Shown: piece by piece, positions 1 through 64,000 of the stretch | Layout: every line of letters starts with the position of its first letter | Position numbering within the stretch: position 1 is the stretch's first letter | Source: Pirellula sp. | GTDB taxonomy: Bacteria > Planctomycetota > Planctomycetia > Pirellulales > PNKZ01 | Assembly (NCBI GenBank): GCA_013822735.1 | Contig: PNKZ01000019.1 | Coordinates: forward strand, 1-64,000 | Direction: 5' to 3' | DNA: 64,000 bases | Notes under the pieces: model-generated | Databases searched by the model: none | Seen by the model: the letters and a program-made list of their open reading frames with translations, nothing else | What the model was told of the DNA's origin: nothing | Made by a program: the position numbers and the translations under genes

Positions 1-112
1 GGGGATGCGTTGCGAGGGCGGGGTCGCAGCTGTCATGAAGATATTTCCTTAAGGACGCAAGTATCGCGCAGAGTGTCGTATAGAAGACGGGTGAGATTCG
101 CACGCAGCGAAA

Positions 113-2929
113 CTACCTGCGAACGTAGCGGAACGGATAGGACTTCACGATTTCAATTACGATGCGATCGAAGCGATATCCGTCGGATTTTGCCGCGCGT
201 GCAATTTCGGAGACGGTGGGTAGGTCACAGATCGTAAGTCGTCGCGCTAACGCATAACTGAGCAAGTGCTCGATGAATCCACGAGTGAACTCGTCGGGGC
301 GGCTCATCAATGCCGCTTTGAACTCTGTGGGCCCATCGAACGAGCGGCCGTTCCATTCGCCGCGGGCGTCGACCGGTTGCGAGCCGTCGCGATCGCGCCG
401 CGCTCCGATCGCGTCGAATCGCTCCAATGCGAAACCCGGCGGGTCGAGTCGAATGTGGCACGAATAGCACGCGGGCTGCGAACGGTGCTGCTCAAAACGC
501 TGCCGAATGCTTTGTGCTGCGGCAGCCTCTTTCGTGTCGTTGTCGATCGCAAAGGCGACCTTAGGCTCCGTTGGCGGGCGATGGAAGATCGTTTCCAAGA
601 GCCAGGCGCCGCGCTTCACCGGACTTGTGCGAAACGGCAGCGACGTGACGGTCAACGGCCCGGCCATGGTCATGAATCCGCCGCGCGTCTTGTCGTTTAA
701 CCGGACGCGCGACCACACGTTGTTCTGATCTTTCGAAGCCGCCTTGATCTCGCGCGTCGGCTGACCGGGAATTATTGGAGCGTCCGATGACGGATTCGTC
801 GTGAGCGATTGTGCGTCGGCGATTTCGAGTCCGTAGAGCATTCTCAGTCGTGGGTTCAGCCACGTGTAATCGGCGTCGATGAATTCGAGGATGCTACGAT
901 CTTCGACCATCACGGTCTGGAAGAGCAACAAGGCTTCGATGAGCTGCGCACCGTGGAGCGTGTCCTTGCCTTGCGGCCCGGCGTAGAAGTTCCTGAAGAG
1001 TTCCGGATCGGGCTTGGCCGTATAGAGTTGGTCGAGTCGCAGCCACTGGGTTGCGAACGATTCGGCGAGTTCACGCGCTCGAGGGTCGTGGAGCATCCGA
1101 CGCGTTTGGGCTTCGAGCGTTTGAGGATTGTGCAGCGCGCCGCTGCGAGCGACCGACAGCAGTTCGTCGTCGGGCATCGAGGCCCAGAGAAAGTACGCGA
1201 GCCGATTGGCGAGCGAGAACGAACCAAGCGGCTGTACGGCCGGTTCACCGTCGGGCGCGTGTTCGGCCAGGTACAAGAATCGGGGAGACGACAAGATCGC
1301 TTGCACCGCAGCGCGCATCGCATCGGCGTCAGACTTGCCCGACCGGCGCGATGTTTCTAGAAGCAAGGAATACCGACCGAATTCTTCGTCGTCAACGTTC
1401 GAGCGAAACGCGCGTTCGATAAATCTTTTCAATCTCTCCTGCGGTGGCGGCAGTTCTTTCGATATACGGCGTGGTGCGGTCGGAACTTTCGTCGGCTGCA
1501 GCGGAGGTGACTTCGGCAGCGGCCGGCCGTTGGTAATGAACCCGATGTCGTCGATCAGCACATAGTCGCCGCTGAATTGTGAACCATCGACGACCAAGGA
1601 CTTGATAAGCTCGCCGGGATGAGCGGTGAAGCTATAGAACGTCGTGCCTCGAGGACCGGCTGCGATGTGGGCGGTGAGTTTAGTTTCGGTGTCGTCGGTT
1701 AGTCGCGCGGCAACGGCAACGTCGCCCGAGTGTCCTTTGCGTCCGACGACACAGACGCCTGCATGCACGACCCCTTCGTCCTCCTCACCCCCTTCGAGCT
1801 TGAACGTCAGTTCATATGTCTTGGCGTTCTTCACTTTGTTGGCGATTAGGGCGTTGCCCGACACCGCCTCAGCCGTGGCGAATGAAACCAGCCATAAGTC
1901 CTCGTTGGGATTGATAGTCAGCGTTTTGGCACCATTGCCGAACGGGACTTGAATCGTCGCGCCCTTGCCGGCCACGGTGGTGTTGGTCGCGCCGGCTGCG
2001 ACATCGAAGACCCCTCCCGTCCCGTCGCGAAATGATTCGCCGAGGTCTTCAAAAAACCGACCGAGCACATTGTCGGCACTGCCCGTGGCTTTGGTAAGCT
2101 GCTTGATGTTAGGAGCATAAACTCCCACGGCAAGCGATACGGGGCTGCCGGGGTTCGCGGCTTTGACTTTGTTAGTCGCCACGAGCGGTAGGGGATCGAT
2201 GCCCAGCAATGCGGCGAAATTGGAGCTCAGTTGCGGCAGCGTGGGGTGGTTGACGATCTCACCGGCAAGCGTGACGTATTTCTCCAACATCAGTGCATCG
2301 AAATTGCCGGCCTCGCCCCAATTGCGATAACCGTGCTCGGCCCGATTGTCGGCGGGAAGGCCCGATTTGGGGAGCAGCACCGGATACTTCGCCCCGTACT
2401 CGCGGAGTTTGACCTCCAACCGGTCGCCGAACTTGCCGTTCGCCGGGCTAGAGTAACTGCGGTCGGCTAGCGGCAGTCGCTCGGGAAACATGAACACATC
2501 GATGTCGAGTCCCAGCAGATCGCGAACCGTGTTGTTGTATTCCAGTCGTGTCAATCGCCGCAGCACAGGCTTGCCCGGATCGCGAGCGCCGAGTTGCGGG
2601 TCGGGCCGAGCAGCGATATCGGCGATCCATGCGAGAATCAGCCGACGCTCCGCGGCAGTCGGTTGCGAGGTCTCCTTCGGCGGCGGCATCTGCAGCGACT
2701 CGACCTTGTCGTAGACGGCTGCCCAAACTTGTCGATCGCGCATCACGTCGGCTTCGCTGCGGAACCGTTCGAGGTTCAAGCCTCCTTCCGCCTCGTCCGA
2801 ATCGGCATGGCACGTGAAGCAATGCGTTTGCAACACCGGCAACACTTCACGTGTGTAATCGGCGCTCCATCCGGATTGCGGTCGACTGAGGACGGCAATC
2901 GTAAATAAGAAGATGAGTCGACGAATCAT
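113..2929 (-). CDS. DUF1592-family diheme secreted protein
   Basis: The 938-residue protein has a Sec-type leader (about residues 1-22) and a planctomycete cytochrome-c module with the heme motif C37-x-x-C40-H41. It then follows the usual DUF1587, DUF1595, DUF1592, DUF1588, DUF1585 order; a second heme motif, CYSCH, lies at 821-825 inside the DUF1588 part (followed by the typical LDPPGFALE-like stretch). Between DUF1587 and DUF1595 sits a long insertion (about residues 180-480) ending in a beta-rich stretch that looks like a carbohydrate-binding or jelly-roll module. Family members are exported and of unproven function, often assumed to link electron transfer with polymer degradation. Its ATG overlaps the stop of the upstream DUF1501 gene (ATGA at 2926-2929), so translational coupling is likely. 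It is the last gene of the cluster visible in the window. Confidence 0.93.
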   Translation of the reverse strand: MIRRLIFLFTIAVLSRPQSGWSADYTREVLPVLQTHCFTCHADSDEAEGGLNLERFRSEADVMRDRQVWAAVYDKVESLQMPPPKETSQPTAAERRLILAWIADIAARPDPQLGARDPGKPVLRRLTRLEYNNTVRDLLGLDIDVFMFPERLPLADRSYSSPANGKFGDRLEVKLREYGAKYPVLLPKSGLPADNRAEHGYRNWGEAGNFDALMLEKYVTLAGEIVNHPTLPQLSSNFAALLGIDPLPLVATNKVKAANPGSPVSLAVGVYAPNIKQLTKATGSADNVLGRFFEDLGESFRDGTGGVFDVAAGATNTTVAGKGATIQVPFGNGAKTLTINPNEDLWLVSFATAEAVSGNALIANKVKNAKTYELTFKLEGGEEDEGVVHAGVCVVGRKGHSGDVAVAARLTDDTETKLTAHIAAGPRGTTFYSFTAHPGELIKSLVVDGSQFSGDYVLIDDIGFITNGRPLPKSPPLQPTKVPTAPRRISKELPPPQERLKRFIERAFRSNVDDEEFGRYSLLLETSRRSGKSDADAMRAAVQAILSSPRFLYLAEHAPDGEPAVQPLGSFSLANRLAYFLWASMPDDELLSVARSGALHNPQTLEAQTRRMLHDPRARELAESFATQWLRLDQLYTAKPDPELFRNFYAGPQGKDTLHGAQLIEALLLFQTVMVEDRSILEFIDADYTWLNPRLRMLYGLEIADAQSLTTNPSSDAPIIPGQPTREIKAASKDQNNVWSRVRLNDKTRGGFMTMAGPLTVTSLPFRTSPVKRGAWLLETIFHRPPTEPKVAFAIDNDTKEAAAAQSIRQRFEQHRSQPACYSCHIRLDPPGFALERFDAIGARRDRDGSQPVDARGEWNGRSFDGPTEFKAALMSRPDEFTRGFIEHLLSYALARRLTICDLPTVSEIARAAKSDGYRFDRIVIEIVKSYPFRYVRR

Positions 2930-4326
2930 GCCAGAATATCCTTGACGACGGTGCCGTAGACGTCGGTCAGGCGGAAGTCGCGTCCGGCATAACGATACGT
3001 GAGCCGTTCATGATCGACACCGAGCAAGTGCAACAGGGTCGCATGCAGGTCGTGCATGTGGACTTTGTTCTCGACCGCTAGGTAACCGAACTCGTCGGTC
3101 GCGCCGTGGCTATAACCCGGTTTCACGCCGCCGCCCGCCATCCAGATCGTGTAGCCGTGGGGATTGTGATCGCGGCCCGGTGCACCGCGGTCGATCTGCG
3201 CGACGGGCGTGCGACCGAATTCTCCGGCACACAATACGAGCGTGTCCTCAAGCAGACCGCGACTTGAAAGGTCTTCGAGTAGTGCCGCGATCGGTCGATC
3301 CGTCTTGGCGGCGCTCTGCGGCAGCTCTTTTTCGATATCGCCGTGATGATCCCAATGATAGCCGGTGGAAACCTGTACGAACCGGACGCCGGCCTCGGCT
3401 AGTCGCCGCGCGAGCAGACATTGTCGTCCGAAGCCGTCGGTCGGCTCACTGCCGATGCCGTAAAGTTCGTGCGTGGCGGCGGTTTCGCGTGAAAGATCGA
3501 GTACTTCCGGAGCGACCGATTGCATTCGGTACGCCAACTCGTAGCTCGCGATCACGCCGTCGATCCGTTCGTCGCGCTCGGCCTGTTTGAGGTGCTCGCG
3601 ATTGAGCGCCTGGACGATGTCAAGTTGTTCGCGCTGCCGCGTCGCGCTCAAGCGAGCATCTTCGAGATAACGAATCTGCGGTAAGCGATCGGGCGTACCG
3701 GTCAACCGGATCGGAGTCGCTTGATGCTTCGCCGGCAGAAAGGCGTTGCCGTACAAGCGGACTCCGCCGTGCATCGAAGGATAATCGATGCTGACGAATC
3801 CGGGCATGTTCTCGTTCTCAGAACCGAGACCGTAATGCACCCAGGAACCGACGCTGGGGCGCACGAGGGCCGCCGTACCGCTATGCAGGTTGAGCACGGC
3901 TTGGCCGTGAGCCTCGCCTTCGGTGTGTAGGCTCTTGATGAAGCAGATCCGATCGACTTGCTTGGCCAGTTCGGGAAACAATTCGCTCACCCACTGACCG
4001 CACTCGCCGTACTGTCGCCAGTTCCATTTCGGGGCGAACACCTTGCCGAGTCGGTCGGGCCGAATAAGTCCGGGGAGATTAAAGGGAAGCGGTTTGCCGT
4101 GCTCTTTGACCAGACTTGGTTTGTAATCGAACGAGTCCATCTGCGACACGCCGCCGTGCATAAACAGAAAGATCACCCGTTTGGCGCGAGCCGGAAAGTG
4201 CACGGCTGACACGTTTGGCGCGGCACGTGCTGCTTCGAGCCCGGTCAATGCCAGGTAACCGAAGCCGCACGCCGCGGATTGCAGCATGCTGCGTCGCGAA
4301 CAGCGCGATGAGGAAGAAACATTCAT
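2926..4326 (-). CDS. DUF1501 family secreted protein
   Basis: A sulfatase-fold-like DUF1501 protein of 466 residues. The N-terminus (MNVSSSSRCSRRSML) is a twin-arginine leader with a hydrophobic core and Ala-rich cleavage region near residue 37. The family signatures GEFGRTP and a His-Asn-Pro-His stretch near the C-terminus are present; DUF1501 resembles alkaline-phosphatase superfamily enzymes but has no established reaction. A TTG at 4359 would give a longer form overlapping the upstream stop; I chose the ATG at 4326 because it sits directly before the twin-arginine signal. In planctomycetes DUF1501 genes normally follow DUF1549/DUF1553 genes, exactly as here (29-base gap), which suggests the two products act together in the periplasm. 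Confidence 0.93.
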   Translation of the reverse strand: MNVSSSSRCSRRSMLQSAACGFGYLALTGLEAARAAPNVSAVHFPARAKRVIFLFMHGGVSQMDSFDYKPSLVKEHGKPLPFNLPGLIRPDRLGKVFAPKWNWRQYGECGQWVSELFPELAKQVDRICFIKSLHTEGEAHGQAVLNLHSGTAALVRPSVGSWVHYGLGSENENMPGFVSIDYPSMHGGVRLYGNAFLPAKHQATPIRLTGTPDRLPQIRYLEDARLSATRQREQLDIVQALNREHLKQAERDERIDGVIASYELAYRMQSVAPEVLDLSRETAATHELYGIGSEPTDGFGRQCLLARRLAEAGVRFVQVSTGYHWDHHGDIEKELPQSAAKTDRPIAALLEDLSSRGLLEDTLVLCAGEFGRTPVAQIDRGAPGRDHNPHGYTIWMAGGGVKPGYSHGATDEFGYLAVENKVHMHDLHATLLHLLGVDHERLTYRYAGRDFRLTDVYGTVVKDILA

Positions 4327-4355
4327 GGCGAAGGAGGTCTCGGCGCGTTGGCGGT

Positions 4356-6797
4356 TCAATCTAGGAATTGAAACTGAGTGGAGCTCATGATCGCCTGACA
4401 GAGCTTGGCGAGATCATGGATCGTAGGTCCCGGCGGGCCTTCAAACTGACGCTGCAAGTAATCGGTTAACAACTGGCGTTCGGCGGCGGTCGGACGACGT
4501 TTGAGAAGCGACTCAAACGTTCGACTTACCAACGGCCCGATCTCCGTCGTCGGCTCAAGGGGCGCCAACCGCTCGGCCGTCGCCCGTGCTGCGTCTTGCA
4601 CGAACGGCGAGTTCAAGAAGTACAATGCCTGCGGAGCGACGGTCGTGACGGGGCGGCGGCCGGTCGACGTGCTCGGATCGGCGAAGTCGAACACCTGCAG
4701 GACGTCGGCTTCGAGATTGCGAATGATCGGCTGATACACGGTCCGCCGGGGATCGACCACTCCGAGCTCTGCGGCGTCATCGCCCGAGAGATCTTTCAGC
4801 GGCAGCGACGGCACGAGGCTGTCGGCCGGACTTAGATCGAGCCTTCCCGCCGCCAGCAACAGCGTATCGCGAATCTCCTCGGGCTCGAGACGCCGCTTGT
4901 TTTGCCGCCAAAGCAAGCGATTCTCGGGATCGACCTTCATCGCGTCGTCCGAATAGCAGGTGCTCATTCGATACGCTCGGCTGGTAACCAGTTCGCGGAC
5001 GAGCGGCTTCAGTCGCCATCCGCCGTCGACGAACTGCCGAGCTAGCCAATCGAGCAACTCGGGATGCGTGGGGAGCTCGCCGCGCGGGCCGACGTTGTCG
5101 ACGCTTCGTACAATTCCCTCGCCGAAGAGACGTTGCCAGACGTGATTGACGTAGACCCGCGCGGTCAGCGGGTTGTGACGCGACGTGATCCACTCGGCCA
5201 GCTCGCGCCGGCCGCTTTCGCGAGCCGATACGGTCGGCTGATCGGCATAGGCCGCGACTTGCAAGAACCCGCGCGGCACGATACCGCCCCGAGCCGACGG
5301 CACGCCTCGGACTCGCAGCGCTTCGTCGTGAGGCGTTGCCGATTCGCGAACCGCCTCGGCATAGGGCGGAAGTTGCGATTCCAGCTCCGCGTGACGCGCC
5401 GAATAGCGGGCGAGATCTGCACGCAGCTTCCGCAACTCATTCTCACGTTCAGGGTAAGCTGTTGTTATGGAGTTGCCGTCTTGGCCCGCTTCCAACGTCG
5501 CAATCTTCTTGGCCAGCTCGTATTTCTTCTGGCCCGACTTGACCCATTCGTAGCGATGCTCGGCAAGAAACTGCTGCAACTTTACATCGTTGCCGGATCC
5601 GAGTCCGCGACGCGACCAGTCACTTTCGTCTTCCTTGGCTCCTCCCAATCGATCGTCGAGCGTGACCGTGCTGCTGAAGATGCCTGCCAAGGCGTAGTAG
5701 TCGCGCTGCGGGATCGGATCGAACTTGTGATCATGACAACGGGCACACCCCAACGTCAGCCCCAGGATCGCCTTGCCGATCACGTCGATCTGTTCGTCGA
5801 CGACGTCGAGCGTGAGTTGTTCCTTGTCGAACTCGCCGAGCACTTTCGAGCCCAGCATCAAGAAGCCGGTGGCGATCAAGTTGTCGTCGCGCTCGGCTTG
5901 TGATTGGTAGGGAAGCAGGTCGCCGGCGATCTGCATCGTCAGGAAACGATCGACGGGCAGATCTTCGTTGTGCGCGGCGATGACCCAATTGCGATAGCGC
6001 CAGGCCTGCGGGAACGGCGGATTGAAACTCGAACCGTTACTGTCGGCGTAGCGCGCTAGGTCGAGCCAATGTCGGCCCCATTTTTCGCCGAATTGCGGCT
6101 CGGCCAGCAAGCGATCCGCCGCGGCTTCGACGGCGGTCTGCAGATCGCGTTGTGCCGCTTCCTCAAATTGAACGATCTCATCGGCCGACGGCGGAAGCCC
6201 CGTCAGGTCGTAACTCAAGCGCCGCAACAATCGCCGCGGCTCCGCGTCGGGCGCAGGCTGCAACTGCTTCGCCTCGAGCGCGGAGAGTAAAAAACGATCG
6301 CTCGTACGTTTCGCCCAATCGGTCGTCGTCGGTTGCGGAACGGCCGGCGACCGCACGGGCCGGAAAGCCCAAAAGTTCCGTCCCGCCGCTATGTCGATTC
6401 CCGCCGGACGAACCATCGATGCGTCCACCGTACGCGGATCCGGGGCGCCGCGCAGCACCCATTCGCGCAAGATCGCGATCTCCGCCGCAGGCAGCTTTCC
6501 CGCCGGCGGCATCTCGTACCCTTCTTCGCGATATTCGACGGCGCGGATCAACAGTGATTCGTCGGGCCGACCCGACTCGATCGCGGTACCGGAATCTCCG
6601 CCGCGTTGCCAACCGCCGCGCGAGTCGAGCGATAAACCTCCTTTGGCCTTGGTCGCGGAGTGGCATTCCAAGCATCGCGTCACGAGTAGCGGCCGCACCT
6701 TCGTTTCGAAGAACTTCATGTCTGCGGCACTCGGTTCGGCGGCACGAAGCTCCGTCACCAGCAAAAGACTCCCCAAGAAAAGTGCGACCGACTTCAT
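4356..6797 (-). CDS. DUF1549/DUF1553 diheme secreted protein (PSD1 type)
   Basis: The 813-residue protein starts with a Sec leader (about residues 1-19) and a planctomycete cytochrome-c domain carrying C42-x-x-C45-H46, followed by DUF1549 with a second heme motif (CARCH within GCARCHDHKFDPI) and a C-terminal DUF1553 domain ending in the family-typical FQFLD. I chose the ATG at 6797 over a longer reading because the leader starts there and the ATGA at 6794-6797 overlaps the stop of the upstream SGNH hydrolase gene. It forms the standard DUF1549/DUF1553-DUF1501 pair with the next gene. The biochemical role is unknown; two covalent c-hemes in an exported protein imply electron transfer. Confidence 0.94.
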   Translation of the reverse strand: MKSVALFLGSLLLVTELRAAEPSAADMKFFETKVRPLLVTRCLECHSATKAKGGLSLDSRGGWQRGGDSGTAIESGRPDESLLIRAVEYREEGYEMPPAGKLPAAEIAILREWVLRGAPDPRTVDASMVRPAGIDIAAGRNFWAFRPVRSPAVPQPTTTDWAKRTSDRFLLSALEAKQLQPAPDAEPRRLLRRLSYDLTGLPPSADEIVQFEEAAQRDLQTAVEAAADRLLAEPQFGEKWGRHWLDLARYADSNGSSFNPPFPQAWRYRNWVIAAHNEDLPVDRFLTMQIAGDLLPYQSQAERDDNLIATGFLMLGSKVLGEFDKEQLTLDVVDEQIDVIGKAILGLTLGCARCHDHKFDPIPQRDYYALAGIFSSTVTLDDRLGGAKEDESDWSRRGLGSGNDVKLQQFLAEHRYEWVKSGQKKYELAKKIATLEAGQDGNSITTAYPERENELRKLRADLARYSARHAELESQLPPYAEAVRESATPHDEALRVRGVPSARGGIVPRGFLQVAAYADQPTVSARESGRRELAEWITSRHNPLTARVYVNHVWQRLFGEGIVRSVDNVGPRGELPTHPELLDWLARQFVDGGWRLKPLVRELVTSRAYRMSTCYSDDAMKVDPENRLLWRQNKRRLEPEEIRDTLLLAAGRLDLSPADSLVPSLPLKDLSGDDAAELGVVDPRRTVYQPIIRNLEADVLQVFDFADPSTSTGRRPVTTVAPQALYFLNSPFVQDAARATAERLAPLEPTTEIGPLVSRTFESLLKRRPTAAERQLLTDYLQRQFEGPPGPTIHDLAKLCQAIMSSTQFQFLD

Positions 6798-7771
6798 GGC
6801 GACTCCTTCGTGGTCGCAAGTCGATGATCGCAATCTTGCCAGGTTTCCCAGGCTACCGTCTCCAAATAGCGGGCCGTCGGCTCGTCGACCGTCGCGTCGC
6901 GACTCTTGGCCATGTTGCGATACATCCACTTGGGCATCTTCGCCTGATACGCATCGGGTTTGAATTGAGCGACCAATTGGTCGACGACGGCCGTTTCTTG
7001 CTCACTCGCCGGTTTAGACAATCCATGCGGCCAGACATGGTAGTGGCGCGGCAGCGCGCCGACCGGGGACTCGCGCGTCAAAGCGGCGTAGAAACAAGCC
7101 AAGTTCAAGAAGTGTCCGAGGTCTCCCGGATGAGCACCGTCTTGGGGATGTTGCAAAGCCAAATCGGGTCGCTCACGAAATACGCGCGCCCAAGCCGACG
7201 AACACGGCGCGAACGTGCGAATGCGGTTTTTCACCGCCAACTCGAAGATTCGCTCGCGTCCTTCGGCTTCACGGTCGGTCTTACCCCAACCCATCTCATA
7301 GAAAACAGGTTCGCCGCCGGCGGCGCGAATCGCTGCACAATATTTCGTTACTGCATCAGCATGGGCTTGTCCGTCGCCCGTCGGATCATCGTCTCCCATG
7401 ATGAACCGACACACGACCATCAGCGAAACAAAGTCGAATCGCTCGTCGCGCACTTTTTCCAGAAACGTCTGCGTCGGCTTGACGCCGTATTCGTAATTCT
7501 TGAATCCCGGCTCGGCGTAAATGCGAATATCGCTGCCGCTGCGGCCGACGATCTCGGCAGCGACCTTACGGCCCGGCTGTTGATAAATCCGGCGGTCAAC
7601 GAGCTTCGCAACCTCGCGGGGAAGATCGTTCCAGTAGGCACTGCTACTGCCGGCGAAGAGTAAGCGGATCGGTGCGGCTTCGTCGGCCATGCATGGCGGC
7701 GACGAGACCGCGGCCGACACGACGAGCGCGCTGCAGATGAGGCGAATTGAATAGTTGCAGCGAGGCATCAT
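6794..7771 (-). CDS. SGNH/GDSL-type hydrolase, secreted
   Basis: A 325-residue exported protein with a leader of about 29 residues. The block-I-like sequence FAGSSSAYWND (about residues 39-49) places a Ser at the nucleophile position and DGAHPGDLGH near residue 215 matches the block-V Asp-x-x-His, so the fold is SGNH-like. Such enzymes deacetylate or de-esterify polysaccharides; the substrate here cannot be told. The block III Asn is not obvious, so activity is not certain. The gene overlaps the following DUF1549/DUF1553 gene by ATGA, and is separated from the upstream DUF1552 gene by 173 bases, the largest gap in the cluster, which may hold an internal promoter. ATG at 7768 is an equally possible start. 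Confidence 0.85.
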   Translation of the reverse strand: MMPRCNYSIRLICSALVVSAAVSSPPCMADEAAPIRLLFAGSSSAYWNDLPREVAKLVDRRIYQQPGRKVAAEIVGRSGSDIRIYAEPGFKNYEYGVKPTQTFLEKVRDERFDFVSLMVVCRFIMGDDDPTGDGQAHADAVTKYCAAIRAAGGEPVFYEMGWGKTDREAEGRERIFELAVKNRIRTFAPCSSAWARVFRERPDLALQHPQDGAHPGDLGHFLNLACFYAALTRESPVGALPRHYHVWPHGLSKPASEQETAVVDQLVAQFKPDAYQAKMPKWMYRNMAKSRDATVDEPTARYLETVAWETWQDCDHRLATTKESP

Positions 7772-7944
7772 ACTTCCGAGAGCGGAATGTGGATTGGTAT
7801 TTGTTCGCCAAGGATTTCAAGCGTGCGGCGGCCGACTCATGGAACGCGTCGCCCGCGGGACTGCCGAGGAGCATTCGTTGATTGCAAGCCGCTGCATGGC
7901 GACGAGAAGACCGCAGGTGATGCTCGTTCGGCTCACAATCATCA

Positions 7945-9297
7945 TCAATTCAATCCCTTCAATTCGCCGACGCTATCCCCGAATCTTTCCAACGGTACGC
8001 CCATACGGCGGGCGAGGGAAAGATAGAGATTACAGGCACGTTGTTCCTCGGCGGGCCGCCGGCCTGCGTCCACACAACGTCCGCCGGCGATGGTGCCGCC
8101 GCCGTGGCCGGCGAGAATCATCGGGAGGTTGCGGCCGTCGTGGCTGTCGCCGTTGAACATGTTGCTGCCGAATTGGAGCATCACGTTGTCGAGCAGCGTG
8201 GTACCTTCCCCTTCGTCCACTTGCTTCATTTGTCCCATCAGATAAGCGAGTTGCTCGACGTGGAACTGATTGATGCGTTGATACGAAGCGAGCTTCTTCG
8301 GGTCTTCCTTATGATGCGAAATGCCGTGCAACTGTTCGTTGAGCACGCCGTCGAGAAATCCGAACTTCATGTGCGACACGTCACGGTTGAAGATCAGCGT
8401 GGCGACGCGGGTCTTGTCCATACGCCAGGCGAGCAGGATGAGATCGAGCATCATCCGCATATGTTCGCTTACATCTTGCGGTAGTTCGGCGGCGGGGCGT
8501 TTCATATTCGGCTTGGCCAAAGTAGGCCGCCAGCCTTCGAGGCGCTCTTCCTTAGCCGCACGCTCGATGCGCAGTTCGAGATCGCGCACGCTTTCGAGAA
8601 AAGCGTCGAGCTTCTGCCGATCGTGCGCGCCGAGGTCGCGACGCACGTCTTTCGAATGTGCGAGCACGGCATCGAGCACGCTCTTGTCGCGCAGTAAACC
8701 ACTGGTGTCGAAGAGCCGGTCGAAAACAGCGCGTGGATAAACCTCGGGGGCAATGGGCGTGTTTTTCGATGACCACGAGACAGTGCCGTAATAAACGCTC
8801 GGTACGCCGCTACGAAGTCCCGACTCGGCAGGCTCGACCGCCAGTACGAGGCTAGGCACCGAAGTTTCCTTGCCGGCGTGTCGCGCGATGACCTGATCGA
8901 TCGACTCGCCCCCTTCGGGAATCAAGGTCTCGCGAAATTGCGCACCGCTCAAGTAATTGGAAAACAACGGCCAGTGCGGACCGCTGGTATTGTTGTAGAC
9001 GTGTAGGTTACGCAAGACCGTAATATCGCGTTTGAACGGGGCGAGCGGCTGCAGCGTGCTGGAAAGCTCCATCGCGTCGCCGTCGCCGTTCGCCCGCCAC
9101 TCGTGCGGATTCACGCCGTTGGCGAACAGCAGGCAACCATAGCGCACAGGCGCCTTGGCCTTCATTGCGGCAGTCGTCGATTCCCCCACCGCGCGAGCCT
9201 GCGACCAGACGAGCGAAGGCAGCCACGGCAGGGCAAGCGCGGCTCCGGCTCCGCGCAGCAAGGTGCGTCGGGTGAGAACTGCGGGAGGGTTCTTCAT
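7945..9297 (-). CDS. DUF1552 family protein, twin-arginine exported
   Basis: The 450-residue product begins with a clear twin-arginine leader (TRRTLLRG followed by an Ala/Leu core up to about residue 32). The body matches DUF1552: an early YGCLLFANGVNPHEW stretch, a central LRDLELRIE-type helix, an HMKFGF motif and the C-terminal MLQFGSNMFNGDSHDGRNLP signature, which resembles the DUF1501/alkaline phosphatase fold. Its start is only 3 bases after the stop of the upstream DUF1592 gene, the usual DUF1592-DUF1552 couple of planctomycetes. The function is undetermined. Confidence 0.93.
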   Translation of the reverse strand: MKNPPAVLTRRTLLRGAGAALALPWLPSLVWSQARAVGESTTAAMKAKAPVRYGCLLFANGVNPHEWRANGDGDAMELSSTLQPLAPFKRDITVLRNLHVYNNTSGPHWPLFSNYLSGAQFRETLIPEGGESIDQVIARHAGKETSVPSLVLAVEPAESGLRSGVPSVYYGTVSWSSKNTPIAPEVYPRAVFDRLFDTSGLLRDKSVLDAVLAHSKDVRRDLGAHDRQKLDAFLESVRDLELRIERAAKEERLEGWRPTLAKPNMKRPAAELPQDVSEHMRMMLDLILLAWRMDKTRVATLIFNRDVSHMKFGFLDGVLNEQLHGISHHKEDPKKLASYQRINQFHVEQLAYLMGQMKQVDEGEGTTLLDNVMLQFGSNMFNGDSHDGRNLPMILAGHGGGTIAGGRCVDAGRRPAEEQRACNLYLSLARRMGVPLERFGDSVGELKGLN

Positions 9298-9300
9298 AAA

Positions 9301-12300
9301 TTACTCCGGACGACGTTTCATGAATTGCTGACTGGTGACGACGGCTTCAACAAGGCCGGAGAACTTGTAGCTGTTCTGCGTGAGTGAGTTATTCATCCGC
9401 TCGAGCAGCGCGTGATCGCCGGGAAGCACCGCGCGACCAAGAGCGTAACCAAGCAATTTGCGGTTGAAATGAGCGAAGACTTCGTCCCGATGCTCGACCA
9501 GATACTCCTTCAATCCGACGACGCCGTTCAACTGCACGCCGTCGTGCGTCGTCTCGCTACTGACAATCGGGTCACCACTACGGTCGGCAGTGCGACGGCG
9601 GCCGATCGGATCGAAACCTTCCAGAGCAATACCGAACGGATCGATGCGGGCATGGCACGCTGCGCAAGCGTCGTCGGCTCGATGACGCGCGAGTTGTTCG
9701 CGAATCGACAATCCCGATGCATCCTGCTCATCTTCCGAGATCTGTCCCGCGTTGGCCGGCGGCGGAGGAACGCGACGCCCGAGCAACTGCTCGACAATCC
9801 AGACGCCGCGCTGCACCGGGCTCGTTCGCAAGGGGACCGAAGTCTTTGTGAGAAACAGCGCCATGGTCGGCAGGCCGCCGCGCCCGGACGGCAATGCAAC
9901 CCGCTCGAAGCCGGTCGGCTCCCTTTCCAGACCGTAGAGTTGTGCCAGGTCGCCGTTTGCGAAGGTGTAGTCCGCATCGATGAGCGCGGTGAGCGGCTGG
10001 TCGTTTTGGATGAGATCCGTCAGGAAAAGGGTGACCTCTTCGAGCATTGCATTTCGTAGAGCAGGTGTGAATTCGCTGAAACGCTTTTCATCGGGCCCGG
10101 TGAAGTTGCCGAAGTCGCCAAAGCCCCACAGTTGCGCGGCAAAGTCGGTCGCTAACGACGCTGCGCGCGGGTCTTTCAGCATGCGTTTCGCCTGATCGGC
10201 GAGAATCACCGGATCACGCAGCTTGTCGGCCGCGGCAAGTTCAAGCAGTTCGTCATCAGGTATGCTTGCCCAGAGAAAAAACGAGAGCCGCGTGGCGAGT
10301 GCATACGAGCCAAGCGGCAGCGGTGCTTGGGGATTGTTTGCACAGACGACAAACGTGTCCGCCTCGCGACCGCGATACAAAAAGTCGCGCGATAACAGCA
10401 CCGTCAGAAGCGGTACTTTGATCGCACTGTCGAAGCTCACGCCCTGCGCTGAGGCATCGCGGTAAAGTTTCAAGAGGTTTGTCGTCTCAACCTCTCTTAC
10501 CGGACGACGCCACGCCTTCGTCGCAAACGCACTGAGCCACTCGCGCGCCTTGCTTTCGACGGCGTCGTTCGCGGCCGGCTGCGCGAGGGCGACGAGGCGG
10601 TCCTCCATCACCCGCAGCTCCGCGAGGTCTTCGGGCGTCGCATTCCGCCGCACTTCGGCAACGGTGTAGTAGTAGGGGGCGTTGGGTTCGGCTTTATCGG
10701 CGGTATGGTCAGGCCATGGGCCGCCGACGGCTTCGAGGCTCGTTCGCGTCCAGTCGGCGAAGATGTTGCGCTCGGCGTTGAGGCCGAGCTTGGTCTGCAA
10801 CGCCTCGGAGACATTGCGTTTGCGCAGCAATTGACTGCGCTCTCGGTTCGGATCGGCCTGTGTTTGGCCCGCGGGAGCTTTGCCGCCGAAAACGAAGCGC
10901 CCCGGAACGAAACTTTGTGAAGCCGGCTTCTCCTTGAGCACGAGTGCCTGCACGCTCGCGAACTTGGTGCGGTTTTTGTCCAGCCGGAAGTCCACCTCGA
11001 ACACGACGGCGTTCTCCGGCACGGCAAGTTTCAGCGCACCCGGCGGACGCTGGCCCACGGCGTCGGCTTCAAGCTTCGGCATATTCGCGCCGTCGAGCCC
11101 CCACGGAAACGGACGGCCGCTGTTCGCTCCGACGATCTTCACCACATCCTGCCACGGTTTGGCACTGCCATCTTTGAAAATAAATCGACCGTTGTGCCAC
11201 AGACCATACTCATCGACGGCACCGTCACCCGCATCGGTGAGAATAAGGAACAGCTCCTTCGCGTCGCCGAGGTCGATGCGGAAAGGCCAGCGGCCCTCGT
11301 CTTTCGCCGCCGCCAGCACCTCCTCCTTGGCCTCGCGAAAGCTGATTTCGTACGGCGGTGCGAAGTCGCCTTTGTTCTCTGCGAGTGCCGTGCCGCGCTT
11401 GTCGGTCGGAATGGCGACGCAAGTCGCGCGCAGTTTCGCGTCGCTCACATCGGCCGGAATCGCACGCCAAGCCTGGGCCCAATCCGCAAAAGGGGACTTC
11501 GTCTCGTCGTCATTCAAAATACGCGTCCACTTTTCCAACGCGACCGGCGCAAGCTTTTCATCCGGCTCTTTGCGGCCATGTGTCGCGCGCCACGCCGCTT
11601 CGAGATAGACTGCGTCGCTGAAACCAAGCCGCGCCTGCAGATCATCACGGTGAAGTCGTCCCCACTTCTGTTGTTGCATCACGTACCAGTCGATGATGTC
11701 GTCGGTCGCTTCTTTGATCGCCGCCTTCCGATCATCCACCGCTTCACGCGGCATCGAACGCCACACCAACCCGTCATGCGGCGACACGCGCAGATACTTC
11801 AGCGCGCCCTTCGCCGCCTCGATATACTTCTCAAACTGCGCCGCGTTCATGCCCTGCGCTTCGCCGACGTTGGCAAAGCCCTCGCCCGCGCCTCCCTCGT
11901 TCGGCAGGAACTCGCCCGCTTGAGTCACCATCGCTCCGCTCAAGTCGCGGATCACATTGCGGTATTCATTCCGCGTCAGTCGGGGCATCACCACCAAGCC
12001 CGGGTCGCCTTCCTGTGCGGCGGCGACGGCGTTCATTTCGGCTTTGAGCCACGTTAGCAACTGTTCGCGTTCCGCGGGGCTGAGGCTGCTCTCGGCGTCG
12101 CTCGGCGGCATCGCACCGGTCGAAACAGCTTCAACTACGCGTGTCAGCAACCTAAAGTCCGACCGCAACGCGTGCGGCTGGGCGACGACTTGGTTCAGGT
12201 TCAGTTCCGCCTCGGCCTGATCGGCGTTGTGGCAAGCAGTGCAGTGCGTCCGCAGCAACGCGACCGGCTCGGCGGCCGCTGCGTAAGCGCTCAACGATAG

Positions 12301-12324
12301 CCAGACGAAGGCGGCGCGCATCAT
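9301..12324 (-). CDS. DUF1592-family diheme secreted protein, enlarged
   Basis: A 1007-residue relative of the protein at 113-2929, with a leader (about residues 1-18), first heme motif C28-x-x-C31-H32, DUF1587, then DUF1595, DUF1592, DUF1588 (second motif CAACH followed by ARIDPFGIALEGF) and DUF1585 at the end. Between DUF1587 and DUF1595 is an insertion of roughly 400 residues, rich in Trp and charged residues, unlike that of the other DUF1592 protein in this window. The ATG at 12324 was preferred because it starts the leader and overlaps the previous stop as ATGA (12321-12324). It is followed after 3 bases by a DUF1552 gene, its normal partner. Confidence 0.93.
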   Translation of the reverse strand: MMRAAFVWLSLSAYAAAAEPVALLRTHCTACHNADQAEAELNLNQVVAQPHALRSDFRLLTRVVEAVSTGAMPPSDAESSLSPAEREQLLTWLKAEMNAVAAAQEGDPGLVVMPRLTRNEYRNVIRDLSGAMVTQAGEFLPNEGGAGEGFANVGEAQGMNAAQFEKYIEAAKGALKYLRVSPHDGLVWRSMPREAVDDRKAAIKEATDDIIDWYVMQQQKWGRLHRDDLQARLGFSDAVYLEAAWRATHGRKEPDEKLAPVALEKWTRILNDDETKSPFADWAQAWRAIPADVSDAKLRATCVAIPTDKRGTALAENKGDFAPPYEISFREAKEEVLAAAKDEGRWPFRIDLGDAKELFLILTDAGDGAVDEYGLWHNGRFIFKDGSAKPWQDVVKIVGANSGRPFPWGLDGANMPKLEADAVGQRPPGALKLAVPENAVVFEVDFRLDKNRTKFASVQALVLKEKPASQSFVPGRFVFGGKAPAGQTQADPNRERSQLLRKRNVSEALQTKLGLNAERNIFADWTRTSLEAVGGPWPDHTADKAEPNAPYYYTVAEVRRNATPEDLAELRVMEDRLVALAQPAANDAVESKAREWLSAFATKAWRRPVREVETTNLLKLYRDASAQGVSFDSAIKVPLLTVLLSRDFLYRGREADTFVVCANNPQAPLPLGSYALATRLSFFLWASIPDDELLELAAADKLRDPVILADQAKRMLKDPRAASLATDFAAQLWGFGDFGNFTGPDEKRFSEFTPALRNAMLEEVTLFLTDLIQNDQPLTALIDADYTFANGDLAQLYGLEREPTGFERVALPSGRGGLPTMALFLTKTSVPLRTSPVQRGVWIVEQLLGRRVPPPPANAGQISEDEQDASGLSIREQLARHRADDACAACHARIDPFGIALEGFDPIGRRRTADRSGDPIVSSETTHDGVQLNGVVGLKEYLVEHRDEVFAHFNRKLLGYALGRAVLPGDHALLERMNNSLTQNSYKFSGLVEAVVTSQQFMKRRPE

Positions 12325-14222
12325 TTCGGCAACTCCGTCAAATCCATGAGAAACAGGCCGTAACCGACGCCGGCCTCGTCGCCTGCCTTTCCAATCTGAA
12401 AGGCCATCCAACGGCCGTCATCGCTGACGACGTAGTTCGTCGCCTTGTAACCGGGGAAGTCGAGAAACCGCGTTAGTCGCTGCGGGGCTTGCGTACCGTC
12501 GAACCAGATCCGCCAAGCGTCGGCCATCGCCCAGGGATTTTTCGGCGTACTCCGACCCCGTTCGACGAGCGTACTTCGGCCGTCCGGAAAGATGCCCTCC
12601 ACCTCTTCGTACAGATCAGGGCTGTCGGTGAAGTTGATTAGCTTGTTCGCGGCAATATCGAACAGGTAGCCGTCCGAGTTGTGGCCGTTCTCAACCAGAT
12701 ACGCCGTGACGGTGAGCAGTGTTCCGTCGGGAGTGAAGTTCTGCGTTTCGATCATCCGGGGCCGTCGGCCGGTCGGGAAGTCCTCGCTAGTCAGAATGAG
12801 CCGAGCATTGTGGATGCGTGGCTTACCGTCTTGGTATTCCAACTCGCCGAGTGAGATACCGGTTTGGCGAAACTTGCCTTCGATGTCGTGCGTCCACGCG
12901 ATTTGTAACTTGGTCCGCGAAACGGCCGGACCTTCGACCATCTGCACGCTGAGCGGCACCGGCGGTTTCGTACCGGACTTGTCGAGGACCCACGACATCG
13001 CGTGCTGCCGCGCCTCGGTGCGGGCCTTCTTATCCGTCATGTCGAACGTCTTGTCCGGTCCGGTGAGCAGGATGTCGCCGTTGCTCAGATACATCGCCCG
13101 GTTGAAGCCGTGATGCTTGAAATGCTGACTCAAGCAGCGGATCGCGCCGGTGGCCGTTTCATACTCCATCACGTCGCCAAACTGCTTACTGAGAAATAAG
13201 ATTCGTCGGCCGTCGTGCGAAAAGTCGGCCCGCTCGCCGTAGCGTGCGATTTGCCGAATGTGCGGCGGCAAATGATCGGCCGGATTGCCGAGCGACGAAG
13301 TTCCCGGTGATGCGACGGCCGCCGAGGAGGTGAGATATCCGGAGTCTTTCAGCCATTCTGCGGCGTGGCTGGGCCAGTGCGTGACAGGCGCGGCGGTCGA
13401 TCGTAAACCATACCCGTGGCCCCCGCGCGCGAAGACGTGCAACTCGGCCGGCACGCCGACTTTTTTTAATTCGCTCGCCAAAGCCAGCGAGTTTTGTACA
13501 GAGACGTGATCGTCGAACGCATGAACGAAGAACATCGGCGGGGCGTCCTTCGCGACGGCGATATACTCGCGCAGCTTCGCCTCGCCTTTTTCGATCAACC
13601 CGCCGGGATAGACCAGCATCGCAAAATTCGGTCGCCAAGGCACACTATCGATTGCATCCGTCAACTCATACGGACGTTGCTCGAAGAGCGCAGTGAGTCC
13701 CGCCGTCTCGCCGCCGGCCGAGAATCCACAGATGCCGATCCGCTGCGGATCGATCTGCCACTCGGCGGCCTTGCTGCGCACCAGACTCATCGCCCGTTGG
13801 GCGTCTTGCACGGCCGCGATCCAGCGTTTCTCCGGGTCGCGAAACGGCACGCGGTATTTCAAGACGATGCCGGTGACGCCGAGCGAGTTCAGCCATTCGG
13901 CGACCTCCGTCCCTTCGAGGTCGTAGGCGAGAATGTTGTGCCCGCCGCCGGGGCAAACAATGACGGCGGTCCCGTTGCTCTTTTCCGGCGCCGGGCGATA
14001 GACGGCAATCTGAGGCGTCGAGACGTTGCCGAGTTTGATGATCCGTCGACCGGCGATCAGCTTGTCTTCCGGCTTCGTCAGATCGGCTTCAGGCGGCAGT
14101 TCCTTCGTTTCACCCGGCGGCTTGCCTGGCCAAACGTCAAGCACGACCGGGTCCGTCGCAGCGACCGGGGCGGCGATAATCGCCGTTAATAGGAGGGAGC
14201 TAAAGAAGTACGCGAGACTCAC
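12321..14222 (-). CDS. Secreted alpha/beta hydrolase (acetyl-esterase type) fused to a TolB-like propeller
   Basis: Residues about 25-295 form an alpha/beta hydrolase of the BD-FAE/xylanase-associated esterase kind: oxyanion region PGGGHN, nucleophile elbow G166-F-S168-A-G170, a later Asp in FDDHVS and the catalytic His in GGHGYG. Residues about 320-633 are a separate repeat domain with phrases such as FSHDGRRILF, FTPDGTLLTV and VSDDGRWMAF, characteristic of TolB/WD40-like PD40 blades. An N-terminal leader of about 22 residues predicts export. The start is GTG at 14222, overlapping the upstream stop as GTGA. The likely role is de-esterification of a polysaccharide, with the propeller binding a partner or substrate; this is inference from the domains. 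Confidence 0.85.
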   Translation of the reverse strand: MSLAYFFSSLLLTAIIAAPVAATDPVVLDVWPGKPPGETKELPPEADLTKPEDKLIAGRRIIKLGNVSTPQIAVYRPAPEKSNGTAVIVCPGGGHNILAYDLEGTEVAEWLNSLGVTGIVLKYRVPFRDPEKRWIAAVQDAQRAMSLVRSKAAEWQIDPQRIGICGFSAGGETAGLTALFEQRPYELTDAIDSVPWRPNFAMLVYPGGLIEKGEAKLREYIAVAKDAPPMFFVHAFDDHVSVQNSLALASELKKVGVPAELHVFARGGHGYGLRSTAAPVTHWPSHAAEWLKDSGYLTSSAAVASPGTSSLGNPADHLPPHIRQIARYGERADFSHDGRRILFLSKQFGDVMEYETATGAIRCLSQHFKHHGFNRAMYLSNGDILLTGPDKTFDMTDKKARTEARQHAMSWVLDKSGTKPPVPLSVQMVEGPAVSRTKLQIAWTHDIEGKFRQTGISLGELEYQDGKPRIHNARLILTSEDFPTGRRPRMIETQNFTPDGTLLTVTAYLVENGHNSDGYLFDIAANKLINFTDSPDLYEEVEGIFPDGRSTLVERGRSTPKNPWAMADAWRIWFDGTQAPQRLTRFLDFPGYKATNYVVSDDGRWMAFQIGKAGDEAGVGYGLFLMDLTELPK

Positions 14223-15205
14223 TTCACTTCTCCTAGAACGACGCGATTAATGCCGTTGGCCGATAGCGATGGCGAGTCGGTCCACGACTTTCCATCCGCA
14301 GAGAAAGCCATCTTGCCCGGCCACGAGGAGGCGATGAAACGAATGCCGTCGCTCCATTTCACACTACCGCGCGATGGGGCGAACTCGGTCTTCGCCCACG
14401 CAACGCCGTCGGTCGAGCGGTACACACCCTGGCCGCTGCCGACGAGAAACGCCTCGCCGGTCCAAACCAGCCAACCCAGCTTGACGTCAGCATCGACGAC
14501 GACCGACTCCCACTGCAGGCCGTCGGCCGATGAGATCAGATCGGCATCGCCTGGAGACGTGAGCATCAAGAACTTGCCGGCTCCGAAGACGATCGTGCCC
14601 TGGCCGGGCAGGTCGGTCCGCTCGCCGACGATCGTTTCGCCGTCTTTCGACGTGATCGACCACGAGATCGGCTTGGCCGTACCGTCCGTCGCTTTTTGTT
14701 GTCCGTTTCCTACGAAGACGAACAAACCGTTGCCGAACGCGCCGTGACGAAAGTGCGTCAGACCGCGGGCCGTGATCGCCGCTCCGTTCTTCCAAGTTTC
14801 GGCATCGCCCGACCACATCAGTTTTCCACTGGGATAGGACGACGTCCCGACGATGAAACGATCGTTACCGTAGACGATAGGGTTAATGCGCCCCTTGGCC
14901 TTGTAGGTTTCCTTCCATTCACGACCGTCGTCCGAGACAAGGATGTGGCCTGCCCCGGTCGCGCCGCCTCCGCCGCCTCCGACCACGACGAAACGGTTCT
15001 GCGCGAAGACCGCGCTCATCAGGTTGTTGCCGTCGTCTCCGCCGGGCTGCGCCCACTCGGCGGTGATCTCCCACTTCAAGCCGTCGGTCGAGACCATCCG
15101 TCGACCGCCATAGCCGACGGCAACCCAGCGCTCTTCGGCGCGGGAGAAGTTCGGCCATGCCGCTCCTACGATCGTCAGCAAGAATAGGGTCCAGGCAACC
15201 TTCAT
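14219..15205 (-). CDS. Secreted seven-motif beta-propeller (BNR/sialidase-like)
   Basis: The 328-residue protein has a Sec leader (about residues 1-23) and then seven regularly spaced Asp-box-like motifs of the form S-x-D-G-x-x-W (STDGLKW, SDDGREW, SGDAETW, SKDGETI, SADGLQW, STDGVAW, SADGKSW), one per predicted blade, so a seven-bladed propeller is expected. I see no sialidase catalytic Arg triad or Tyr/Glu pair that would let me call an enzyme; a binding role is as likely. It lies in the middle of the secreted-protein operon, 24 bases after the upstream DUF1552 gene, with GTGA overlap into the esterase-propeller gene. Confidence 0.8.
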   Translation of the reverse strand: MKVAWTLFLLTIVGAAWPNFSRAEERWVAVGYGGRRMVSTDGLKWEITAEWAQPGGDDGNNLMSAVFAQNRFVVVGGGGGGATGAGHILVSDDGREWKETYKAKGRINPIVYGNDRFIVGTSSYPSGKLMWSGDAETWKNGAAITARGLTHFRHGAFGNGLFVFVGNGQQKATDGTAKPISWSITSKDGETIVGERTDLPGQGTIVFGAGKFLMLTSPGDADLISSADGLQWESVVVDADVKLGWLVWTGEAFLVGSGQGVYRSTDGVAWAKTEFAPSRGSVKWSDGIRFIASSWPGKMAFSADGKSWTDSPSLSANGINRVVLGEVK

Positions 15206-15229
15206 GTTTCTCAGTCCTAATGAATTCGA

Positions 15230-16522
15230 CTAGAGTTCGGTCAAAACACCGGTACTGTCGGCGAAACGATTGACTCCGGCCTGCGACTGTTGCAGCAACG
15301 TGAGCCAAAGATCGGCCAGCGGTCGCTTCCCTTCGTAGTGCAGATGACGGCCCGGCGAGATGCTGCCGCCGGCGCGACCTGCCAGTAATACTTGCAAATC
15401 GGTATAATTGTGTGAGTCGCCGTCGCTGAGGCCGCTGCCCATCGCGACACAACAGGCGTCGAGCAGCGTTCCTTCCCCTTCGTGGATCGTGGCCAATCGT
15501 TCGACCACGTACGCGAAGAAGTCGACGTGAAAGCGATCGATCTTGGTCAGGGCCGCTTTGGCGTCGTCTCCCTTGGTGTGCGTCAGCACATGATGATTCT
15601 GAGGCTTGTCGAACAGACCGTGATACATCCGCGGCGAGTCCCAGCGCTCGGGATCGATGACGAGCGTCGCCACGCGCGTTGCATCGTGTTGAAAGGCCAG
15701 CACGACCAAGTCGGCCATCAGGCGCAGATAATCTCCTCGACGTTCGGGTGTTCCCAGAGGCTCCGCCATTTGCTGCGGTGCGTGACGCCGAGCCGAACTC
15801 TCGGCCATTTCGATCCGGCGCTCGGCGGTACGCACGCTATTCAGATACTCGTCCAGCTTCGCTTGATCGTCTCGCCCGAGCTTTTTGCGTAGCGACTGGG
15901 CATCGGCCAGCACCACGTCGAGCACGCTGCGCGTTGGTTCGACTTGTGACTTGCCGAACAGCCGTTGAAACACGGACCGGGGGTTCTTTTCGACATTGGC
16001 CGCGTAGCCCGGTCCATACCACGAAATGCATTCGAAGTACTTCGTTTCCTTGTTGTCGGCGAAGTCGTTGCAACTTAGTTCGAGCGACGGCAAACGTGTA
16101 TCGCCACCCAGCCGCCGTGCGAGCAGCTGGTCGAGTGTGACGTTCGTCGGAAAACCGCCGTCGAGCGTTTCGCTCGGCGGAGAACTTGTCAGCCAACAAG
16201 CGCCACACTGAGCGTGGACGCCCGTGCCGGCGACGAACTGTCGATCCAGCCCGGTGACGAGCGTCACCTGCTCGCGAACCTTGGCCAACGGTTCGAGAGC
16301 GGGCGTTAGCTCCCAATCGCGGCCGGTCTGTTGCGGCACAAACGTCGCTTGACGGTATCCGTTCGGCGTGTAGATAAAAGCATATCGCCGCGGCGGCGTC
16401 GACGGCGCCGTCGTGAATGCTCGACCCAAGCGCAACGACTCCAGCCATGGCAGCGCCAACGTAACACCTAATCCACGAAGCCAATTGCGGCGTGATAATG
16501 CAGCGGGACCGATGTGATTCAT
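15230..16522 (-). CDS. DUF1552 family protein, twin-arginine exported
   Basis: A second DUF1552 protein (430 residues) with twin-arginine leader (LSRRNWLRG, hydrophobic to about residue 34), an early YAFIYTPNGY stretch, a central LRKKLGRDDQAKLDEYLNS helix and the C-terminal CCVAMGSGLSDGDSHNYTDL signature. Unlike the copy at 7945-9297 it is not directly preceded by a DUF1592 gene; instead a 110-residue unknown gene ends two bases before its ATG. The two DUF1552 paralogues in one cluster may pair with different DUF1592 proteins. Function unknown. Confidence 0.93.
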   Translation of the reverse strand: MNHIGPAALSRRNWLRGLGVTLALPWLESLRLGRAFTTAPSTPPRRYAFIYTPNGYRQATFVPQQTGRDWELTPALEPLAKVREQVTLVTGLDRQFVAGTGVHAQCGACWLTSSPPSETLDGGFPTNVTLDQLLARRLGGDTRLPSLELSCNDFADNKETKYFECISWYGPGYAANVEKNPRSVFQRLFGKSQVEPTRSVLDVVLADAQSLRKKLGRDDQAKLDEYLNSVRTAERRIEMAESSARRHAPQQMAEPLGTPERRGDYLRLMADLVVLAFQHDATRVATLVIDPERWDSPRMYHGLFDKPQNHHVLTHTKGDDAKAALTKIDRFHVDFFAYVVERLATIHEGEGTLLDACCVAMGSGLSDGDSHNYTDLQVLLAGRAGGSISPGRHLHYEGKRPLADLWLTLLQQSQAGVNRFADSTGVLTEL

Positions 16523-16524
16523 GG

Positions 16525-16857
16525 TTACGGCACCTCGAACATCAGTTCGGCTACTTCTGACTTCGCAGCAACCTGAAACGTGGATAAAAGGGCCCGCGAG
16601 ACTTCCCGGTACTCCGGCGGCTCGACAAAGCGCGGAATCAAAGGACGGAACTCTGACGACGGAATTTTCACGTGCCGCGAAACGTCCGGCGATTTTTCTG
16701 CTTCATCGCCGTCGACCGCTCGCCCGAAGTTGCCGCCGAAAGTCCGACTAGGCGGCTGGACGGCCAACATGGTGCGCAACGGGGCACGCCGGTTAGAACG
16801 AAAACGCGCGGGAGCGAGACGGTTAGCCGTCAGTGAGTGGGGGGCGGGATTGGGCAT
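16525..16857 (-). CDS. Small unknown protein at the head of the minus-strand operon
   Basis: This 110-residue reading frame has no family I recognise, no leader and a basic N-terminal half; the C-terminal part (about residues 70-110) is more protein-like, ending VAELMFEVP. Two contextual facts argue that it is real. Its TAA stops 2 bases before the ATG of the DUF1552 gene. Its ATG lies exactly 8 bases after the element GCGTGGGATT-N8-AGCGGCTAAT, the same element and spacing seen before the divergent sigma factor gene. It could be a leader peptide gene, a regulator, or a remnant of a larger DUF1592-type partner. If it is not translated, the region is the 5' leader of the operon. Confidence 0.5.
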   Translation of the reverse strand: MPNPAPHSLTANRLAPARFRSNRRAPLRTMLAVQPPSRTFGGNFGRAVDGDEAEKSPDVSRHVKIPSSEFRPLIPRFVEPPEYREVSRALLSTFQVAAKSEVAELMFEVP

Positions 16858-16865
16858 CGGATATA

Positions 16866-16893
16866 ATTAGCCGCTTAAGAAGAAATCCCACGC
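16866..16893 (-). promoter_or_regulatory. Divergent element copy 1 (candidate ECF promoter)
   Basis: Read on the minus strand this is GCGTGGGATT, eight bases, then AGCGGCTAAT, followed by eight bases and the ATG at 16857. The same two ten-base blocks at the same spacing occur in opposite orientation at 17044-17071. The layout fits a -35-like (GTGGGA) and -10-like (GCTAAT) pair of an ECF sigma factor; transcription would then begin close to the ATG and give a nearly leaderless mRNA. An activator or repressor operator is the alternative. Confidence 0.7.
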
Positions 16894-17043
16894 TAATAAC
16901 TCGAATTCACTAATTATTGCGGCACAGTCGTGAAGCCAACCCTAAACCACATCACCACCGGACGCCGCGCTCGTTATCAATGTCTTAAAGGTGTGTGCAT
17001 GTAAAAGTTCACTGCCGGTTCGGAGGTGGAGATTCTATTTTCC

Positions 17044-17071
17044 GCGTGGGATTCGGCTTCGAGCGGCTAAT
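17044..17071 (+). promoter_or_regulatory. Divergent element copy 2 (candidate ECF promoter)
   Basis: Plus-strand copy of the element at 16866-16893: GCGTGGGATT, eight unrelated bases, AGCGGCTAAT, then exactly eight bases to the ATG of the ECF sigma factor gene at 17080. Conservation of both blocks and all spacings, with different bases in between, indicates selection. The simplest reading is autoregulation of the sigma factor together with control of the opposite operon. Confidence 0.7.
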
Positions 17072-17079
17072 ACCAGGAA

Positions 17080-17616
17080 ATGAACGACGCCATCCAGCCT
17101 CCGCCCCCTTCGGCTGACTTTCTCGCGCAGGTGACCCAAGCGCAGCGGTCCATGTACGCCTTCATTCTGTCGCTAGTTTGGCGACCGGCCGATGCCGACG
17201 ACGTTCTGCAAGAAACCAACCTAGTTCTGTGGCGCAAAGCGGCCGAGTTCGATGCACGACAGAACTTTATGCCCTGGGCACTGCGGATCGCTCAGCTCCA
17301 AGCCATGGCGCACTTCAAGAAACAACGTCGTCGACCGCTGCTCGACGACGGACTCCTTAGTCGGCTGGCCGAAGAATCGATCGCCGAGCAAGATGAGATC
17401 AACGTCCGCCGGCAAGCTCTCTCGTCTTGCTTGCAGAAATTGTCTGAAGACCATCGGACTTTGATTGCGAAGCGTTACGAACCGGAGGCGTCGGTCAATG
17501 AGATGGCGTCCGAACGCGGCATAAGTCCCAAATCCCTATCCGAAAAGCTGCGACGAATTCGCGCCTTGCTCTTGGAATGCGTCGATCGGACCGTTGCGGT
17601 GGAGATGCGAGAATGA
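17080..17616 (+). CDS. ECF sigma factor, Rhodopirellula/Verrucomicrobium type
   Basis: A 178-residue sigma-70 family factor with only the two ECF domains. Region 2 (about residues 13-84) holds DADDVLQETNLVLWRK and FMPWALRIAQ; region 4 (about 110-165) is a helix-turn-helix with LSEDHRTLIAKRYEP and GISPKSLSEKLRRIR. The 17-residue N-terminus is Pro-rich. The gene overlaps the following FecR-type gene by ATGA (17613-17616), the classic sigma/anti-sigma coupling. It faces the ten-gene secreted-protein operon across a spacer with duplicated 28-base elements, which makes that operon its probable regulon. Confidence 0.93.
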   Translation: MNDAIQPPPPSADFLAQVTQAQRSMYAFILSLVWRPADADDVLQETNLVLWRKAAEFDARQNFMPWALRIAQLQAMAHFKKQRRRPLLDDGLLSRLAEESIAEQDEINVRRQALSSCLQKLSEDHRTLIAKRYEPEASVNEMASERGISPKSLSEKLRRIRALLLECVDRTVAVEMRE

Positions 17617-18950
17617 ACCAGCCCGTCGATCGTGAATTGGAGGAACTGCTGAACCGCCTCGTTGACGGCGAATTCTCTGCCGAAGATGAATGCCTATTAC
17701 AAGCCAAACTCGATAGTGACGCGGCGTCTAGGCGTCATTATCGCCATTTCATGCAACTGCACGGCGCGCTGCACTGGGATTACGTCATTGCCGCCGCTCA
17801 ATCGACTTCGCCTCGCTTGATCGGAAAGCAGCCCGTGCCGCGCAACGAGCGACCGAGAATGTTGGCGTGGTGGGGATCCCTCGCGGCCATGTTGATACTC
17901 GCCGTCGGCTGGGCCTGGTTGTCGAGCGGTGGTAGAACACCCGATCGCCCGACAATTGTTTGGGTCGAAACAGTCGATGGCGCCGTCGTCTGGAGCGGCG
18001 ACGTAGACCGACGTTCGAATCTAACGAGCGGCGAACAATTGCTGGGGGGCACGCTGACGCTCGAAGGGGATGCAGCCTCGATTCAGCTGCGGTTTCGGGA
18101 CGGTACGCTCCTTACTTTGTACGGCGATGCGGAGTTGGATTTCGAAGACGAGGGACAGAAGCGACTCGATCTGAAGCGCGGACAGTTGTCGGTCGATGCC
18201 CGACCGCAACCGAAGAACAAGCCGATGCTCGTCCGTACGCCGACGGCCGAGATGGAAGTTGTCGGCACCGTCTTCACCTTATCGGCTGAACCTCAGTCGA
18301 CGCAACTCAACGTCGAGTCCGGCAAGGTACGAATGCGACGACTGGTCGATGGTCGGACGGTCGACGTCGATCAAGAACGGACGGCCGTTGCGACGTTCGA
18401 CTCGGTCGATGTGATCTCTCCTGCCGCTCCTGCCGCTCCGCCCCTCAGTTTTCGCCGCACGTTTTCGCAGGCGATTCCGGTGCACTGGCGCGGCGAGTGG
18501 ATGCCTCCCGAGGAACACGCACCGGGCCGCGTTCGTTTCGGGCCGCTGGTGGCCCATCGCCTTCAGGACGGCACTCCGGTAGTGCAAGCCGGTATGACGA
18601 TTCGCGATCCCGTGGCATACATGCAGCCGATCGTCCAACTGACGTCCAAGAGCATCGTCACGGTGCGTTACCGTTGCGAGAAGCCGACGCGATTTCGGAT
18701 CATGCTCGGAACGAATTACCCTGGCGGGCGTTTCGGCGGTAACTTTCAAACGTGGGTCTCGACCGAAGACGGCCGACCGACGGCCGACGGTTGGCGCGAA
18801 GTTTCGCTCAAGTGCGGCGATTTTCCGCCGATGATCGAACGCTTTTCAAAGCTGCCTGAGCCCGGCAACGTTTCGCTGATCTTATTGTCGACGAAAGAAC
18901 CCACGAGCGATCTCGAAGTTAGTGAGATCGCAATCGGAGCGGAACGTTGA
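17613..18950 (+). CDS. FecR-domain membrane anti-sigma factor
   Basis: The 445-residue protein has an N-terminal cytoplasmic part (about residues 1-80) with LNRLVDGEFSAED and LHGALHWDY, typical of anti-sigma partners of this ECF group, one membrane segment at about 84-103, and a periplasmic FecR domain (about 130-240) with LRFRDGTLLTLYGDAELDF and TAEMEVVGTVFTLS. The C-terminal 165 residues form an additional predicted beta domain of unknown type that could sense ligand. The ATG at 17613 overlaps the sigma gene stop and was preferred to an upstream in-frame ATG. By family it should hold the sigma factor inactive until an extracytoplasmic signal arrives. Confidence 0.9.
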   Translation: MNQPVDRELEELLNRLVDGEFSAEDECLLQAKLDSDAASRRHYRHFMQLHGALHWDYVIAAAQSTSPRLIGKQPVPRNERPRMLAWWGSLAAMLILAVGWAWLSSGGRTPDRPTIVWVETVDGAVVWSGDVDRRSNLTSGEQLLGGTLTLEGDAASIQLRFRDGTLLTLYGDAELDFEDEGQKRLDLKRGQLSVDARPQPKNKPMLVRTPTAEMEVVGTVFTLSAEPQSTQLNVESGKVRMRRLVDGRTVDVDQERTAVATFDSVDVISPAAPAAPPLSFRRTFSQAIPVHWRGEWMPPEEHAPGRVRFGPLVAHRLQDGTPVVQAGMTIRDPVAYMQPIVQLTSKSIVTVRYRCEKPTRFRIMLGTNYPGGRFGGNFQTWVSTEDGRPTADGWREVSLKCGDFPPMIERFSKLPEPGNVSLILLSTKEPTSDLEVSEIAIGAER

Positions 18951-19104
18951 TGCGACCACCGCTTGGGCGTCCCCGGACCATGTCATCGCCTTCGACCCGG
19001 TTCTTGGAGAAGTCGAGCGACCGGAGGCCGACGCCTCAGCACGTCTTTCGCCACGCTGCGGCCTGATGAGCCCCGGAGCGAGCGTGATCCGACTTCGGCG
19101 CATA

Positions 19105-19139
19105 GAAAAACCCGCAACGCCTTGCAGCGTGCGGGTTTA
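19105..19139 (-). terminator. Rho-independent terminator of tRNA-Asp
   Basis: The arms AAACCCGCA and TGCGGGTTT flank a short loop; on the minus strand the stem is followed by a run of T (the A-run at 19106-19110 on the plus strand). It lies about 40 bases beyond the 3' end of the tRNA gene, and also follows the FecR gene on the other strand. Confidence 0.8.
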
Positions 19140-19176
19140 ACCGTATTGTGCGAACGGAAACCGCTCGGCACGAAAG

Positions 19177-19250
<74 letters not shown>

Positions 19251-19269
19251 GAAAAACGGGAAGTCTTGG

Positions 19270-19297
19270 ATTATAGCCTCCTCCGGACGGCTCGCAA
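19270..19297 (-). promoter_or_regulatory. Housekeeping sigma promoter of tRNA-Asp
   Basis: On the minus strand TTGCGA is followed by 16 bases and a perfect TATAAT, whose 3' end lies 19 bases before the mature 5' end of tRNA-Asp. The match to the sigma-70 consensus and the position make it the likely promoter. Confidence 0.75.
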
Positions 19298-19495
19298 GGG
19301 AGTCAAAAACGGGAACCAGGCCCCCGTTTTCAGGCGGTAGCCGCGGGGGGCTCCGTCCCGGCAATCGGAACGTTCGCTACGGTCGCCATCCGCGGCACCA
19401 CCGGAACAAACAACGTCGCGCACCCGCACATAATAACCTAGAGTTGCCGTGTCGGTCGATTGCGCGAACCTTCTCCCTTCAACGGCAAGTGGTCT

Positions 19496-19633
19496 ATGGT
19501 CGGTCAAATCTATCGCGACGTCATGCACTGGGTCGTCACGCTCAATATGCGCGACTGGTTCTGGGTGTTGCTCGCCTCCGTTGCGTTCGGGGCGTTTTGC
19601 ATGCGCGGCTTCGGCTCGCGCAGCTCCTACTAA
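19496..19633 (+). CDS. 45-residue membrane microprotein
   Basis: ATG at 19496 to TAA at 19631-19633 encodes 45 residues: a short amphipathic, Trp-containing start (MVGQIYRDVMHWV), an Asn-Met-Arg-Asp-Trp turn, one hydrophobic segment (FWVLLASVAFGAFCM, about residues 22-36) and a polar Arg/Ser/Tyr end. The composition is that of a real single-span membrane peptide and not of random GC-rich sequence. It lies between tRNA-Asp and the diguanylate cyclase gene (63 bases downstream), in the same direction as the latter, so it could be cotranscribed with it. No function can be assigned. Confidence 0.6.
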   Translation: MVGQIYRDVMHWVVTLNMRDWFWVLLASVAFGAFCMRGFGSRSSY

Positions 19634-19696
19634 CGCCGCTGATCTCGAACGCGTCGAACGCTCCACTCCATCTCGCGGTCAAGACCTCCGATTACC

Positions 19697-20689
19697 ATGC
19701 CACTCGCAGTACTCGATATCACGCAGTTCGGGATGCCGGGCCCGGTCGCTTTGGCCATCGTCGCTCTGCTCGGCTACGTCGTCGGGCGCATTCGTCGCCA
19801 CGCTCCGCCGGCTTCCGAAGCTCAGGCTCGACGTGAAATCAAGCGCGCGCAAGGGGTCGCCAAGAATCTCGAAGCCATCGCCCAAGACATTCGCAAAGAC
19901 TTGGCCCGACATCGCGCGAGTCTCGACCGTTTCAAGGTGCGCGTCGATCAGCTCGGCAACGAGCACAACGACGAAGCTTGGAAGCAACTCTGCACCGAAG
20001 CGGAGGAAATCATCGGCCCGACGATGTACCTCGCCACGCAACTGGCGCATTGCTACGACCAAATCCGTCAACAAACGCATCACCTGCTCACGTTCTCCGA
20101 AGTGCGCACCGATCCGCTGACCGGCATTTGCAATCGCCGCGCTATGGACGATACGCTCGGCTCGCTCGTGGCGATGAAGAATCGCTACAACATGGGCTTC
20201 TCCTTGGCGATCTTCGACATCGACCACTTCAAGCGCATCAACGACGAACAGGGGCACCTCGGCGGCGACAAAGTCATCCGGAGCGTTGCTCAACTCATTG
20301 AGGAAACGGCCCGCGACACCGACGTCGTCACGCGCTACGGCGGCGAGGAATTCGTGGTGATCATGCCGCAAACCGAGCTGCGAGGCGCCTGCGTCTTTAG
20401 CGAACGGATGCGCACGCGGGTGATGCAGCAACTCGGCGTCACCGTCAGCGGCGGCGTCACTTCCGCCATGGGCGACGGCGAGACGGCGCACGCCATCATC
20501 GAACGGGCCGACGCCGCGATGTATGCCGCGAAGCAAGCGGGACGCAATTGCACCTTCTTGCACGACGGCACGAAGATTCAACGCCAATCGCCGATGACCG
20601 CCGACGAAAACGCGGCGTTTGACAACGCCGTGCTCGCCGAGAAGGCGCGTCACGAACTCGACGAAGTGGAAACCGCGACCGCCGGTTAA
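19697..20689 (+). CDS. GGDEF diguanylate cyclase, membrane-anchored
   Basis: The 330-residue protein makes cyclic di-GMP from two GTP. It has one N-terminal membrane segment (about 15-31), an alpha-helical linker (about 40-130) and a GGDEF domain (about 135-290). The active-site motif is GGEEF at 215-219, with the metal-binding Asp in FDIDHF (174-179) and an inhibitory I-site RDTD (206-209) placed the canonical five residues before GGEEF, so activity and product inhibition are expected. No EAL domain is present. The start was chosen at the ATG directly before the membrane segment. Upstream is the 45-residue membrane peptide gene. Confidence 0.93.
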   Translation: MPLAVLDITQFGMPGPVALAIVALLGYVVGRIRRHAPPASEAQARREIKRAQGVAKNLEAIAQDIRKDLARHRASLDRFKVRVDQLGNEHNDEAWKQLCTEAEEIIGPTMYLATQLAHCYDQIRQQTHHLLTFSEVRTDPLTGICNRRAMDDTLGSLVAMKNRYNMGFSLAIFDIDHFKRINDEQGHLGGDKVIRSVAQLIEETARDTDVVTRYGGEEFVVIMPQTELRGACVFSERMRTRVMQQLGVTVSGGVTSAMGDGETAHAIIERADAAMYAAKQAGRNCTFLHDGTKIQRQSPMTADENAAFDNAVLAEKARHELDEVETATAG

Positions 20690-20797
20690 GGGCGTTTCAC
20701 TTGGCGGTAAGGTCGGATGCCTGGGGCTGAGCCGCAGGCGAATCCCCGGCAGACCGGGGGCATCACTTCGTTCCGCCCCAGCCACCCGAGATGCCGG

Positions 20798-22618
20798 CTA
20801 GGCGATCGGCTTGCCGGCCGCGCGGATCTCCGCGAGCGCCGCATCGAGGGTCGCGCGGATCGCGCGCCACCACGTTTTCCAAGTTCGCCGGTTCTCGGCC
20901 ATCTGCCGCAGGTAAGCCCGCAAAAAGCGGAGCCGGTCGGTGCGCGTGAGCCAGGGATGCATTTCGGCGCTCACGGCCAGTCGCGTTAGCCCTTTCGTGC
21001 AGGCGGCAAACGGCACCTGACGCCGCTGTCGCAGGCCGTCGAGATCGATCAGAAACGCTTCGACTTCGTCGCCGCGATCACGTAGCAGCAGGTTGTTCCC
21101 TTTCAAATCGCGGTGCACGAAGCCTTGATCGTGAAGCCGGCCGACGAGACGACCGAGCACCGCGGCGGCGGAGCGCGCGCGGTGCGTGCGTTCGGGCAGG
21201 TCGCGAGTCGCCAAGTCCCAACCGTAGAGATGCATGTCTTGCGCGCCGGTGAGCCATTCCGTGAGGAGGAAGCCTTCGCGAAAGAGCGGTGCCCCGGCAG
21301 GTTGATACACGACGAGCGGTCGGGCCGTCGGAATGCCGCGGGCCAACAGTGCGTGGCCCCGATACCAAGCCTCGGGCGCGCGTCCGCGGCGGAACAATAG
21401 CGCGAGCGCTTTGCCGAGCGACTTCGGTCGCAGCCTCTTCACGGCCACCGGAATCGTGCGATCGGCCAGCGTGAGCTCCGCTTCCACCACGAGGCTGCCG
21501 TGGCTGAGCTTTACCGGTCGATCGATGTTGTCTTTCCAGAGACGTTCGGGCGTGCGCAGCAGTTGCTCCACCATCGTCCGCGGCAAATCGCGCACGGCGT
21601 GGGCCGTGCCGGCCGTGCCGTGTAAACGGTAGAAGTCGCGATTGTCGGCCCAAGCCCGTTTGTCGCGCTGACGCACGATGCGTCGGCCGTGCCGAACCGC
21701 CGCCTCACGAACGGCGCAGGCCGAGCGCCATGCGTCGTCGACGGCCAGCGACGGCCGTGCCGCGAGATATGCCTTCCAAAAGCGAACTCGATCCGCGTCG
21801 GACATTCGGTTCGCAAAGCCCGCGCAGATCATCGCCAAGCTATCGCGCGAGCGGGCTTCGTCGAGGGGGCCGGTCAGGCGAATGCCGGGCAAGTCGACGA
21901 GGAACAACTGCGGCGCGGTGATTTCGTTTGGCGCCGAATCTTCCGTTTCGACGCGCGAATGGAAATGCGGCTCAGGCCCTGCCGTCGCGCGGCGCACGAG
22001 GATATTGCCCCCGTGCAAGTCGTCGTGGAAGACGCCACCTTCGTGAGCTGCGGCGCAGAGTTGCGCCGCCGCAGCGAGCAATTGTCGCCAGGCGAAAATG
22101 CGCCGCGCATGCGGGAGCCGCGGCAGAATCTCGTCGACGTATTCGTCGAGCGAGCAGGCGGCGGGAACCGCTTCGGTCACGAGGAAACTTTCCTTGCCCC
22201 ACCAGCCTCGCTTTTGCAAGCCGAGAGCGATCGGAATCACCGCCGGCACATTGCGTCGCGCGAGCTCGCGCGCCTTGTCGAATTCGCGGCGGCAGGCGTC
22301 GGTGCGAAACCAGGCCTTTACCGAACGGATCAATCCGGCGTCGCGGAGATGCTTCACGAAGAACGATCGGTGCGGCAGGTCGACCCGATAGACGGTTCGC
22401 CCGGCTCCCCGTTTCACGGCCGTGGCACGCCCTTCGCGCAGCCAGCGCTGGACCGGAAGTCCGTCGCCGCCGAGAATGGCTTCGCGCCACGCGGCGACGA
22501 CCTCCCATTGCATCGCGCCGCAACGGACGAACTCGATCCCGTCGCCGGTCGACGACGATGCCGGCGGCAGCGACGTGGCCGGAGTCAGCGGGCTCAAAAG
22601 TGCTCCGGCGCGATCCAT
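20798..22618 (-). CDS. Tandem lipopolysaccharide-kinase-like protein (two kinase domains)
   Basis: A 606-residue protein with two consecutive WaaP/InaA-type protein-kinase-like domains. Domain 1 (about 55-315): ATP lysine K89 in FFVKHL, catalytic loop H198-DDLHGGN with D200 and N205, metal Asp D242 in VDLPG. Domain 2 (about 360-600): K394 in VAVKRL, loop H502-RDLKGNN with D504 and N509, metal Asp D525 in IDLDG. Both sites look intact, whereas Kdo kinases normally have one domain. The family phosphorylates lipid A-core heptose or Kdo; here the acceptor may be different. No leader or membrane span, so it is cytoplasmic or peripheral. It is convergent with the diguanylate cyclase gene. Confidence 0.85.
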   Translation of the reverse strand: MDRAGALLSPLTPATSLPPASSSTGDGIEFVRCGAMQWEVVAAWREAILGGDGLPVQRWLREGRATAVKRGAGRTVYRVDLPHRSFFVKHLRDAGLIRSVKAWFRTDACRREFDKARELARRNVPAVIPIALGLQKRGWWGKESFLVTEAVPAACSLDEYVDEILPRLPHARRIFAWRQLLAAAAQLCAAAHEGGVFHDDLHGGNILVRRATAGPEPHFHSRVETEDSAPNEITAPQLFLVDLPGIRLTGPLDEARSRDSLAMICAGFANRMSDADRVRFWKAYLAARPSLAVDDAWRSACAVREAAVRHGRRIVRQRDKRAWADNRDFYRLHGTAGTAHAVRDLPRTMVEQLLRTPERLWKDNIDRPVKLSHGSLVVEAELTLADRTIPVAVKRLRPKSLGKALALLFRRGRAPEAWYRGHALLARGIPTARPLVVYQPAGAPLFREGFLLTEWLTGAQDMHLYGWDLATRDLPERTHRARSAAAVLGRLVGRLHDQGFVHRDLKGNNLLLRDRGDEVEAFLIDLDGLRQRRQVPFAACTKGLTRLAVSAEMHPWLTRTDRLRFLRAYLRQMAENRRTWKTWWRAIRATLDAALAEIRAAGKPIA

Positions 22619-22745
22619 CGCTGGGAGTGTCGTTATAAGGGCTGCGAAAAAACGAGACCTAAGGACGCCGCGATCTTACGCCGCGTCGAGGCAAAGCTCC
22701 AAGAGCATTCGCTGCCGGCAATGACGGCGAAGCCTTACGATAGGC

Positions 22746-23684
22746 CTAGTACACGCCTTCGGCCGGATTGAAGCCGAAGCGTTTGGCCGCGGCGTAGTCA
22801 CGGTCGGCGAGTTCTCGCTTCTTCTGCCGGTCGTACACTTCGCCCCGATGGTGATACATCACGGCCAAATGATGCCGCAATGTTTCCATCTGGTTTTCGT
22901 ACGAGCGGCCGAACTGGCCCGAGAGGTCGCGCCCCAGCCCGACGATCTCCACTTCGCGCTGCTGCTGTTCGACGAGCTTAATCGCTTGGTCGAGATCCGC
23001 GAGCGCCTGATCGAGCTTGCCGAGTTTCAGGCGTACGTAGCCGCGGGTGTCGAGATAGGCCGCGTTGTCGTCCTTTTCAAGCTTGATCGCCTTCTCGATG
23101 TCGCGTTCGGCGTCTTCGAGTTCGAAGTCTCCCAACGCACGGGAGTAAGCGCGGCTGTTGAGCAACTCCGCTTCATCTTCAATGCCGTGTGCGAGAAGTT
23201 CGGTCGCGGCCGTCGCGGCTTCGCGATGACGGGCCAGCAAATGAAACAACTGCCGTTGCATGCGATGGGCGTGCAAATCTTGCGGCGACAACACGATGGC
23301 CTGCTTCGCGTCGGCCAACGCCCCGTCGTAATCTTTGTTGAGATACTTCAGTTGCGAACGGGTCATCAACAGATCAACGTTCTGCGGGCTCCAACTCACG
23401 GCCCGATCCGCCGCTTCGAGCGCGCGGGGAAGATCGTTGCTTTGGTACAGACGCCGGGCTTCTTGGCCGAAATGCAGACCGATCTGGTCGGAGATGTTTT
23501 TGCCGACGTCGAAGTGGATCCAGGCGTAGGCCAGCAAGCCGGCGACGAGCGCCATGCGCAGCACCCAGCGCACGCGACGCATCGTCGCCGCGCTGGAAGT
23601 TGTGGGGTCTTCGAGCCCCGCCTCGTCGAACCCCTGCGGGATCGGGAAGCCGTCTTTGTCGAGCTTGGGTGCGGTCGGCCGCAT
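22746..23684 (-). CDS. Membrane-anchored TPR-repeat protein
   Basis: The 312-residue product has a short cytoplasmic N-terminus, one membrane segment near residues 37-56 (VLRMALVAGLLAYAWIHF) and then tetratricopeptide repeats from about 70 to 235, seen as repeated YQSNDLPRALEAADRAVSWSP, YLNKDYDGALADAKQAI and KLGKLDQALADLDQAIK units, ending in a Tyr-terminated tail. It probably scaffolds protein interactions in the periplasm; no partner is visible. The ATG at 23684 was taken; an upstream in-frame codon at 23720 would add twelve residues of no clear nature. The gene is divergent from the DUF1028 gene. Confidence 0.85.
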   Translation of the reverse strand: MRPTAPKLDKDGFPIPQGFDEAGLEDPTTSSAATMRRVRWVLRMALVAGLLAYAWIHFDVGKNISDQIGLHFGQEARRLYQSNDLPRALEAADRAVSWSPQNVDLLMTRSQLKYLNKDYDGALADAKQAIVLSPQDLHAHRMQRQLFHLLARHREAATAATELLAHGIEDEAELLNSRAYSRALGDFELEDAERDIEKAIKLEKDDNAAYLDTRGYVRLKLGKLDQALADLDQAIKLVEQQQREVEIVGLGRDLSGQFGRSYENQMETLRHHLAVMYHHRGEVYDRQKKRELADRDYAAAKRFGFNPAEGVY

Positions 23685-23969
23685 GCTATATTCACATCCC
23701 CGCGGCCACGCTCGTCTCAATCACCGTTGGTGAGATGGGAGCGGAGCATGACCTGGAAAGTTGCGGACTGGACTGGTTCACTTAACAGTAGCCGTCGCGC
23801 GCCCGGGCGGCAAGCGGCGCGGCAGGTGTAAGCCGCTTCCTCATCGAATTGTTACAGTCTTAGCTGTTCCGCCTCTTGGGGTAGTCGCGGCTGCCGAACC
23901 GGTGGAACAAACTGTCTTAATCAGTAACGGGGCGAGATTCTTAGCACGTACGCTCCCCAGGATGAATCG

Positions 23970-24734
23970 ATGCGAAAAGCCCTTTGGTGTGCTCTTCTCT
24001 TACTGCCGGCAACGCTCCCTCAAGCGGCACGCGGCAACGAGCCCCGAAACGAGCCGGTGATCGCCACGTTTTCCATCGTGGCGTGCGACCCGGAAACGGG
24101 AGAGGTCGGCGCGGCCGTAGCGAGCATGTATCCGGCCGTGGGAAAAGTGGTGCCGTATGTGAAGGCCGGCGTCGGCGCGTTCTGCAGCCAATACCATCAC
24201 AACCCGGAGTTTGGCCCCAAGGCTTTGGTGATGCTGGAGACCGGCATGCGGCCGGAAGAAATCTTGGCCGAACTCTTGCGACACGATCCCAAGCCGGAGC
24301 ATCGGCAACTGGCGATCATCGACCTGCATGGTCGCGCGGCCAACCGCAACCCGACCGGTGCGACTGCCGGCGGCCAATGGTGGGGCGGCGCTTCGGGGCG
24401 GCATTACGCCGTGCAAGGCAACACGCTCGCGGGACGCAAGGTAGTCGTCGATATGGCTGCCGCCTACGAAGAGACGGACGGTACGCTGGCCGATCGACTG
24501 ATGGCCGCGCTCGTCGCGGGAGACGACGCCGGGGGCGATCATCGCGGTCGCCTGGCGGCCGGCATTCGCGTGGCGCGGGCTGCCGACGTAGGCAAGCCTG
24601 AAGCCAAAGACTTTTGGCTCGAACTCGACGTCGACAAGAGCGATGATGCCGTGAACGAGCTCGCGAAGAAGTACACCGAATGGAAAACCGCAGTCGAGCG
24701 GAAAACCGAAACTCCGACAGAACGGCAACCATGA
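23970..24734 (+). CDS. DUF1028 family protein, secreted
   Basis: The 254-residue protein has a Sec leader (about residues 1-22) and a DUF1028 domain: the opening TFSIVACDPETGEVGAAVAS, the central GAFCSQYHHNPEFGPKAL and the closing HYAVQGNTLAG with DRLMAAL. DUF1028 is a predicted Ntn-hydrolase-fold family of unknown activity. The last bases overlap the ATG of the Nudix gene (ATGA, 24731-24734), so the two are co-translated. Confidence 0.9.
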   Translation: MRKALWCALLLLPATLPQAARGNEPRNEPVIATFSIVACDPETGEVGAAVASMYPAVGKVVPYVKAGVGAFCSQYHHNPEFGPKALVMLETGMRPEEILAELLRHDPKPEHRQLAIIDLHGRAANRNPTGATAGGQWWGGASGRHYAVQGNTLAGRKVVVDMAAAYEETDGTLADRLMAALVAGDDAGGDHRGRLAAGIRVARAADVGKPEAKDFWLELDVDKSDDAVNELAKKYTEWKTAVERKTETPTERQP

Positions 24735-25423
24735 ACGAAGCGGAATTGCTTTCGACGAAACAGCTGACGAAAGAAAAATGGCTGAACTTGTTCGTACGCT
24801 CGTTCCGCCACGGCGGACGCACCGTGCGCTGGTTCTTTGCTTCGCGTAAGCAAAAGCCCGAAACCAAGCGCACGGCCGATGCGGTGTTGATCGTGCCGAT
24901 TCTGATCGACGGCGTCGCTGAAGGAACGGCCGAGCCGAAGCTCGTGGCGACGCGCGAATGGCGCGTGCCGATCTGGGATGCCGAATGGGGCGTCCCCGCC
25001 GGCTTGGTCGAAGCCGGCGAACCGTTGGAAGAAGCAGCCCGCCGCGAGTTGCTCGAAGAGACGGGCTACGAACTGGTCGAGATCCAGAAGGTGAGCCCGC
25101 CGAATTTTTCATCGACCGGCATGACCGATGAAGCGGTGGTGATCGTCTTCTGCACGTGCCGCACGCCGAAAGATTTCCGGCAACGGCTCGACGGCGCGGA
25201 ACAAATCGAAGTGCACCCGTTGACGATCGCCGAACTCGATCGCCTGGTCGACACCGACGAACCGATCAACGGCCGCGCCTGGATGGTGGCGTACATGTAC
25301 CAACAGCTCGGCCGGTTTCTTCTAGAAGCCGATCACCCGAAGCCGACCGCGAAGCCGCGCAAAAAGAAGCCAACCACCCCTGCCCCGCAGACTCGCCGCG
25401 GGGCGAAGAAGAAGCGGCGATAG
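24731..25423 (+). CDS. Nudix hydrolase
   Basis: A 230-residue Nudix enzyme. The box GX5EX7REUXEEXG is complete at residues 91-112 (G91, E97, R105-E106, E109-E110, G112), preceded by a strand with WRVPIWDAEWGVPAG, an arrangement typical of ADP-ribose or NADH pyrophosphatases. The N-terminal 45 residues are helical and basic; the C-terminal 30 residues are a Lys/Pro/Thr-rich tail ending KKKRR that may bind nucleic acid or be disordered. The ATG at 24731 overlaps the DUF1028 stop. The substrate is not determined by the sequence. Confidence 0.9.
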   Translation: MNEAELLSTKQLTKEKWLNLFVRSFRHGGRTVRWFFASRKQKPETKRTADAVLIVPILIDGVAEGTAEPKLVATREWRVPIWDAEWGVPAGLVEAGEPLEEAARRELLEETGYELVEIQKVSPPNFSSTGMTDEAVVIVFCTCRTPKDFRQRLDGAEQIEVHPLTIAELDRLVDTDEPINGRAWMVAYMYQQLGRFLLEADHPKPTAKPRKKKPTTPAPQTRRGAKKKRR

Positions 25424-25431
25424 GGTCGCTC

Positions 25432-25516
25432 GTAGGGTGGGTCGAACGAAGTGAGGCCCACGCGGTGAGCCGTATGTCTATTCCGCGTGGGCCTCGCGTT
25501 GCTCGACCCACCCTAC
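25432..25516. repeat. Imperfect palindrome, GTAGGGTGGGTCGA type
   Basis: The left arm begins GTAGGGTGGGTCGA and the right arm ends TCGACCCACCCTAC, with a second paired block GAGGCCCACGCGG / CCGCGTGGGCCTC inside, giving a long hairpin. The type resembles dispersed hairpin repeats seen between genes in several bacterial genomes. Confidence 0.75.
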
Positions 25517-25588
25517 AGGCCGGCCAAAAATCGCCTGGAGATTGCCTTGCCGTTTCGGTAACGTGCGGGGTGATCTTTGGCAATTTAT

Positions 25589-25691
25589 CGTAGTCCGCCA
25601 CTCCGTGGCGGAAGAGGGTTTTGCGCCGTCGTGGGCGATGGCCATCGGTAGGTGCTGTGAACGCGCTTTTCCGCCGCGGAGCGGCGGACTA
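25589..25691. repeat. Inverted repeat of TAGTCCGCCACTCCGTGGCGGAA type
   Basis: TAGTCCGCC-ACTCCG-TGGCGGAA at 25591-25612 faces TTCCGCCGCGGAGCGGCGGACTA at 25669-25691. Each arm is itself a small hairpin and together they form a larger inverted pair around a loop of about 55 bases. Confidence 0.7.
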
Positions 25692-25695
25692 CTTT

Positions 25696-25957
25696 GACGT
25701 AAGTCGCTGCCTGTGTTCGGCACTTACGGCGACGCTCGAAAACGGCCTGCGCACATAACTGGCGTTATCTGCGCACAACCCTAAAACCCACAAGGGGTGC
25801 GCAGATAACTCGACTTATGTGCGCAGATATGTTTTGGAAGTCGACGTAAGTCGCCCGAGAGGATTCCGACTTACGTCGATTTTGCGAGTCGCTATTTAGC
25901 CCGCCGTCGGCGACGGCGGGCGGCCCTCGGTCGCCGACCGGGGGCGAAATAGCTCGC
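25696..25957. repeat. Cluster of GACGTAAGTCG and TGCGCAgATAA palindromes
   Basis: GACGTAAGTCG occurs at 25696-25706 and again at 25842-25853 within GTCGACGTAAGTCG, with the inverse CGACTTACGTCGA at 25868-25880. TGCGCACATAAC and GTTATCTGCGCA form a 28-base palindrome at 25748-25775, and a related unit follows at 25797-25829. A final hairpin pairs GCGAGTCGCTATTT with CGAAATAGCTCGC (to 25957). Confidence 0.7.
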
Positions 25958-25971
25958 GTCGAGTTCCTGCC

Positions 25972-27303
25972 TTACGCGTACTTCTTCAGGAAGATGCACG
26001 AGGCTTGCCCCTGCGGCGTCACGCTGAGGTTCAAGAGCGAGGCGCCCGGGGTCGTCGTTTCGCGGACGACGTTGACTTGGCAGGCCGGGTCGGGCGTCTT
26101 GTAGTTGCGCGTGGGGAAGAGTTTGTCCTCGTGAAGCGAAAGCGCACCGGCGATGAGTTCCACAATGCCGCTGCCGGCCCCGAGGTTGCCGAAGTAGCTC
26201 TTCGCCGCGGTCACTGGAACGTCGGGCTTCATGCCGCCGAACACGTCGCGCAAGGCGCGGGCTTCGGCTTCGTCGCAGCTGTGCGTGGCCAGGCCGTGCG
26301 CTTGAATGTGGCCGACGGAAATCGGCGTCGCTTCGGCATCACGCAGAGCGGCACGCATCGCGTTGGCGAGCGACAGGTCGCGTAGCGCGACGCGGTTTTT
26401 ATCGGCGGCGGTCGAAGAGCCGTAGCCGACGACCTCGGCATAAATCGTGGCGCCGCGCGCCAGTGCGTGCGAGAGTTCTTCCAGGATGACGACGCCGGCT
26501 CCTTCGCCGAGCACCATACCGAGCCGATCAAGGTCGAACGGTCGGCTGGCTTCATCGGCGGGCACTTCATGGCCTTGATACTCGCCGACGGCGAGTTCTT
26601 CTTGGAGGGCCGAGTGCACGGCCTTCATCGTGTGGATGCGCGTGCCCGTGGCGCCGGCGATCATGATGTCGGCATGGTCGCGCTGGATGACGCGGAGGGC
26701 TTCGCCGACGGCGTTGTTGCCGGCCGCTTCGCGCAGGGTAAGCGAGTTGTTGGGGCCGCGCAGGTCGTTGTAGATGGCGATGTGGCTGGCCGGCATGTTC
26801 GGCAGATACTTGAGCAGCCAGAGCGGGGTCATCTTCGTCATGCCCTGCTGGGCCCACTGCTCGAAGTGGAACTTCTTTTCCTCGTCGGTGCAGGCCTGAA
26901 TTCCGGAGCCGAATTCCTCGGGCTCGCTGAGCATGTAGTCGGTGCCGAAGACGACGCCGGTCCGTTCGGGATCGCGGGTCGCGAGCGTGAGCTGGGAGTC
27001 TTGCAGGGCCCGTTCGGCGGCGGCGACGCCCATCTGGCACTCGCGGCACATGACCTTCAGGCCTTTGCGAATCGCCTTCTTCTTGTCGCCTTCCAGCGTG
27101 CCGAAGTTGTCGATCTCGCCGGTGAAGCCGGCGGCGCGGGCCACGAAAGGAGAGGGCAAAGCAGCGGCTTGAGCCGGTTCGAAACGCGAGATGCCGGTGC
27201 GGCCCGCAAGGAGCGCGTCCCACAATTCTTGACGCGAGTTTCCGAGCGGGCTGATCAACCCGACACCGGTGAGAACGACACGACGCGACGAAGGGCTGCT
27301 CAT
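25972..27303 (-). CDS. Beta-ketoacyl-ACP synthase homologue lacking the catalytic Cys
   Basis: The 443-residue protein is FabF-like over its full length: RRVVLTGVGLISPLG at the start, SRPFDLDRLGMVLGEGAGVVILEE in the centre and AHG near 336. The catalytic Cys-His-His triad is not kept: aligned to E. coli FabF, Cys163 is Glu192 (in REAAGNNAVGEA), the first His is His336, and the second His is Asn373 (in KSYFGNLGAGSG). The GFGGTN motif near the end is also missing. It may act like a chain-length or decarboxylating KS-beta subunit, or have a different function. The reading at the substituted codon (26728-26730) is unambiguous. Confidence 0.88.
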   Translation of the reverse strand: MSSPSSRRVVLTGVGLISPLGNSRQELWDALLAGRTGISRFEPAQAAALPSPFVARAAGFTGEIDNFGTLEGDKKKAIRKGLKVMCRECQMGVAAAERALQDSQLTLATRDPERTGVVFGTDYMLSEPEEFGSGIQACTDEEKKFHFEQWAQQGMTKMTPLWLLKYLPNMPASHIAIYNDLRGPNNSLTLREAAGNNAVGEALRVIQRDHADIMIAGATGTRIHTMKAVHSALQEELAVGEYQGHEVPADEASRPFDLDRLGMVLGEGAGVVILEELSHALARGATIYAEVVGYGSSTAADKNRVALRDLSLANAMRAALRDAEATPISVGHIQAHGLATHSCDEAEARALRDVFGGMKPDVPVTAAKSYFGNLGAGSGIVELIAGALSLHEDKLFPTRNYKTPDPACQVNVVRETTTPGASLLNLSVTPQGQASCIFLKKYA

Positions 27304-27491
27304 GGGCGATGGCGCTGCGACGAACTACGGAAATGAAACGGCCGGGCTCATTGAACAGCTTCAAGAACCCGGCAGGCAAGCTCTGATTCTATTCTCGAAG
27401 CCTGGGGGTGTATATGGGTTCGGGCAGGCTCAAATGGGGGTTGCGATGTTCACTTCGACGACCGGGAAACGGCCTTCGCGGCCGTGACTAT

Positions 27492-31672
<4,181 letters not shown>

Positions 31673-31676
31673 GAAT

Positions 31677-31797
31677 AGTAGCTAGTAGTTAGTAGCTAGT
31701 TGCTAGAGCAGACAAATAAGAAAGGGCGGCGTCGAATCTTGTTCGACGCCGCCCTTCTTGTCTTTAACTAGCTACCAGCAACCAGCTACTAGCTACT
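31677..31797. repeat. Inverted pair of TAGCTAGTAG-type arrays around a terminator
   Basis: Left arm TAGTAGCTAGTAG... (31677-31706) and right arm ...CTAGCTACCAGCAACC... (31766-31797) are degenerate tandem units in opposite orientation; between them lies the terminator at 31722-31756. Confidence 0.7.
31722..31756 (+). terminator. Strong hairpin terminator, bidirectional
   Basis: AAGGGCGGCGTCGAA and TTCGACGCCGCCCTT pair perfectly over 15 bases with a five-base loop, followed by CTTGTCTTT. It lies between the convergent membrane-protein gene and the FmdB zinc-ribbon gene and can serve both. Confidence 0.8.
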
Positions 31798-31803
31798 TCT
31801 GTC

Positions 31804-32031
31804 CTACATTCCGCAGCCGCCGGTGCCGCATCGGGGCTTGCCGCAGCCGCCCGACGGCATCATCGGCAGCACACTCGACGACCCGCCGGCGACGTGCCCC
31901 GCCGGTACGCTGAGCAGCTTCGTGAGTTTCGTGCTTTCGCATTCGGGGCAAACGGGCTTCTCGCTCGCATTGCGAATCAGCAGTTCGACGTTTGCGTCGC
32001 ACGCATCGCAGTGGTATTCGTACAAGGGCAT
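31804..32031 (-). CDS. FmdB-type zinc-ribbon protein
   Basis: The 75-residue protein begins MPLYEYHCDACD and has two CxxC pairs (CDAC and CPEC) about 20 residues apart, the FmdB/CxxC_CXXC_SSSS zinc ribbon, followed by a Gly/Cys-rich tail ending CGTGGCGM. The family is small and regulatory or metal-binding with no firm role. The ATG at 32031 gives the canonical N-terminus; a longer reading to 32088 lacks family support. The gene is divergent from nnrE with 66 bases between the starts. Confidence 0.9.
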   Translation of the reverse strand: MPLYEYHCDACDANVELLIRNASEKPVCPECESTKLTKLLSVPAGHVAGGSSSVLPMMPSGGCGKPRCGTGGCGM

Positions 32032-32097
32032 GCTTTCGTCTCCTCGGTTAGCCGCGTCGCTTGCCGACGCGCGTCTGTGTCTGTCCAAACATCATAC

Positions 32098-32793
32098 ATG
32101 ACCGCGCCACTCATCCTCAACCGCGAACAATCACGCCGCGTCGACGTCTTGGCCGTCGAACGCTACGGCATGTGCGGTTTGGTGCTCATGGAGAACGCCG
32201 GGCGCGGAGCGGCGGAGCTCGTGGCGGGCATTCTCGGCGAACCGTCCGTCGACAAACCGGTCGTCATTTGCTGCGGCCGGGGCAACAACGGCGGCGACGG
32301 CTTCGTCATGGCCCGACATTTGAACAACCGGGGCTTCGCCTTGCGGATCTTATTGTTCTGCGATCCGGCCAAGCTGACCGGCGACGCAGCCGTCAACTAT
32401 GAGATCGCCCGCCGTGCCGAACTGCCGATCGAAGTATTCACGGGCGACATTGATGCGGCCCAAGTTGCCTCACGACTTGGCGATGCGGGCTGTGTGGTCG
32501 ACGCGCTGCTCGGCACCGGCGCGACCGGCGAACCTCGGGCACCGTACGACCGAGTGATCGACGCGATCAACGCGCAGCCTGCGCCGATCGTCGCCGTCGA
32601 CCTGCCGAGCGGCCTGGATTGCGACACCGGTCAACCGGCGAAACATACCGTGCGCGCCGCTCACACGATCACGTTCGTCGCCGCGAAGCCGGGTTTCTTT
32701 ACGGAAGTTGGGAATTCGTATGTCGGCAAATTGCACGTCGTCGATATCGGCGTGCCGCGGAAGTTGCTCGCGGAATTCAAAAGCTCGAAGTAG
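32098..32793 (+). CDS. nnrE: NAD(P)H-hydrate epimerase (YjeF N-terminal domain)
   Basis: The enzyme interconverts R- and S-forms of damaged, hydrated NAD(P)H for repair by a dehydratase. The 231 residues form a single YjeF_N domain: LMENAGRGAAELV at about 28-41, the nucleotide-binding GRGNNGGDGFVMARHL near 60, VVDALLGTGATGEP near 130 and VAVDLPSGLDCDTG near 160. The C-terminal ADP-dependent dehydratase domain of bifunctional homologues is absent, so a partner must be encoded elsewhere. The start is the ATG giving the canonical length. Confidence 0.93.
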   Translation: MTAPLILNREQSRRVDVLAVERYGMCGLVLMENAGRGAAELVAGILGEPSVDKPVVICCGRGNNGGDGFVMARHLNNRGFALRILLFCDPAKLTGDAAVNYEIARRAELPIEVFTGDIDAAQVASRLGDAGCVVDALLGTGATGEPRAPYDRVIDAINAQPAPIVAVDLPSGLDCDTGQPAKHTVRAAHTITFVAAKPGFFTEVGNSYVGKLHVVDIGVPRKLLAEFKSSK

Positions 32794-32810
32794 TTGAGTT
32801 CTAGAAATCG

Positions 32811-32861
32811 CGCCAAGACGCGAAGACGCAAAGGAACAAACCTTGGCGTCTTTGCGTCTTA
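32811..32861. repeat. Inverted AAGACGC-type repeat
   Basis: CGCCAAGACGCGAAGACGC plus AAAGG (32811-32834) faces CCTTGGCGTCTTTGCGTC plus TTA (32841-32861), forming an imperfect hairpin in the nnrE-glnS convergent spacer. Confidence 0.7.
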
Positions 32862-32901
32862 GTGCGAACTCCGAGGAGCGCTCAATGATCGAGAAGAATT
32901 G

Positions 32902-34590
32902 CTATCCCTTCTTCTCGATCTTCTGCCAGCTATCCCGCAGCGACACCGTGCGATTGAACACCGGTTTGCCCGGCTTCGAGTCGACCGTATCTACGCAGAA
33001 GTAGCCGACCCGTTCGAATTGGAAACGCGTCCCCGGTTCGGCCTGGGCTAAGCTCGGTTCGAGTTTGCAATCTTTCAGCGTCACGAGCGATTCCGGATTG
33101 AGGTTCGTTTTGTAGTCGACTCCGGCCGGCACGTCTTCCGGGGCGGGCACCTTGAAGAGGTGATCGTAGAGCCGCACTTCGGCGCTTAGGGCATGCTCGG
33201 CCGAAACCCAATGGATCGTCCCCTGAACTTTGCGGCCGTCCGGAGCGTTGCCGCCGCGCGTGGCCGGATCGTACGTGCAATGCAGCTCCTTCACTTCACC
33301 GGTCGCCGGATCTTTCACCACGTCGGTGCAGCGGATCAGGTAGCCCCACCGCAGCCGCACTTCTTGGCCGACCGTGAGCCGATAAAATTTCTTCGGCGGT
33401 ACTTCGCGGAAGTCGTCTTGTTCGACATACAGCTCGCGCGAGAACGGCAATTGCCGTGTGCCGGCCGCCGGATCTTCGGGGTTGTTCACGGCGTCGAGCA
33501 TCTCGACCTGCCCTTCCGGGTAGTTCGTGATGACGACCTTGAGCGGATGCAAAACGGCCTGCACGCGCGGGGCTCGCTTGTTCAAGTCGGCCCGGACGGC
33601 GTTCTCCAGCACGTTGATCTCGACCACGCCGTCGTACTTCGAGACGCCGATCTCGGCGCAGAAGGCCCGCATCGCCTCGGGCGTGTAGCCGCGACGACGA
33701 ATCCCGGCGATCGTCGGCATGCGCGGATCGTTCCAGCCGGTCACGTGCTTGTCGCGGACGAGTTCCAGCAGCTTGCGCTTGCTCATCACCATGTAGGTGA
33801 GGTTCAGCCGGGCAAACTCGATCTGCTGCGGATGGAAAATGCCGAGCGCCTCGACGTACCAATCGTAGAGCGGGCGGTGGTTTTCAAACTCCAGCGTGCA
33901 GATCGAGTGGGTGATCCGTTCGAGCGAATCGCTCTCGCCGTGCGTCCAGTCGTACATCGGGTAGATGCACCACTGGTTGCCCGTGCGGTGATGCTCGGCG
34001 TGCAGAATGCGGTACATGACCGGATCGCGCAGATTGAAATTCGGCGAGGCCATGTCGATTTTGGCGCGGAGCGTACGGGCGCCGTCGGCAAACTTACCCG
34101 CCTTCATCTGTTCAAAAAGTTCTAGATTTTCTTGCGGCTTGCGATCGCGGAACGGACTGTTCTTGCCCGGCTCGCTCAACGTGCCGCGCGTTTCGCGAAC
34201 TTGGTCGCCGGTGAGATCGCAGACGTAGGCTTTGCCTTCCTTGATCAGCTTCACGGCCCAATCGTAGAGCTGTTGGAAGTAGTCGGAGGCGTAATGCAGT
34301 TCGTCCCACTCGAAGCCGAGCCAGCGCACGTCTTCCATGATCGAGTCGACGTATTCCTGCTCTTCCTTGGCCGGGTTCGTATCGTCGAACCGCAGGTTAC
34401 ACTTCCCGCCGTACTCGCGGGCAATGCCGAAGTTGAGGCAGATGCTCTTGGCGTGGCCGATGTGCAAGTAGCCGTTCGGCTCCGGCGGAAACCGGGTATG
34501 AACGCGCCCGGCATGTTTGCCCGAGGCGTTGTCTTCGTTGATGATGGCCCGAATAAAATCGACCGGCCGCGTAGGTTCTTCCGTGCTCAT
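32902..34590 (-). CDS. glnS: Glutaminyl-tRNA synthetase
   Basis: A class I enzyme that charges tRNA-Gln directly with Gln. The 562 residues are close to E. coli GlnS. Signature 1 is HIGH at residues 43-46 in [15 protein letters not shown], signature 2 is VMSKRKL near 270, and [16 protein letters not shown] is typical of GlnRS and not GluRS. The C-terminal anticodon-binding beta barrels are complete. The start [13 protein letters not shown] at 34590 was chosen; the longer frame is read through a palindromic repeat. It follows gltX on the same strand, with a large hairpin between. Confidence 0.96.
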
Positions 34591-34602
34591 GAATGCATTC
34601 CC

Positions 34603-34681
34603 ATAAAGCCGCGACCGTTGGTCGCGGGCATTTGTAACCACCGCTATGTAACAGAACCGCGACCAACGGTCGCGGCTTTAT
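34603..34681. repeat. 25-base perfect inverted repeat in the gltX-glnS junction
   Basis: 34603-34627 (ATAAAGCCGCGACCGTTGG plus TCGCGG) and 34657-34681 are exact reverse complements with a 29-base loop. The right arm lies inside the gltX reading frame and encodes its last residues; the left arm ends 12 bases before the glnS start, in its 5' leader. Confidence 0.9.
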
Positions 34682-36227
34682 AAATCGCCAACTCAATCCG
34701 CCGCATCGACGACTCGCGACCGAGAATCGCCAACGTATCAAACAGCCCGAGGCCTACCCCTTGCCCTGTCAGTGCTACGCGAAGCGGATGCACCAACTCG
34801 CCGATCTTCTTTCCTTCGGCGGCGATGAACTCTTGCGAAAACGTTTCGAGCCGAGGAACTTCGTAAGGTTCGACCGTGGCGAGTTGCGTGCGGTAGTTCG
34901 TCAGCAACTCGACGGCGCCGGGTGCGCGGATCGCCTTGTCGAAGGCCGCTTCGTCGTATTTGATTTGGTCGTCAGCGGTGAGAAAGCTTGTAAAGCTCAG
35001 GATGTCGCCGAAGGTCTTGATACGGTTGCCGGCCGCCTCGACGATCTGAGCCAGACGCGGCCCCACTTCGCACGGCACCGGCTTCGGCAGGAAGCCGGCC
35101 TGTTGCAAATACGGAATCAGCTTCGGCACTTTCTGCTTGGTCGGCAGGTCCTGCATGTATTTGTCTTCGAACGACCAGAGCTTCTTCGGGTCGAAGCTCG
35201 CCGGCGACTTGCCGACGCGCTCCAGCGAGAAGTTGGCGATCATCTCGTCGCGCGAGAAGAACTCGGCTTTGTCGTCAAGCGACCAGCCGAGCAGCACGAG
35301 GTAGTTGAGAATCGCGTCGGGCAGATAGCCGACCTGTTCGTAGAAGTCGACGATCACCGGATTGAACGTTTCGGCCGAGGTCGTGAGGCCGAGCGCCGTG
35401 GCGATTCCTTGGCCGTGGTCGTAGACCTTTTTGAAGTCGGGGTTCTTGAGATACGCCGCGATCTTCCGTTTGCTCAGCTTGTTCTTGCTCCCCGGCTCCG
35501 CCACATACGGCAAGTGTGCATACTCGGGCAACGGGTAACCGAGCGACTGTGCGATAAAGATCTGCCGCGGCGTGTTCGAGAGATGTTCTTCGGCGCGGAT
35601 CACGTGCGAGATCTCGAAATCGAAATCGTCGACCACGCTGGCCAGGTGATACAAACAGGTGCCGTCGGCCCGTTGGATCACATGGTCCTGCTCGCGGGCC
35701 CAATCGAATTCGACGTCGCCGCGCACGAGGTCGGGAATGAGCAGCTTTCCTTCGCGCGGCATCTTGAGCCGCACCACACCCTGCCGACCCTGGCCTTCAA
35801 ACGACTTTGCTTGGGCGTCGGTCTCCGCCATCCACCGACGGCTGTAGATAAACGGGCGCTTCTCGGCTTCGGCCGTTTCGCGCTCGAGCCTCAGTTCGTC
35901 GGGCGTGGCGAAATCGCGATAGGCCAGACCCGCGGCGAGCAGCTTTCGGGCGGCGTCTTGGTACCGAGGCAAGCGTTGCGATTGGTAGTACGGCGCGTGC
36001 GGCCCGCCGACTTCAGGTCCTTCGTCCCAATCGAGCCCGAGCCAACGGAAGCCGTGCAAGATGGGGGCGAGCGCCGCTTCGACGTTCCGTTCTTGGTCGG
36101 TATCGTCGATCCGCAAGAGGAACTGGCCGCCGTGTTTGCGCGAGAAGAGCCAGTTGAAAAGGGCCGTGCGGACCCCGCCGATGTGCAAATAACCGGTCGG
36201 GCTGGGAGCAAAACGGGTACGAACCAT
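34644..36227 (-). CDS. gltX: Glutamyl-tRNA synthetase
   Basis: The 527-residue class I synthetase charges tRNA-Glu. Signature 1 is [10 protein letters not shown] (residues 9-18) and signature 2 KLSKR at 250-254; [10 protein letters not shown] and the ENTDxER-like DDTDQERN (41-48) are present. A catalytic-core insertion near 255-280 ([17 protein letters not shown]) follows the KLSKR loop. The last twelve or so residues (from [13 protein letters not shown]) are read from one arm of a palindromic repeat, so the native C-terminus has probably been replaced. The start is the ATG at 36227, giving the canonical [12 protein letters not shown]. Confidence 0.95.
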
Positions 36228-36370
36228 GACGAACTACCGAACAGGAACACGGAACGAGCGGAGACGATTCCGCCTAGCTTAGAGGGGAAGCGGCGATTCG
36301 GGAAAGGGGGAACCTGTCCCGGCGGGGAAATCGCTCGGCGAATTGGCGGCGAGCCCCTCGCTTTAGCGCG

Positions 36371-37705
36371 CTACTCGTCGTATCCGCGTCGTTCGGCTTC
36401 CTTCTGGCGACGCAGCGCCTTGCGGTCGGCCTTGCTCAGCTTCCGGCCGTCGCGTGGGCCGTCGTCGTCCTCGTCGTCGGACTCGGAGAAATCGGCGCGA
36501 ACACGTTTGACTCGCGATGCGGCCCGATCACTTTCGTCGTCGTCGACTTCTCGGAACGCCGAGGCCGGCACCTGATTCGACGCTTTCGCAACCGACGTCA
36601 GATCACTGGTCTTCCGGGTCGGAGCAGGCACGGCGTGCGGCGGGTCGATATTGTTGGTCTTTCGCAACCAACCGAAGAGGCCGCCCCCCTTGGCCGGTGC
36701 TTTCTCTTCAGCCTTGGCCTTCGCTGCGATTTTAACAACCGGCTCTTTGGCTTCCTTTGCAGCCGGCTCCTTCGCAGACGATTCCTTGGCGGACTTGGCT
36801 GCGGTCTTCGGCGTCTTTTCCTTCTTCGCCTTCGCGGCGCGGGGAGAGATTTCTCCTTCCGCTTCGAGCACCACGTAGCGAGCATGCACAAGCTGCGACG
36901 TGAGCAGCAGCAGATTGGCCGTCATCGTGAGCCCTTCTTCGAGCATCACGGCGTCGATGCCTGCGACTTGCGGGAACCAGTTGAGTTCGCCGTTGAGCAG
37001 TACGACCGCGGCTGCGGAATAGACGAGACCGCACGCGAGGAGCAGCGTCGTCGAGAGTCGGCATTCGCGCATTTCGAGCGCCAGTCGCAAGCCGACGAAG
37101 CCGAGCACCAGGCCGAACACGCCGAGCCACCAGACGGAGCCGTGGCCGATGCCGTGTTCGCCGCTGAGGCCGACGGCCAAATCGCGCAAGGCTTCGTGCA
37201 GGCTCGCGGCTTCGTCCATGCCGAGGAAGAGCCACGCCGACGCGGCGAGAAACCAGATGCGATAGCGACCGTGGTAGTCGTCGGCCCGATGTTTGCGAAC
37301 GCCGTAGACGACCCACGCCGTGACGGCGGCGGCCGTAAGTAGCGCGGTCGAAAGCCAGGAAGCGAGGCTACCGTCGCCGGCGAGATCGAGCGCCGCGATG
37401 CGGCCCGAAGCCGAGAATTGTACGAGCTGCGGCAGGTAGTAGTAGCCCGCTTCAAGCGCGGAGATGCCGAGAGCGCCGAGGAAGAACACCAGCGCAATCC
37501 AGCCGTAATGGCGCGGCAGTAAATCGACGACGCGCGGTTGCCGCTCCATGCGTGCCGCGTCTCCGTAACGATTTCTCGCTTTCGAACCTGTGACGCTACG
37601 CGAACTTGTTTCGGCCGAGGCCTGATCGGCGGGCGCAGCGCCCCCCTTCAGCTCTTCCGAAAGCACGCGTCGGCGACGGTCGTCCGCTCGGCCGTTTCCC
37701 AGCAT
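36371..37705 (-). CDS. Multi-span membrane protein with charged low-complexity tail
   Basis: A 444-residue protein. After a basic start, residues about 65-290 carry about seven hydrophobic segments (for example WIALVFFLGALGISALEAGY, WFLAASAWLFLGMDEAASLHEAL and VWWLGVFGLVLGFVGLRLAL), with conserved-looking Glu/His residues in the DEAASLHEALRD loop. Residues about 300-370 are Lys/Ala/Glu repeats and the end is acidic then basic (DDEDDDG...RRQKEAERRG), likely cytoplasmic and disordered. I know no named family; similar architectures occur in planctomycetes. The ATG at 37705 was taken; a GTG at 37741 would add twelve residues. Confidence 0.75.
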   Translation of the reverse strand: MLGNGRADDRRRRVLSEELKGGAAPADQASAETSSRSVTGSKARNRYGDAARMERQPRVVDLLPRHYGWIALVFFLGALGISALEAGYYYLPQLVQFSASGRIAALDLAGDGSLASWLSTALLTAAAVTAWVVYGVRKHRADDYHGRYRIWFLAASAWLFLGMDEAASLHEALRDLAVGLSGEHGIGHGSVWWLGVFGLVLGFVGLRLALEMRECRLSTTLLLACGLVYSAAAVVLLNGELNWFPQVAGIDAVMLEEGLTMTANLLLLTSQLVHARYVVLEAEGEISPRAAKAKKEKTPKTAAKSAKESSAKEPAAKEAKEPVVKIAAKAKAEEKAPAKGGGLFGWLRKTNNIDPPHAVPAPTRKTSDLTSVAKASNQVPASAFREVDDDESDRAASRVKRVRADFSESDDEDDDGPRDGRKLSKADRKALRRQKEAERRGYDE

Positions 37706-38110
37706 GTTTTTTATGGTTAGCGACCGGGTCGCGTCCCGCACCGTACGACTTCCGGCAGCTTCCGCGCAAGGGCCGGCTGCGGAAGTGTTTCCGCGAGGCG
37801 GGCGCGCGAACGTTCTCTAGGAAGGGCGACGGCGAGCGGGGCGAACGGCAGCAAAAGTGCGCAGAGCACCCCTACACGCAGGCGGGCTTGCGCAATTTCC
37901 TCGTCATGAGCGATCGAAGGGACCATCCCTGATCCGTGTGTAGATGAATTCGGCATTTCGCGCAGCGAACTCAATCGTCGCCGCGTCGCCCCTCCCATCT
38001 TCGCAAGCAGTGCCGGCACGGCCTTCTTTGCATCGACATTGACCGCCGGCAGCCTCGCGGAATAGGCTGCCCGCCGTGACGAAGGGAATGGATTCCTCCA
38101 AGGTGCGAAC
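37706..38110. other. 405-base divergent spacer
   Basis: This stretch separates the minus-strand membrane protein from the plus-strand glycosyltransferase-like gene. A long minus-strand frame crosses it, but it overlaps the glycosyltransferase start and has no leader, domain or family likeness. I see no RNA fold or strong promoter match. Confidence 0.5.
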
Positions 38111-39766
38111 ATGTCGGCGCGGCGAGCTCTAATGTTGCTGCTCTTAGCGACGTTGGGGCAACAGATCTGGCACGTCTCGCGCGCCGTGCTCCCGGCACAA
38201 GACGCCGTAGATTTCGTCAGCGTCGCACAGCGCATCGATCGCGAAGGGGGCTTGCCGACATTACGCGCGGAGACGATGCCGCCGCTGTTTCCGGCCTCGG
38301 TTTGCGCTACGCATCGCGCGCTTACACGCTTAGGGCTCATTGCGGCGAACGATTGGGCGCGCGCCGCGCAACTGGCGGCGACGGTGCCGCTGGTGCTGGC
38401 CGTGGTACCCGGCTACTTCTTTGCGCGGCGCATGGTCGGCTCAACTGCCGCAGTCTGCGGCACACTCCTTTTCTTCTCGCTTCCGGAAGTTGCCCGACTC
38501 GGGGCCGACGGCATCAGCGACGGTCTGCATCTGTTTCTCATCGCCTGGGCATTGTGGGCCGTTGCGGCGGCGCTCGGCATGGGGTCGGAAGTCGACCCTG
38601 CCGTGCCGCCGATGTTGGCTTGGTGGACGGCCGGCAGCTTTACCGGCTTAGCGCTGCTCGTGCGATCGGAGGGCGTCGTCATCGCGGCAGCTGTTGCGCT
38701 TCTGGGCTGCGGAGCGTTGTATCGTCGCATCCTCTACGGAAGAGGCGGGGCCGGCGAAGGGGCTTCCCCCTCCCCTGCCCTGCTCGCTTGGTTCGCAAGC
38801 GGTGCTTTGGTCGCCTTACTACCCTGTGCGGCGGCGGCCCTCCATCCGGCAGAGTGGTACGGACGAATTCGCGGCGGCGGCGCACCGTCGGAAGACGCCC
38901 CGATCAATGCCGCGCCTGCGACGCTCGAGACTCCGGCGATGCAGCCGACGTTCGCGGAAGAGGAACCGGCGCTTGGACGTAAAGACCCGACGCGGAGCAT
39001 TCGCTTTCATGGGCTCATCGCCACAGGTCGCGAATTCGCCATGGAGACGGCGCAAGCGTCGGCATATTTCTTTCTGCCGTTGGCGATCGTCGGCCTCTAT
39101 GCCGAACGCCGGCAACCGAAGACCTGGGCGAAGCTATTCGCGGCCATCGTAATCGGCGTTCACGTAACGGTGACGTTCGTCGTGGCGTGGCGCGGCGGAT
39201 ACCTTTCGAGCCGACATCTGTTGCTGCCCCTGCTGGCGGCAATGCCGTGGGCGGGGCTCGGCGTCGTCCTACTCGGGGTTCGGCTCGACGCTCGCCTAGC
39301 TCCGACCGCACGCCCATCGCTACGCTCCGCCTGGGCATTGGCCTCGACCGCGGCCGTCGTCTGCTTTGTTTCGATTTCGCAACCTGCTCACACGGCCCAA
39401 GTCGCGCATCGCCAAGCCGCCCAGTGGCTCATGACGGCGCAAGCGGCCCGCGGCGCGGTACTGGAGCAACACGGGTTTACGGCCCTCTTCTCGGGGCGAC
39501 CGACTTATCGCTTTGACGCTTCATCGCAAGCGCTCGGCGATCCGAATCTGTCGTACGTTCTGCTCGAACGGGCCGATCTCGAAGCCGATAGTCCGCGCGG
39601 CGCGAAACTACGCGAGTTGCTGGGGGATGCATCCCGGGCCGTCGCGCAATTTGCCGATCATCGTTCGCAGTCCGAGCGCGACGTGCTCGTGTTCGCACGA
39701 CCCGCCGCCGCCGCTCCGTCCATTCTCATCACCGCCCAGCGAGAGACCTCGTCCCATGCGCGATAA
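38111..39766 (+). CDS. GT39/PMT-like integral membrane glycosyltransferase
   Basis: A 551-residue protein with about ten membrane segments. The pattern is that of ArnT/PMT-type (GT-C) enzymes that transfer sugars from polyprenyl phosphate: N-terminal segment, then an external loop with DAVDFVSVAQRIDREGGLP (acidic residues at the usual DE/DD place), a TMPPLFP stretch, an FARRMVGSTAAVCGTLLFF segment, and a soluble C-terminal domain of about 130 residues. The exact donor and acceptor cannot be told. The stop overlaps by 11 bases the start of a methyltransferase gene, so both are cotranscribed. Confidence 0.8.
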   Translation: MSARRALMLLLLATLGQQIWHVSRAVLPAQDAVDFVSVAQRIDREGGLPTLRAETMPPLFPASVCATHRALTRLGLIAANDWARAAQLAATVPLVLAVVPGYFFARRMVGSTAAVCGTLLFFSLPEVARLGADGISDGLHLFLIAWALWAVAAALGMGSEVDPAVPPMLAWWTAGSFTGLALLVRSEGVVIAAAVALLGCGALYRRILYGRGGAGEGASPSPALLAWFASGALVALLPCAAAALHPAEWYGRIRGGGAPSEDAPINAAPATLETPAMQPTFAEEEPALGRKDPTRSIRFHGLIATGREFAMETAQASAYFFLPLAIVGLYAERRQPKTWAKLFAAIVIGVHVTVTFVVAWRGGYLSSRHLLLPLLAAMPWAGLGVVLLGVRLDARLAPTARPSLRSAWALASTAAVVCFVSISQPAHTAQVAHRQAAQWLMTAQAARGAVLEQHGFTALFSGRPTYRFDASSQALGDPNLSYVLLERADLEADSPRGAKLRELLGDASRAVAQFADHRSQSERDVLVFARPAAAAPSILITAQRETSSHAR

Positions 39767-40499
39767 CGTTCGGGCCTTCGTGGCCGCCGCCGCCGAAAGT
39801 TTTCAACCGGTCGGGCCGGTGTTCGAGTTCGGTTCGTTCGTCGTGCCGGGGCAAGAGCACATCGGCGACCTGCGTCCGCTTTTCCCCGGACGGAACTACA
39901 CCGGTTGCGATATGCGCGAAGGAGCGGGGGTCGACCGTGTGGAAGATCTGAGTCGGCTCACGCTGGCCGACGATTCCGTGCCGACGATCGTCTGCGTCGA
40001 AACGCTCGAGCATGTGTTCGAAGTCCGCAAGGCGGTCGACGAAATGATGCGGGTGCTCGCGCCCGGCGGCATCATCATGGTGAGCACTCCGTTCAATTTC
40101 TATCTGCACAACTATCCCGGCGACTATTGGCGTCTGACCCCCAGTTGCCTGCAAGGTTTACTCGCTCCGCTCGGCGCCACGGCCGTCGGTTGGCAAGGGG
40201 TCGATAGCTTCCCGCACACCGTGTTTGCCATCGGTTGCAAAGCGCCCGTGCCGATGTGGTTCGGCGAACGCTTCGGCAAGTTCACCGCCAACTTCACGCG
40301 CCGCCTACAAACGCTCGAGGCGGCCGAACCGTGGCGCAAGCGATTGAAACGACGCGTCACCGGCATTTTCCGCAGCAAGGGGGAACGCCGCCGCGAACAG
40401 AGTTACTACAAGTCGCAATGGATCGGCTCGTTCACCGTCGGCGAACCGCTGAAGACGTCGCGCCACGCGGTGGCGGAGTTGCTGGGGAGTAGCTCGTAG
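39756..40499 (+). CDS. Class I SAM-dependent methyltransferase
   Basis: The 247-residue protein has a Rossmann methyltransferase core: FEFGSFVVPGQEHIGDLRPLF (motif I region, about 24-44), YTGCDMREGAGVDRVEDL (acidic end of strand 2), VETLEHVFEVRKAVDEMMRVLAPGGIIMVSTPF (post-motif and motif III). The YPGDYWRLTP stretch is typical of methyltransferases found with polysaccharide genes. The C-terminal 70 residues are basic. Cotranscription with the GT39-like gene suggests methylation of a sugar or lipid-linked glycan. Confidence 0.88.
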   Translation: MRDNVRAFVAAAAESFQPVGPVFEFGSFVVPGQEHIGDLRPLFPGRNYTGCDMREGAGVDRVEDLSRLTLADDSVPTIVCVETLEHVFEVRKAVDEMMRVLAPGGIIMVSTPFNFYLHNYPGDYWRLTPSCLQGLLAPLGATAVGWQGVDSFPHTVFAIGCKAPVPMWFGERFGKFTANFTRRLQTLEAAEPWRKRLKRRVTGIFRSKGERRREQSYYKSQWIGSFTVGEPLKTSRHAVAELLGSSS

Positions 40500-40581
40500 C
40501 GGGTAGCTAGTTGCTAGAGGGAGTTCGGCCAAGCGTTGGCCGCACTTCAGTCTCCGGTCTCTAGTCTCAAGTCTCCAGTCT
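40494..40581. repeat. Degenerate arrays, AGCTAG type and AGTCTCC type
   Basis: GTAGC...GGGTAGCTAGTTGCTAG (40494-40517), which includes the last bases of the methyltransferase gene, is followed by a TCAGTCTCCGGTCTCTAGTC array (40547-40581) before the SDR stop. Confidence 0.6.
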
Positions 40582-40585
40582 TTCC

Positions 40586-41395
40586 TTACCGTTGCATTAC
40601 GAAGCCGCCGTCGACATTGATCGTCTGGCCGGTCACTTCGCTTGCTCTGGCGCTACTGAGAAAGACGACCATATCGGCCACGTTTTCCGGACGCTGCCAA
40701 CGCCCCAGCGGCACGACATTGCGTACCTTTTCGTCCGCCCAATCTTCGTACGATTTCCGCTGGTCGGCGGGCTGCTGGTCGTGCCAGGCTTGCCACACGC
40801 CCCGATTGAGCGGCGTTTGTACCATGCCGGGGCAGACGGTGTTTACACGGACGCCGTGCCGCGCCAGGTCCTTGGCCATGCACTGCGCGAAGTTGATGTT
40901 GGCCGCTTTGCTCGCGCTGTAGGGAGGATCGGTCGGCGAACCGATTTGGCCGGCCACGCTGGCGATGAAGACCATCGTCCCGCCGCGCCGCTCGACCATC
41001 GAAGGAGCGAGCGCGTGGGCAATGTGCGTCATACCCATGATGTTTACTTCGAGCACGCGCGGCCAATCGGCGGCCGTGAGGTTCGTGAACGGAAATCCGA
41101 ACTTGCCCGAGCCGATCGCCGCGGCATGGGCCGCGTGATCGATCGGGCCGAGCGACGACGTGGTCGCTTCGAGCGCGGCGGCGATCGATTCCGGCTTAGT
41201 CACGTCGACCGTACAACCGACGGCCTTCACGGAGAATTCCGCGGCCAACCGTTCCGCTTGCGCGGCCACGTCGCGCGCCACATCCCAAAGGGCCACGTGG
41301 CAGCCTTCGGCGGCAAAGCCGCGCGCAATGGCCAACCCAATGCCGCTGGCGCCGCCGGTGACGACGGCAACGTGGCCTGAAACGTGAAGGTCCAT
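40586..41395 (-). CDS. Short-chain dehydrogenase/reductase
   Basis: A 269-residue classical SDR. The NAD(P)-binding motif is TGGASGIG (13-20), the catalytic tetrad is Asn118, Ser146, Tyr159 and Lys163 (YSASK at 159-163), and the C-terminus has the family GQTINVDGGF. The acidic position after strand 2 (LWDVA) suggests NAD. The substrate is unknown; the neighbourhood does not help. The ATG at 41395 gives the canonical N-terminus; the longer frame runs into a repeat array. Confidence 0.92.
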   Translation of the reverse strand: MDLHVSGHVAVVTGGASGIGLAIARGFAAEGCHVALWDVARDVAAQAERLAAEFSVKAVGCTVDVTKPESIAAALEATTSSLGPIDHAAHAAAIGSGKFGFPFTNLTAADWPRVLEVNIMGMTHIAHALAPSMVERRGGTMVFIASVAGQIGSPTDPPYSASKAANINFAQCMAKDLARHGVRVNTVCPGMVQTPLNRGVWQAWHDQQPADQRKSYEDWADEKVRNVVPLGRWQRPENVADMVVFLSSARASEVTGQTINVDGGFVMQR

Positions 41396-41414
41396 GGAAA
41401 ATCGTTGGGCAAGT

Positions 41415-41498
41415 GTTGAATGCTGAATGCTGAGTGCTGAATGGCCTGAGTCGGCACATTGTGCCATGTTCAGCATTCAGCATTCCTCATTCAGCATT
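41415..41498. repeat. Inverted pair of GAATGCTGAA-type arrays
   Basis: Left arm TTGAATGCTGAATGCTGAG... (41415-41443) and right arm ...TTCAGCATTCAGCATTCC... (41468-41498) are inverse copies of a degenerate tandem, in the spacer upstream of the SDR and downstream of the PQQ-type gene. Confidence 0.8.
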
Positions 41499-41502
41499 GT
41501 CT

Positions 41503-42870
41503 CTACTTCTTCACGTCGTACACGAACAAGTTGTCTTGCTCGCGCAGGTAGAGCTTTCCGCCGGCGACCACCGGATGCGGCCAGCTCGGGTTCTCGACGT
41601 TCGGAATCTTGAAGATGCCGCCGAGCTTGTAGCCGGCCGGCGTTGCTTCGACGAGTGCCATCGTGCCGTCTTGATAGCGGAAGTAAACCTGACCGTCGGC
41701 CGCGACGATCGCCGCCGAGCCGCTTCCGGCGCCGCGACCGCCGTCCCACACGATCTTGCCGGTCATGAATTCGACGCAAACCGGGAAGCCCTTGTTGTGG
41801 CCGTTGCCGCAATAGAGATAGTCGCCGAGGAGGACGACGCCGCCGTGATGGTTTTGAAACTCCTTACCCGGCGTGTACCAAACTTCTTCGGCGTCTACGC
41901 CCCCCGCACCCTTCTTCAGCTTAAGCAGCGCCGCGCCGCCGCCGCCGTAGCCGGTCGTGCAGAAGACATAGTCGCCGCGAACGATCGGCGTCGGAATGTT
42001 GGCCGTCGGGTTGGCGACGCGGTTGTATCCCCAAAGATACTTGCCGGTCTCGGCATCGACGCCGACGCAGCCGCGCCCGACGATCGTGACGTATTGCTTC
42101 ACGCCGGCCCCTTCGGAAATGACGATCGACGCATAGCCTGCGCCGTCTTTGCCGTTCTCTCCTTCCACGGCGAGCTTGCTCCGCCAGATTTCTTTGCCGG
42201 TGAGTTTGTCGAGCGCCACGATCCCCGCATCGTCGCCGCCGGGCGTGCAAACGACTTTGTTGCCGTCGACCAGCGGCGATTCGCTGTAGGCCCAGCCCGA
42301 CATCATCTTGCCGCCGAAATCCTTCGCGAAGTTCTTGCTCCAGAGGATCTTGCCCGTGGCCGTTTCGAGGCAAAGGAAATCGCCGTTGGTGCCGAGCGCG
42401 TAGACGCGGTCGCCGTCGATGGTCGGCGTGCAGCGCGAACCGTGGTAGCCGGTTTGTTCAAACGACGGGCCGATCTGCGTCCGCCACAGGTTCTTCCCCG
42501 TCGCGGCATCGAACGCCATGACGTACTGTTCGCCGGTCGAAGCCCCGTCCTTTTTCTTCTTTTCGGCCGGCGCACCGGCGGGGGGAGGCGGGACGACGTC
42601 GCCCATCGTCAGGATGCGACCGTCGGCAATGGCGACGCTGGAGAAACCGCCGCCGAGGCCGGTGATCTTCTGCGCGAGTTTCGGCCCCTTCTCGTCTTCC
42701 GGCCATTGCTGCAGCAGGCCGGTGTCGGAGCTCACGGCATCGCGATTCGGTCCGCGCCATTGCGGCCATTGATCGGCGGGCAAAGTCACATTGCTCGGCG
42801 CGGCAGCCAGCAGCGCCGCTGCCGGAAAGCAAATGGTTAGCAAGGCGGCAAACGAGACGCGAGAACGCAT
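41503..42870 (-). CDS. Secreted PQQ-type beta-propeller protein
   Basis: The 455-residue protein has a Sec leader (about residues 1-23) and the PQQ-enzyme-like propeller opening DQWPQWRGPNRDAVS. Blades are marked by AFDAATGKNLWRTQ, CLETATGKILWSK, ALDKLTGKEIWRSK, GVDAETGKYLWGY and EFMTGKIVWDG. This repeat binds pyrroloquinoline quinone in alcohol dehydrogenases, but planctomycete members of this kind mostly lack the enzymatic residues and are regarded as secreted binding or redox proteins. The start is the ATG at 42870 before the leader. Confidence 0.9.
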   Translation of the reverse strand: MRSRVSFAALLTICFPAAALLAAAPSNVTLPADQWPQWRGPNRDAVSSDTGLLQQWPEDEKGPKLAQKITGLGGGFSSVAIADGRILTMGDVVPPPPAGAPAEKKKKDGASTGEQYVMAFDAATGKNLWRTQIGPSFEQTGYHGSRCTPTIDGDRVYALGTNGDFLCLETATGKILWSKNFAKDFGGKMMSGWAYSESPLVDGNKVVCTPGGDDAGIVALDKLTGKEIWRSKLAVEGENGKDGAGYASIVISEGAGVKQYVTIVGRGCVGVDAETGKYLWGYNRVANPTANIPTPIVRGDYVFCTTGYGGGGAALLKLKKGAGGVDAEEVWYTPGKEFQNHHGGVVLLGDYLYCGNGHNKGFPVCVEFMTGKIVWDGGRGAGSGSAAIVAADGQVYFRYQDGTMALVEATPAGYKLGGIFKIPNVENPSWPHPVVAGGKLYLREQDNLFVYDVKK

Positions 42871-43191
42871 GGCAACTTCCTTGGTTTTGTGCGGAGGGAA
42901 TCGACGACGAAGCGGAGACTTCCGCAATCGCCGGCGGTTTTATTGCGGGCGGGACAACACAGCCGCGACATTGTCGTTAGCGAAGGCGCGGAACTCAAGG
43001 GGTTGCAGCCCGACCTCCCGCCTTCCGAGCATGCCTCGCGGGTCGCCGTAACCTCTTTTAAATACGCGTCTTGTGAATTGTGGATAAAAATATCTTGAAT
43101 AGGCGGCGTCCACGCGGTAACTTACCGATTACTGCTACAAACGGGCAAGCAACTCCCTTGCGATGCCCTCCCTCCGCCGGTTGCGAGTCAC
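42871..43191. other. 321-base divergent spacer
   Basis: Between the PQQ-type gene (minus) and the monoheme protein gene (plus). It contains an AT-rich stretch around 43060-43100 (TTAAATACG to GATAAAAATATC) where promoters probably lie; no coding frame or RNA is convincing. Confidence 0.5.
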
Positions 43192-44538
43192 ATGCTTCTC
43201 TCCAACAATCGCACGTGCGTCGTTGCTTGCGCCCTCGCGGCGCTTGCCGGATTGCTGGTCCCGCACTTCGCTCGTGCGCAGGCCGACAACTACGAGGCCG
43301 AGCCGATCCGCTATTCGAAATCGACTCCGGACAATATCGTCTCGCAATTGCAGCGACGACTCGATACCGACAAGTCGCAGCTCAAGTTCGAGGATCACTT
43401 CGGCTATCTCCGCTCGGTGCTGCGCGAGTTGGGCGTTTCGCCGGCGACGCAGACGTTGGTGTTTTCCAAGACCAGTTTGCAGCGCCAGAAGATCGCGCCC
43501 GACGCGCCGCGTTCGCTTTACTTCAATGACGACGTTTACGTCGGGATGTGCCAAGCGGGCGACGTGCTGGAAATCTCAGCCGTCGATCCGCAACTCGGAG
43601 CAGTCTTCTATACGCTCGACCAAGTTGAGTCGGGGCGTCCGCAGTTCGTACGACAGACCGACAATTGCACGACTTGCCACGCCTCGAGTCATACGCACGG
43701 CGTACCGGGCCACACGATTCGAAGCGTCTTCGCCGATGCAGAAGGCTATCCGATCCTCGCGGCCGGCACGTATCGCATCGATCAGACGAGCCCTTTGGAG
43801 AAGCGTTGGGGAGGTTGGTACGTCACGGGAACCCACGGCAAACAGACCCATCTAGGCAACGTCGCCTATCGCGGCGCGGCGACGCCGAAACCGATCGACG
43901 ACAAGAACGGCTTGAATCGTACGACGCTTTGCGAGGAGTTTGATGCCGGAGGATTTCTCACGCCGCATAGCGACATTGCGGCGCTGATGGTGCTCGAACA
44001 TCAGACGGAAGCGCAGAACTTACTCACGCATGCGAGCTTCGGCACGCGACAGGCCGTGTATTACGAAGCGGAGCTCAACCGCGAACTCGGCGAACCGGCG
44101 ACCAAGCGCTGGGCGAGTACCGACAGCCGGATCAAGAGCGTATGCGAGCCGCTGGTGCGGTATCTGCTGATGTCGGAAGAAGCGTTGTTGGAGGACCCGC
44201 TGGTGGGGACTTCGAGTTTTGCCGCCGAGTTCTCAAAACAAGGACCGCACGATTCCCGAGGGCGTTCGCTGCGCGAACTGGATCTGAAACGACGCTTATT
44301 CAAGTATCCGTTGAGCTACCTGATTTATTCTAAGCCGTTCGACGCACTTCCTGCCGAGGCGCACGCGTACATTTATCGTCGTCTCTGGAACGTATTGCAC
44401 AGCGCCGATGCCGACGGCCGGGAGTTTCGTCACCTTTCGCCGGCCGATCGGCGGGCGATCGTCGAGATCGTCTGCGACACGAAGGCGGGATTGCCCGACT
44501 ATTGGAAACGGCCCGCGGCAGGTGATTCGGCCCCCTAA
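43192..44538 (+). CDS. Secreted monoheme c-type protein of unknown function
   Basis: A 448-residue protein with a leader (about residues 1-30) and one heme motif, C159-T-T-C162-H163, in a stretch rich in His (CHASSHTHGVPGH) that could offer a distal ligand or a second metal. The remainder is alpha/beta with no domain I can name. Related planctomycete and verrucomicrobial sequences exist as conserved hypotheticals. The isolated position next to a PQQ-type gene suggests a periplasmic electron-transfer role, but this is inference. The ATG lies directly before the leader. Confidence 0.8.
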   Translation: MLLSNNRTCVVACALAALAGLLVPHFARAQADNYEAEPIRYSKSTPDNIVSQLQRRLDTDKSQLKFEDHFGYLRSVLRELGVSPATQTLVFSKTSLQRQKIAPDAPRSLYFNDDVYVGMCQAGDVLEISAVDPQLGAVFYTLDQVESGRPQFVRQTDNCTTCHASSHTHGVPGHTIRSVFADAEGYPILAAGTYRIDQTSPLEKRWGGWYVTGTHGKQTHLGNVAYRGAATPKPIDDKNGLNRTTLCEEFDAGGFLTPHSDIAALMVLEHQTEAQNLLTHASFGTRQAVYYEAELNRELGEPATKRWASTDSRIKSVCEPLVRYLLMSEEALLEDPLVGTSSFAAEFSKQGPHDSRGRSLRELDLKRRLFKYPLSYLIYSKPFDALPAEAHAYIYRRLWNVLHSADADGREFRHLSPADRRAIVEIVCDTKAGLPDYWKRPAAGDSAP

Positions 44539-44634
44539 ACGCCCCGACGTTGTTATGATGGGCGGTTTGCCCAATCGGTTCGTACCTCGCGGACGCGATT
44601 CGCTTGCCTTCCAGATTCAGGGTCGGGTCGTTCC

Positions 44635-45216
44635 ATGTCGCGTCGCTTGCGGATGTTTTTGGCCGTCGAGTTGTCTCCCACCGTCGCCACGCACGCGAAG
44701 AAGCTGATCGAGCGGCTCACGGAAACCGGCGTGCAAGCCAAATGGGTCGGCGCCAACGCGATGCATCTCACGCTCAAATTCTTGGGCGACGTCGATGAAA
44801 TGCATCTTCCCGAGCTTTGTAAGGTCGTAGATGCCGTCGGCAAAGAGACGCCGCCGTTCGACGTCGAGTTCGGCGGCATCGGCGCGTTTCCCGATGCGAC
44901 GAGCCCGCGCACGTTGTGGATGGGAGTCTTGCGAGGGGGCGAAGAGCTTGCAGAACTCTACACGGCCCTCGACGCGCGGCTGAAGCCGCTAGGCTATCGG
45001 AGCGAAGAGCGTAAGTTTCGTCCTCATCTCACCGTCGGTCGGTTGCGCGAGAACGAGCCGGAAGTGATCCAGGCACTTGCCGACTATCTCACTTCGCAAG
45101 CGGCCTTTCACGGCGGCGTCACCGATGTCTCCGAAGTGACGCTCTTTTCCAGCGACATGCGCCGCGAAGGCCCGGTGTACGAAGCCCTGCATACGGCGGA
45201 ACTCAAGGGACGCTAG
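44635..45216 (+). CDS. thpR: RNA 2',3'-cyclic phosphodiesterase
   Basis: The 193-residue protein is a 2H phosphoesterase: the two catalytic motifs are H44-L-T46-L ([10 protein letters not shown]) and H131-L-T133-V ([10 protein letters not shown]). The N-terminus [13 protein letters not shown] is canonical, and total length is normal for ThpR/LigT, which opens 2',3'-cyclic phosphates of RNA ends. The gene stands alone. Confidence 0.95.
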
Positions 45217-45236
45217 TCGCCGTTCGTGGTTGGGTA

Positions 45237-45971
45237 CTACTGAGCGTCGCCGACTAGCAACGTTCCCGGCGTCAATGAAGTTTGCGCGTCGCGAACGACG
45301 GCGTCGTAGAGCCAAGCCGGCGATTGCGGTCGCGTCACATGCGATTGAAAGTGTTTGGCGACTTGCTCCCCGGCTTCAAAACCGCGAATCGTGCCCAACG
45401 TAAGCTTGCCGGCCGTTTCGGCGACCGCGTCGATACAGTGCACGACGTTGGCGGCACGCTTCGTCCGCGGCTTCGACGAATCGTAAATCTGATAGCGCAC
45501 TTCGCCGGAGGCAAGTTGCTCGCTACGAAGCATGGCTTGATGGTAAAGCTGAGCGTCGATTTCCAGCGGTCCCCAGTGGCGTACTTGCACGTCGAGCTGC
45601 CGCGCAAACTTCAACGTCTCGCCGAGCGTGAAGTTCTTTCCAGCCGTGGGGAAGAAGCTCAGGTGGAGCGTGTCGGCAAACTTCGCCGGTAACCAGCTGA
45701 TGGTTTGGCTTTCGAGCCGAGCTTGTTGCGAGTGAGCGGCGCTCTCGCCGAGATTCGAGGCTTTGATAAACGTCGCAAACGTGTGCGACTTAAGCACGTG
45801 ATTGTCGGCGTCTTGATAGGAGAAGACGATAACAAAATAGCGCTCGGCTACGGACGATTGCGTTGCCATAGGGTGATTTTCTTCCGGAGACAGAGCCAAG
45901 CATTCGGCTCGATCGCCGACGAAGGGGGGCAACAAGATCAGCAAACCGAGAAGTAACGTCGAGCGAAACAT
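45237..45971 (-). CDS. Secreted protein of unknown function
   Basis: A 244-residue protein with a Sec leader (about residues 1-22) ending near GDRAEC. The body has a mixed alpha/beta pattern; distinctive stretches are RYFVIVFSYQD, LHLSFFPTAGKNFTLGETL and NVVHCIDAVAETAGKLTLGTIRGFEAGEQVAKHF. I do not recognise a family. The gene is convergent with thpR (20 bases between stops) and has a long 5' spacer. Confidence 0.7.
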   Translation of the reverse strand: MFRSTLLLGLLILLPPFVGDRAECLALSPEENHPMATQSSVAERYFVIVFSYQDADNHVLKSHTFATFIKASNLGESAAHSQQARLESQTISWLPAKFADTLHLSFFPTAGKNFTLGETLKFARQLDVQVRHWGPLEIDAQLYHQAMLRSEQLASGEVRYQIYDSSKPRTKRAANVVHCIDAVAETAGKLTLGTIRGFEAGEQVAKHFQSHVTRPQSPAWLYDAVVRDAQTSLTPGTLLVGDAQ

Positions 45972-46351
45972 GGGAGCACCTCACGCGAATGTGTTTTCCG
46001 CCGGAGCTCCATGCTCCACGCAATTACTCCTTTGCCGAGATAGATGCCGCGAGACACGAATGGGATACGGCCCTCACGCGAACATCGAACTCACATAATC
46101 AAATACCGTGCCGAACCGCCGTCCTTACAGCGGGTCGGAGGTTTTCGGCCGTCACCCATTGCCGCAAATGCCTGATCTGCCTCAGACATACCGCTGTTTA
46201 CGGAAACACGGCCGCTTACGACGGTGGGATGTGGTCGACCGGGCGCGGGAGCTGGTCGCAAAATGACCGAGCCAGCCATTCAGACGGCTCCCCGCAAAGG
46301 GAGGCGTGGAGGCGTGCGTACTTCGGACGCGACGCGCGCGGGAGAGCTGCG
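45972..46351. other. 380-base spacer upstream of the unknown secreted protein gene
   Basis: No gene is convincing. The ten-base string CTCACGCGAA occurs twice (near 45977 and 46075), which may be a regulatory direct repeat or chance. Promoter of the gene at 45237-45971 should lie here. Confidence 0.4.
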
Positions 46352-46915
46352 CTACTTAGCGGCGGCTTGTTTCTGCCAAACAAACATGGTCGGCGCGCCG
46401 CGATCGGCTTCTAAGAGGCCCCATGCTTCGATCATGTGATTCCCTTCGATGCGATAGAGAAATGCGCCGCCGGCGCGACGGGCCCCCATGTTCGGTCCCG
46501 CGGTGACGAGCGTGTTGCGAATGACGAACGTGCGCAGCGGGCCATGCTGCGCGAGTTCGAACGTCGACGTGTGCGCGTGCACGATGTTGCCTTGCGCGTC
46601 GTACTCGGTCACGACGTCGGCTTCCCCTTCGACCTTCTTCTCCACGCGCATGCGCACGCCGGCCGGATTCGCAAACTCGCGGACCCACGTTCCCTGCATC
46701 GCTTCCAGATCGTCAGCGAGCGGATTGCTCCCGGGCTTATCCTTGTCGTTCGCTTTCTCAGCGGCGTCGGGTTTGTCGCCGGCGTTGGGTTTGGCAGCGG
46801 GTTTAGCGTCGGGCACGGTGGAGCGCGGTGCGTCGGCGCCGAGGATGAGAAGGTCGGGCAACGTCGCTAAACTACAGACGATGAGCAAGGCGCGGATCGA
46901 GAGGCGAAGCGTCAT
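46352..46915 (-). CDS. Exported LQGTW-type (lipocalin-like) protein
   Basis: The 187-residue protein has a leader (about residues 1-26), a Pro/Ala/Lys/Asp-rich linker (about 28-65) and a small beta domain starting LEAMQGTWVREFAN, a signature that recurs at the start of a planctomycete-expanded domain family. Further strands are MRVEKKVEGEADVV, FVIRNTLVTAG and GAFLYRIEGNHMIEAWG. Ligand and role unknown. Confidence 0.75.
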   Translation of the reverse strand: MTLRLSIRALLIVCSLATLPDLLILGADAPRSTVPDAKPAAKPNAGDKPDAAEKANDKDKPGSNPLADDLEAMQGTWVREFANPAGVRMRVEKKVEGEADVVTEYDAQGNIVHAHTSTFELAQHGPLRTFVIRNTLVTAGPNMGARRAGGAFLYRIEGNHMIEAWGLLEADRGAPTMFVWQKQAAAK

Positions 46916-47133
46916 GGCGTCAACTCCGAGCGCGAGAGTGTGGGCGTCACAGGGGCGACGGGTGCGAACAGTCGGACGCCGAGATTCTATCGAAACCGAG
47001 GGTGCGAACGCCGGCCCGATTGTCGCGCCGGCGGAAAGTCTCTAGAGATCGCCACGCGGCACGGCGTATACTCGGTGACCCCGCCGAACTCGCCGTTCGT
47101 CCCCGCCCTTCCCTTCCCCGCGAGGCTTTTGCG

Positions 47134-49203
47134 ATGCCGAAGTTCCGTTATGCGACTTGGTTCTTGTTGCTTACGCCGCTGGTCGTGGTTGCCGGAGCGG
47201 CATCGGTGCCGGCGCAAGGTCCGCATCAGCTGCTGATGCACTACTTAGACGAGGCGGGCAGCGAGCAACCTGTGCGGACCGTCGACGATTGGCAGCGCCG
47301 GCGCGGGCAGATTCTCGCCGGAATGCAAGAAGTGATGGGCCCGCTGCCGCCGGAAATGCGGCGCAGCGGGGCGGAAGCTCCGGCTCCGGCCCCGCTCGAC
47401 GTGCAGGTGCTAGAGGCGACCGAGCAGCAAGGCGTTCCGCGACAGACGATCTCGATTGCTTCGCGCAACGGCGAGCGCGTGACTGCGTATGTTTGGACGC
47501 CGAAGGGAATCGCCGCCGGCGAAAAGCGCGCGGCCATCTTGGCGTTGCACCCGACCGGAGACCTGGGAAAAGCGATCGTCGCCGGCGACGGCAAGGCGAA
47601 CCGCGGCTACGGTCTGGAGCTTGCACAGCGAGGGTACATCGTCATTGCGCCCGACTATGTGACGTTCGGCGATCAGAAGTCGCACGACTTCGCGAAGGAT
47701 GATTATGCCGGCGGTACGATGAAAGGGATCGTCGACCATATGCGGTGCGTAGACTATCTGCAAAGCCGCGCGGATATCGATCCGGCGCACATCGGCGTGA
47801 TCGGCCATTCGCTCGGAGGGCACAACGCGCTGTTTGTCGCCGCGTTCGATCCGCGCATCGGTGCGGTGGTCACCAGCTGCGGCTGGGATCCGTTTCATCA
47901 TTACTACGACGGCAAGAAACTCGCCAACTGGTCGCAGCCGCGTTATATGCCGTGGGTCGTTGAAAAGTTCGGGGCCGATCCGGATCGGATGCCGTTTGAT
48001 TTTTACGAAGTGCTGGCGGCGATCGCGCCGCGGCCGCTGTTCACGAACTCACCTCTCGGCGACGGCAACTTCCAGTACAAAGGAGTGAAGAAGGGCGTGT
48101 TGGCCGCGCGGGAAGTGTACGACTTGTTCGGAGCGCCGCTGGCGCTGCAGGCCCGCTATCCGAATTGTTCGCACGACTTTCCCGACGTGCAACGACGCGA
48201 AGCGTACGCCTTCCTCGACAGCGCGCTGAAGCATCAGCCTACGGCGACGGTGCCGGCCTTGCAGTTTGGCACGCGCGAGCGGGTGGAGATCAAGAGCACG
48301 GCCGACGGCTCGATGCAGCCGAGCTTCATCACGTTGCCGACCGGTTACACGCCGGAAGCCGGGGCTCAAGGACTCTTGGTGAACGTGCATAGCTGGAGCG
48401 GAGACTTGAATCAGCGGGCTCCGGAACTCGAAGCCGGGGCCAACGCCTTGGGCCTCGTCTACTTGGCGCCGAACTTTCGCGGCATGAACAAACAGCCCGA
48501 GGCGTGCGGTTCTCGGCTTGCGCAACAGGACGTGCTCGACGCGGTCGACTACGTACTGACGCATTACAGGATCGCCCCCGGCTGCGTGCTACTTACCGGC
48601 TCCAGCGGCGGCGGGCATATGACGATGCAACTTGCCGGCAATCATCCGGAGCGCTGGACCGCGGCCAGTGCCTGGGTGGGCATCAGCGATCTTGCGACGT
48701 GGCATGAACTGCACAAGGCCGATCGTTACGGCGAGATGCTCCGCGGCGTCTGCGGCGGAGCACCGGGCACGAGCGCCGCGGTCGATGAGGAGTATCGATA
48801 CCGTTCGCCGAAGACGCATTTGGCCCGCGCCGTCGACGTGCCGCTGGAGATTGCGGCGGGCATCTACGACGGTCACGCCGGCAGCGTGCCGGTGCGGCAC
48901 TCTCTCGAAGCGTTCAACGTCGTGGCGGCGGCCAACGAAGCTCGGGCCGCTTCGGCGGATGCGTCGAATGCCGGAAAGTCGCAAGTGATCGACGAAGCGA
49001 CCATCGCAAAGCTGTGCTCCGCGCCGTGGCGGCTCAACGCGCCGACCGCCGACGCCGAGCAGCTTGACCCGATGTACGACCGCACGATCTACTTTCGCCG
49101 CACCTCAGGCAATTGCCGCGTGACGCTCTTCGAAGGAGGCCACGAACGGCTGGAACTTGCGGCGCTGGAGTGGCTGATGACGAAAGCAAAGACTGGAGAC
49201 TAG
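47134..49203 (+). CDS. Secreted protein with two tandem alpha/beta hydrolase domains
   Basis: The 689-residue protein has a leader (about residues 1-27). Domain 1 (about 85-365) is a dienelactone hydrolase/acetyl-xylan-esterase-like fold with nucleophile Ser226 in GHSLGG and His in NCSHDF near 347. Domain 2 (about 375-689) is a prolyl-oligopeptidase-like fold with Ser491 in GSSGGG and His in EGGHERL near 676. Both active sites look intact. The ATG at 47134 is directly before the leader; an upstream frame from 47002 lacks support. The final codons (KTGD) and the stop come from a degenerate repeat array. Confidence 0.87.
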   Translation: MPKFRYATWFLLLTPLVVVAGAASVPAQGPHQLLMHYLDEAGSEQPVRTVDDWQRRRGQILAGMQEVMGPLPPEMRRSGAEAPAPAPLDVQVLEATEQQGVPRQTISIASRNGERVTAYVWTPKGIAAGEKRAAILALHPTGDLGKAIVAGDGKANRGYGLELAQRGYIVIAPDYVTFGDQKSHDFAKDDYAGGTMKGIVDHMRCVDYLQSRADIDPAHIGVIGHSLGGHNALFVAAFDPRIGAVVTSCGWDPFHHYYDGKKLANWSQPRYMPWVVEKFGADPDRMPFDFYEVLAAIAPRPLFTNSPLGDGNFQYKGVKKGVLAAREVYDLFGAPLALQARYPNCSHDFPDVQRREAYAFLDSALKHQPTATVPALQFGTRERVEIKSTADGSMQPSFITLPTGYTPEAGAQGLLVNVHSWSGDLNQRAPELEAGANALGLVYLAPNFRGMNKQPEACGSRLAQQDVLDAVDYVLTHYRIAPGCVLLTGSSGGGHMTMQLAGNHPERWTAASAWVGISDLATWHELHKADRYGEMLRGVCGGAPGTSAAVDEEYRYRSPKTHLARAVDVPLEIAAGIYDGHAGSVPVRHSLEAFNVVAAANEARAASADASNAGKSQVIDEATIAKLCSAPWRLNAPTADAEQLDPMYDRTIYFRRTSGNCRVTLFEGGHERLELAALEWLMTKAKTGD

Positions 49204-49218
49204 AGACTGGAGACGGAG
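49191..49218. repeat. Degenerate GACTGGAGA array at a gene end
   Basis: GACTGGAGACTAGAGACTGG plus AGACGGA at 49191-49218 is a tandem of eight- to nine-base units. It includes the stop codon of the tandem hydrolase gene. Confidence 0.7.
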
Positions 49219-49277
49219 ATTCCGCTTCGTGCCGTTGTTTCTTTCCTCCCTCCGCCCTCCCCCTTTTCCCTCGTTTC

Positions 49278-50090
49278 ATGTCTGTTCACGATCACAATCG
49301 CCGTGCTTGGGATGCGTTGGTCGCGAAGAAGCAACGCTTCACGCGCCCTGCGCAAGACGAGGAACTGCACGATCCGCTCGGCACGGTCGACGGCGCCGGT
49401 TGGCTTGGCGGCAGCGTTGCGGGAAAGCGCGTGTTGTGCCTGGCATCCGGCGGCGGCAGCCAAAGCATTCTCTATGCGGCGGCCGGCGCGGAGGTGACCG
49501 TCGTCGATATCAGCCCGGCGCAGCTGGCCCTCGATCGCGAAGCGGCGGCGGAGCGCGGCTTGCAAGTTCGCACGGTGGAAGCCTCGATGGACGATCTCCA
49601 AGCTTTGCGCGAGGCTTCGTTCGACGTCGTGATCCATCCGGTGAGCACGTGCTACTTGCCCGAAGTGCGCCGCGTTTTTCAGGAAGTGGCCCGAGTCACC
49701 GTGGCCGGCGGGCTTTACATCAGCCAGCATAAGACGCCGCAGAGCTTACAGGCGGAGCAGCGCCCGAGCGGCCGGGGCTATGAGTTGGCCGAGCCTTATT
49801 ATCGCAGCGGACCGCTGCCGCCGGTTGTCGGGAGCCGGCTGCGCGAAGAAGGGACGTTGGAATTCCTGCACCGCTGGGAAGACCTCGTCGGCGGCATCTG
49901 TCGCGCCGGCTTTGTGATCGAGGATCTTTTAGAGCCGATGCACGCCAAGGCCGACGCGCCGCCGGGAGCGTTCGGCCATCGGGCCATGTTCGTCGCTCCG
50001 TACGTACGGATCAAGGCTCGCCGCTCGGGCTCGACGACCACCGGCAGCTCGCCGACGCCCACAGGTTCGCCGATTTGGATGCCGGAGTAG
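49278..50090 (+). CDS. Class I SAM-dependent methyltransferase
   Basis: The 270-residue protein starts MSVHDHNRRAWDALV, and the Rossmann core has motif I VLCLASGGGSQSILYAAAGAEVTVVDISPAQL (about 53-84), an acidic strand-2 end (VDIS) and FDVVIHPVSTCYLPEVRRVFQEVARVTVAGG (motifs II-III). The GGGSQ variant of motif I is common in a small clade of methyltransferases of unknown substrate. The C-terminus is a Ser/Thr/Pro tail. The ATG at 49278 was chosen as the first codon after a pyrimidine-rich spacer. Confidence 0.88.
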   Translation: MSVHDHNRRAWDALVAKKQRFTRPAQDEELHDPLGTVDGAGWLGGSVAGKRVLCLASGGGSQSILYAAAGAEVTVVDISPAQLALDREAAAERGLQVRTVEASMDDLQALREASFDVVIHPVSTCYLPEVRRVFQEVARVTVAGGLYISQHKTPQSLQAEQRPSGRGYELAEPYYRSGPLPPVVGSRLREEGTLEFLHRWEDLVGGICRAGFVIEDLLEPMHAKADAPPGAFGHRAMFVAPYVRIKARRSGSTTTGSSPTPTGSPIWMPE

Positions 50091-50215
50091 CAGCGTGCGC
50101 CGTCGCGGCGGTGTTCGAACGCGAATTCTCATCGCAAGAAAGTTGCTTGCTGCGGCTCGACCGCTCCATAATACGCGCATCACGCTCCAGGTCCTTTCTG
50201 TTGCCGGAACTCAGC

Positions 50216-50222
50216 AGGAGGT
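50216..50222 (+). promoter_or_regulatory. Strong Shine-Dalgarno AGGAGGT
   Basis: AGGAGGT lies three bases before the ATG at 50226 and decides that start. It is one of the few clear ribosome binding sites in the window. Confidence 0.75.
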
Positions 50223-50225
50223 TTT

Positions 50226-51065
50226 ATGTGCCGCGCCCAACGTTCGCCGCTCTTGGTCCCGTCGTTTGTTTTGTCCTTGCTCCTGATCGCCGGGCCGCAC
50301 GTCGCGAGGAGTGAAGAAGCGAAGCCGACGGAAAAGCCTGCGCCAACCGCCGCGGTCGACCTGCCCGAAGGGCGCACGATCAGCGCCGACACCGACCTTG
50401 AGAAGCGTATCCGCGCCGCGCTCGACGAGCCGGTGGAGATGCAATACCTCGACACGCAACTCGGTGACGTCGCTCGGGATCTCTCGCTTCGCTATAAGAT
50501 TCCGGTGGAATACGACTATGCATCGCTGAACGCCGCTGGCCTCAACGTAGACGGCAAAGGCGATATCACTTTGTTTAGTTTCCAGAGACGTGAAGGGTCG
50601 CTTCGTAGCGCGCTGCGTTTGCTCCTGGCAACTGCAGGCCTCACATTCGTCGTGCGCAACGACACCCTCTTGTTCACGACGAAGACGGCGGCGGAAGCGA
50701 TGACGTCGACACGCATCTACCAAGTGCATGATCTTGTGGTAATGCCGAACGACCCTACGGCCGCGCATCCGGACTTCGACACGCTTGTGGAATTGATCAC
50801 CACCACGATCTTGCCGGAGTCGTGGCGCGCCGCCGGAGGATCGGCGGGGGAAATTAAGTCGTTCCGCGGACCGGGGGTGCTGGCGCTGGTGGTCACGCAC
50901 ACCGACGCCGCGCATGAGCAGGTCGAATCGCTCCTAAAGACGCTGCGCGCCGCCCGCGAGCCGAAAGTGCAAGACCTGCAGCGGCAAGCCAAGCCTGCCG
51001 AGGACAAAGATGCAGCCGCCAAGAAGGCACGCAGCACCGGCGGCTCCGGCGGCGGCTTCTTTTAA
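50226..51065 (+). CDS. Secreted protein with secretin/TonB short N-terminal-like domain
   Basis: The 279-residue protein has a leader (about residues 1-29), then residues about 50-150 follow the STN/secretin N-domain pattern (LEKRIRAALDEPVEMQYLDTQLGDVARDLSLRYKIPVEYD, then GSLRSALRLLLATAGLTFVVRNDTLLFTTK). Residues 165-250 (IYQVHDLV, then LVELITTTI and VTHTDAAHEQVESLLKTL) look like an N1-type secretin subdomain. There is no pore domain; the tail is Lys/Ala/Gly-rich. It resembles the protein at 27492-28895 in design, and both have strong ribosome binding sites. Confidence 0.8.
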   Translation: MCRAQRSPLLVPSFVLSLLLIAGPHVARSEEAKPTEKPAPTAAVDLPEGRTISADTDLEKRIRAALDEPVEMQYLDTQLGDVARDLSLRYKIPVEYDYASLNAAGLNVDGKGDITLFSFQRREGSLRSALRLLLATAGLTFVVRNDTLLFTTKTAAEAMTSTRIYQVHDLVVMPNDPTAAHPDFDTLVELITTTILPESWRAAGGSAGEIKSFRGPGVLALVVTHTDAAHEQVESLLKTLRAAREPKVQDLQRQAKPAEDKDAAAKKARSTGGSGGGFF

Positions 51066-51160
51066 GGGGCGGCGGCCGGCCCGCTTGTCAAAGGGCGCGG
51101 CGTGCGGGAAGATAACCGGCCCGACCTTCCCGATTGCCCACCCTTCTGGAAAGCCCTGCC

Positions 51161-52009
51161 GTGCCGACGGATGAACTGCAGCAGATCGTGTGTTGTTTTG
51201 GTCAGCCGGTCGCCGGCAATCCCACGCAGTACATGATGGAGAAGGCCTTTGCACGGGCCGGGCTCGAGTGGCGCTACCTCACGCTGGAAGTGCCGCCCGA
51301 AGGGCTGGCCGACGCAGTACGCGGCTTGCGGGCCATGGGCTTCCGCGGCGGCAATCTGACCATTCCGCACAAGGTGGCGGTGATTCCGCTGTTGAATCGG
51401 CTCACGCCGGCCGCGGAGATGATGGGCGCTGTGAATTGCATGATTCGCGAAGGAAATGAACTCGTCGGTGAGAACACCGACGGCAAAGGTTTTGTGCAAT
51501 CATTGCGCGAGTTGCTCGATCCGGCCGGGAAGCGCGTCGTGTTGCTCGGTGCGGGGGGCGCGGCCCGGGCCGTCGGCATTGAAACGGCTCTGGCGGGCGC
51601 CGCGCAGTTCACAGTCGTCAATCGCAATGCCGAGCGCGGCGAGACGCTTGCCAAACTGATCCAAGATAAGACGGGCGTGCCGACGACGTTCGTGCTCTGG
51701 CAAGGCGATTACTCTCCGCCGGCCGATACCGAGGTGCTGATCAATTGCACGTCGATCGGTTTGAACGACGAGATGGGGCGCGTGCCGGTCGACTTTGCGA
51801 CCGTGGCGCCGGAATGCGTCGTGGCCGACGTCGTGTTCAATCCGGCGGAGACGTTGTTCTTGAAAGCCGCGAAGGCCCGCGGTTGCCGCGCGCTCGACGG
51901 CCTCGGCATGCTCGTCAACCAAGGCGCGATCGCGTTCAAACGCTGGACGGGCGTCGACCCGGACACGGGCGTGATGCGGGACGCGGTGGAAGAGTTCTTG
52001 GAAGCCTAA
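51161..52009 (+). CDS. aroE: Shikimate dehydrogenase with altered substrate pocket
   Basis: The 282-residue enzyme (GTG start; TTG at 51134 is an alternative) has the catalytic Lys in NLTIPHK and catalytic Asp in ENTDGKGF, the NADP-binding GAGGAARA with NRN after strand 2, and the closing LGMLVNQGAIAFKRWTG. Family members bind shikimate with two Ser in a G-x-P-x-x-H-S-x-S motif; here the segment reads GQPVAGNPTQYMMEKAF, so Asn and Thr occupy those positions. This variant appears to be a planctomycete form; the enzyme may still reduce 3-dehydroshikimate, or a related substrate. Confidence 0.88.
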   Translation: MPTDELQQIVCCFGQPVAGNPTQYMMEKAFARAGLEWRYLTLEVPPEGLADAVRGLRAMGFRGGNLTIPHKVAVIPLLNRLTPAAEMMGAVNCMIREGNELVGENTDGKGFVQSLRELLDPAGKRVVLLGAGGAARAVGIETALAGAAQFTVVNRNAERGETLAKLIQDKTGVPTTFVLWQGDYSPPADTEVLINCTSIGLNDEMGRVPVDFATVAPECVVADVVFNPAETLFLKAAKARGCRALDGLGMLVNQGAIAFKRWTGVDPDTGVMRDAVEEFLEA

Positions 52010-52087
52010 TGCCGAATGCTGAATAACTGAATGCTGAAACGGAGAGCCTTCCGATATTCAGCATCCAGCACTCCGCATTCAGCATTG
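52010..52087. repeat. Inverted pair of GAATGCTGAA-type arrays
   Basis: Left arm TGCCGAATGCTGAATAACTG... (52010-52040) and right arm ...TTCAGCATCCAGCACTCC... (52056-52087) belong to the same family as 41415-41498. The right arm supplies the final codons and TGA of aguA; the left arm directly follows the aroE stop. Confidence 0.8.
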
Positions 52088-53125
52088 TTTGGCCTGCTGC
52101 TGCGTGATGCAGTGGAAGGCGCCGAGGCCCCACACGAGTTCCACCGCGCGTTGGCCGACGACTTTGCGGTCGGGAATCAGGCGCTGGAGCGTGTCGAGCA
52201 CCACTTGGTCGGCCGGGCAATCGAACTGCGCCGCGACGACGACGCCGTTGGCGATATAGAAATTGCAGTAGCTCGCCGGAAGCCGTTGGTCGTCGCAGAA
52301 CAGCGCTCGCGGCATCGGCAGCGGCACCACCTCGAGCGGCCGGCCTTCTTCGTCTTTGGCCGTTTTGAGACGCTTCAGATTGTCTTGCAGCGGGGCGTAG
52401 TTTTCGTCCGCCGGGTCTTCTTCCACGACGCAGACGACCGTGCGCGGGCCGACGAAGCGAGCCAGTTCGTCGATGTGCCCGTCGGTGTCGTCGCCGACGA
52501 TTCCCTCGCCGAGCCAAACGACGTTCGGGGCCGCGCAGTAGTCGAGCAGATACCGCTCCATGTCGGCGCGATCGAGCGTCGGGTTGCGGTTTTCGTTAAG
52601 TAGGCATTGTTCGGTCGTGAGCACGGTGCCGCGGCCGTTGAAATCGACCGCGCCCCCTTCGAGAATGATGCCCGGCTCGAACCGACGGAATTTCAAACTC
52701 TCGTTGACGCGCTTCGGCACGACATCGTCGTGGTCGAACGGCGGATATTTGCCGCCCCACGCGTTGTAGCCCCAATCGACCATCACCGGCTCGCTGCCGG
52801 CCGGGCCGACGAGAAACATCGGCCCATGGTCGCGCATCCAAGCGTCGTTGGTCGGAATATCGTGCAGCGTGACGTTCGGCAGATGGCCGACCAATCGCTT
52901 CGCCTCGGCCATCACCTCTTCGCCGCCCGCGCAGATATGCACCGGCTCGTACGCCGAAAGCGTCGTTGCGAGTTCAGCCCAAATGCCCGGCACCGGCTCG
53001 AAATGGCCGGGCCAGCTATTGCGATTGCGCGGCCAAGAAAGCCATGTCGCGGCATGCGGCTCCCATTCGGCGGGCATGCGATAGCCCAATGCGTGCGGCG
53101 TTTGTTCGGTGCGCGATGTCGACAT
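52079..53125 (-). CDS. aguA: Agmatine deiminase
   Basis: The 348-residue enzyme hydrolyses agmatine to N-carbamoylputrescine and ammonia. Conserved motifs: TNDAWMRDHGP near 92-102, EGGAVDFNGRGTVLTTEQCLLN near 156-177, GDDTDGHIDELARFV near 212-226, and the catalytic Cys339 in GAFHCITQQ. The length and start MSTSRTEQTPHALGYRMPAEWEPH are normal. The last three residues and stop (KQC) are read from a repeat array. The gene follows aguB, so both steps of the agmatine route to putrescine are present. Confidence 0.95.
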   Translation of the reverse strand: MSTSRTEQTPHALGYRMPAEWEPHAATWLSWPRNRNSWPGHFEPVPGIWAELATTLSAYEPVHICAGGEEVMAEAKRLVGHLPNVTLHDIPTNDAWMRDHGPMFLVGPAGSEPVMVDWGYNAWGGKYPPFDHDDVVPKRVNESLKFRRFEPGIILEGGAVDFNGRGTVLTTEQCLLNENRNPTLDRADMERYLLDYCAAPNVVWLGEGIVGDDTDGHIDELARFVGPRTVVCVVEEDPADENYAPLQDNLKRLKTAKDEEGRPLEVVPLPMPRALFCDDQRLPASYCNFYIANGVVVAAQFDCPADQVVLDTLQRLIPDRKVVGQRAVELVWGLGAFHCITQQQAKQC

Positions 53126-53134
53126 GGAGGCCAG

Positions 53135-53215
53135 TTCAGGGTTCAGGGTTCAGGGTTCGAACACAACGGCGGCATGCCTCAGAGAACCCCGAACTCTGAA
53201 CCATGAACCCCGAAC
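53135..53215. repeat. Inverted pair of TTCAGGG-type arrays
   Basis: Four TTCAGGG-like units (53135-53162) face GAACCCCGAACTCTGAACC... (53184-53215) in the aguB-aguA spacer. Confidence 0.8.
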
Positions 53216-53229
53216 AAGCGGCTCCGCCG

Positions 53230-54105
53230 CTAATCGATGTATCGTTTCGTCAAATCACCGTACGCATCTACGCGGCGGTCGCGGAGAAACGGCCAGTGCG
53301 TCCGGGCCGTGTCGATGAGGCCGAGATCGCATTCCACGATCGGCGTCTCTTCGCGATCGTGCGCGGCACGATGGATCAGGTTGCCGTAAGGGTCGGCCAC
53401 GAACGAAGCGCCCCAGAATTCAATCGCCCCTTCCGTCCCCACGCGGTTCACGGCCGCGACGAACAAGCCGTTGGCGATGGCGTGGGAACGCATCATCGTT
53501 TCCCAGGCGTTGTGCTGGCTCGCGCCGTAGACGGCCTTCTCCGGCGCCTGCCAGCCGATGGCGGTCGGGTAGAACAGAATCTGCGCGCCGGTGAGGGCCG
53601 TGAGTCGAGCCGCTTCCGGGTACCATTGGTCCCAGCAAACGCAAACGCCGATCCGGCCGTAGCGCGTTTCGACCGACTTGAAGCCCAGGTCCCCCGGCGT
53701 GAAGTAAAACTTCTCGTAGAACAGCGGATCGTCGGGGATGTGCATCTTGCGATAGACGCCGGCGCTGGAGCCGTCGACGTCGAACACGACGGCCGTGTTG
53801 TGATACAAGCCCGCCGCGCGCCGTTCGAAGAACGACCCGACGACGACCACCTTGTGCTCGCGCGCCGCCGCGGCCACGGCTTCGCTCGCGGGGCCGGGAA
53901 TCGGTTCCGCATCGGCAAAGCGCGCGTGGTCTTCACTTTGGCACGGGTAGTGCCCTGGGAAAAGCTCCTGAAGGCAGACGACGTTCGCTCCGGCGGCGGC
54001 CGCCTCGCCGATGCGCTTCACCGCTTTGGCGACGTTCGGCCCCTTCTCCGCCGTGCAACTCATCTGCACTAGCGCGACGTTTACTTTACCTTCGAAAGCT
54101 TTCAT
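53230..54105 (-). CDS. aguB: N-carbamoylputrescine amidase
   Basis: A nitrilase-superfamily enzyme that cleaves N-carbamoylputrescine to putrescine, CO2 and ammonia. The 291-residue protein has the catalytic triad Glu47 (LQELF), Lys120 (YRKMHIPDD) and Cys157 (VCVCWDQWYPE), and the FYEKFYFTPGD stretch typical of AguB. The start is the ATG at 54105 with N-terminus MKAFEGKVNVALVQMSC; a longer frame to 54153 has no family support. Genomic pairing with aguA supports the function. It is divergent from bioD. Confidence 0.95.
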   Translation of the reverse strand: MKAFEGKVNVALVQMSCTAEKGPNVAKAVKRIGEAAAAGANVVCLQELFPGHYPCQSEDHARFADAEPIPGPASEAVAAAAREHKVVVVGSFFERRAAGLYHNTAVVFDVDGSSAGVYRKMHIPDDPLFYEKFYFTPGDLGFKSVETRYGRIGVCVCWDQWYPEAARLTALTGAQILFYPTAIGWQAPEKAVYGASQHNAWETMMRSHAIANGLFVAAVNRVGTEGAIEFWGASFVADPYGNLIHRAAHDREETPIVECDLGLIDTARTHWPFLRDRRVDAYGDLTKRYID

Positions 54106-54188
54106 TCCGTACTCACTACTACAATTTGGCGCGTCGCCCGTAACGACGCACAATGTTACGCTGACGCTCGCCCCTTGGAAAGGACCGT

Positions 54189-54911
54189 ATGACTACGCAC
54201 CATCTGCCCGGATTGTTCGTCACCGGCACCGACACGGGCGTCGGCAAGACGTACGTGGCGGCGATGATCGCCCGCGCGCTCAAGGCCGAGGGACGACGCG
54301 TCGGCGTCTACAAGCCGGCGGCTAGCGGCTGCGACCGTGACGCTCACGGAAATCTCACGAGCGACGACGCTCGGCAACTCTGGGAAGCCGCCGGACGGCC
54401 GGGCGACTTGGAACACGTCTGCCCGCAACGCTTCGCCGCGCCGCTCGCTCCGCACCTTGCGGCCCGCGCCGAAGGTCGCGAACTCGATTTCGATCAACTC
54501 CGCTGGGGCCTCGACTACTGGCGCCCGCGCAGCGACGTGGTGGTCGTCGAAGGGGCCGGCGGTTTGTTCTCGCCGCTGGGAGATGAAAAGCTGAATATCG
54601 ACTTAGCGTTGCCGTTCGGCTTTGCGCTCGTCGTGGTGACTGCAAACAGATTAGGTGCGATCCACGCAACGCTGGCGACTGTTATTGCTTGCAAAACCAC
54701 CTACCCGGAAATCGCGATCGCTGGTGCCGTCGTTAACGATGTGACGGTCGATGACCAAAGTGACTTAAGCCGGCTCTCCAATGCCGCAGAGCTTCGCCGG
54801 AGACTCAAATCACGAGGCGTGAAATTACTGCCGGAGGTGCGACACGGCGACCTATTGATCGCAAATGAGGTCGACTGGTTTGCGTTGGCATACAAACAAA
54901 CGCCGCGATAG
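54189..54911 (+). CDS. bioD: Dethiobiotin synthetase
   Basis: The 240-residue enzyme makes dethiobiotin from 7,8-diaminononanoate, CO2 and ATP. The P-loop is GTDTGVGKT (13-21), and VYKPAASGC and VEGAGGLFSPL are the substrate and magnesium motifs; VTANRLGAIHATLAT is the family LGCINHTLLT equivalent. Length and start are canonical. The other biotin genes are not in the window. Confidence 0.95.
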   Translation: MTTHHLPGLFVTGTDTGVGKTYVAAMIARALKAEGRRVGVYKPAASGCDRDAHGNLTSDDARQLWEAAGRPGDLEHVCPQRFAAPLAPHLAARAEGRELDFDQLRWGLDYWRPRSDVVVVEGAGGLFSPLGDEKLNIDLALPFGFALVVVTANRLGAIHATLATVIACKTTYPEIAIAGAVVNDVTVDDQSDLSRLSNAAELRRRLKSRGVKLLPEVRHGDLLIANEVDWFALAYKQTPR

Positions 54912-54942
54912 GCTTGCATGCTCCGTTCGATCGAAGCGGGCG

Positions 54943-55194
54943 TCAAGACCCGGCGCCGTTTGGCGAAACGCCTGAGAGCGGCTCGATGCGGATGATGTGC
55001 AGGAGGTCGACCTTTACCGTGCGTTCGTAGAACGGTTCTTCCGAGCTGCCGGAGAGCCCGACCGTGGCACTACGTTTGCCGACCATCAGCAGTTCCGGAT
55101 GGCGGATGTCGTAGCCGACGCCGTCGGTCATGACGACACGGAACGGTTCAAACGGCTGTTGTTTCAGCGCGGCGTGCAACTCGTCGGGTGCCAT
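54943..55194 (-). CDS. Small conserved unknown protein
   Basis: The 83-residue protein has a helix-strand start (MAPDELHAALKQQPFEPFRVVMTDGVGYDIRHPELLMVG) and a second strand pair with IIRIEPL near the end. The motif PFRVVMTDG-x-x-YDIRHPE recurs in planctomycete small proteins of unknown role; a fold like a short SH3-type or metal-independent binding domain is possible. A minus-strand AAGGAG seven bases before the ATG supports the start. Confidence 0.75.
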   Translation of the reverse strand: MAPDELHAALKQQPFEPFRVVMTDGVGYDIRHPELLMVGKRSATVGLSGSSEEPFYERTVKVDLLHIIRIEPLSGVSPNGAGS

Positions 55195-55277
55195 GAAATG
55201 ACTCCTTGAATCGGCAAAGCTCTACGAAAATTATAGCTTGTAGCCGTTCACGGAGCAAAATCGCAGCAATCGCGATC

Positions 55278-57473
55278 CTACACCGTCGCGGCAATCGCCG
55301 CTTGGGTCGATTTCTCCATCCGGCTCTCGGCTTGCGACGTGTCGATGGCGAGTTGCATCGTCACCGACCAGCGACCTGCGGCGTCGCCGACGACGTGCCA
55401 GTGCGGCATGACGACGATCGATTGGTGCACGAGTTCGAAGCCCCCTTCCGATTGCGAGACGCTCTCGATAGGGAAGGTCCAAATGCTGCTCGGCTCGGAG
55501 ATGCGCAGGCCGACGTCGATGCCGAGCCATTCGTCGACAAGGTTCACGCCGCGCACGCCGGCCAAGTCGAGCTTGCTGCCCAAGTGCCCGAGGCGGTTGT
55601 GTCGACCATCGTGGAAGTAGCGATCGTCGCAGCCTGAGGGGAGGCCGGCCACGTTGAACTCGACGCCGAAGTGAAACGACCGACCCGGCGGTAGGCCTTC
55701 GATCATGTAGGCGACGTCGATCACGCCGCTGCCGGCTTCCATGGTGAAGCCTTTGGTGATCTTCAGCGGCACGCCCCAGGCGTTGCCGTCGCGCGAGAGG
55801 CGAGCTTGGATACGATGCGGATTGCGCAGCAGCTTGGCCTCGTAGCCGAGGTTCAAGAAGTCGCCCCGTTCCATCGCTTCGTTGGCTGCCGCCATGGCGA
55901 GCGTCGCGTCGTCGTCGAAGAAGTGATCCTGCATCGCCTTGCGTTGGTAGGCATCGTAGCGGATCTGCTTGTCGAGGTCGGGCTGTTTGAAAATGACCTG
56001 CGAATGGATGCTCTTGGCCCCTTCGAGCTTCGAGCCGGTGCCGGCCAGCACCTTGCGATGGTACGCTTCCGGCCGACGGGCGAGCGTCGAGAGGAGGTTC
56101 TGGCAGATGCTGCGGACGTCGAGTTCGTAGAGCGAGCCGCCGCGATGGGGCGAGATCAACGCCGCGAGTTTGTCGTTGGCGAGGTAAATCTCTTGGCGGG
56201 CGTCGCAATTGAAATCACCGTGCGCCGCTTCGATCCACGGCTCGCCCCGTTGGGCCGGGCTGCCCGCGACCGCCTTGTGCAGTAAGTTGTCGGCGGCGAT
56301 CAGGTGCGTATAGATCGCATTGCGCAGGTGCGGCAAGTAAATACCGCCGAACGCTCCGTGCCAGTAGGCGCAATTGCATTGGCCTCGATAGAGTTCGGTG
56401 CGGGCCTGCTCTAAGAGTTCGCGGTCGAGCCCGTCGGCGAAGGCTTCTTCCAGCCTGCTGCTGATCATCATCATCCGGGAGTACATTTCGTCGGTTTCCG
56501 GGTACTTCACTTTGAAGTTGCGCCAGAAGCCGCCGCGGATAAATTGCTTGATCTGCGGCCAGTGCGGGTCCTTCTCCATCTCGTTGGAGAGTTGTTCGTA
56601 TTCGAGCAGCCGCTCGGTGGGGAGAACCCATTCGGTCATTTCGCGGTAGCTGGCATCGGGCAGGTACGCCTTGCCGAGCGGCGGCACGGCGTCGATGGCT
56701 TCGCCGAGCGTCGTGGTGTGCAGCCACGAGGCGTTCTCGACGAGTTGGTCGAAGAACCGGCGGAGCCAGCCGTCGGTATAAACGTGGCGGTAGGTATCGG
56801 GCCAAGTGCCGAACTTCTCGCCGTCGTCGCCGAACACCACTACCGCGCCGGGATGCTCGGCGGCAATGCTGCGCAGGTAGTCGATCGATTCGTGCGGCTG
56901 GCTGAACGGAATGAGATAGCGCAACCGCTCGCTGCCGGGAAACACGGCGAGGATGCGGCCGTCGTCTTCCGTCACGTACGAGCCGTGCAGTTGGTGCGGC
57001 AGCAGGCCGGCGTTCTTGAAGTGGAAGTCGTCGAGCACCGTGTACTCGATGCCCGCGGCGGCGATCTCGCTCACGAGAGATTGTTCCCAAACGCGCTCCG
57101 GCATCCACATGCCGCGCACTTTGCAGCCCAAGCGGCGCTCGAGCCAGGCGGTGTAGGTGCGAATTTGGCCGATGCGATCGCGGCGCGGAATCATCGGCAG
57201 GATGGCTTCATAGAACGCCCCGCCGACGATCTCGATGCTCCCCGCGGCCGCGAACTCGGCGAGCCGGTCGAGGTACTCGGGATGCTTCACGGCGAGCCAT
57301 TCCATCAAGCAGCCGCTCGTGTGGAGCGAAAGCTTCAGCTTGCCGGCGTAGTCGGCGAAGACGTCGAGGAACGGTTTGTAACTCTCTTGATAGGCCTGCT
57401 CGATCACCGCATCGAAGTTTCCCACCGGCTGATGATTGTGCAAAACGAGCGCGAGACGGATGGAACTCGACAT
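55278..57473 (-). CDS. GH57 alpha-glucan enzyme with C-terminal DUF1926 domain
   Basis: The 731-residue protein is of the 4-alpha-glucanotransferase/alpha-amylase GH57 type. The opening LALVLHNHQPVGNF has the His-x-His-Gln-Pro motif (12-16); GGAFYEAILPMIP (85-97), the nucleophile Glu127 in GMWMPERVWE, and the acid Asp in FGDDGEKFG (215-223) match the conserved GH57 regions. The C-terminal 300 residues are the beta-rich DUF1926/all-beta domain. It likely acts on glycogen or maltodextrin in the cytoplasm, since no leader is visible. Confidence 0.92.
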   Translation of the reverse strand: MSSSIRLALVLHNHQPVGNFDAVIEQAYQESYKPFLDVFADYAGKLKLSLHTSGCLMEWLAVKHPEYLDRLAEFAAAGSIEIVGGAFYEAILPMIPRRDRIGQIRTYTAWLERRLGCKVRGMWMPERVWEQSLVSEIAAAGIEYTVLDDFHFKNAGLLPHQLHGSYVTEDDGRILAVFPGSERLRYLIPFSQPHESIDYLRSIAAEHPGAVVVFGDDGEKFGTWPDTYRHVYTDGWLRRFFDQLVENASWLHTTTLGEAIDAVPPLGKAYLPDASYREMTEWVLPTERLLEYEQLSNEMEKDPHWPQIKQFIRGGFWRNFKVKYPETDEMYSRMMMISSRLEEAFADGLDRELLEQARTELYRGQCNCAYWHGAFGGIYLPHLRNAIYTHLIAADNLLHKAVAGSPAQRGEPWIEAAHGDFNCDARQEIYLANDKLAALISPHRGGSLYELDVRSICQNLLSTLARRPEAYHRKVLAGTGSKLEGAKSIHSQVIFKQPDLDKQIRYDAYQRKAMQDHFFDDDATLAMAAANEAMERGDFLNLGYEAKLLRNPHRIQARLSRDGNAWGVPLKITKGFTMEAGSGVIDVAYMIEGLPPGRSFHFGVEFNVAGLPSGCDDRYFHDGRHNRLGHLGSKLDLAGVRGVNLVDEWLGIDVGLRISEPSSIWTFPIESVSQSEGGFELVHQSIVVMPHWHVVGDAAGRWSVTMQLAIDTSQAESRMEKSTQAAIAATV

Positions 57474-57822
57474 GGCGAACTTTCAGAGCGGGGTAAACTT
57501 GGATCGGCGTCGATGTGTGACGGGGCGACGGGCAGGTTCGGCCGGTGGTTCTGTTTTACGAGAGATTTCGCTGCAAAACTTGCGCCGACTCGGGCTTAGG
57601 CACGAGGTCGCGACGTTCCGATCGACCGGAGCGGTGCTTGGCGACAGCCGGGCTTGTTCCTCATTATCGGAAGTTTTTGCCGGCGGCATGCGGCACGCCG
57701 GCGACGGATTCTCAAGTCGACGACGTCAGCACTGCCGGCGCTTCAGCCGACCGATCGATTCTACCGCAAGTCACGATACGTCAACTACTGCAATGGTTCT
57801 GTCGGGGATGAACCGCGCTGTA
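57474..57822. other. 349-base spacer between GH57 gene and palindrome
   Basis: No frame, RNA fold or promoter convinces me; the GH57 promoter should lie here, on the minus strand. Confidence 0.4.
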
Positions 57823-57886
57823 GGGAACGCCCTCCGTGGCGTTCCGCGCGTCGGTGTCCGGACGGAACGCCACGGAGGGCGTTCCC
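57823..57886. repeat. 24-base perfect inverted repeat next to galT stop
   Basis: GGGAACGCCCTCCGTGGCG plus TTCCG (57823-57846) and its exact reverse complement (57863-57886) are separated by 16 bases and abut the galT stop codon. The hairpin can act as a terminator, but lacks a T-run. Confidence 0.85.
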
Positions 57887-58915
57887 TTACAAGGCGACGG
57901 CGGCGGCTCGCAACGTTGCCGCGGCCCGCTCGGGCGAAACTGGGTTGATATGCACGCCCGTGCCCCACTCAAAGCCGGCGGCCTTCACGATTCGCGGCAG
58001 AATCTCCCAGTGCCAGTGGTAATGGCCGCAGGCCCGGCTTTCCAGCGGTGCCGTGTGCAGCACGCAATTGTAGGCAGCGTTCTCGCAGACCTGCTCGAGT
58101 CGGGCGAGTCCGCGGCGCATCAAGGCGGCGGCTTCTGCGAGCGTCGCGTCGTCGGCCGAATCGAAATCGGCGGCATGCTTGCGCGGTGCCAAGCACATTT
58201 CGTAAGGAAATCGACTCGCATAGGGGCAGAACAGTACGAAGCGGTCCGTCACTTCAACAATGCGACTTACCGCGGCGAGCTCACCGTCAAATAGTTCACA
58301 GAATGCGCAGTTGCCCAGCTTCTGAAATTGGGCAAGCGCGGCGGAGACTTCGTCGATGATGAGCGTCGGCACGACGGGGAGCCCAATTAGTTGGCTGTGC
58401 AAATGCTCAATCGAGGCCCCGGCCGCTTCGCCGACGTTGCGAAAGATTTGTACGTATCGCAAGTTCGACTCGGCGCGCAGGGCAAGCAGGCGTGCCCGGT
58501 AAACGTTCAACACGTCGGTAGTTTGGGCAAGCGAGAGTTCGCCGGCCCGGACCACGTGCACGGCCGACTCGATGATCACCTCATGCACGCCGAGGGCCGA
58601 CTGCCGTTCGTAACCGGGGACTTCCGGCGACCGTGCATTGACGACGGCTTCGTCCGCGCCACGGCCGGCGATCGTCACCGCCGGGTACTTATTGGGAATG
58701 ACGCGTACGCGCCAGCCCGGGGCGTCGGGCATGGTGCCCGGCTTGCGTAGGGCGAGCACTTCGTTCGGCGTTTCGAGTTCGCTTCCTTCGCAGAACGGAC
58801 AATTGCCGGAACGTCGTACGGTCGGCCGATCGTCGAACTCCTGCGGCTTCTCGGCCCGCTCTTCCGCGATGAGCACCCAGCGCTCGAGGAGCGGGTCTTT
58901 GCGTAATTCGGCCAT
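57887..58915 (-). CDS. galT: Galactose-1-phosphate uridylyltransferase
   Basis: The enzyme exchanges UMP between UDP-glucose and galactose 1-phosphate. The 342 residues contain the two zinc-type CxxC motifs (CPFC at 39-42 and CAFC near 218), and the HIT active site H171-L-H173-S-Q175 in EHLHSQLIG, with H173 as nucleophile. The C-terminal HYHWHWEILPR is conserved. Length is normal. The stop directly adjoins a perfect palindrome and the start is preceded by a degenerate GACTGGAGA array. Confidence 0.93.
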   Translation of the reverse strand: MAELRKDPLLERWVLIAEERAEKPQEFDDRPTVRRSGNCPFCEGSELETPNEVLALRKPGTMPDAPGWRVRVIPNKYPAVTIAGRGADEAVVNARSPEVPGYERQSALGVHEVIIESAVHVVRAGELSLAQTTDVLNVYRARLLALRAESNLRYVQIFRNVGEAAGASIEHLHSQLIGLPVVPTLIIDEVSAALAQFQKLGNCAFCELFDGELAAVSRIVEVTDRFVLFCPYASRFPYEMCLAPRKHAADFDSADDATLAEAAALMRRGLARLEQVCENAAYNCVLHTAPLESRACGHYHWHWEILPRIVKAAGFEWGTGVHINPVSPERAAATLRAAAVAL

Positions 58916-58920
58916 TCGGG

Positions 58921-58952
58921 AAGACTGGAGACCGGAGACGAAAGACTGATGA
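58921..58952. repeat. Degenerate GACTGGAGA array upstream of galT
   Basis: AAGACTGGAGACCGGAGACG plus AAAGACTGATGA is a tandem of eight- to nine-base units of the same type as at 49191-49218, beginning five bases before the galT ATG. Confidence 0.65.
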
Positions 58953-58979
58953 CTAAAGGCCGGACAGTGAGGAAATTCC

Positions 58980-60173
<1,194 letters not shown>

Positions 60174-60216
60174 GACCGACTTCTCCGGTTTCTGGACGGG
60201 CACGGGGGGTGCGAAC

Positions 60217-60237
60217 TTTGTGACACTTTGTCACAAA
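60217..60237. promoter_or_regulatory. Perfect operator-like palindrome
   Basis: TTTGTGACA-CTT-TGTCACAAA is a 9+3+9 perfect palindrome whose nearer end lies 43 bases from the aminotransferase ATG. It looks like the binding site of a dimeric regulator acting on that gene. It resembles the CRP site (TGTGA...TCACA) but has seven bases between the halves and not six. Confidence 0.7.
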
Positions 60238-60384
60238 TAATTAGACCCACAGAATCGCACGTCGGCTACGAGCGTCAAGGGGCTCGGGGCCGATTCCCAA
60301 GAGAGCCGACCGACCGAATTAGTTCGCAAGATCCCGGGAAAGAAGGCCCGGATCGCGGGAAATACCCGAATCGACGGGGGGAAC

Positions 60385-60420
60385 AAAAAAGGCCTCGCCC
60401 GCAGTGCTGCGGACGAGGCC
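60385..60420 (-). terminator. Orphan minus-strand terminator
   Basis: GGCCTCGCCCGCAGTGCTGC plus GGACGAGGCC forms a hairpin (60391-60420) with GGCCTCG/CGAGGCC ends, followed on the minus strand by TTTTTTG. No recognised gene ends here on that strand, so an unannotated transcript is implied. Confidence 0.75.
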
Positions 60421-60426
60421 AGAATG

Positions 60427-60687
60427 TCAAACCTCTCGCCGATTGCGACGGTGGAGTCGCTGCGAGAAGAACGCCGACCGGTTTATGCTGAGCACAAACA
60501 CTGTTGGCCGGGGTTCACGCAATAGGGTTGGCACCTCCGACGGAATCTTTGCGTGACGAGAGGCTTGTTTCCAAATGTCTGATGGCTGCTTTTCTGATGT
60601 ATTGTACGGGCGAAGCTGGGCGCCGGTTCGACGTTTTCCCGCACGTTTGTGCGAGTGACCTTCGCTCGTGCAAAGGTCTATCGGCAA
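60427..60687 (-). CDS. Uncertain 86-residue frame or small RNA before the orphan terminator
   Basis: The frame ends six bases before the terminator hairpin. It is basic and has no family I recognise; the last 22 residues (from a GTG near 60495, VLSINRSAFFSQRLHRRNRR) could be a separate short peptide. Alternatively the region encodes a small RNA, with no similarity to 6S, SRP, tmRNA or RNase P RNA that I can see. Confidence 0.25.
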   Translation of the reverse strand: MPIDLCTSEGHSHKRAGKRRTGAQLRPYNTSEKQPSDIWKQASRHAKIPSEVPTLLREPRPTVFVLSINRSAFFSQRLHRRNRREV

Positions 60688-60984
60688 AAAGGCCCCGGCG
60701 GTTGGGCAAACTTCCGAAAAAGCTTACCGCCGCCGGGAAAGCTGCAACCCGATGCTTAATTGTAACCTACGAATTCGGGCGCAAGCCGGTTCGCCGGCGA
60801 ATTTTATTCGGCACGCCCTTTGCCAAGCGTCGAGGAAGCCTGGCCATGCAGGCAGCGCGTTTCCGCACCCCGCTTTTCAGGTCGAAATTGAATGAATCTT
60901 TCTGTTTTGGTAGGGTTTGCGTTTTGAATTAAACGGATTTCGTCGAGGTTGATTCGATCCAAGGATCGGTGGGAGAGATTGCAC

Positions 60985-62022
60985 GTGGCTTCTAGTTCGA
61001 TGCGAAGAGAATCGCCAGTCGGTGCCGAGCACGAAGATGTGGTGGCGCTGAAGATTTACGATGCGCCGAAGTCGACGCTGCGCGACCTGATCAAACGCTG
61101 GCATCAGCAAGATCGCGGACACAACTTCGTGCATCCGCTCTTCAGCTTGTTGCTCGTCGTCGGCATGTGGGCTTCGGTGGCAACCTGGAACGCCGGGCTC
61201 TGGCCGCTGACGATCGTCTGCTGGCTGTTCACGGCGCACATCGGTCACTCGAAGCTGATTGCATTCCACGAAGCTTCGCATGGGACGCTGAACCCAAAGT
61301 GGCGCGTCAACGAACTGCAAGGGATCGTTTTCGGCACGACGATCTTCGTTCCGCTCAGCGTTTATCGTTTCGTGCACGGACAGCACCACGCCTACATCGG
61401 CACGGCGAACGATCTGGAACTTTGGCCGTTTGTGAACACGGAAGTCCCTCGTTGGCGGCGCATTTTAGCGGCGATCGGCGAACTGATATTCGGTTTCTTC
61501 TATACGCCCGTCGTGTTTCTCCATGGCGTACTCACGGCCCGCCGCATTCCTGCCGCTCAACAGCGCCGCATCATCCTGGAATACGCGCTGTGCGTCGTCG
61601 CCTGGGGCGGCTTGAGCATCTTCCTCACCGTCATGGGCTGGTGGCAGCCGTTCCTGGTCGGCTATTTCGCTCAGGCACTCATCGCCGGTAATTTGCAATC
61701 GATCCGTAAGTTCACCGAACACGTCGGCTTACTCGGCGACTCGATTCTCACCAACACCCGTACGGTCGTCGATCCGTCGCTGGTCGGCCATTCGCTGTCG
61801 CTCTCGATGTTGCACATCGACTACCACGGCACGCACCACCGCTTCGCGAAGGTGCCGTACTACAACCTTCCCGAAGCCACGCCCCATGTTTACGACGGCC
61901 GCGAAGCCGCCGTACCGATCTTTACGAGCTACTGGTCGGCCATGTGGGACATGGCCCGCTCGCTGGGAAATCCCCGCGTCGGCAAGCAGTGGTTGACGCT
62001 CGATGAGAGCGGCGGGCGATAG
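60985..62022 (+). CDS. Membrane fatty acid desaturase
   Basis: The 345-residue protein belongs to the diiron membrane desaturase family. The three histidine boxes are HEASH (95-99), HGQHH (131-135) and HGTHH (281-285), arranged around four predicted membrane segments (about 47-62, 72-92, 113-127, 205-225). The GTG at 60985 is preceded by GGGAGAG at seven bases; an ATG at 61000 is the alternative. Family members introduce double bonds in acyl lipids or hydroxylate carotenoids; the exact substrate is unknown. A plus-strand single gene. Confidence 0.9.
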   Translation: MASSSMRRESPVGAEHEDVVALKIYDAPKSTLRDLIKRWHQQDRGHNFVHPLFSLLLVVGMWASVATWNAGLWPLTIVCWLFTAHIGHSKLIAFHEASHGTLNPKWRVNELQGIVFGTTIFVPLSVYRFVHGQHHAYIGTANDLELWPFVNTEVPRWRRILAAIGELIFGFFYTPVVFLHGVLTARRIPAAQQRRIILEYALCVVAWGGLSIFLTVMGWWQPFLVGYFAQALIAGNLQSIRKFTEHVGLLGDSILTNTRTVVDPSLVGHSLSLSMLHIDYHGTHHRFAKVPYYNLPEATPHVYDGREAAVPIFTSYWSAMWDMARSLGNPRVGKQWLTLDESGGR

Positions 62023-62035
62023 ATCGCGTTCGCGA

Positions 62036-64000
62036 CTATCGCGCCGCTTCGATCGTTACGTCGTCGAGCAGCGCGGATCCCGCACCGCCCAGCGCCGCGG
62101 TGAGCGTGATCTCGCCGTCGACCGGCACCATGCGGCAATAGCTGAACCGTTGCCAGCCCGCGGTCTTGCCGAAGCGTTCGGCCAGCGGTTCGCCGCCGAG
62201 CGAATCGAAAACGATGAATCGCTCGCGACCCTTGGCGATGTCGTCGGGCACGTTGACCCAACCGCTGATCCGCACGACTTCGCCGGCCTGAACGGTTGCG
62301 GGGGGCGACACGATCCAAACCGGCGGCGATTCCGTCACGGCGTCGGCCACCTCGGGCGTGAACGCTTGCGCGGTCATTCGCAAACAGAATTGCGAGCGCG
62401 GCGTGGGCGTAGCGGAATTATTGGCGGCGCCGTTCGCGCCCGTGCTCGCCGCCGCAGGTTCGCGCATCGCGGCCGCGAGGTCGGCGTCGCAACGCATGTT
62501 GTCTTGCGGATGTTGGAAGTGTCGCCAGCCGCTTTGCACGGTGAAGTCCAGGCTTTCAAACTCGCCCCCCGGCAGTAGGCTTTGCCAACTTCCGACCGCG
62601 CGCAACCGGCCGAGCATTCGCCAATGGTCGGGCAGCGTAGCGAACGAACTTTCAAACGGCGTCAACGTCGTCGAACCTCCCGCCGCGGCGACGGCCGCCT
62701 GCCAATGTGCTCGCTCCAAAAGGGCCAGCGGTCGCAAGGCGCGGCGCGTGTTGAGATAGCCGTCGCGCAAGTTTCCGGCGGCAAAGCGTGCATCGGCCGC
62801 GGCCAACACGGTGCGTGCCTGTAGCAACCATTCGGAAGCCTGCGGCAGCGGCGTGGCAATCTCTAAGAGCTCGCCGTGCACGCGCTCGGCCGTACGCATT
62901 TTCGCTTGGGTCACTTGGTGCTGGAGCTGCGCCGCCGTCCGGCCGACGGCGTTCATCCGCTGACCCACGACGCTCACCACTTGCGGGTCCTGCGTCAGCA
63001 TAATCAGCGACGTCAGGCTAAATTCATCCACGGTGATGCGCAGCCCGCCCGCGACCCGTTGTCGCGCGAGTGGTCGCATGCCGCCGGGGGAAAGTTCATA
63101 TACGTCGACCGACTCCGGCACGCCCGGCACGACGAACGTCAGCCCGGTTCCCGCCGATTGCCCCGGCACGAATTGCGCCCGAGCTCCGGTCCACATCGGC
63201 AAGAGCAGGTGTCCGCGATCGATCTGCAGCAGCGCGCCGGAAACGTCGGGCTCGCTCCCCGGCACGCGCGTCACAAACGTGCCGGCCGCGGCCCAAGCGT
63301 CGACCAATTCCAATTCGAGGTTGATCAGGTTCAGCGCCGCAGCACGGGTGCGCGTCGCGTCGTCGTTCGCGTTCAGCGGAGTTTGCGAATCGAACTTCAG
63401 CCCGCGCACGCCGGCGGCGAGCGCTTCGAAGACCATCAGCCGGATCTGCTCGCTTTCGACTTCCGGAATCACCGGCTTTTGTAGCGAGAGCAATTGCGCC
63501 TGCCGCCCGAGTTCGCGCGAGGCCTGCGTTTGGATGACGGCCCATTGCGGGGTGCCGGGACGTGCGAGCCGGGTCCGATCGCGCAACCAATCGCCGTAAT
63601 CGGCGAGCTCAAACGTCGTTCCCATCGGCAATCGCTTGGTGACGACGACGTCGACCTGCCGACTAAGCGAACGCAGGTCGGCCGCCGCTTGGCAGAGGAT
63701 CGGGCGCGGTCGCGGGAGGTCATGCCGACGGACGTGCTCGGCCCAACGCTTCAGCACGTCGAGATCGGCGGCCGAGAGTCCTTCGCCGAGGTCCCAGGCC
63801 AGGACCGATTGAAACGCTTCGCCGAACTCCAACACCGAGGTCGGCGTCGAGGCGCCGTACGGGTTGCCGAGGTCGGCCGGTTGTGGCGGCGGGCAGATGA
63901 TCCAGAGCCCGAGCTTCGCCGCTTCCTCCAAAGTTTCACGCGACGGCGTCGTGCGCATGCGCACCGTGTTAAAGCCGAGCTGCTGCAGAAACGGCAGCGG
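62036..64000 (-). CDS. Large protein with TIM-barrel-like N-part and C-terminal binding domain (5' end beyond window)
   Basis: The frame is open to the right edge, so the N-terminus lies beyond 64000; upstream codons continue LGFNTVRMRTTPSRETLEEAAKLGLWIICPPP, a glycosidase-like strand-helix pattern of a TIM barrel. The middle (about residues 240-330 of the visible part) has YELSPGGMRPLARQRVAGGLRITV, a C-terminal beta sandwich common after planctomycete barrels. A helical region follows and the last 150 residues hold a jelly-roll-like domain (SGWVNVPDDIAKG, VDGEITLTAALGGAGSALLDDVTI). It is likely extracytoplasmic and polysaccharide-related. The stop at 62036 lies 13 bases from the convergent desaturase stop. 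Confidence 0.75.
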   Translation of the reverse strand, partial: PLPFLQQLGFNTVRMRTTPSRETLEEAAKLGLWIICPPPQPADLGNPYGASTPTSVLEFGEAFQSVLAWDLGEGLSAADLDVLKRWAEHVRRHDLPRPRPILCQAAADLRSLSRQVDVVVTKRLPMGTTFELADYGDWLRDRTRLARPGTPQWAVIQTQASRELGRQAQLLSLQKPVIPEVESEQIRLMVFEALAAGVRGLKFDSQTPLNANDDATRTRAAALNLINLELELVDAWAAAGTFVTRVPGSEPDVSGALLQIDRGHLLLPMWTGARAQFVPGQSAGTGLTFVVPGVPESVDVYELSPGGMRPLARQRVAGGLRITVDEFSLTSLIMLTQDPQVVSVVGQRMNAVGRTAAQLQHQVTQAKMRTAERVHGELLEIATPLPQASEWLLQARTVLAAADARFAAGNLRDGYLNTRRALRPLALLERAHWQAAVAAAGGSTTLTPFESSFATLPDHWRMLGRLRAVGSWQSLLPGGEFESLDFTVQSGWRHFQHPQDNMRCDADLAAAMREPAAASTGANGAANNSATPTPRSQFCLRMTAQAFTPEVADAVTESPPVWIVSPPATVQAGEVVRISGWVNVPDDIAKGRERFIVFDSLGGEPLAERFGKTAGWQRFSYCRMVPVDGEITLTAALGGAGSALLDDVTIEAAR

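Follow-up and report, generated by a model that had tools for sequence, protein, structure and literature searches.

A probable pair of autoregulated ECF promoters between a sigma–FecR gene pair and a divergent exported-protein operon in Pirellula sp.

Between an ECF sigma factor gene and a divergent run of ten open reading frames in Pirellula sp., a 28-base element occurs twice, in opposite orientation. What is this pair for, and how did a second copy come to face the operon? We analysed the window, a stretch of 64,000 nucleotides that contains both copies (Table 1), together with the genome and the relatives of the sigma factor. As the preliminary description had it, each copy consists of two blocks separated by N8 and ends 8 bases before an ATG (ACCAGGAA between element 1 and the ATG at 17080 on the plus strand; TATATCCG between element 2 and the ATG at 16857 on the minus strand). 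The copies are identical at 21 of 28 positions in register; both 10-mers are the same, and the 8-nt gap differs at seven of its eight positions.

Table 1. Positions of the elements and genes in the window
Feature	Coordinates	Strand	Assignment	Basis
Element 1	17044..17071	+	probable ECF promoter of the sigma gene	sequence, inverted pair, conservation before close sigma orthologs
Element 1, -35-like block	17044-17053	+	GCGTGGGATT, followed by the 8-nt gap	
Element 1, -10-like block	17062-17071	+	AGCGGCTAAT	
Element 2	16866..16893	-	second, divergent copy; probably the promoter for the minus-strand operon	
Element 2, -35-like block	16884-16893	-		
Element 2, -10-like block	16866-16875	-		
Sigma gene	17080..17616	+	ECF sigma factor, 178 aa, sigma70 r2 and r4	Pfam, tree
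FecR gene	17613..18950	+	FecR-type anti-sigma	Pfam FecR, E 1.7e-15; AlphaFold model
tRNA-Asp (GTC)	19176-19250	-	downstream of the FecR gene	
110-aa ORF	16525..16857	-	probable truncated, decayed copy of the FecR C-terminal domain	BLASTP
Gene 2	15230..16522	-	DUF1552 protein, first intact gene	Pfam PF07586, E 3.5e-79
Gene 3	14219..15205	-	putative exported beta-propeller-like protein	ORF; weak DUF6242
Gene 4	12321..14222	-	alpha/beta hydrolase (BD-FAE / peptidase S9 type)	Pfam
Gene 5	9301..12411	-	planctomycete cytochrome c, PSCyt1/DUF1587/1595/1592/1588/1585	
Gene 6	7945..9297	-	second DUF1552 protein	
Gene 7	6794..7771	-	exported SGNH-like protein	assigned by eye; Pfam gave no match
Gene 8	4356..6929	-	PSCyt1-DUF1549-DUF1553 protein	
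Gene 9	2926..4359	-	DUF1501 protein	
Gene 10	113..2929	-	PSCyt1/DUF1592/1588/1585 cytochrome c protein	

Intergenic DNA often contains inverted repeats, and such a pair could in principle be a mobile or structural repeat that regulates nothing, or the product of plain chance. However, when the 222-nt intergenic region was simulated 2000 times with a Markov-1 model, no 28-nt inverted match better than 20/28 arose, so the observed match was not reached once. With up to three mismatches allowed, 0.05 sites of GCGTGGGATT-N8-AGCGGCTAAT are expected in the window and two were found, both exact. The genome scan for this pattern that had been suggested earlier returned elements 1 and 2 as the only zero-mismatch sites in the whole 6.9-Mb genome, and a relaxed pattern, CGTGGGA-N10-14-GGCTAA, likewise matched these two alone genome-wide, with zero hits for the reversed control. 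No RNA family was found in the element region. Given also that the element is conserved alongside a single sigma clade in different families (see below), we give this explanation practically no weight.

The protein encoded to the right of element 1 has sigma2 and sigma4 domains only, joined by a short linker, and its cognate anti-sigma is encoded alongside, as is characteristic of ECF factors (Pfam Sigma70_r2, E 2e-11, above the cut-off; Sigma70_r4_2, E 8e-4, below the curated cut-off). The start of the anti-sigma gene overlaps the sigma stop (ATGA). In the structural model of the anti-sigma, N-terminal helices (residues 6-62) and a membrane helix near residues 82-102 precede a FecR/PupR-like middle domain, the arrangement of FecR-type anti-sigma factors, and this middle domain matches the C-terminal signalling domain of PupR (6ovk, Z 16.7). 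Residues 276-444 are modelled as a jelly roll like those of CBM11, CBM29 and CBM30 (Z about 9-11), and the anti-sigma looks like a glycan-binding sensor. One subclade of the anti-sigmas (L106, L107 and L108) carries at its C-terminus not the jelly roll but an unrelated domain that by eye resembles LamG; the sensor domain has apparently been exchanged while the sigma clade stayed the same.

If the element is the promoter of this particular sigma, it should follow the sigma through evolution. Sigma homologs were gathered from samples at family, order and phylum level and from contigs of genomes. The element, with a CG[T/C]GGGA start, a length of 25-27 nt and a -10-like [C/T]TAA end, lies upstream of 10 of the 10 clade sigmas examined (54-100% identity: the window, L030/L051, L031/L052, L032, L053, the second copy in G261, L017, L079, L081 and L112); in an eleventh, L080, the upstream sequence is cut by the contig end, yet GGCTAAT precedes the gene. 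The element is absent from about 70 sigma homologs at greater distance, and among homologs at no more than 48% identity the pattern is unmatched except for one unconvincing reverse-strand match (L072, CGGGGGATT). A profile of the clade sites gives at least 17.1 for each of the eight clade members to which it was applied, and no more than 13.8 for 71 others; because it derives from these very sites, independent evidence comes only from the low values outside the clade. The next-best score outside the clade belongs to L084, which keeps the -35 block and has GAATAT as its -10. In the tree, a branch supported at 98/91.5 sets the element-bearing sigmas and L080 apart from the rest. One genome encodes both L081, a sigma of 57% identity that has the element, and a 45% paralog, L117, that lacks it.

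The preliminary description had tied its proposal, an ECF-type promoter pair of this sigma itself, to conservation before orthologous sigma genes, and the element is in fact conserved before all sigmas of at least 54% identity with usable upstream sequence. Its presence throughout the clade and its absence from distant homologs support that proposal at the level of sequence. The element tracks the sigma clade and not the neighbouring genes, as predicted for a cognate sigma promoter, and a bipartite motif conserved before the sigma gene across the clade and absent outside it is the mark of an autoregulated ECF system.

Several observations on the wider family stand beside this result. A sister ECF clade (L088, L089, L091, L092, L094 and L097) has CGTTAGATT-N11-ATCTAA before its sigma genes, with the same 26-nt geometry; this hints at a wider promoter family and, with the genomes all from one genus, is not significant alone. 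In three genomes of the window's own genus (G004-G006) no sigma exceeds about 34% identity, and the close relatives occur in other families and orders, a distribution suggesting horizontal spread of the sigma locus. The L030 sigma region is identical to contig C133 of G215, from the window's own order, and the record title of L030, Candidatus Kuenenia, looks wrong.

Divergent copies are not peculiar to the window. A second, divergent element precedes DUF1559-type genes in L030, L031 and L032 (a label given by a conserved N-terminal pilin-like motif, not by Pfam) and a gene for an exported LRR-like protein in L111, which is the L081 region. Promoters facing apart are thus recurrent in the clade, with changing divergent cargo. 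On contig C21 of G120, the sigma–FecR clusters L031 and L032 lie in opposite orientation (13243 plus, 29201 minus), each with a divergent DUF1559-type gene. For targets farther afield, the loose pattern CGNGGGA-N10-15-CTAA showed no excess over control in eight genomes, and among the eleven extra sites examined, several of them outside long ORFs, there were no convincing further targets; we therefore claim no wider regulon.

Could the pair instead be the site of a separate DNA-binding regulator that acts on both genes? An inverted pair placed between divergent genes is a typical form of such a site, and the -35 departs from the canonical ECF box. However, the element follows one sigma clade while neighbouring genes vary among relatives, a common regulator gene beside it was not seen, the plus copy stands without a divergent one in L079, L017, L053 and the second G261 locus, and, counted from the sigma ATG of the window, the two blocks sit close to -35 and -10. 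We consider a regulator site very unlikely. As to the boxes, the classical AAC/CGT form is not obligatory in later ECF classifications, and the spacing of the element is somewhat short for an ECF promoter. ECF promoters of the classical form carry AAC, regarded as typical, in the -35 box, with CGT in the -10 box (PMC8103513); CGTGGGATT at -35 and GGCTAAT at -10 do not follow this form.

The position of the element also bears on the transcript. Nearly leaderless transcripts had been proposed, and by spacing this holds for the sigma genes of the window, L030, L031 and L032, in which 7-8 nt separate the -10 from the ATG: a start about 7-8 nt past the -10 would fall on or beside the ATG, so the right transcript of the window is predicted to be nearly leaderless. 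It does not extend to the other clade members, in which the distance is roughly 12-15 nt (L079, L081, L112) or the leader longer (L017, L053), nor to the divergent DUF1559-type genes of relatives, which have longer leaders, some with a purine-rich site. Leaderless transcription would thus be local to the window subclade.

To the left of element 2, ten co-directional, closely packed ORFs run along the minus strand from 16857 down to 113. The ten-gene operon of the preliminary description therefore stands as a run of packed ORFs, but its first member appears to be a fragment of an anti-sigma gene and not a new gene. This 110-aa ORF aligns with residues 342-438 of the window FecR protein at 34% identity over 97 aa without gaps (BLASTP, E 2e-15; E 7e-11 in a genome search), with an alignment score of 138 against at most 62 for shuffled versions. 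Its next-best matches are to the corresponding domain in FecR proteins of the clade; matches in G053 and G054 (E 0.004-0.008) have an uninformative context. In a tree of FecR C-termini the branch of the ORF is long, and the tree neither dates its split nor fixes its place beside the window FecR.

Does this ORF still encode a functional small protein, perhaps the C-terminal domain of the anti-sigma in free form, with a modulating effect on the system? The frame is open, starts 8 nt from the element and stops 2 nt before the DUF1552 ATG, and the differences by codon position (46/38/61) lean to coding constraint. On the other hand, only the latter part of the jelly roll is left, the first strands being absent; there is neither a signal nor a membrane segment, 5 of the 12 residues invariant in the family are lost, and the coding score falls just below the lowest of 61 in-frame chunks of known genes. 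A working protein is therefore unlikely in our estimate. The ORF is best read as a decaying fragment of a FecR-type anti-sigma, with a codon-position pattern that would point to earlier coding constraint.

The gene order in relatives suggests where this fragment came from. L112 has its genes in the order sigma, FecR, DUF1552, SGNH, and in L030-L032, L109 and L110 the sigma–FecR pair is followed by PSC and DUF1552 genes. The plus strand of the window has no such PSC/DUF1552 operon after FecR; its minus strand has a promoter copy, a FecR fragment and DUF1552, and FecR occupies the matching place before DUF1552 in L112. Furthermore, gene 2 of the window is 60% identical to the gene directly behind sigma–FecR in L112, and gene 7 is 63% identical to the gene after DUF1552 there. 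Most likely, we infer, the left unit derives from a second, inverted promoter–sigma–FecR–DUF1552 copy that would have lost the sigma gene and most of FecR and kept the promoter; the opposite-orientation clusters of G120 show that inverted duplicates exist. DUF1552 relatives at 53-65% identity occur in genomes without the clade sigma or the element in the flanks fetched, so the gene family as such is not tied to this sigma. The link between operon and sigma rests on the element, the fragment and the L112 arrangement, and on these grounds the minus-strand operon is very likely a target of this sigma.

If the unit arose in this way, element 1 alone might function, with element 2 a decaying leftover of the lost sigma–FecR copy and the operon driven from elsewhere. 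The ORF behind element 2 is indeed a decayed relic. Against this, both 10-mers have stayed identical while the gaps diverged, as expected under selection, no sigma-70-type promoter was found between 16400 and 17200, and relatives keep divergent copies before intact genes; a defunct element 2 seems to us fairly unlikely.

We therefore hold it to be highly probable that the two elements are cognate, autoregulating ECF promoters, serving sigma–FecR on the right and the exported-protein operon on the left, the latter most likely descended from an inverted copy. The membrane-bound anti-sigma, with its carbohydrate-binding-like jelly roll outside the membrane, would release the sigma factor, and polymerase carrying this sigma would recognise CGTGGGATT and GGCTAAT as -35 and -10. 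Transcription would then run rightward through its own sigma–FecR gene pair and leftward through the exported cytochrome c/DUF1552/DUF1501 operon, where the transcript would start in the anti-sigma relic and run for about 330 nt before DUF1552, the first gene that is intact. Promoter activity, the transcript starts and direct control by this sigma are predictions from the DNA itself.

A bolder reading, to which we give somewhat less than an even chance, is that the left unit is the fossil of a promoter-preserving rewiring, in which an inverted sigma–FecR–operon duplicate lost its sigma and anti-sigma while the cargo stayed under the surviving sigma. Only the promoter copy would have been kept, with a readable anti-sigma stub remaining as transcript leader; the order of these rearrangement steps we infer from the sequences. 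The relic would then illustrate how such operons can change hands yet keep control.

The planctomycete setting gives the element its interest. Planctomycete genomes encode dozens of ECF sigma factors, with 37 counted in R. baltica (PMC2754498), and the papers that our literature search covered report no mapped promoters for them. The clade-specific element thus offers a concrete, testable target for one planctomycete sigma, and would tie the poorly understood PSC cytochrome, DUF1552 and DUF1501 exported proteins to one signal pathway.

The kind of system is already known, namely a group-specific, autoregulated ECF promoter; what is new here is the relic of an anti-sigma as the first ORF of a divergent operon. 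As in autoregulated ECF operons such as E. coli rpoE, the sigma gene is followed by a membrane anti-sigma gene with an overlapping start, a common motif precedes the sigma gene and the target, and the motif is specific to one sigma clade. The window differs from the rpoE type in a -35 without AAC, a GGCTAAT -10, a short gap, leaderless spacing, and a second copy that faces an operon opening with an anti-sigma relic. With the FecI–FecR and PupR iron systems it shares the FecR-type anti-sigma and the modelled likeness to PupR. However, it has an additional CBM-like C-terminal jelly roll and planctomycete cytochrome c/DUF1552 targets with no TonB receptor seen in the operon, and its sigma appears to be autoregulated, whereas FecI types usually are not (PMC8103513). 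A parallel in target type comes from R. baltica, where the passage on ECF factors in PMC2754498, citing Studholme et al., gives the PSD1/PSC2 protein RB10051 as the predicted target of the ECF factor RB10049. In both cases an ECF factor is paired with a PSD/PSC-type protein gene as its proposed target; that passage gives no promoter element for RB10049, whereas in the window a conserved element ties the sigma gene to the operon.

Follow-up and report, generated by a model that had tools for sequence, protein, structure and literature searches.

A mosaic of repeated palindromes in a convergent intergenic spacer of a Pirellula genome

What are the palindromes that fill a single spacer between two convergent genes of a Pirellula sp., and do they belong together? 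The original prediction, made from the sequence alone, saw four kinds of palindromes and suggested a landing site for small palindromic mobile sequences, or else a nucleoid- or replication-related site. The present analysis takes as its starting point the window, the whole 64,000-nucleotide stretch analysed (contig C19:1-64000), and follows its palindromes through the rest of the genome (6.88 Mb, 38 contigs), three congeners (G001–G003) and more distant relatives.

Results

Architecture of the spacer

The spacer (25424-25971) is palindromic along nearly its whole length and separates a convergent gene pair, which from reading the sequence we take to be a NUDIX-like gene and a beta-ketoacyl-synthase-like gene (Table 1). 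The predicted fold of the 526-nt stretch has an energy of -176.4 kcal/mol compared with -105.1 +/- 5.5 kcal/mol in 100 shuffles (z = -13), and none of the shuffles (0/100) folded as low. All of the palindromes named in the original prediction are present, at the GTAGGGTGGG, TAGTCCGCC, GACGTAAGTCG, TGCGCA-ATAA and GCTATTT sites, but the count of four has to be amended to five modules (E1, S12, E2, E3 and E4); the S12 repeat had been passed over. The GTAGGGTGGG hairpin of E1 has arms of 34 nt that are 88% complementary, and the TAGTCCGCC pair of E2 (25590-25616/25666-25692) is 89% complementary. Copies of GACGTAAGTCG begin at 25696 and 25843, with the complement at 25867 and a degenerate fourth arm at 25722.

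Table 1. Positions of the spacer modules, their parts and the flanking genes within the window
Feature	Position	Strand	Description
NUDIX-like gene	24680-25423	+	Flanks spacer; name by sequence reading
E1	25432-25516	+	GTAG-headed inverted REP doublet, GTAGGGTGGG...CCCACCCTAC
S12	25518-25585	+	Conserved promoter-like leader module, GGCCGGCCAAAAA...TTTGGCAATT
E2	25590-25692	+	GTAGTCCGCC REPIN: two inverted hairpins, in the slot between S12 and E3
Left A hairpin	25696-25734	.	GACGTAAGTCG...ACTTACGGCGACG; from alignment of 35 copies
E3 core, 130 bp	25722-25851	+	Outer arms ACTTACGKCGA/TCGACGTAAGT, two inner palindromes, 22-nt linker
Inner palindrome B	25748-25775	.	TGCGCACATAA...TTATCTGCGCA; TGCGCA-ATAA type
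Linker CAACCCTAAAACCCACAAGGGG	25776-25797	+	22 nt; among the most conserved parts of the element
Inner palindrome B'	25798-25825	.	TGCGCAGATAA...TTATGTGCGCA; TGCGCA-ATAA type
Right A hairpin	25841-25882	.	TCGACGTAAGTCG...CGACTTACGTCGA; inverted repeat 94% complementary
E4	25891-25953	+	TATTTAG-headed doublet, GC-rich hairpins, closed by GAAATA
Beta-ketoacyl-synthase-like gene	25972-27303	-	Flanks spacer; name by sequence reading

Copy number and order of the modules

None of five test motifs recurs elsewhere within the 64-kb window. Across the genome, counting each palindrome as the original prediction had proposed, all of the modules are multi-copy: at E <= 0.001 there were at least 79 matches for E1 (among the 40 of 77 candidates scored), at least 54 for E2 (40 of 59), at least 73 for E3 (40 of 103) and at least 51 for E4 (40 of 170), numbers that count both strands of the same palindrome and are neither locus counts nor complete. 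Uniqueness of each palindrome to this locus, named beforehand as the outcome that would sink the idea, is thus not what was found.

For a map of module order, the loci in the genome were merged into 81 stretches (248 kb), onto which E1-E4 and the segment 25517-25588 were placed; this outwardly plain segment, S12, turned out to be a repeat too. The order S12-E2-E3 on the same strand occurs in 12 and the order E3-E4 in 15 of the 81 stretches, the window being counted in both. Elsewhere in the genome the S12-E3 slot is occupied by E1 or by a GCAGGCACAC doublet accompanied by a purine-rich tract, or is empty, and the place 3' of E3 is variously taken by E4, a GTAGGGAACGCC doublet or a CGTCGGCCTTACGG repeat. 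A recognised REP head occupies the slot in 23 of the 38 type-I copies with S12, the heads coming from different families, and is absent from the remaining 15. Because this map recurs across loci, the GACGTAAGTCG and TGCGCA palindromes, which had been listed as separate kinds, are parts of one 190-bp unit, E3, laid out as outer arm A, palindrome B, 22-nt linker, palindrome B' and outer arm A'. Several contigs start (C4:1, C14:1, C31:1 and C28:1) or end (C18, C22 and C25) at E3/E4 composites, and with the assembly breaking there the true copy number is probably higher.

Subfamilies, dialects and host range

A covariance model built on 35 E3 cores (model R1, alignment A1) located at least 56 distinct loci in the Pirellula genome (111 matches, both strands, among the 150 of 2578 candidates scored). 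Ten of these loci score lower and are mostly variants. Some have the linker CATGTCCAAAAACGGGG...; in others, here called type II, the stems resemble TGCGCACTAA and GTCGGAGCGCTTACCAACAAGG serves as linker. A type-II pattern matched 40 times in the Pirellula genome, 17 times in G001, not at all in G002 and once in G003; the reversed pattern, used as a control, matched 1, 0, 0 and 1 times, respectively, so that the lone match in G003 is not above control. R1 and type II, which have three places in common, together give at least 93 distinct loci of the S12-E3 type. On the 3' side of type-II units (L181-L183, L243-L257) lie several hundred bases rich in more GCGCA palindromes, and the type-II element may thus be much longer than the part described here.

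As far as searched, S12-E3 is restricted to the genus. Across 57 genomes (the Pirellula genome, three congeners and 53 others), R1 found E3 only in the genome itself and in two of the three congeners; with filters stricter than those of the own-genome search, it found no relatives in any of the 53 others or in congener G002. G002, at 99% completeness, has no E3, S12 or type-II match, yet six Y1 transposase matches. A search for the exact arm pair in a GTDB-based collection, from which records of the window's own genome may be omitted, returned 18 stretches from only two named assemblies, the Planctomycetota MAGs UWPOB_PLAC3 and new MAG-44, with positions that agree with the G001 and G003 loci. 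A viral origin was considered and discarded: two of three IMG/VR pattern scans were without match, and the two records from the third (L289:2584-2725 and L290:6066-6207) share one long, AT-rich palindrome, the same in both, which by chance has ACTTACGTCGA/TCGACGTAAGT arms and is otherwise unlike E3.

The same outer arms, ACTTACGTCGA/TCGACGTAAGT, are found in G001 and G003 as well, and the interior of the element is written in dialects. G003 has inner stems TGCGCATCTAT with linker CATTTAAGTAAGACAATAGGGG, many G001 copies have inner stems GTGCGCACTTC with linker ACATACTTAGGAATTAAGGG, and linkers of similar size and other sequence occur in other subfamilies. Set against the stems and linkers of the Pirellula genome, these dialects reveal a concerted change, from one subfamily to another, of all four inner arms along with the 22-nt linker.

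Such an interior could be read by a protein, with S12-E3 as a DNA site for chromosome organisation, uptake or recombination and the TGCGCA palindromes as paired operators. The two near-identical palindromes per copy, the symmetric outer arms, the species-differing dialects and a non-random placement at gene ends (below) are in keeping with this, but the loop between the palindrome arms varies by one base among copies, which is at odds with a fixed core for recombination; no protein linked to the element was found, and congener G002 is without any copies. We regard a protein site of this kind as improbable. The dif/Xer-type site, of 11-6-11 bp with a fixed 6-bp core, was ruled out for the B palindrome by the variable loop length among the 35 copies. 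It is extremely improbable that E3 encodes a small peptide. While a frame stays open through the unit in all G001 copies with an ATG before the left arm (14/14), synonymous changes are not enriched in that frame (0.199 observed vs 0.231 expected), variation is even over the codon positions, and other subfamilies carry single-base indels.

Placement at gene ends and partial conservation between species

Based on a simple codon-usage gene caller, the 47 type-I copies lie between tandem genes on the same strand as the copy (14), convergent genes (13), tandem genes on the opposite strand (7) and divergent genes (2), with the rest inside a called ORF (3) or at contig edges (8). The location at convergent gene ends that the original prediction had proposed to test is borne out relative to divergent sites, but tandem sites are the commonest. 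In 27 of the 36 intergenic copies the left gene is on the same strand (p = 0.002), and the copies are located mostly at gene 3' ends.

Some of these positions are shared between species. Immediately 3' of the G001 ortholog of the NUDIX-like gene (77% identity) lies an S12-E3 element, oriented as in the window; its slot is occupied by another doublet, and the gene that follows differs. No such element follows the G003 ortholog. When 156 ORFs beside 78 elements of the Pirellula genome were compared with 41 element loci of G001 and G003, 14 links reached at least 50% identity; side and strand agreed in 13, and 12 lay within 600 bp of the partner element. Among 139 control ORFs, which came from the window and from loci that carry E1, E2, E4 or a Y1 gene but no E3, four were matched and one lay within 600 bp. 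One-sided Fisher tests gave p = 0.0027 for the adjacent class and p = 0.024 for any match, values that are approximate because both genes flanking the spacer are among the controls, links that share a locus are not independent, and the list was already known when the 600-bp limit was chosen. Subfamily is not conserved with position, since none of the 12 adjacent links pairs type II with type II. Only one flank is kept per partner locus, and so rearrangement at the repeats, gene-end hotspots and in-place replacement are all possible. At L228, L152, L247, L275 and L196, genes that flank elements in the Pirellula genome occur in new pairings around G001 elements, a pattern expected if chromosomes had undergone recombination at these repeats or if contigs had been wrongly joined there. 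MAG misassembly at repeats is a possible alternative source of the shared neighbourhoods.

A more far-reaching interpretation, which we rate as rather unlikely, would make S12-E3 a genus-specific structural element that bears a promoter and is kept at certain gene ends, its inner palindromes being read there by a trans-acting factor. The specificity of this factor would drift between species, with dozens of scattered copies altering all four inner arms and the linker in step beside the same genes, and the element would also serve as a docking slot for REPINs. Should this be true, S12-E3 would constitute a dialect system at gene 3' ends.

The S12 leader and a possible transcript

The S12 model (R2) matches 51 times in the Pirellula genome and eight times in G001; the 10 other genomes covered gave no match. 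Among 110 E3-type copies with enough flank, a GGCCGGCCAAAA-type motif occurs within 700 bp upstream in 100 and downstream in 7. S12 of the window contains TGGAGA (25536-25541), followed after 17 nt by TAACGT (25559-25564), and across the subfamilies TGGAA or TTGAA precedes a TANNNT or GATAAT-like hexamer by about 16-18 nt. This spacing suggests that S12 may be a promoter. At one locus (L250) the S12 match is contained in a longer ORF prediction and precedes what may be an internal start. At another (L249, in the C18:3452 region) an S12-like module is followed within about 150 nt by a hairpin and T-run, making it a candidate for a short transcript with an intrinsic terminator.

A promoter-like leader ahead of a long hairpin brings up the alternative that S12-E3 encodes structured non-coding RNAs, a family driven by the promoter and retained for its function, in which the stems would be a species-specific 'dialect' and a conserved single-stranded linker would touch a target. 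The upstream position of S12 in nearly all copies, a single fixed S12 spacing in 14 of the 18 G001 copies of that genome's main subfamily, the recurrence of the two hexamer-like motifs across subfamilies, conservation of the linker beyond its surroundings, the concerted change of the four inner arms and the partly kept position between species would all suit an RNA. Conversely, Rfam at gathering score yields only a tRNA in the 64-kb window, with all low-threshold matches to the spacer below gathering scores. Type I varies little, and its covariation, seen at 3 of 35 pairs, is not above shuffling, in a test made weak by second-palindrome arm offsets that were off by one base. The standard promoter scan found no sigma-70 site in the spacer, the promoter pair score is only 0.3-1.1 above shuffles in families with five or more members, and the terminator scan found no intrinsic terminator in the spacer. 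On balance, an RNA family is unlikely.

Enzymes linked to the REP modules

Pfam Y1_Tnp matches eight places in the Pirellula genome, seven of them above the curated cut-off. One is a RAYT gene between two E2 REPINs (C9:188205-189059, with the Y1_Tnp match at C9:188361-188594 in a 215-aa ORF), which scores 32.2 bits against the Pfam cut-off of 23, matches NCBIfam REP_Tyr_transpos at E 4.2e-18 (65.6 bits, under the curated cut-off of 80) and matches the TnpArep structure PDB 4er8 at E 0.0019. E2 thus has a GTAG foot, an inverted hairpin pair, many copies and a RAYT gene that it flanks, features by which REPIN/RAYT systems are recognised.

The copies of E4 cluster at C1:501735-503343 on both sides of a Y1-like ORF (C1:502760-503230; L112:2496-2999 and L313), 157 aa long from the chosen ATG. 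The protein itself has no Pfam or NCBIfam match. Among 10 members of its family, three (Pfam) and four (NCBIfam) have weak matches to Y1 families, the family profile weakly matches four PDB chains, all transposases (E 0.08-0.39), and the alignment of these members has a conserved H-x-H motif and a conserved Y in YVERHN. We consider, with moderate confidence, that the protein may be a divergent Y1 enzyme for TTTAG-type REPs. The family is present in 35 of the 246 genomes of the order that were searched, the Pirellula genome included, and five of 14 homologous loci, again including its own, have flank 14-mers repeated at least four times. Doublets of TTTAGCCC/TTAGCCC...GGGGCTAA flank the homologue on both sides at L317 and L321, and heads and tails of this kind occur in the flanks at L314. 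In most matching genomes the family is single copy, and TTTAGCCC-type hairpin doublets lie alongside in several planctomycetes.

For E1, a cognate RAYT was not found: none of the eight Y1 loci of the genome is flanked by E1. The remaining Y1 loci have no E1 or E3 motif within about 1.5 kb; among them, a CGTCGG-repeat match occurs at one, and an S12-type match lies at some distance from another. The S12-E3 arms flank none of 24 Y1 loci in four genomes, with a single stray arm match at two, and no autonomous partner with the same terminal inverted repeats (TIRs) was found among these Y1 genes, the class searched. The associated REP-type transposase that the original prediction proposed to look for is present for E2 as a RAYT and probably for E4 in divergent Y1-like form, but no gene was found for E1.

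Discussion

The spacer is probably a BIME-like nested mosaic, in which RAYT-mobilised REPINs lie in and around a new MITE/ERIC-like element, S12-E3. The backbone would be S12-E3 itself, a promoter-like leader and then a long hairpin made up of outer arms of 11 bp, a pair of inner palindromes and a linker that is conserved, behaving like a miniature element of the ERIC or Correia type. REPINs would have inserted into this backbone, E2 into the slot and E4 and E1 next to the element. In the available parts of the REP literature, RAYT-like enzymes recognise the foot of a single-stranded hairpin and copy or move the doublet (PMC3733652, PMC6006769), and by extension the most likely route for E2 and E4 is movement of single-stranded DNA after RAYT-like Y1 enzymes have cut it at the hairpin foot. 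To such enzymes the hairpin-rich S12-E3 may present a tolerated intergenic target beside gene ends. S12-E3 would have spread within the genus and been homogenised in each genome through repeated spread from few masters or through recombination; its own movement would be compatible either with recombination among the copies or with a transposase that has been lost or has escaped recognition.

This mobile mosaic is supported by modules that are all multi-copy and ordered, the varied REP heads in the slot, the flanked enzyme genes of E2 and E4, and E3 relatives in two of three congeners and none of 53 other relatives. Counting against it are the lack of a transposase gene with S12-E3 arms at its ends among the 24 Y1 loci of four genomes, the partial conservation of position across species, which is unusual for an actively moving element, and E1 being without a cognate enzyme in this genome. 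The idea of a landing site was largely right, because E2 and E4 each flank a Y1-type gene in the genome and E2 occupies a slot that holds other REPINs at other loci; what it missed is that the largest palindromes form a genus-specific composite element. Nothing observed here speaks for the other suggestion, a nucleoid- or replication-related site.

The small repeats of this phylum have been little described. The mosaic contributes a large palindromic element with a defined order, and likely enzymes can be named for two of its parts, E2 and E4. Its dispersed repeats keep their neighbourhoods between species and not their own sequence type, which opens the question of whether repeated palindromes undergo replacement at their sites, insert anew at hotspots or are favoured by selection at gene ends.

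Comparison with known systems

The BIMEs of E. coli are mosaics that combine, between genes, palindromes of several kinds with non-palindromic linkers, one order being preferred, and the spacer resembles them in this. What sets it apart is a promoter-like module, a long hairpin of 130 bp whose arms resemble TIRs, and the combination of several unrelated REP families in one array.

Compared with REPIN/RAYT systems, as covered in the available parts of PMC3733652 and PMC6006769, E2 is alike in its GTAG foot, inverted hairpin doublet, intergenic copies and RAYT gene between REPINs, and unlike in that the E2 REPIN sits inside another ordered repeat. E1 shares the GTAG foot but has no RAYT that was found, and E4 departs from the scheme through its TTTAG foot. 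The E4-linked gene is also reminiscent of the class 3 TnpA-Y1 of Planctomycetes, being Y1-like and flanked by several hairpins that are also scattered genome-wide; from the portion of PMC6006769 at hand, class 3 has a CnGA foot and a Y----Q motif, and this label was ruled out for the E4 enzyme by the foot TTTAG and a tyrosine motif that ends YVERHN.

S12-E3 has short TIRs, a size of 100-200 bp (130 bp for the E3 core, the whole unit with S12 and slot being longer) and no coding capacity. In size, long stem-loop, short terminal inverted repeats and intergenic location it is similar to the ERIC/IRU and Correia/NEMIS MITEs, and Correia elements also carry putative promoters, according to the accessible part of PMC2229807. 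As far as the descriptions in that part go, the A-B-linker-B'-A' layout sets S12-E3 apart from these MITEs, as do four inner arms and a linker that differ by subfamily and species (PMC2229807). Among the matches listed for literature on Planctomycetes repeats, REP/RAYT, ERIC/IRU and mosaic elements, none described S12-E3. The REPINs here are new members of the known REPIN kind, and S12-E3 is a MITE/BIME-like element of a new variety, whose behaviour between species is unusual. The staphylococcal STAR elements, in the sections available of PMC3532100, are likewise intergenic repeats with loci that are stable within a species; STAR loci are not common to different species, whereas some S12-E3 gene neighbourhoods are.
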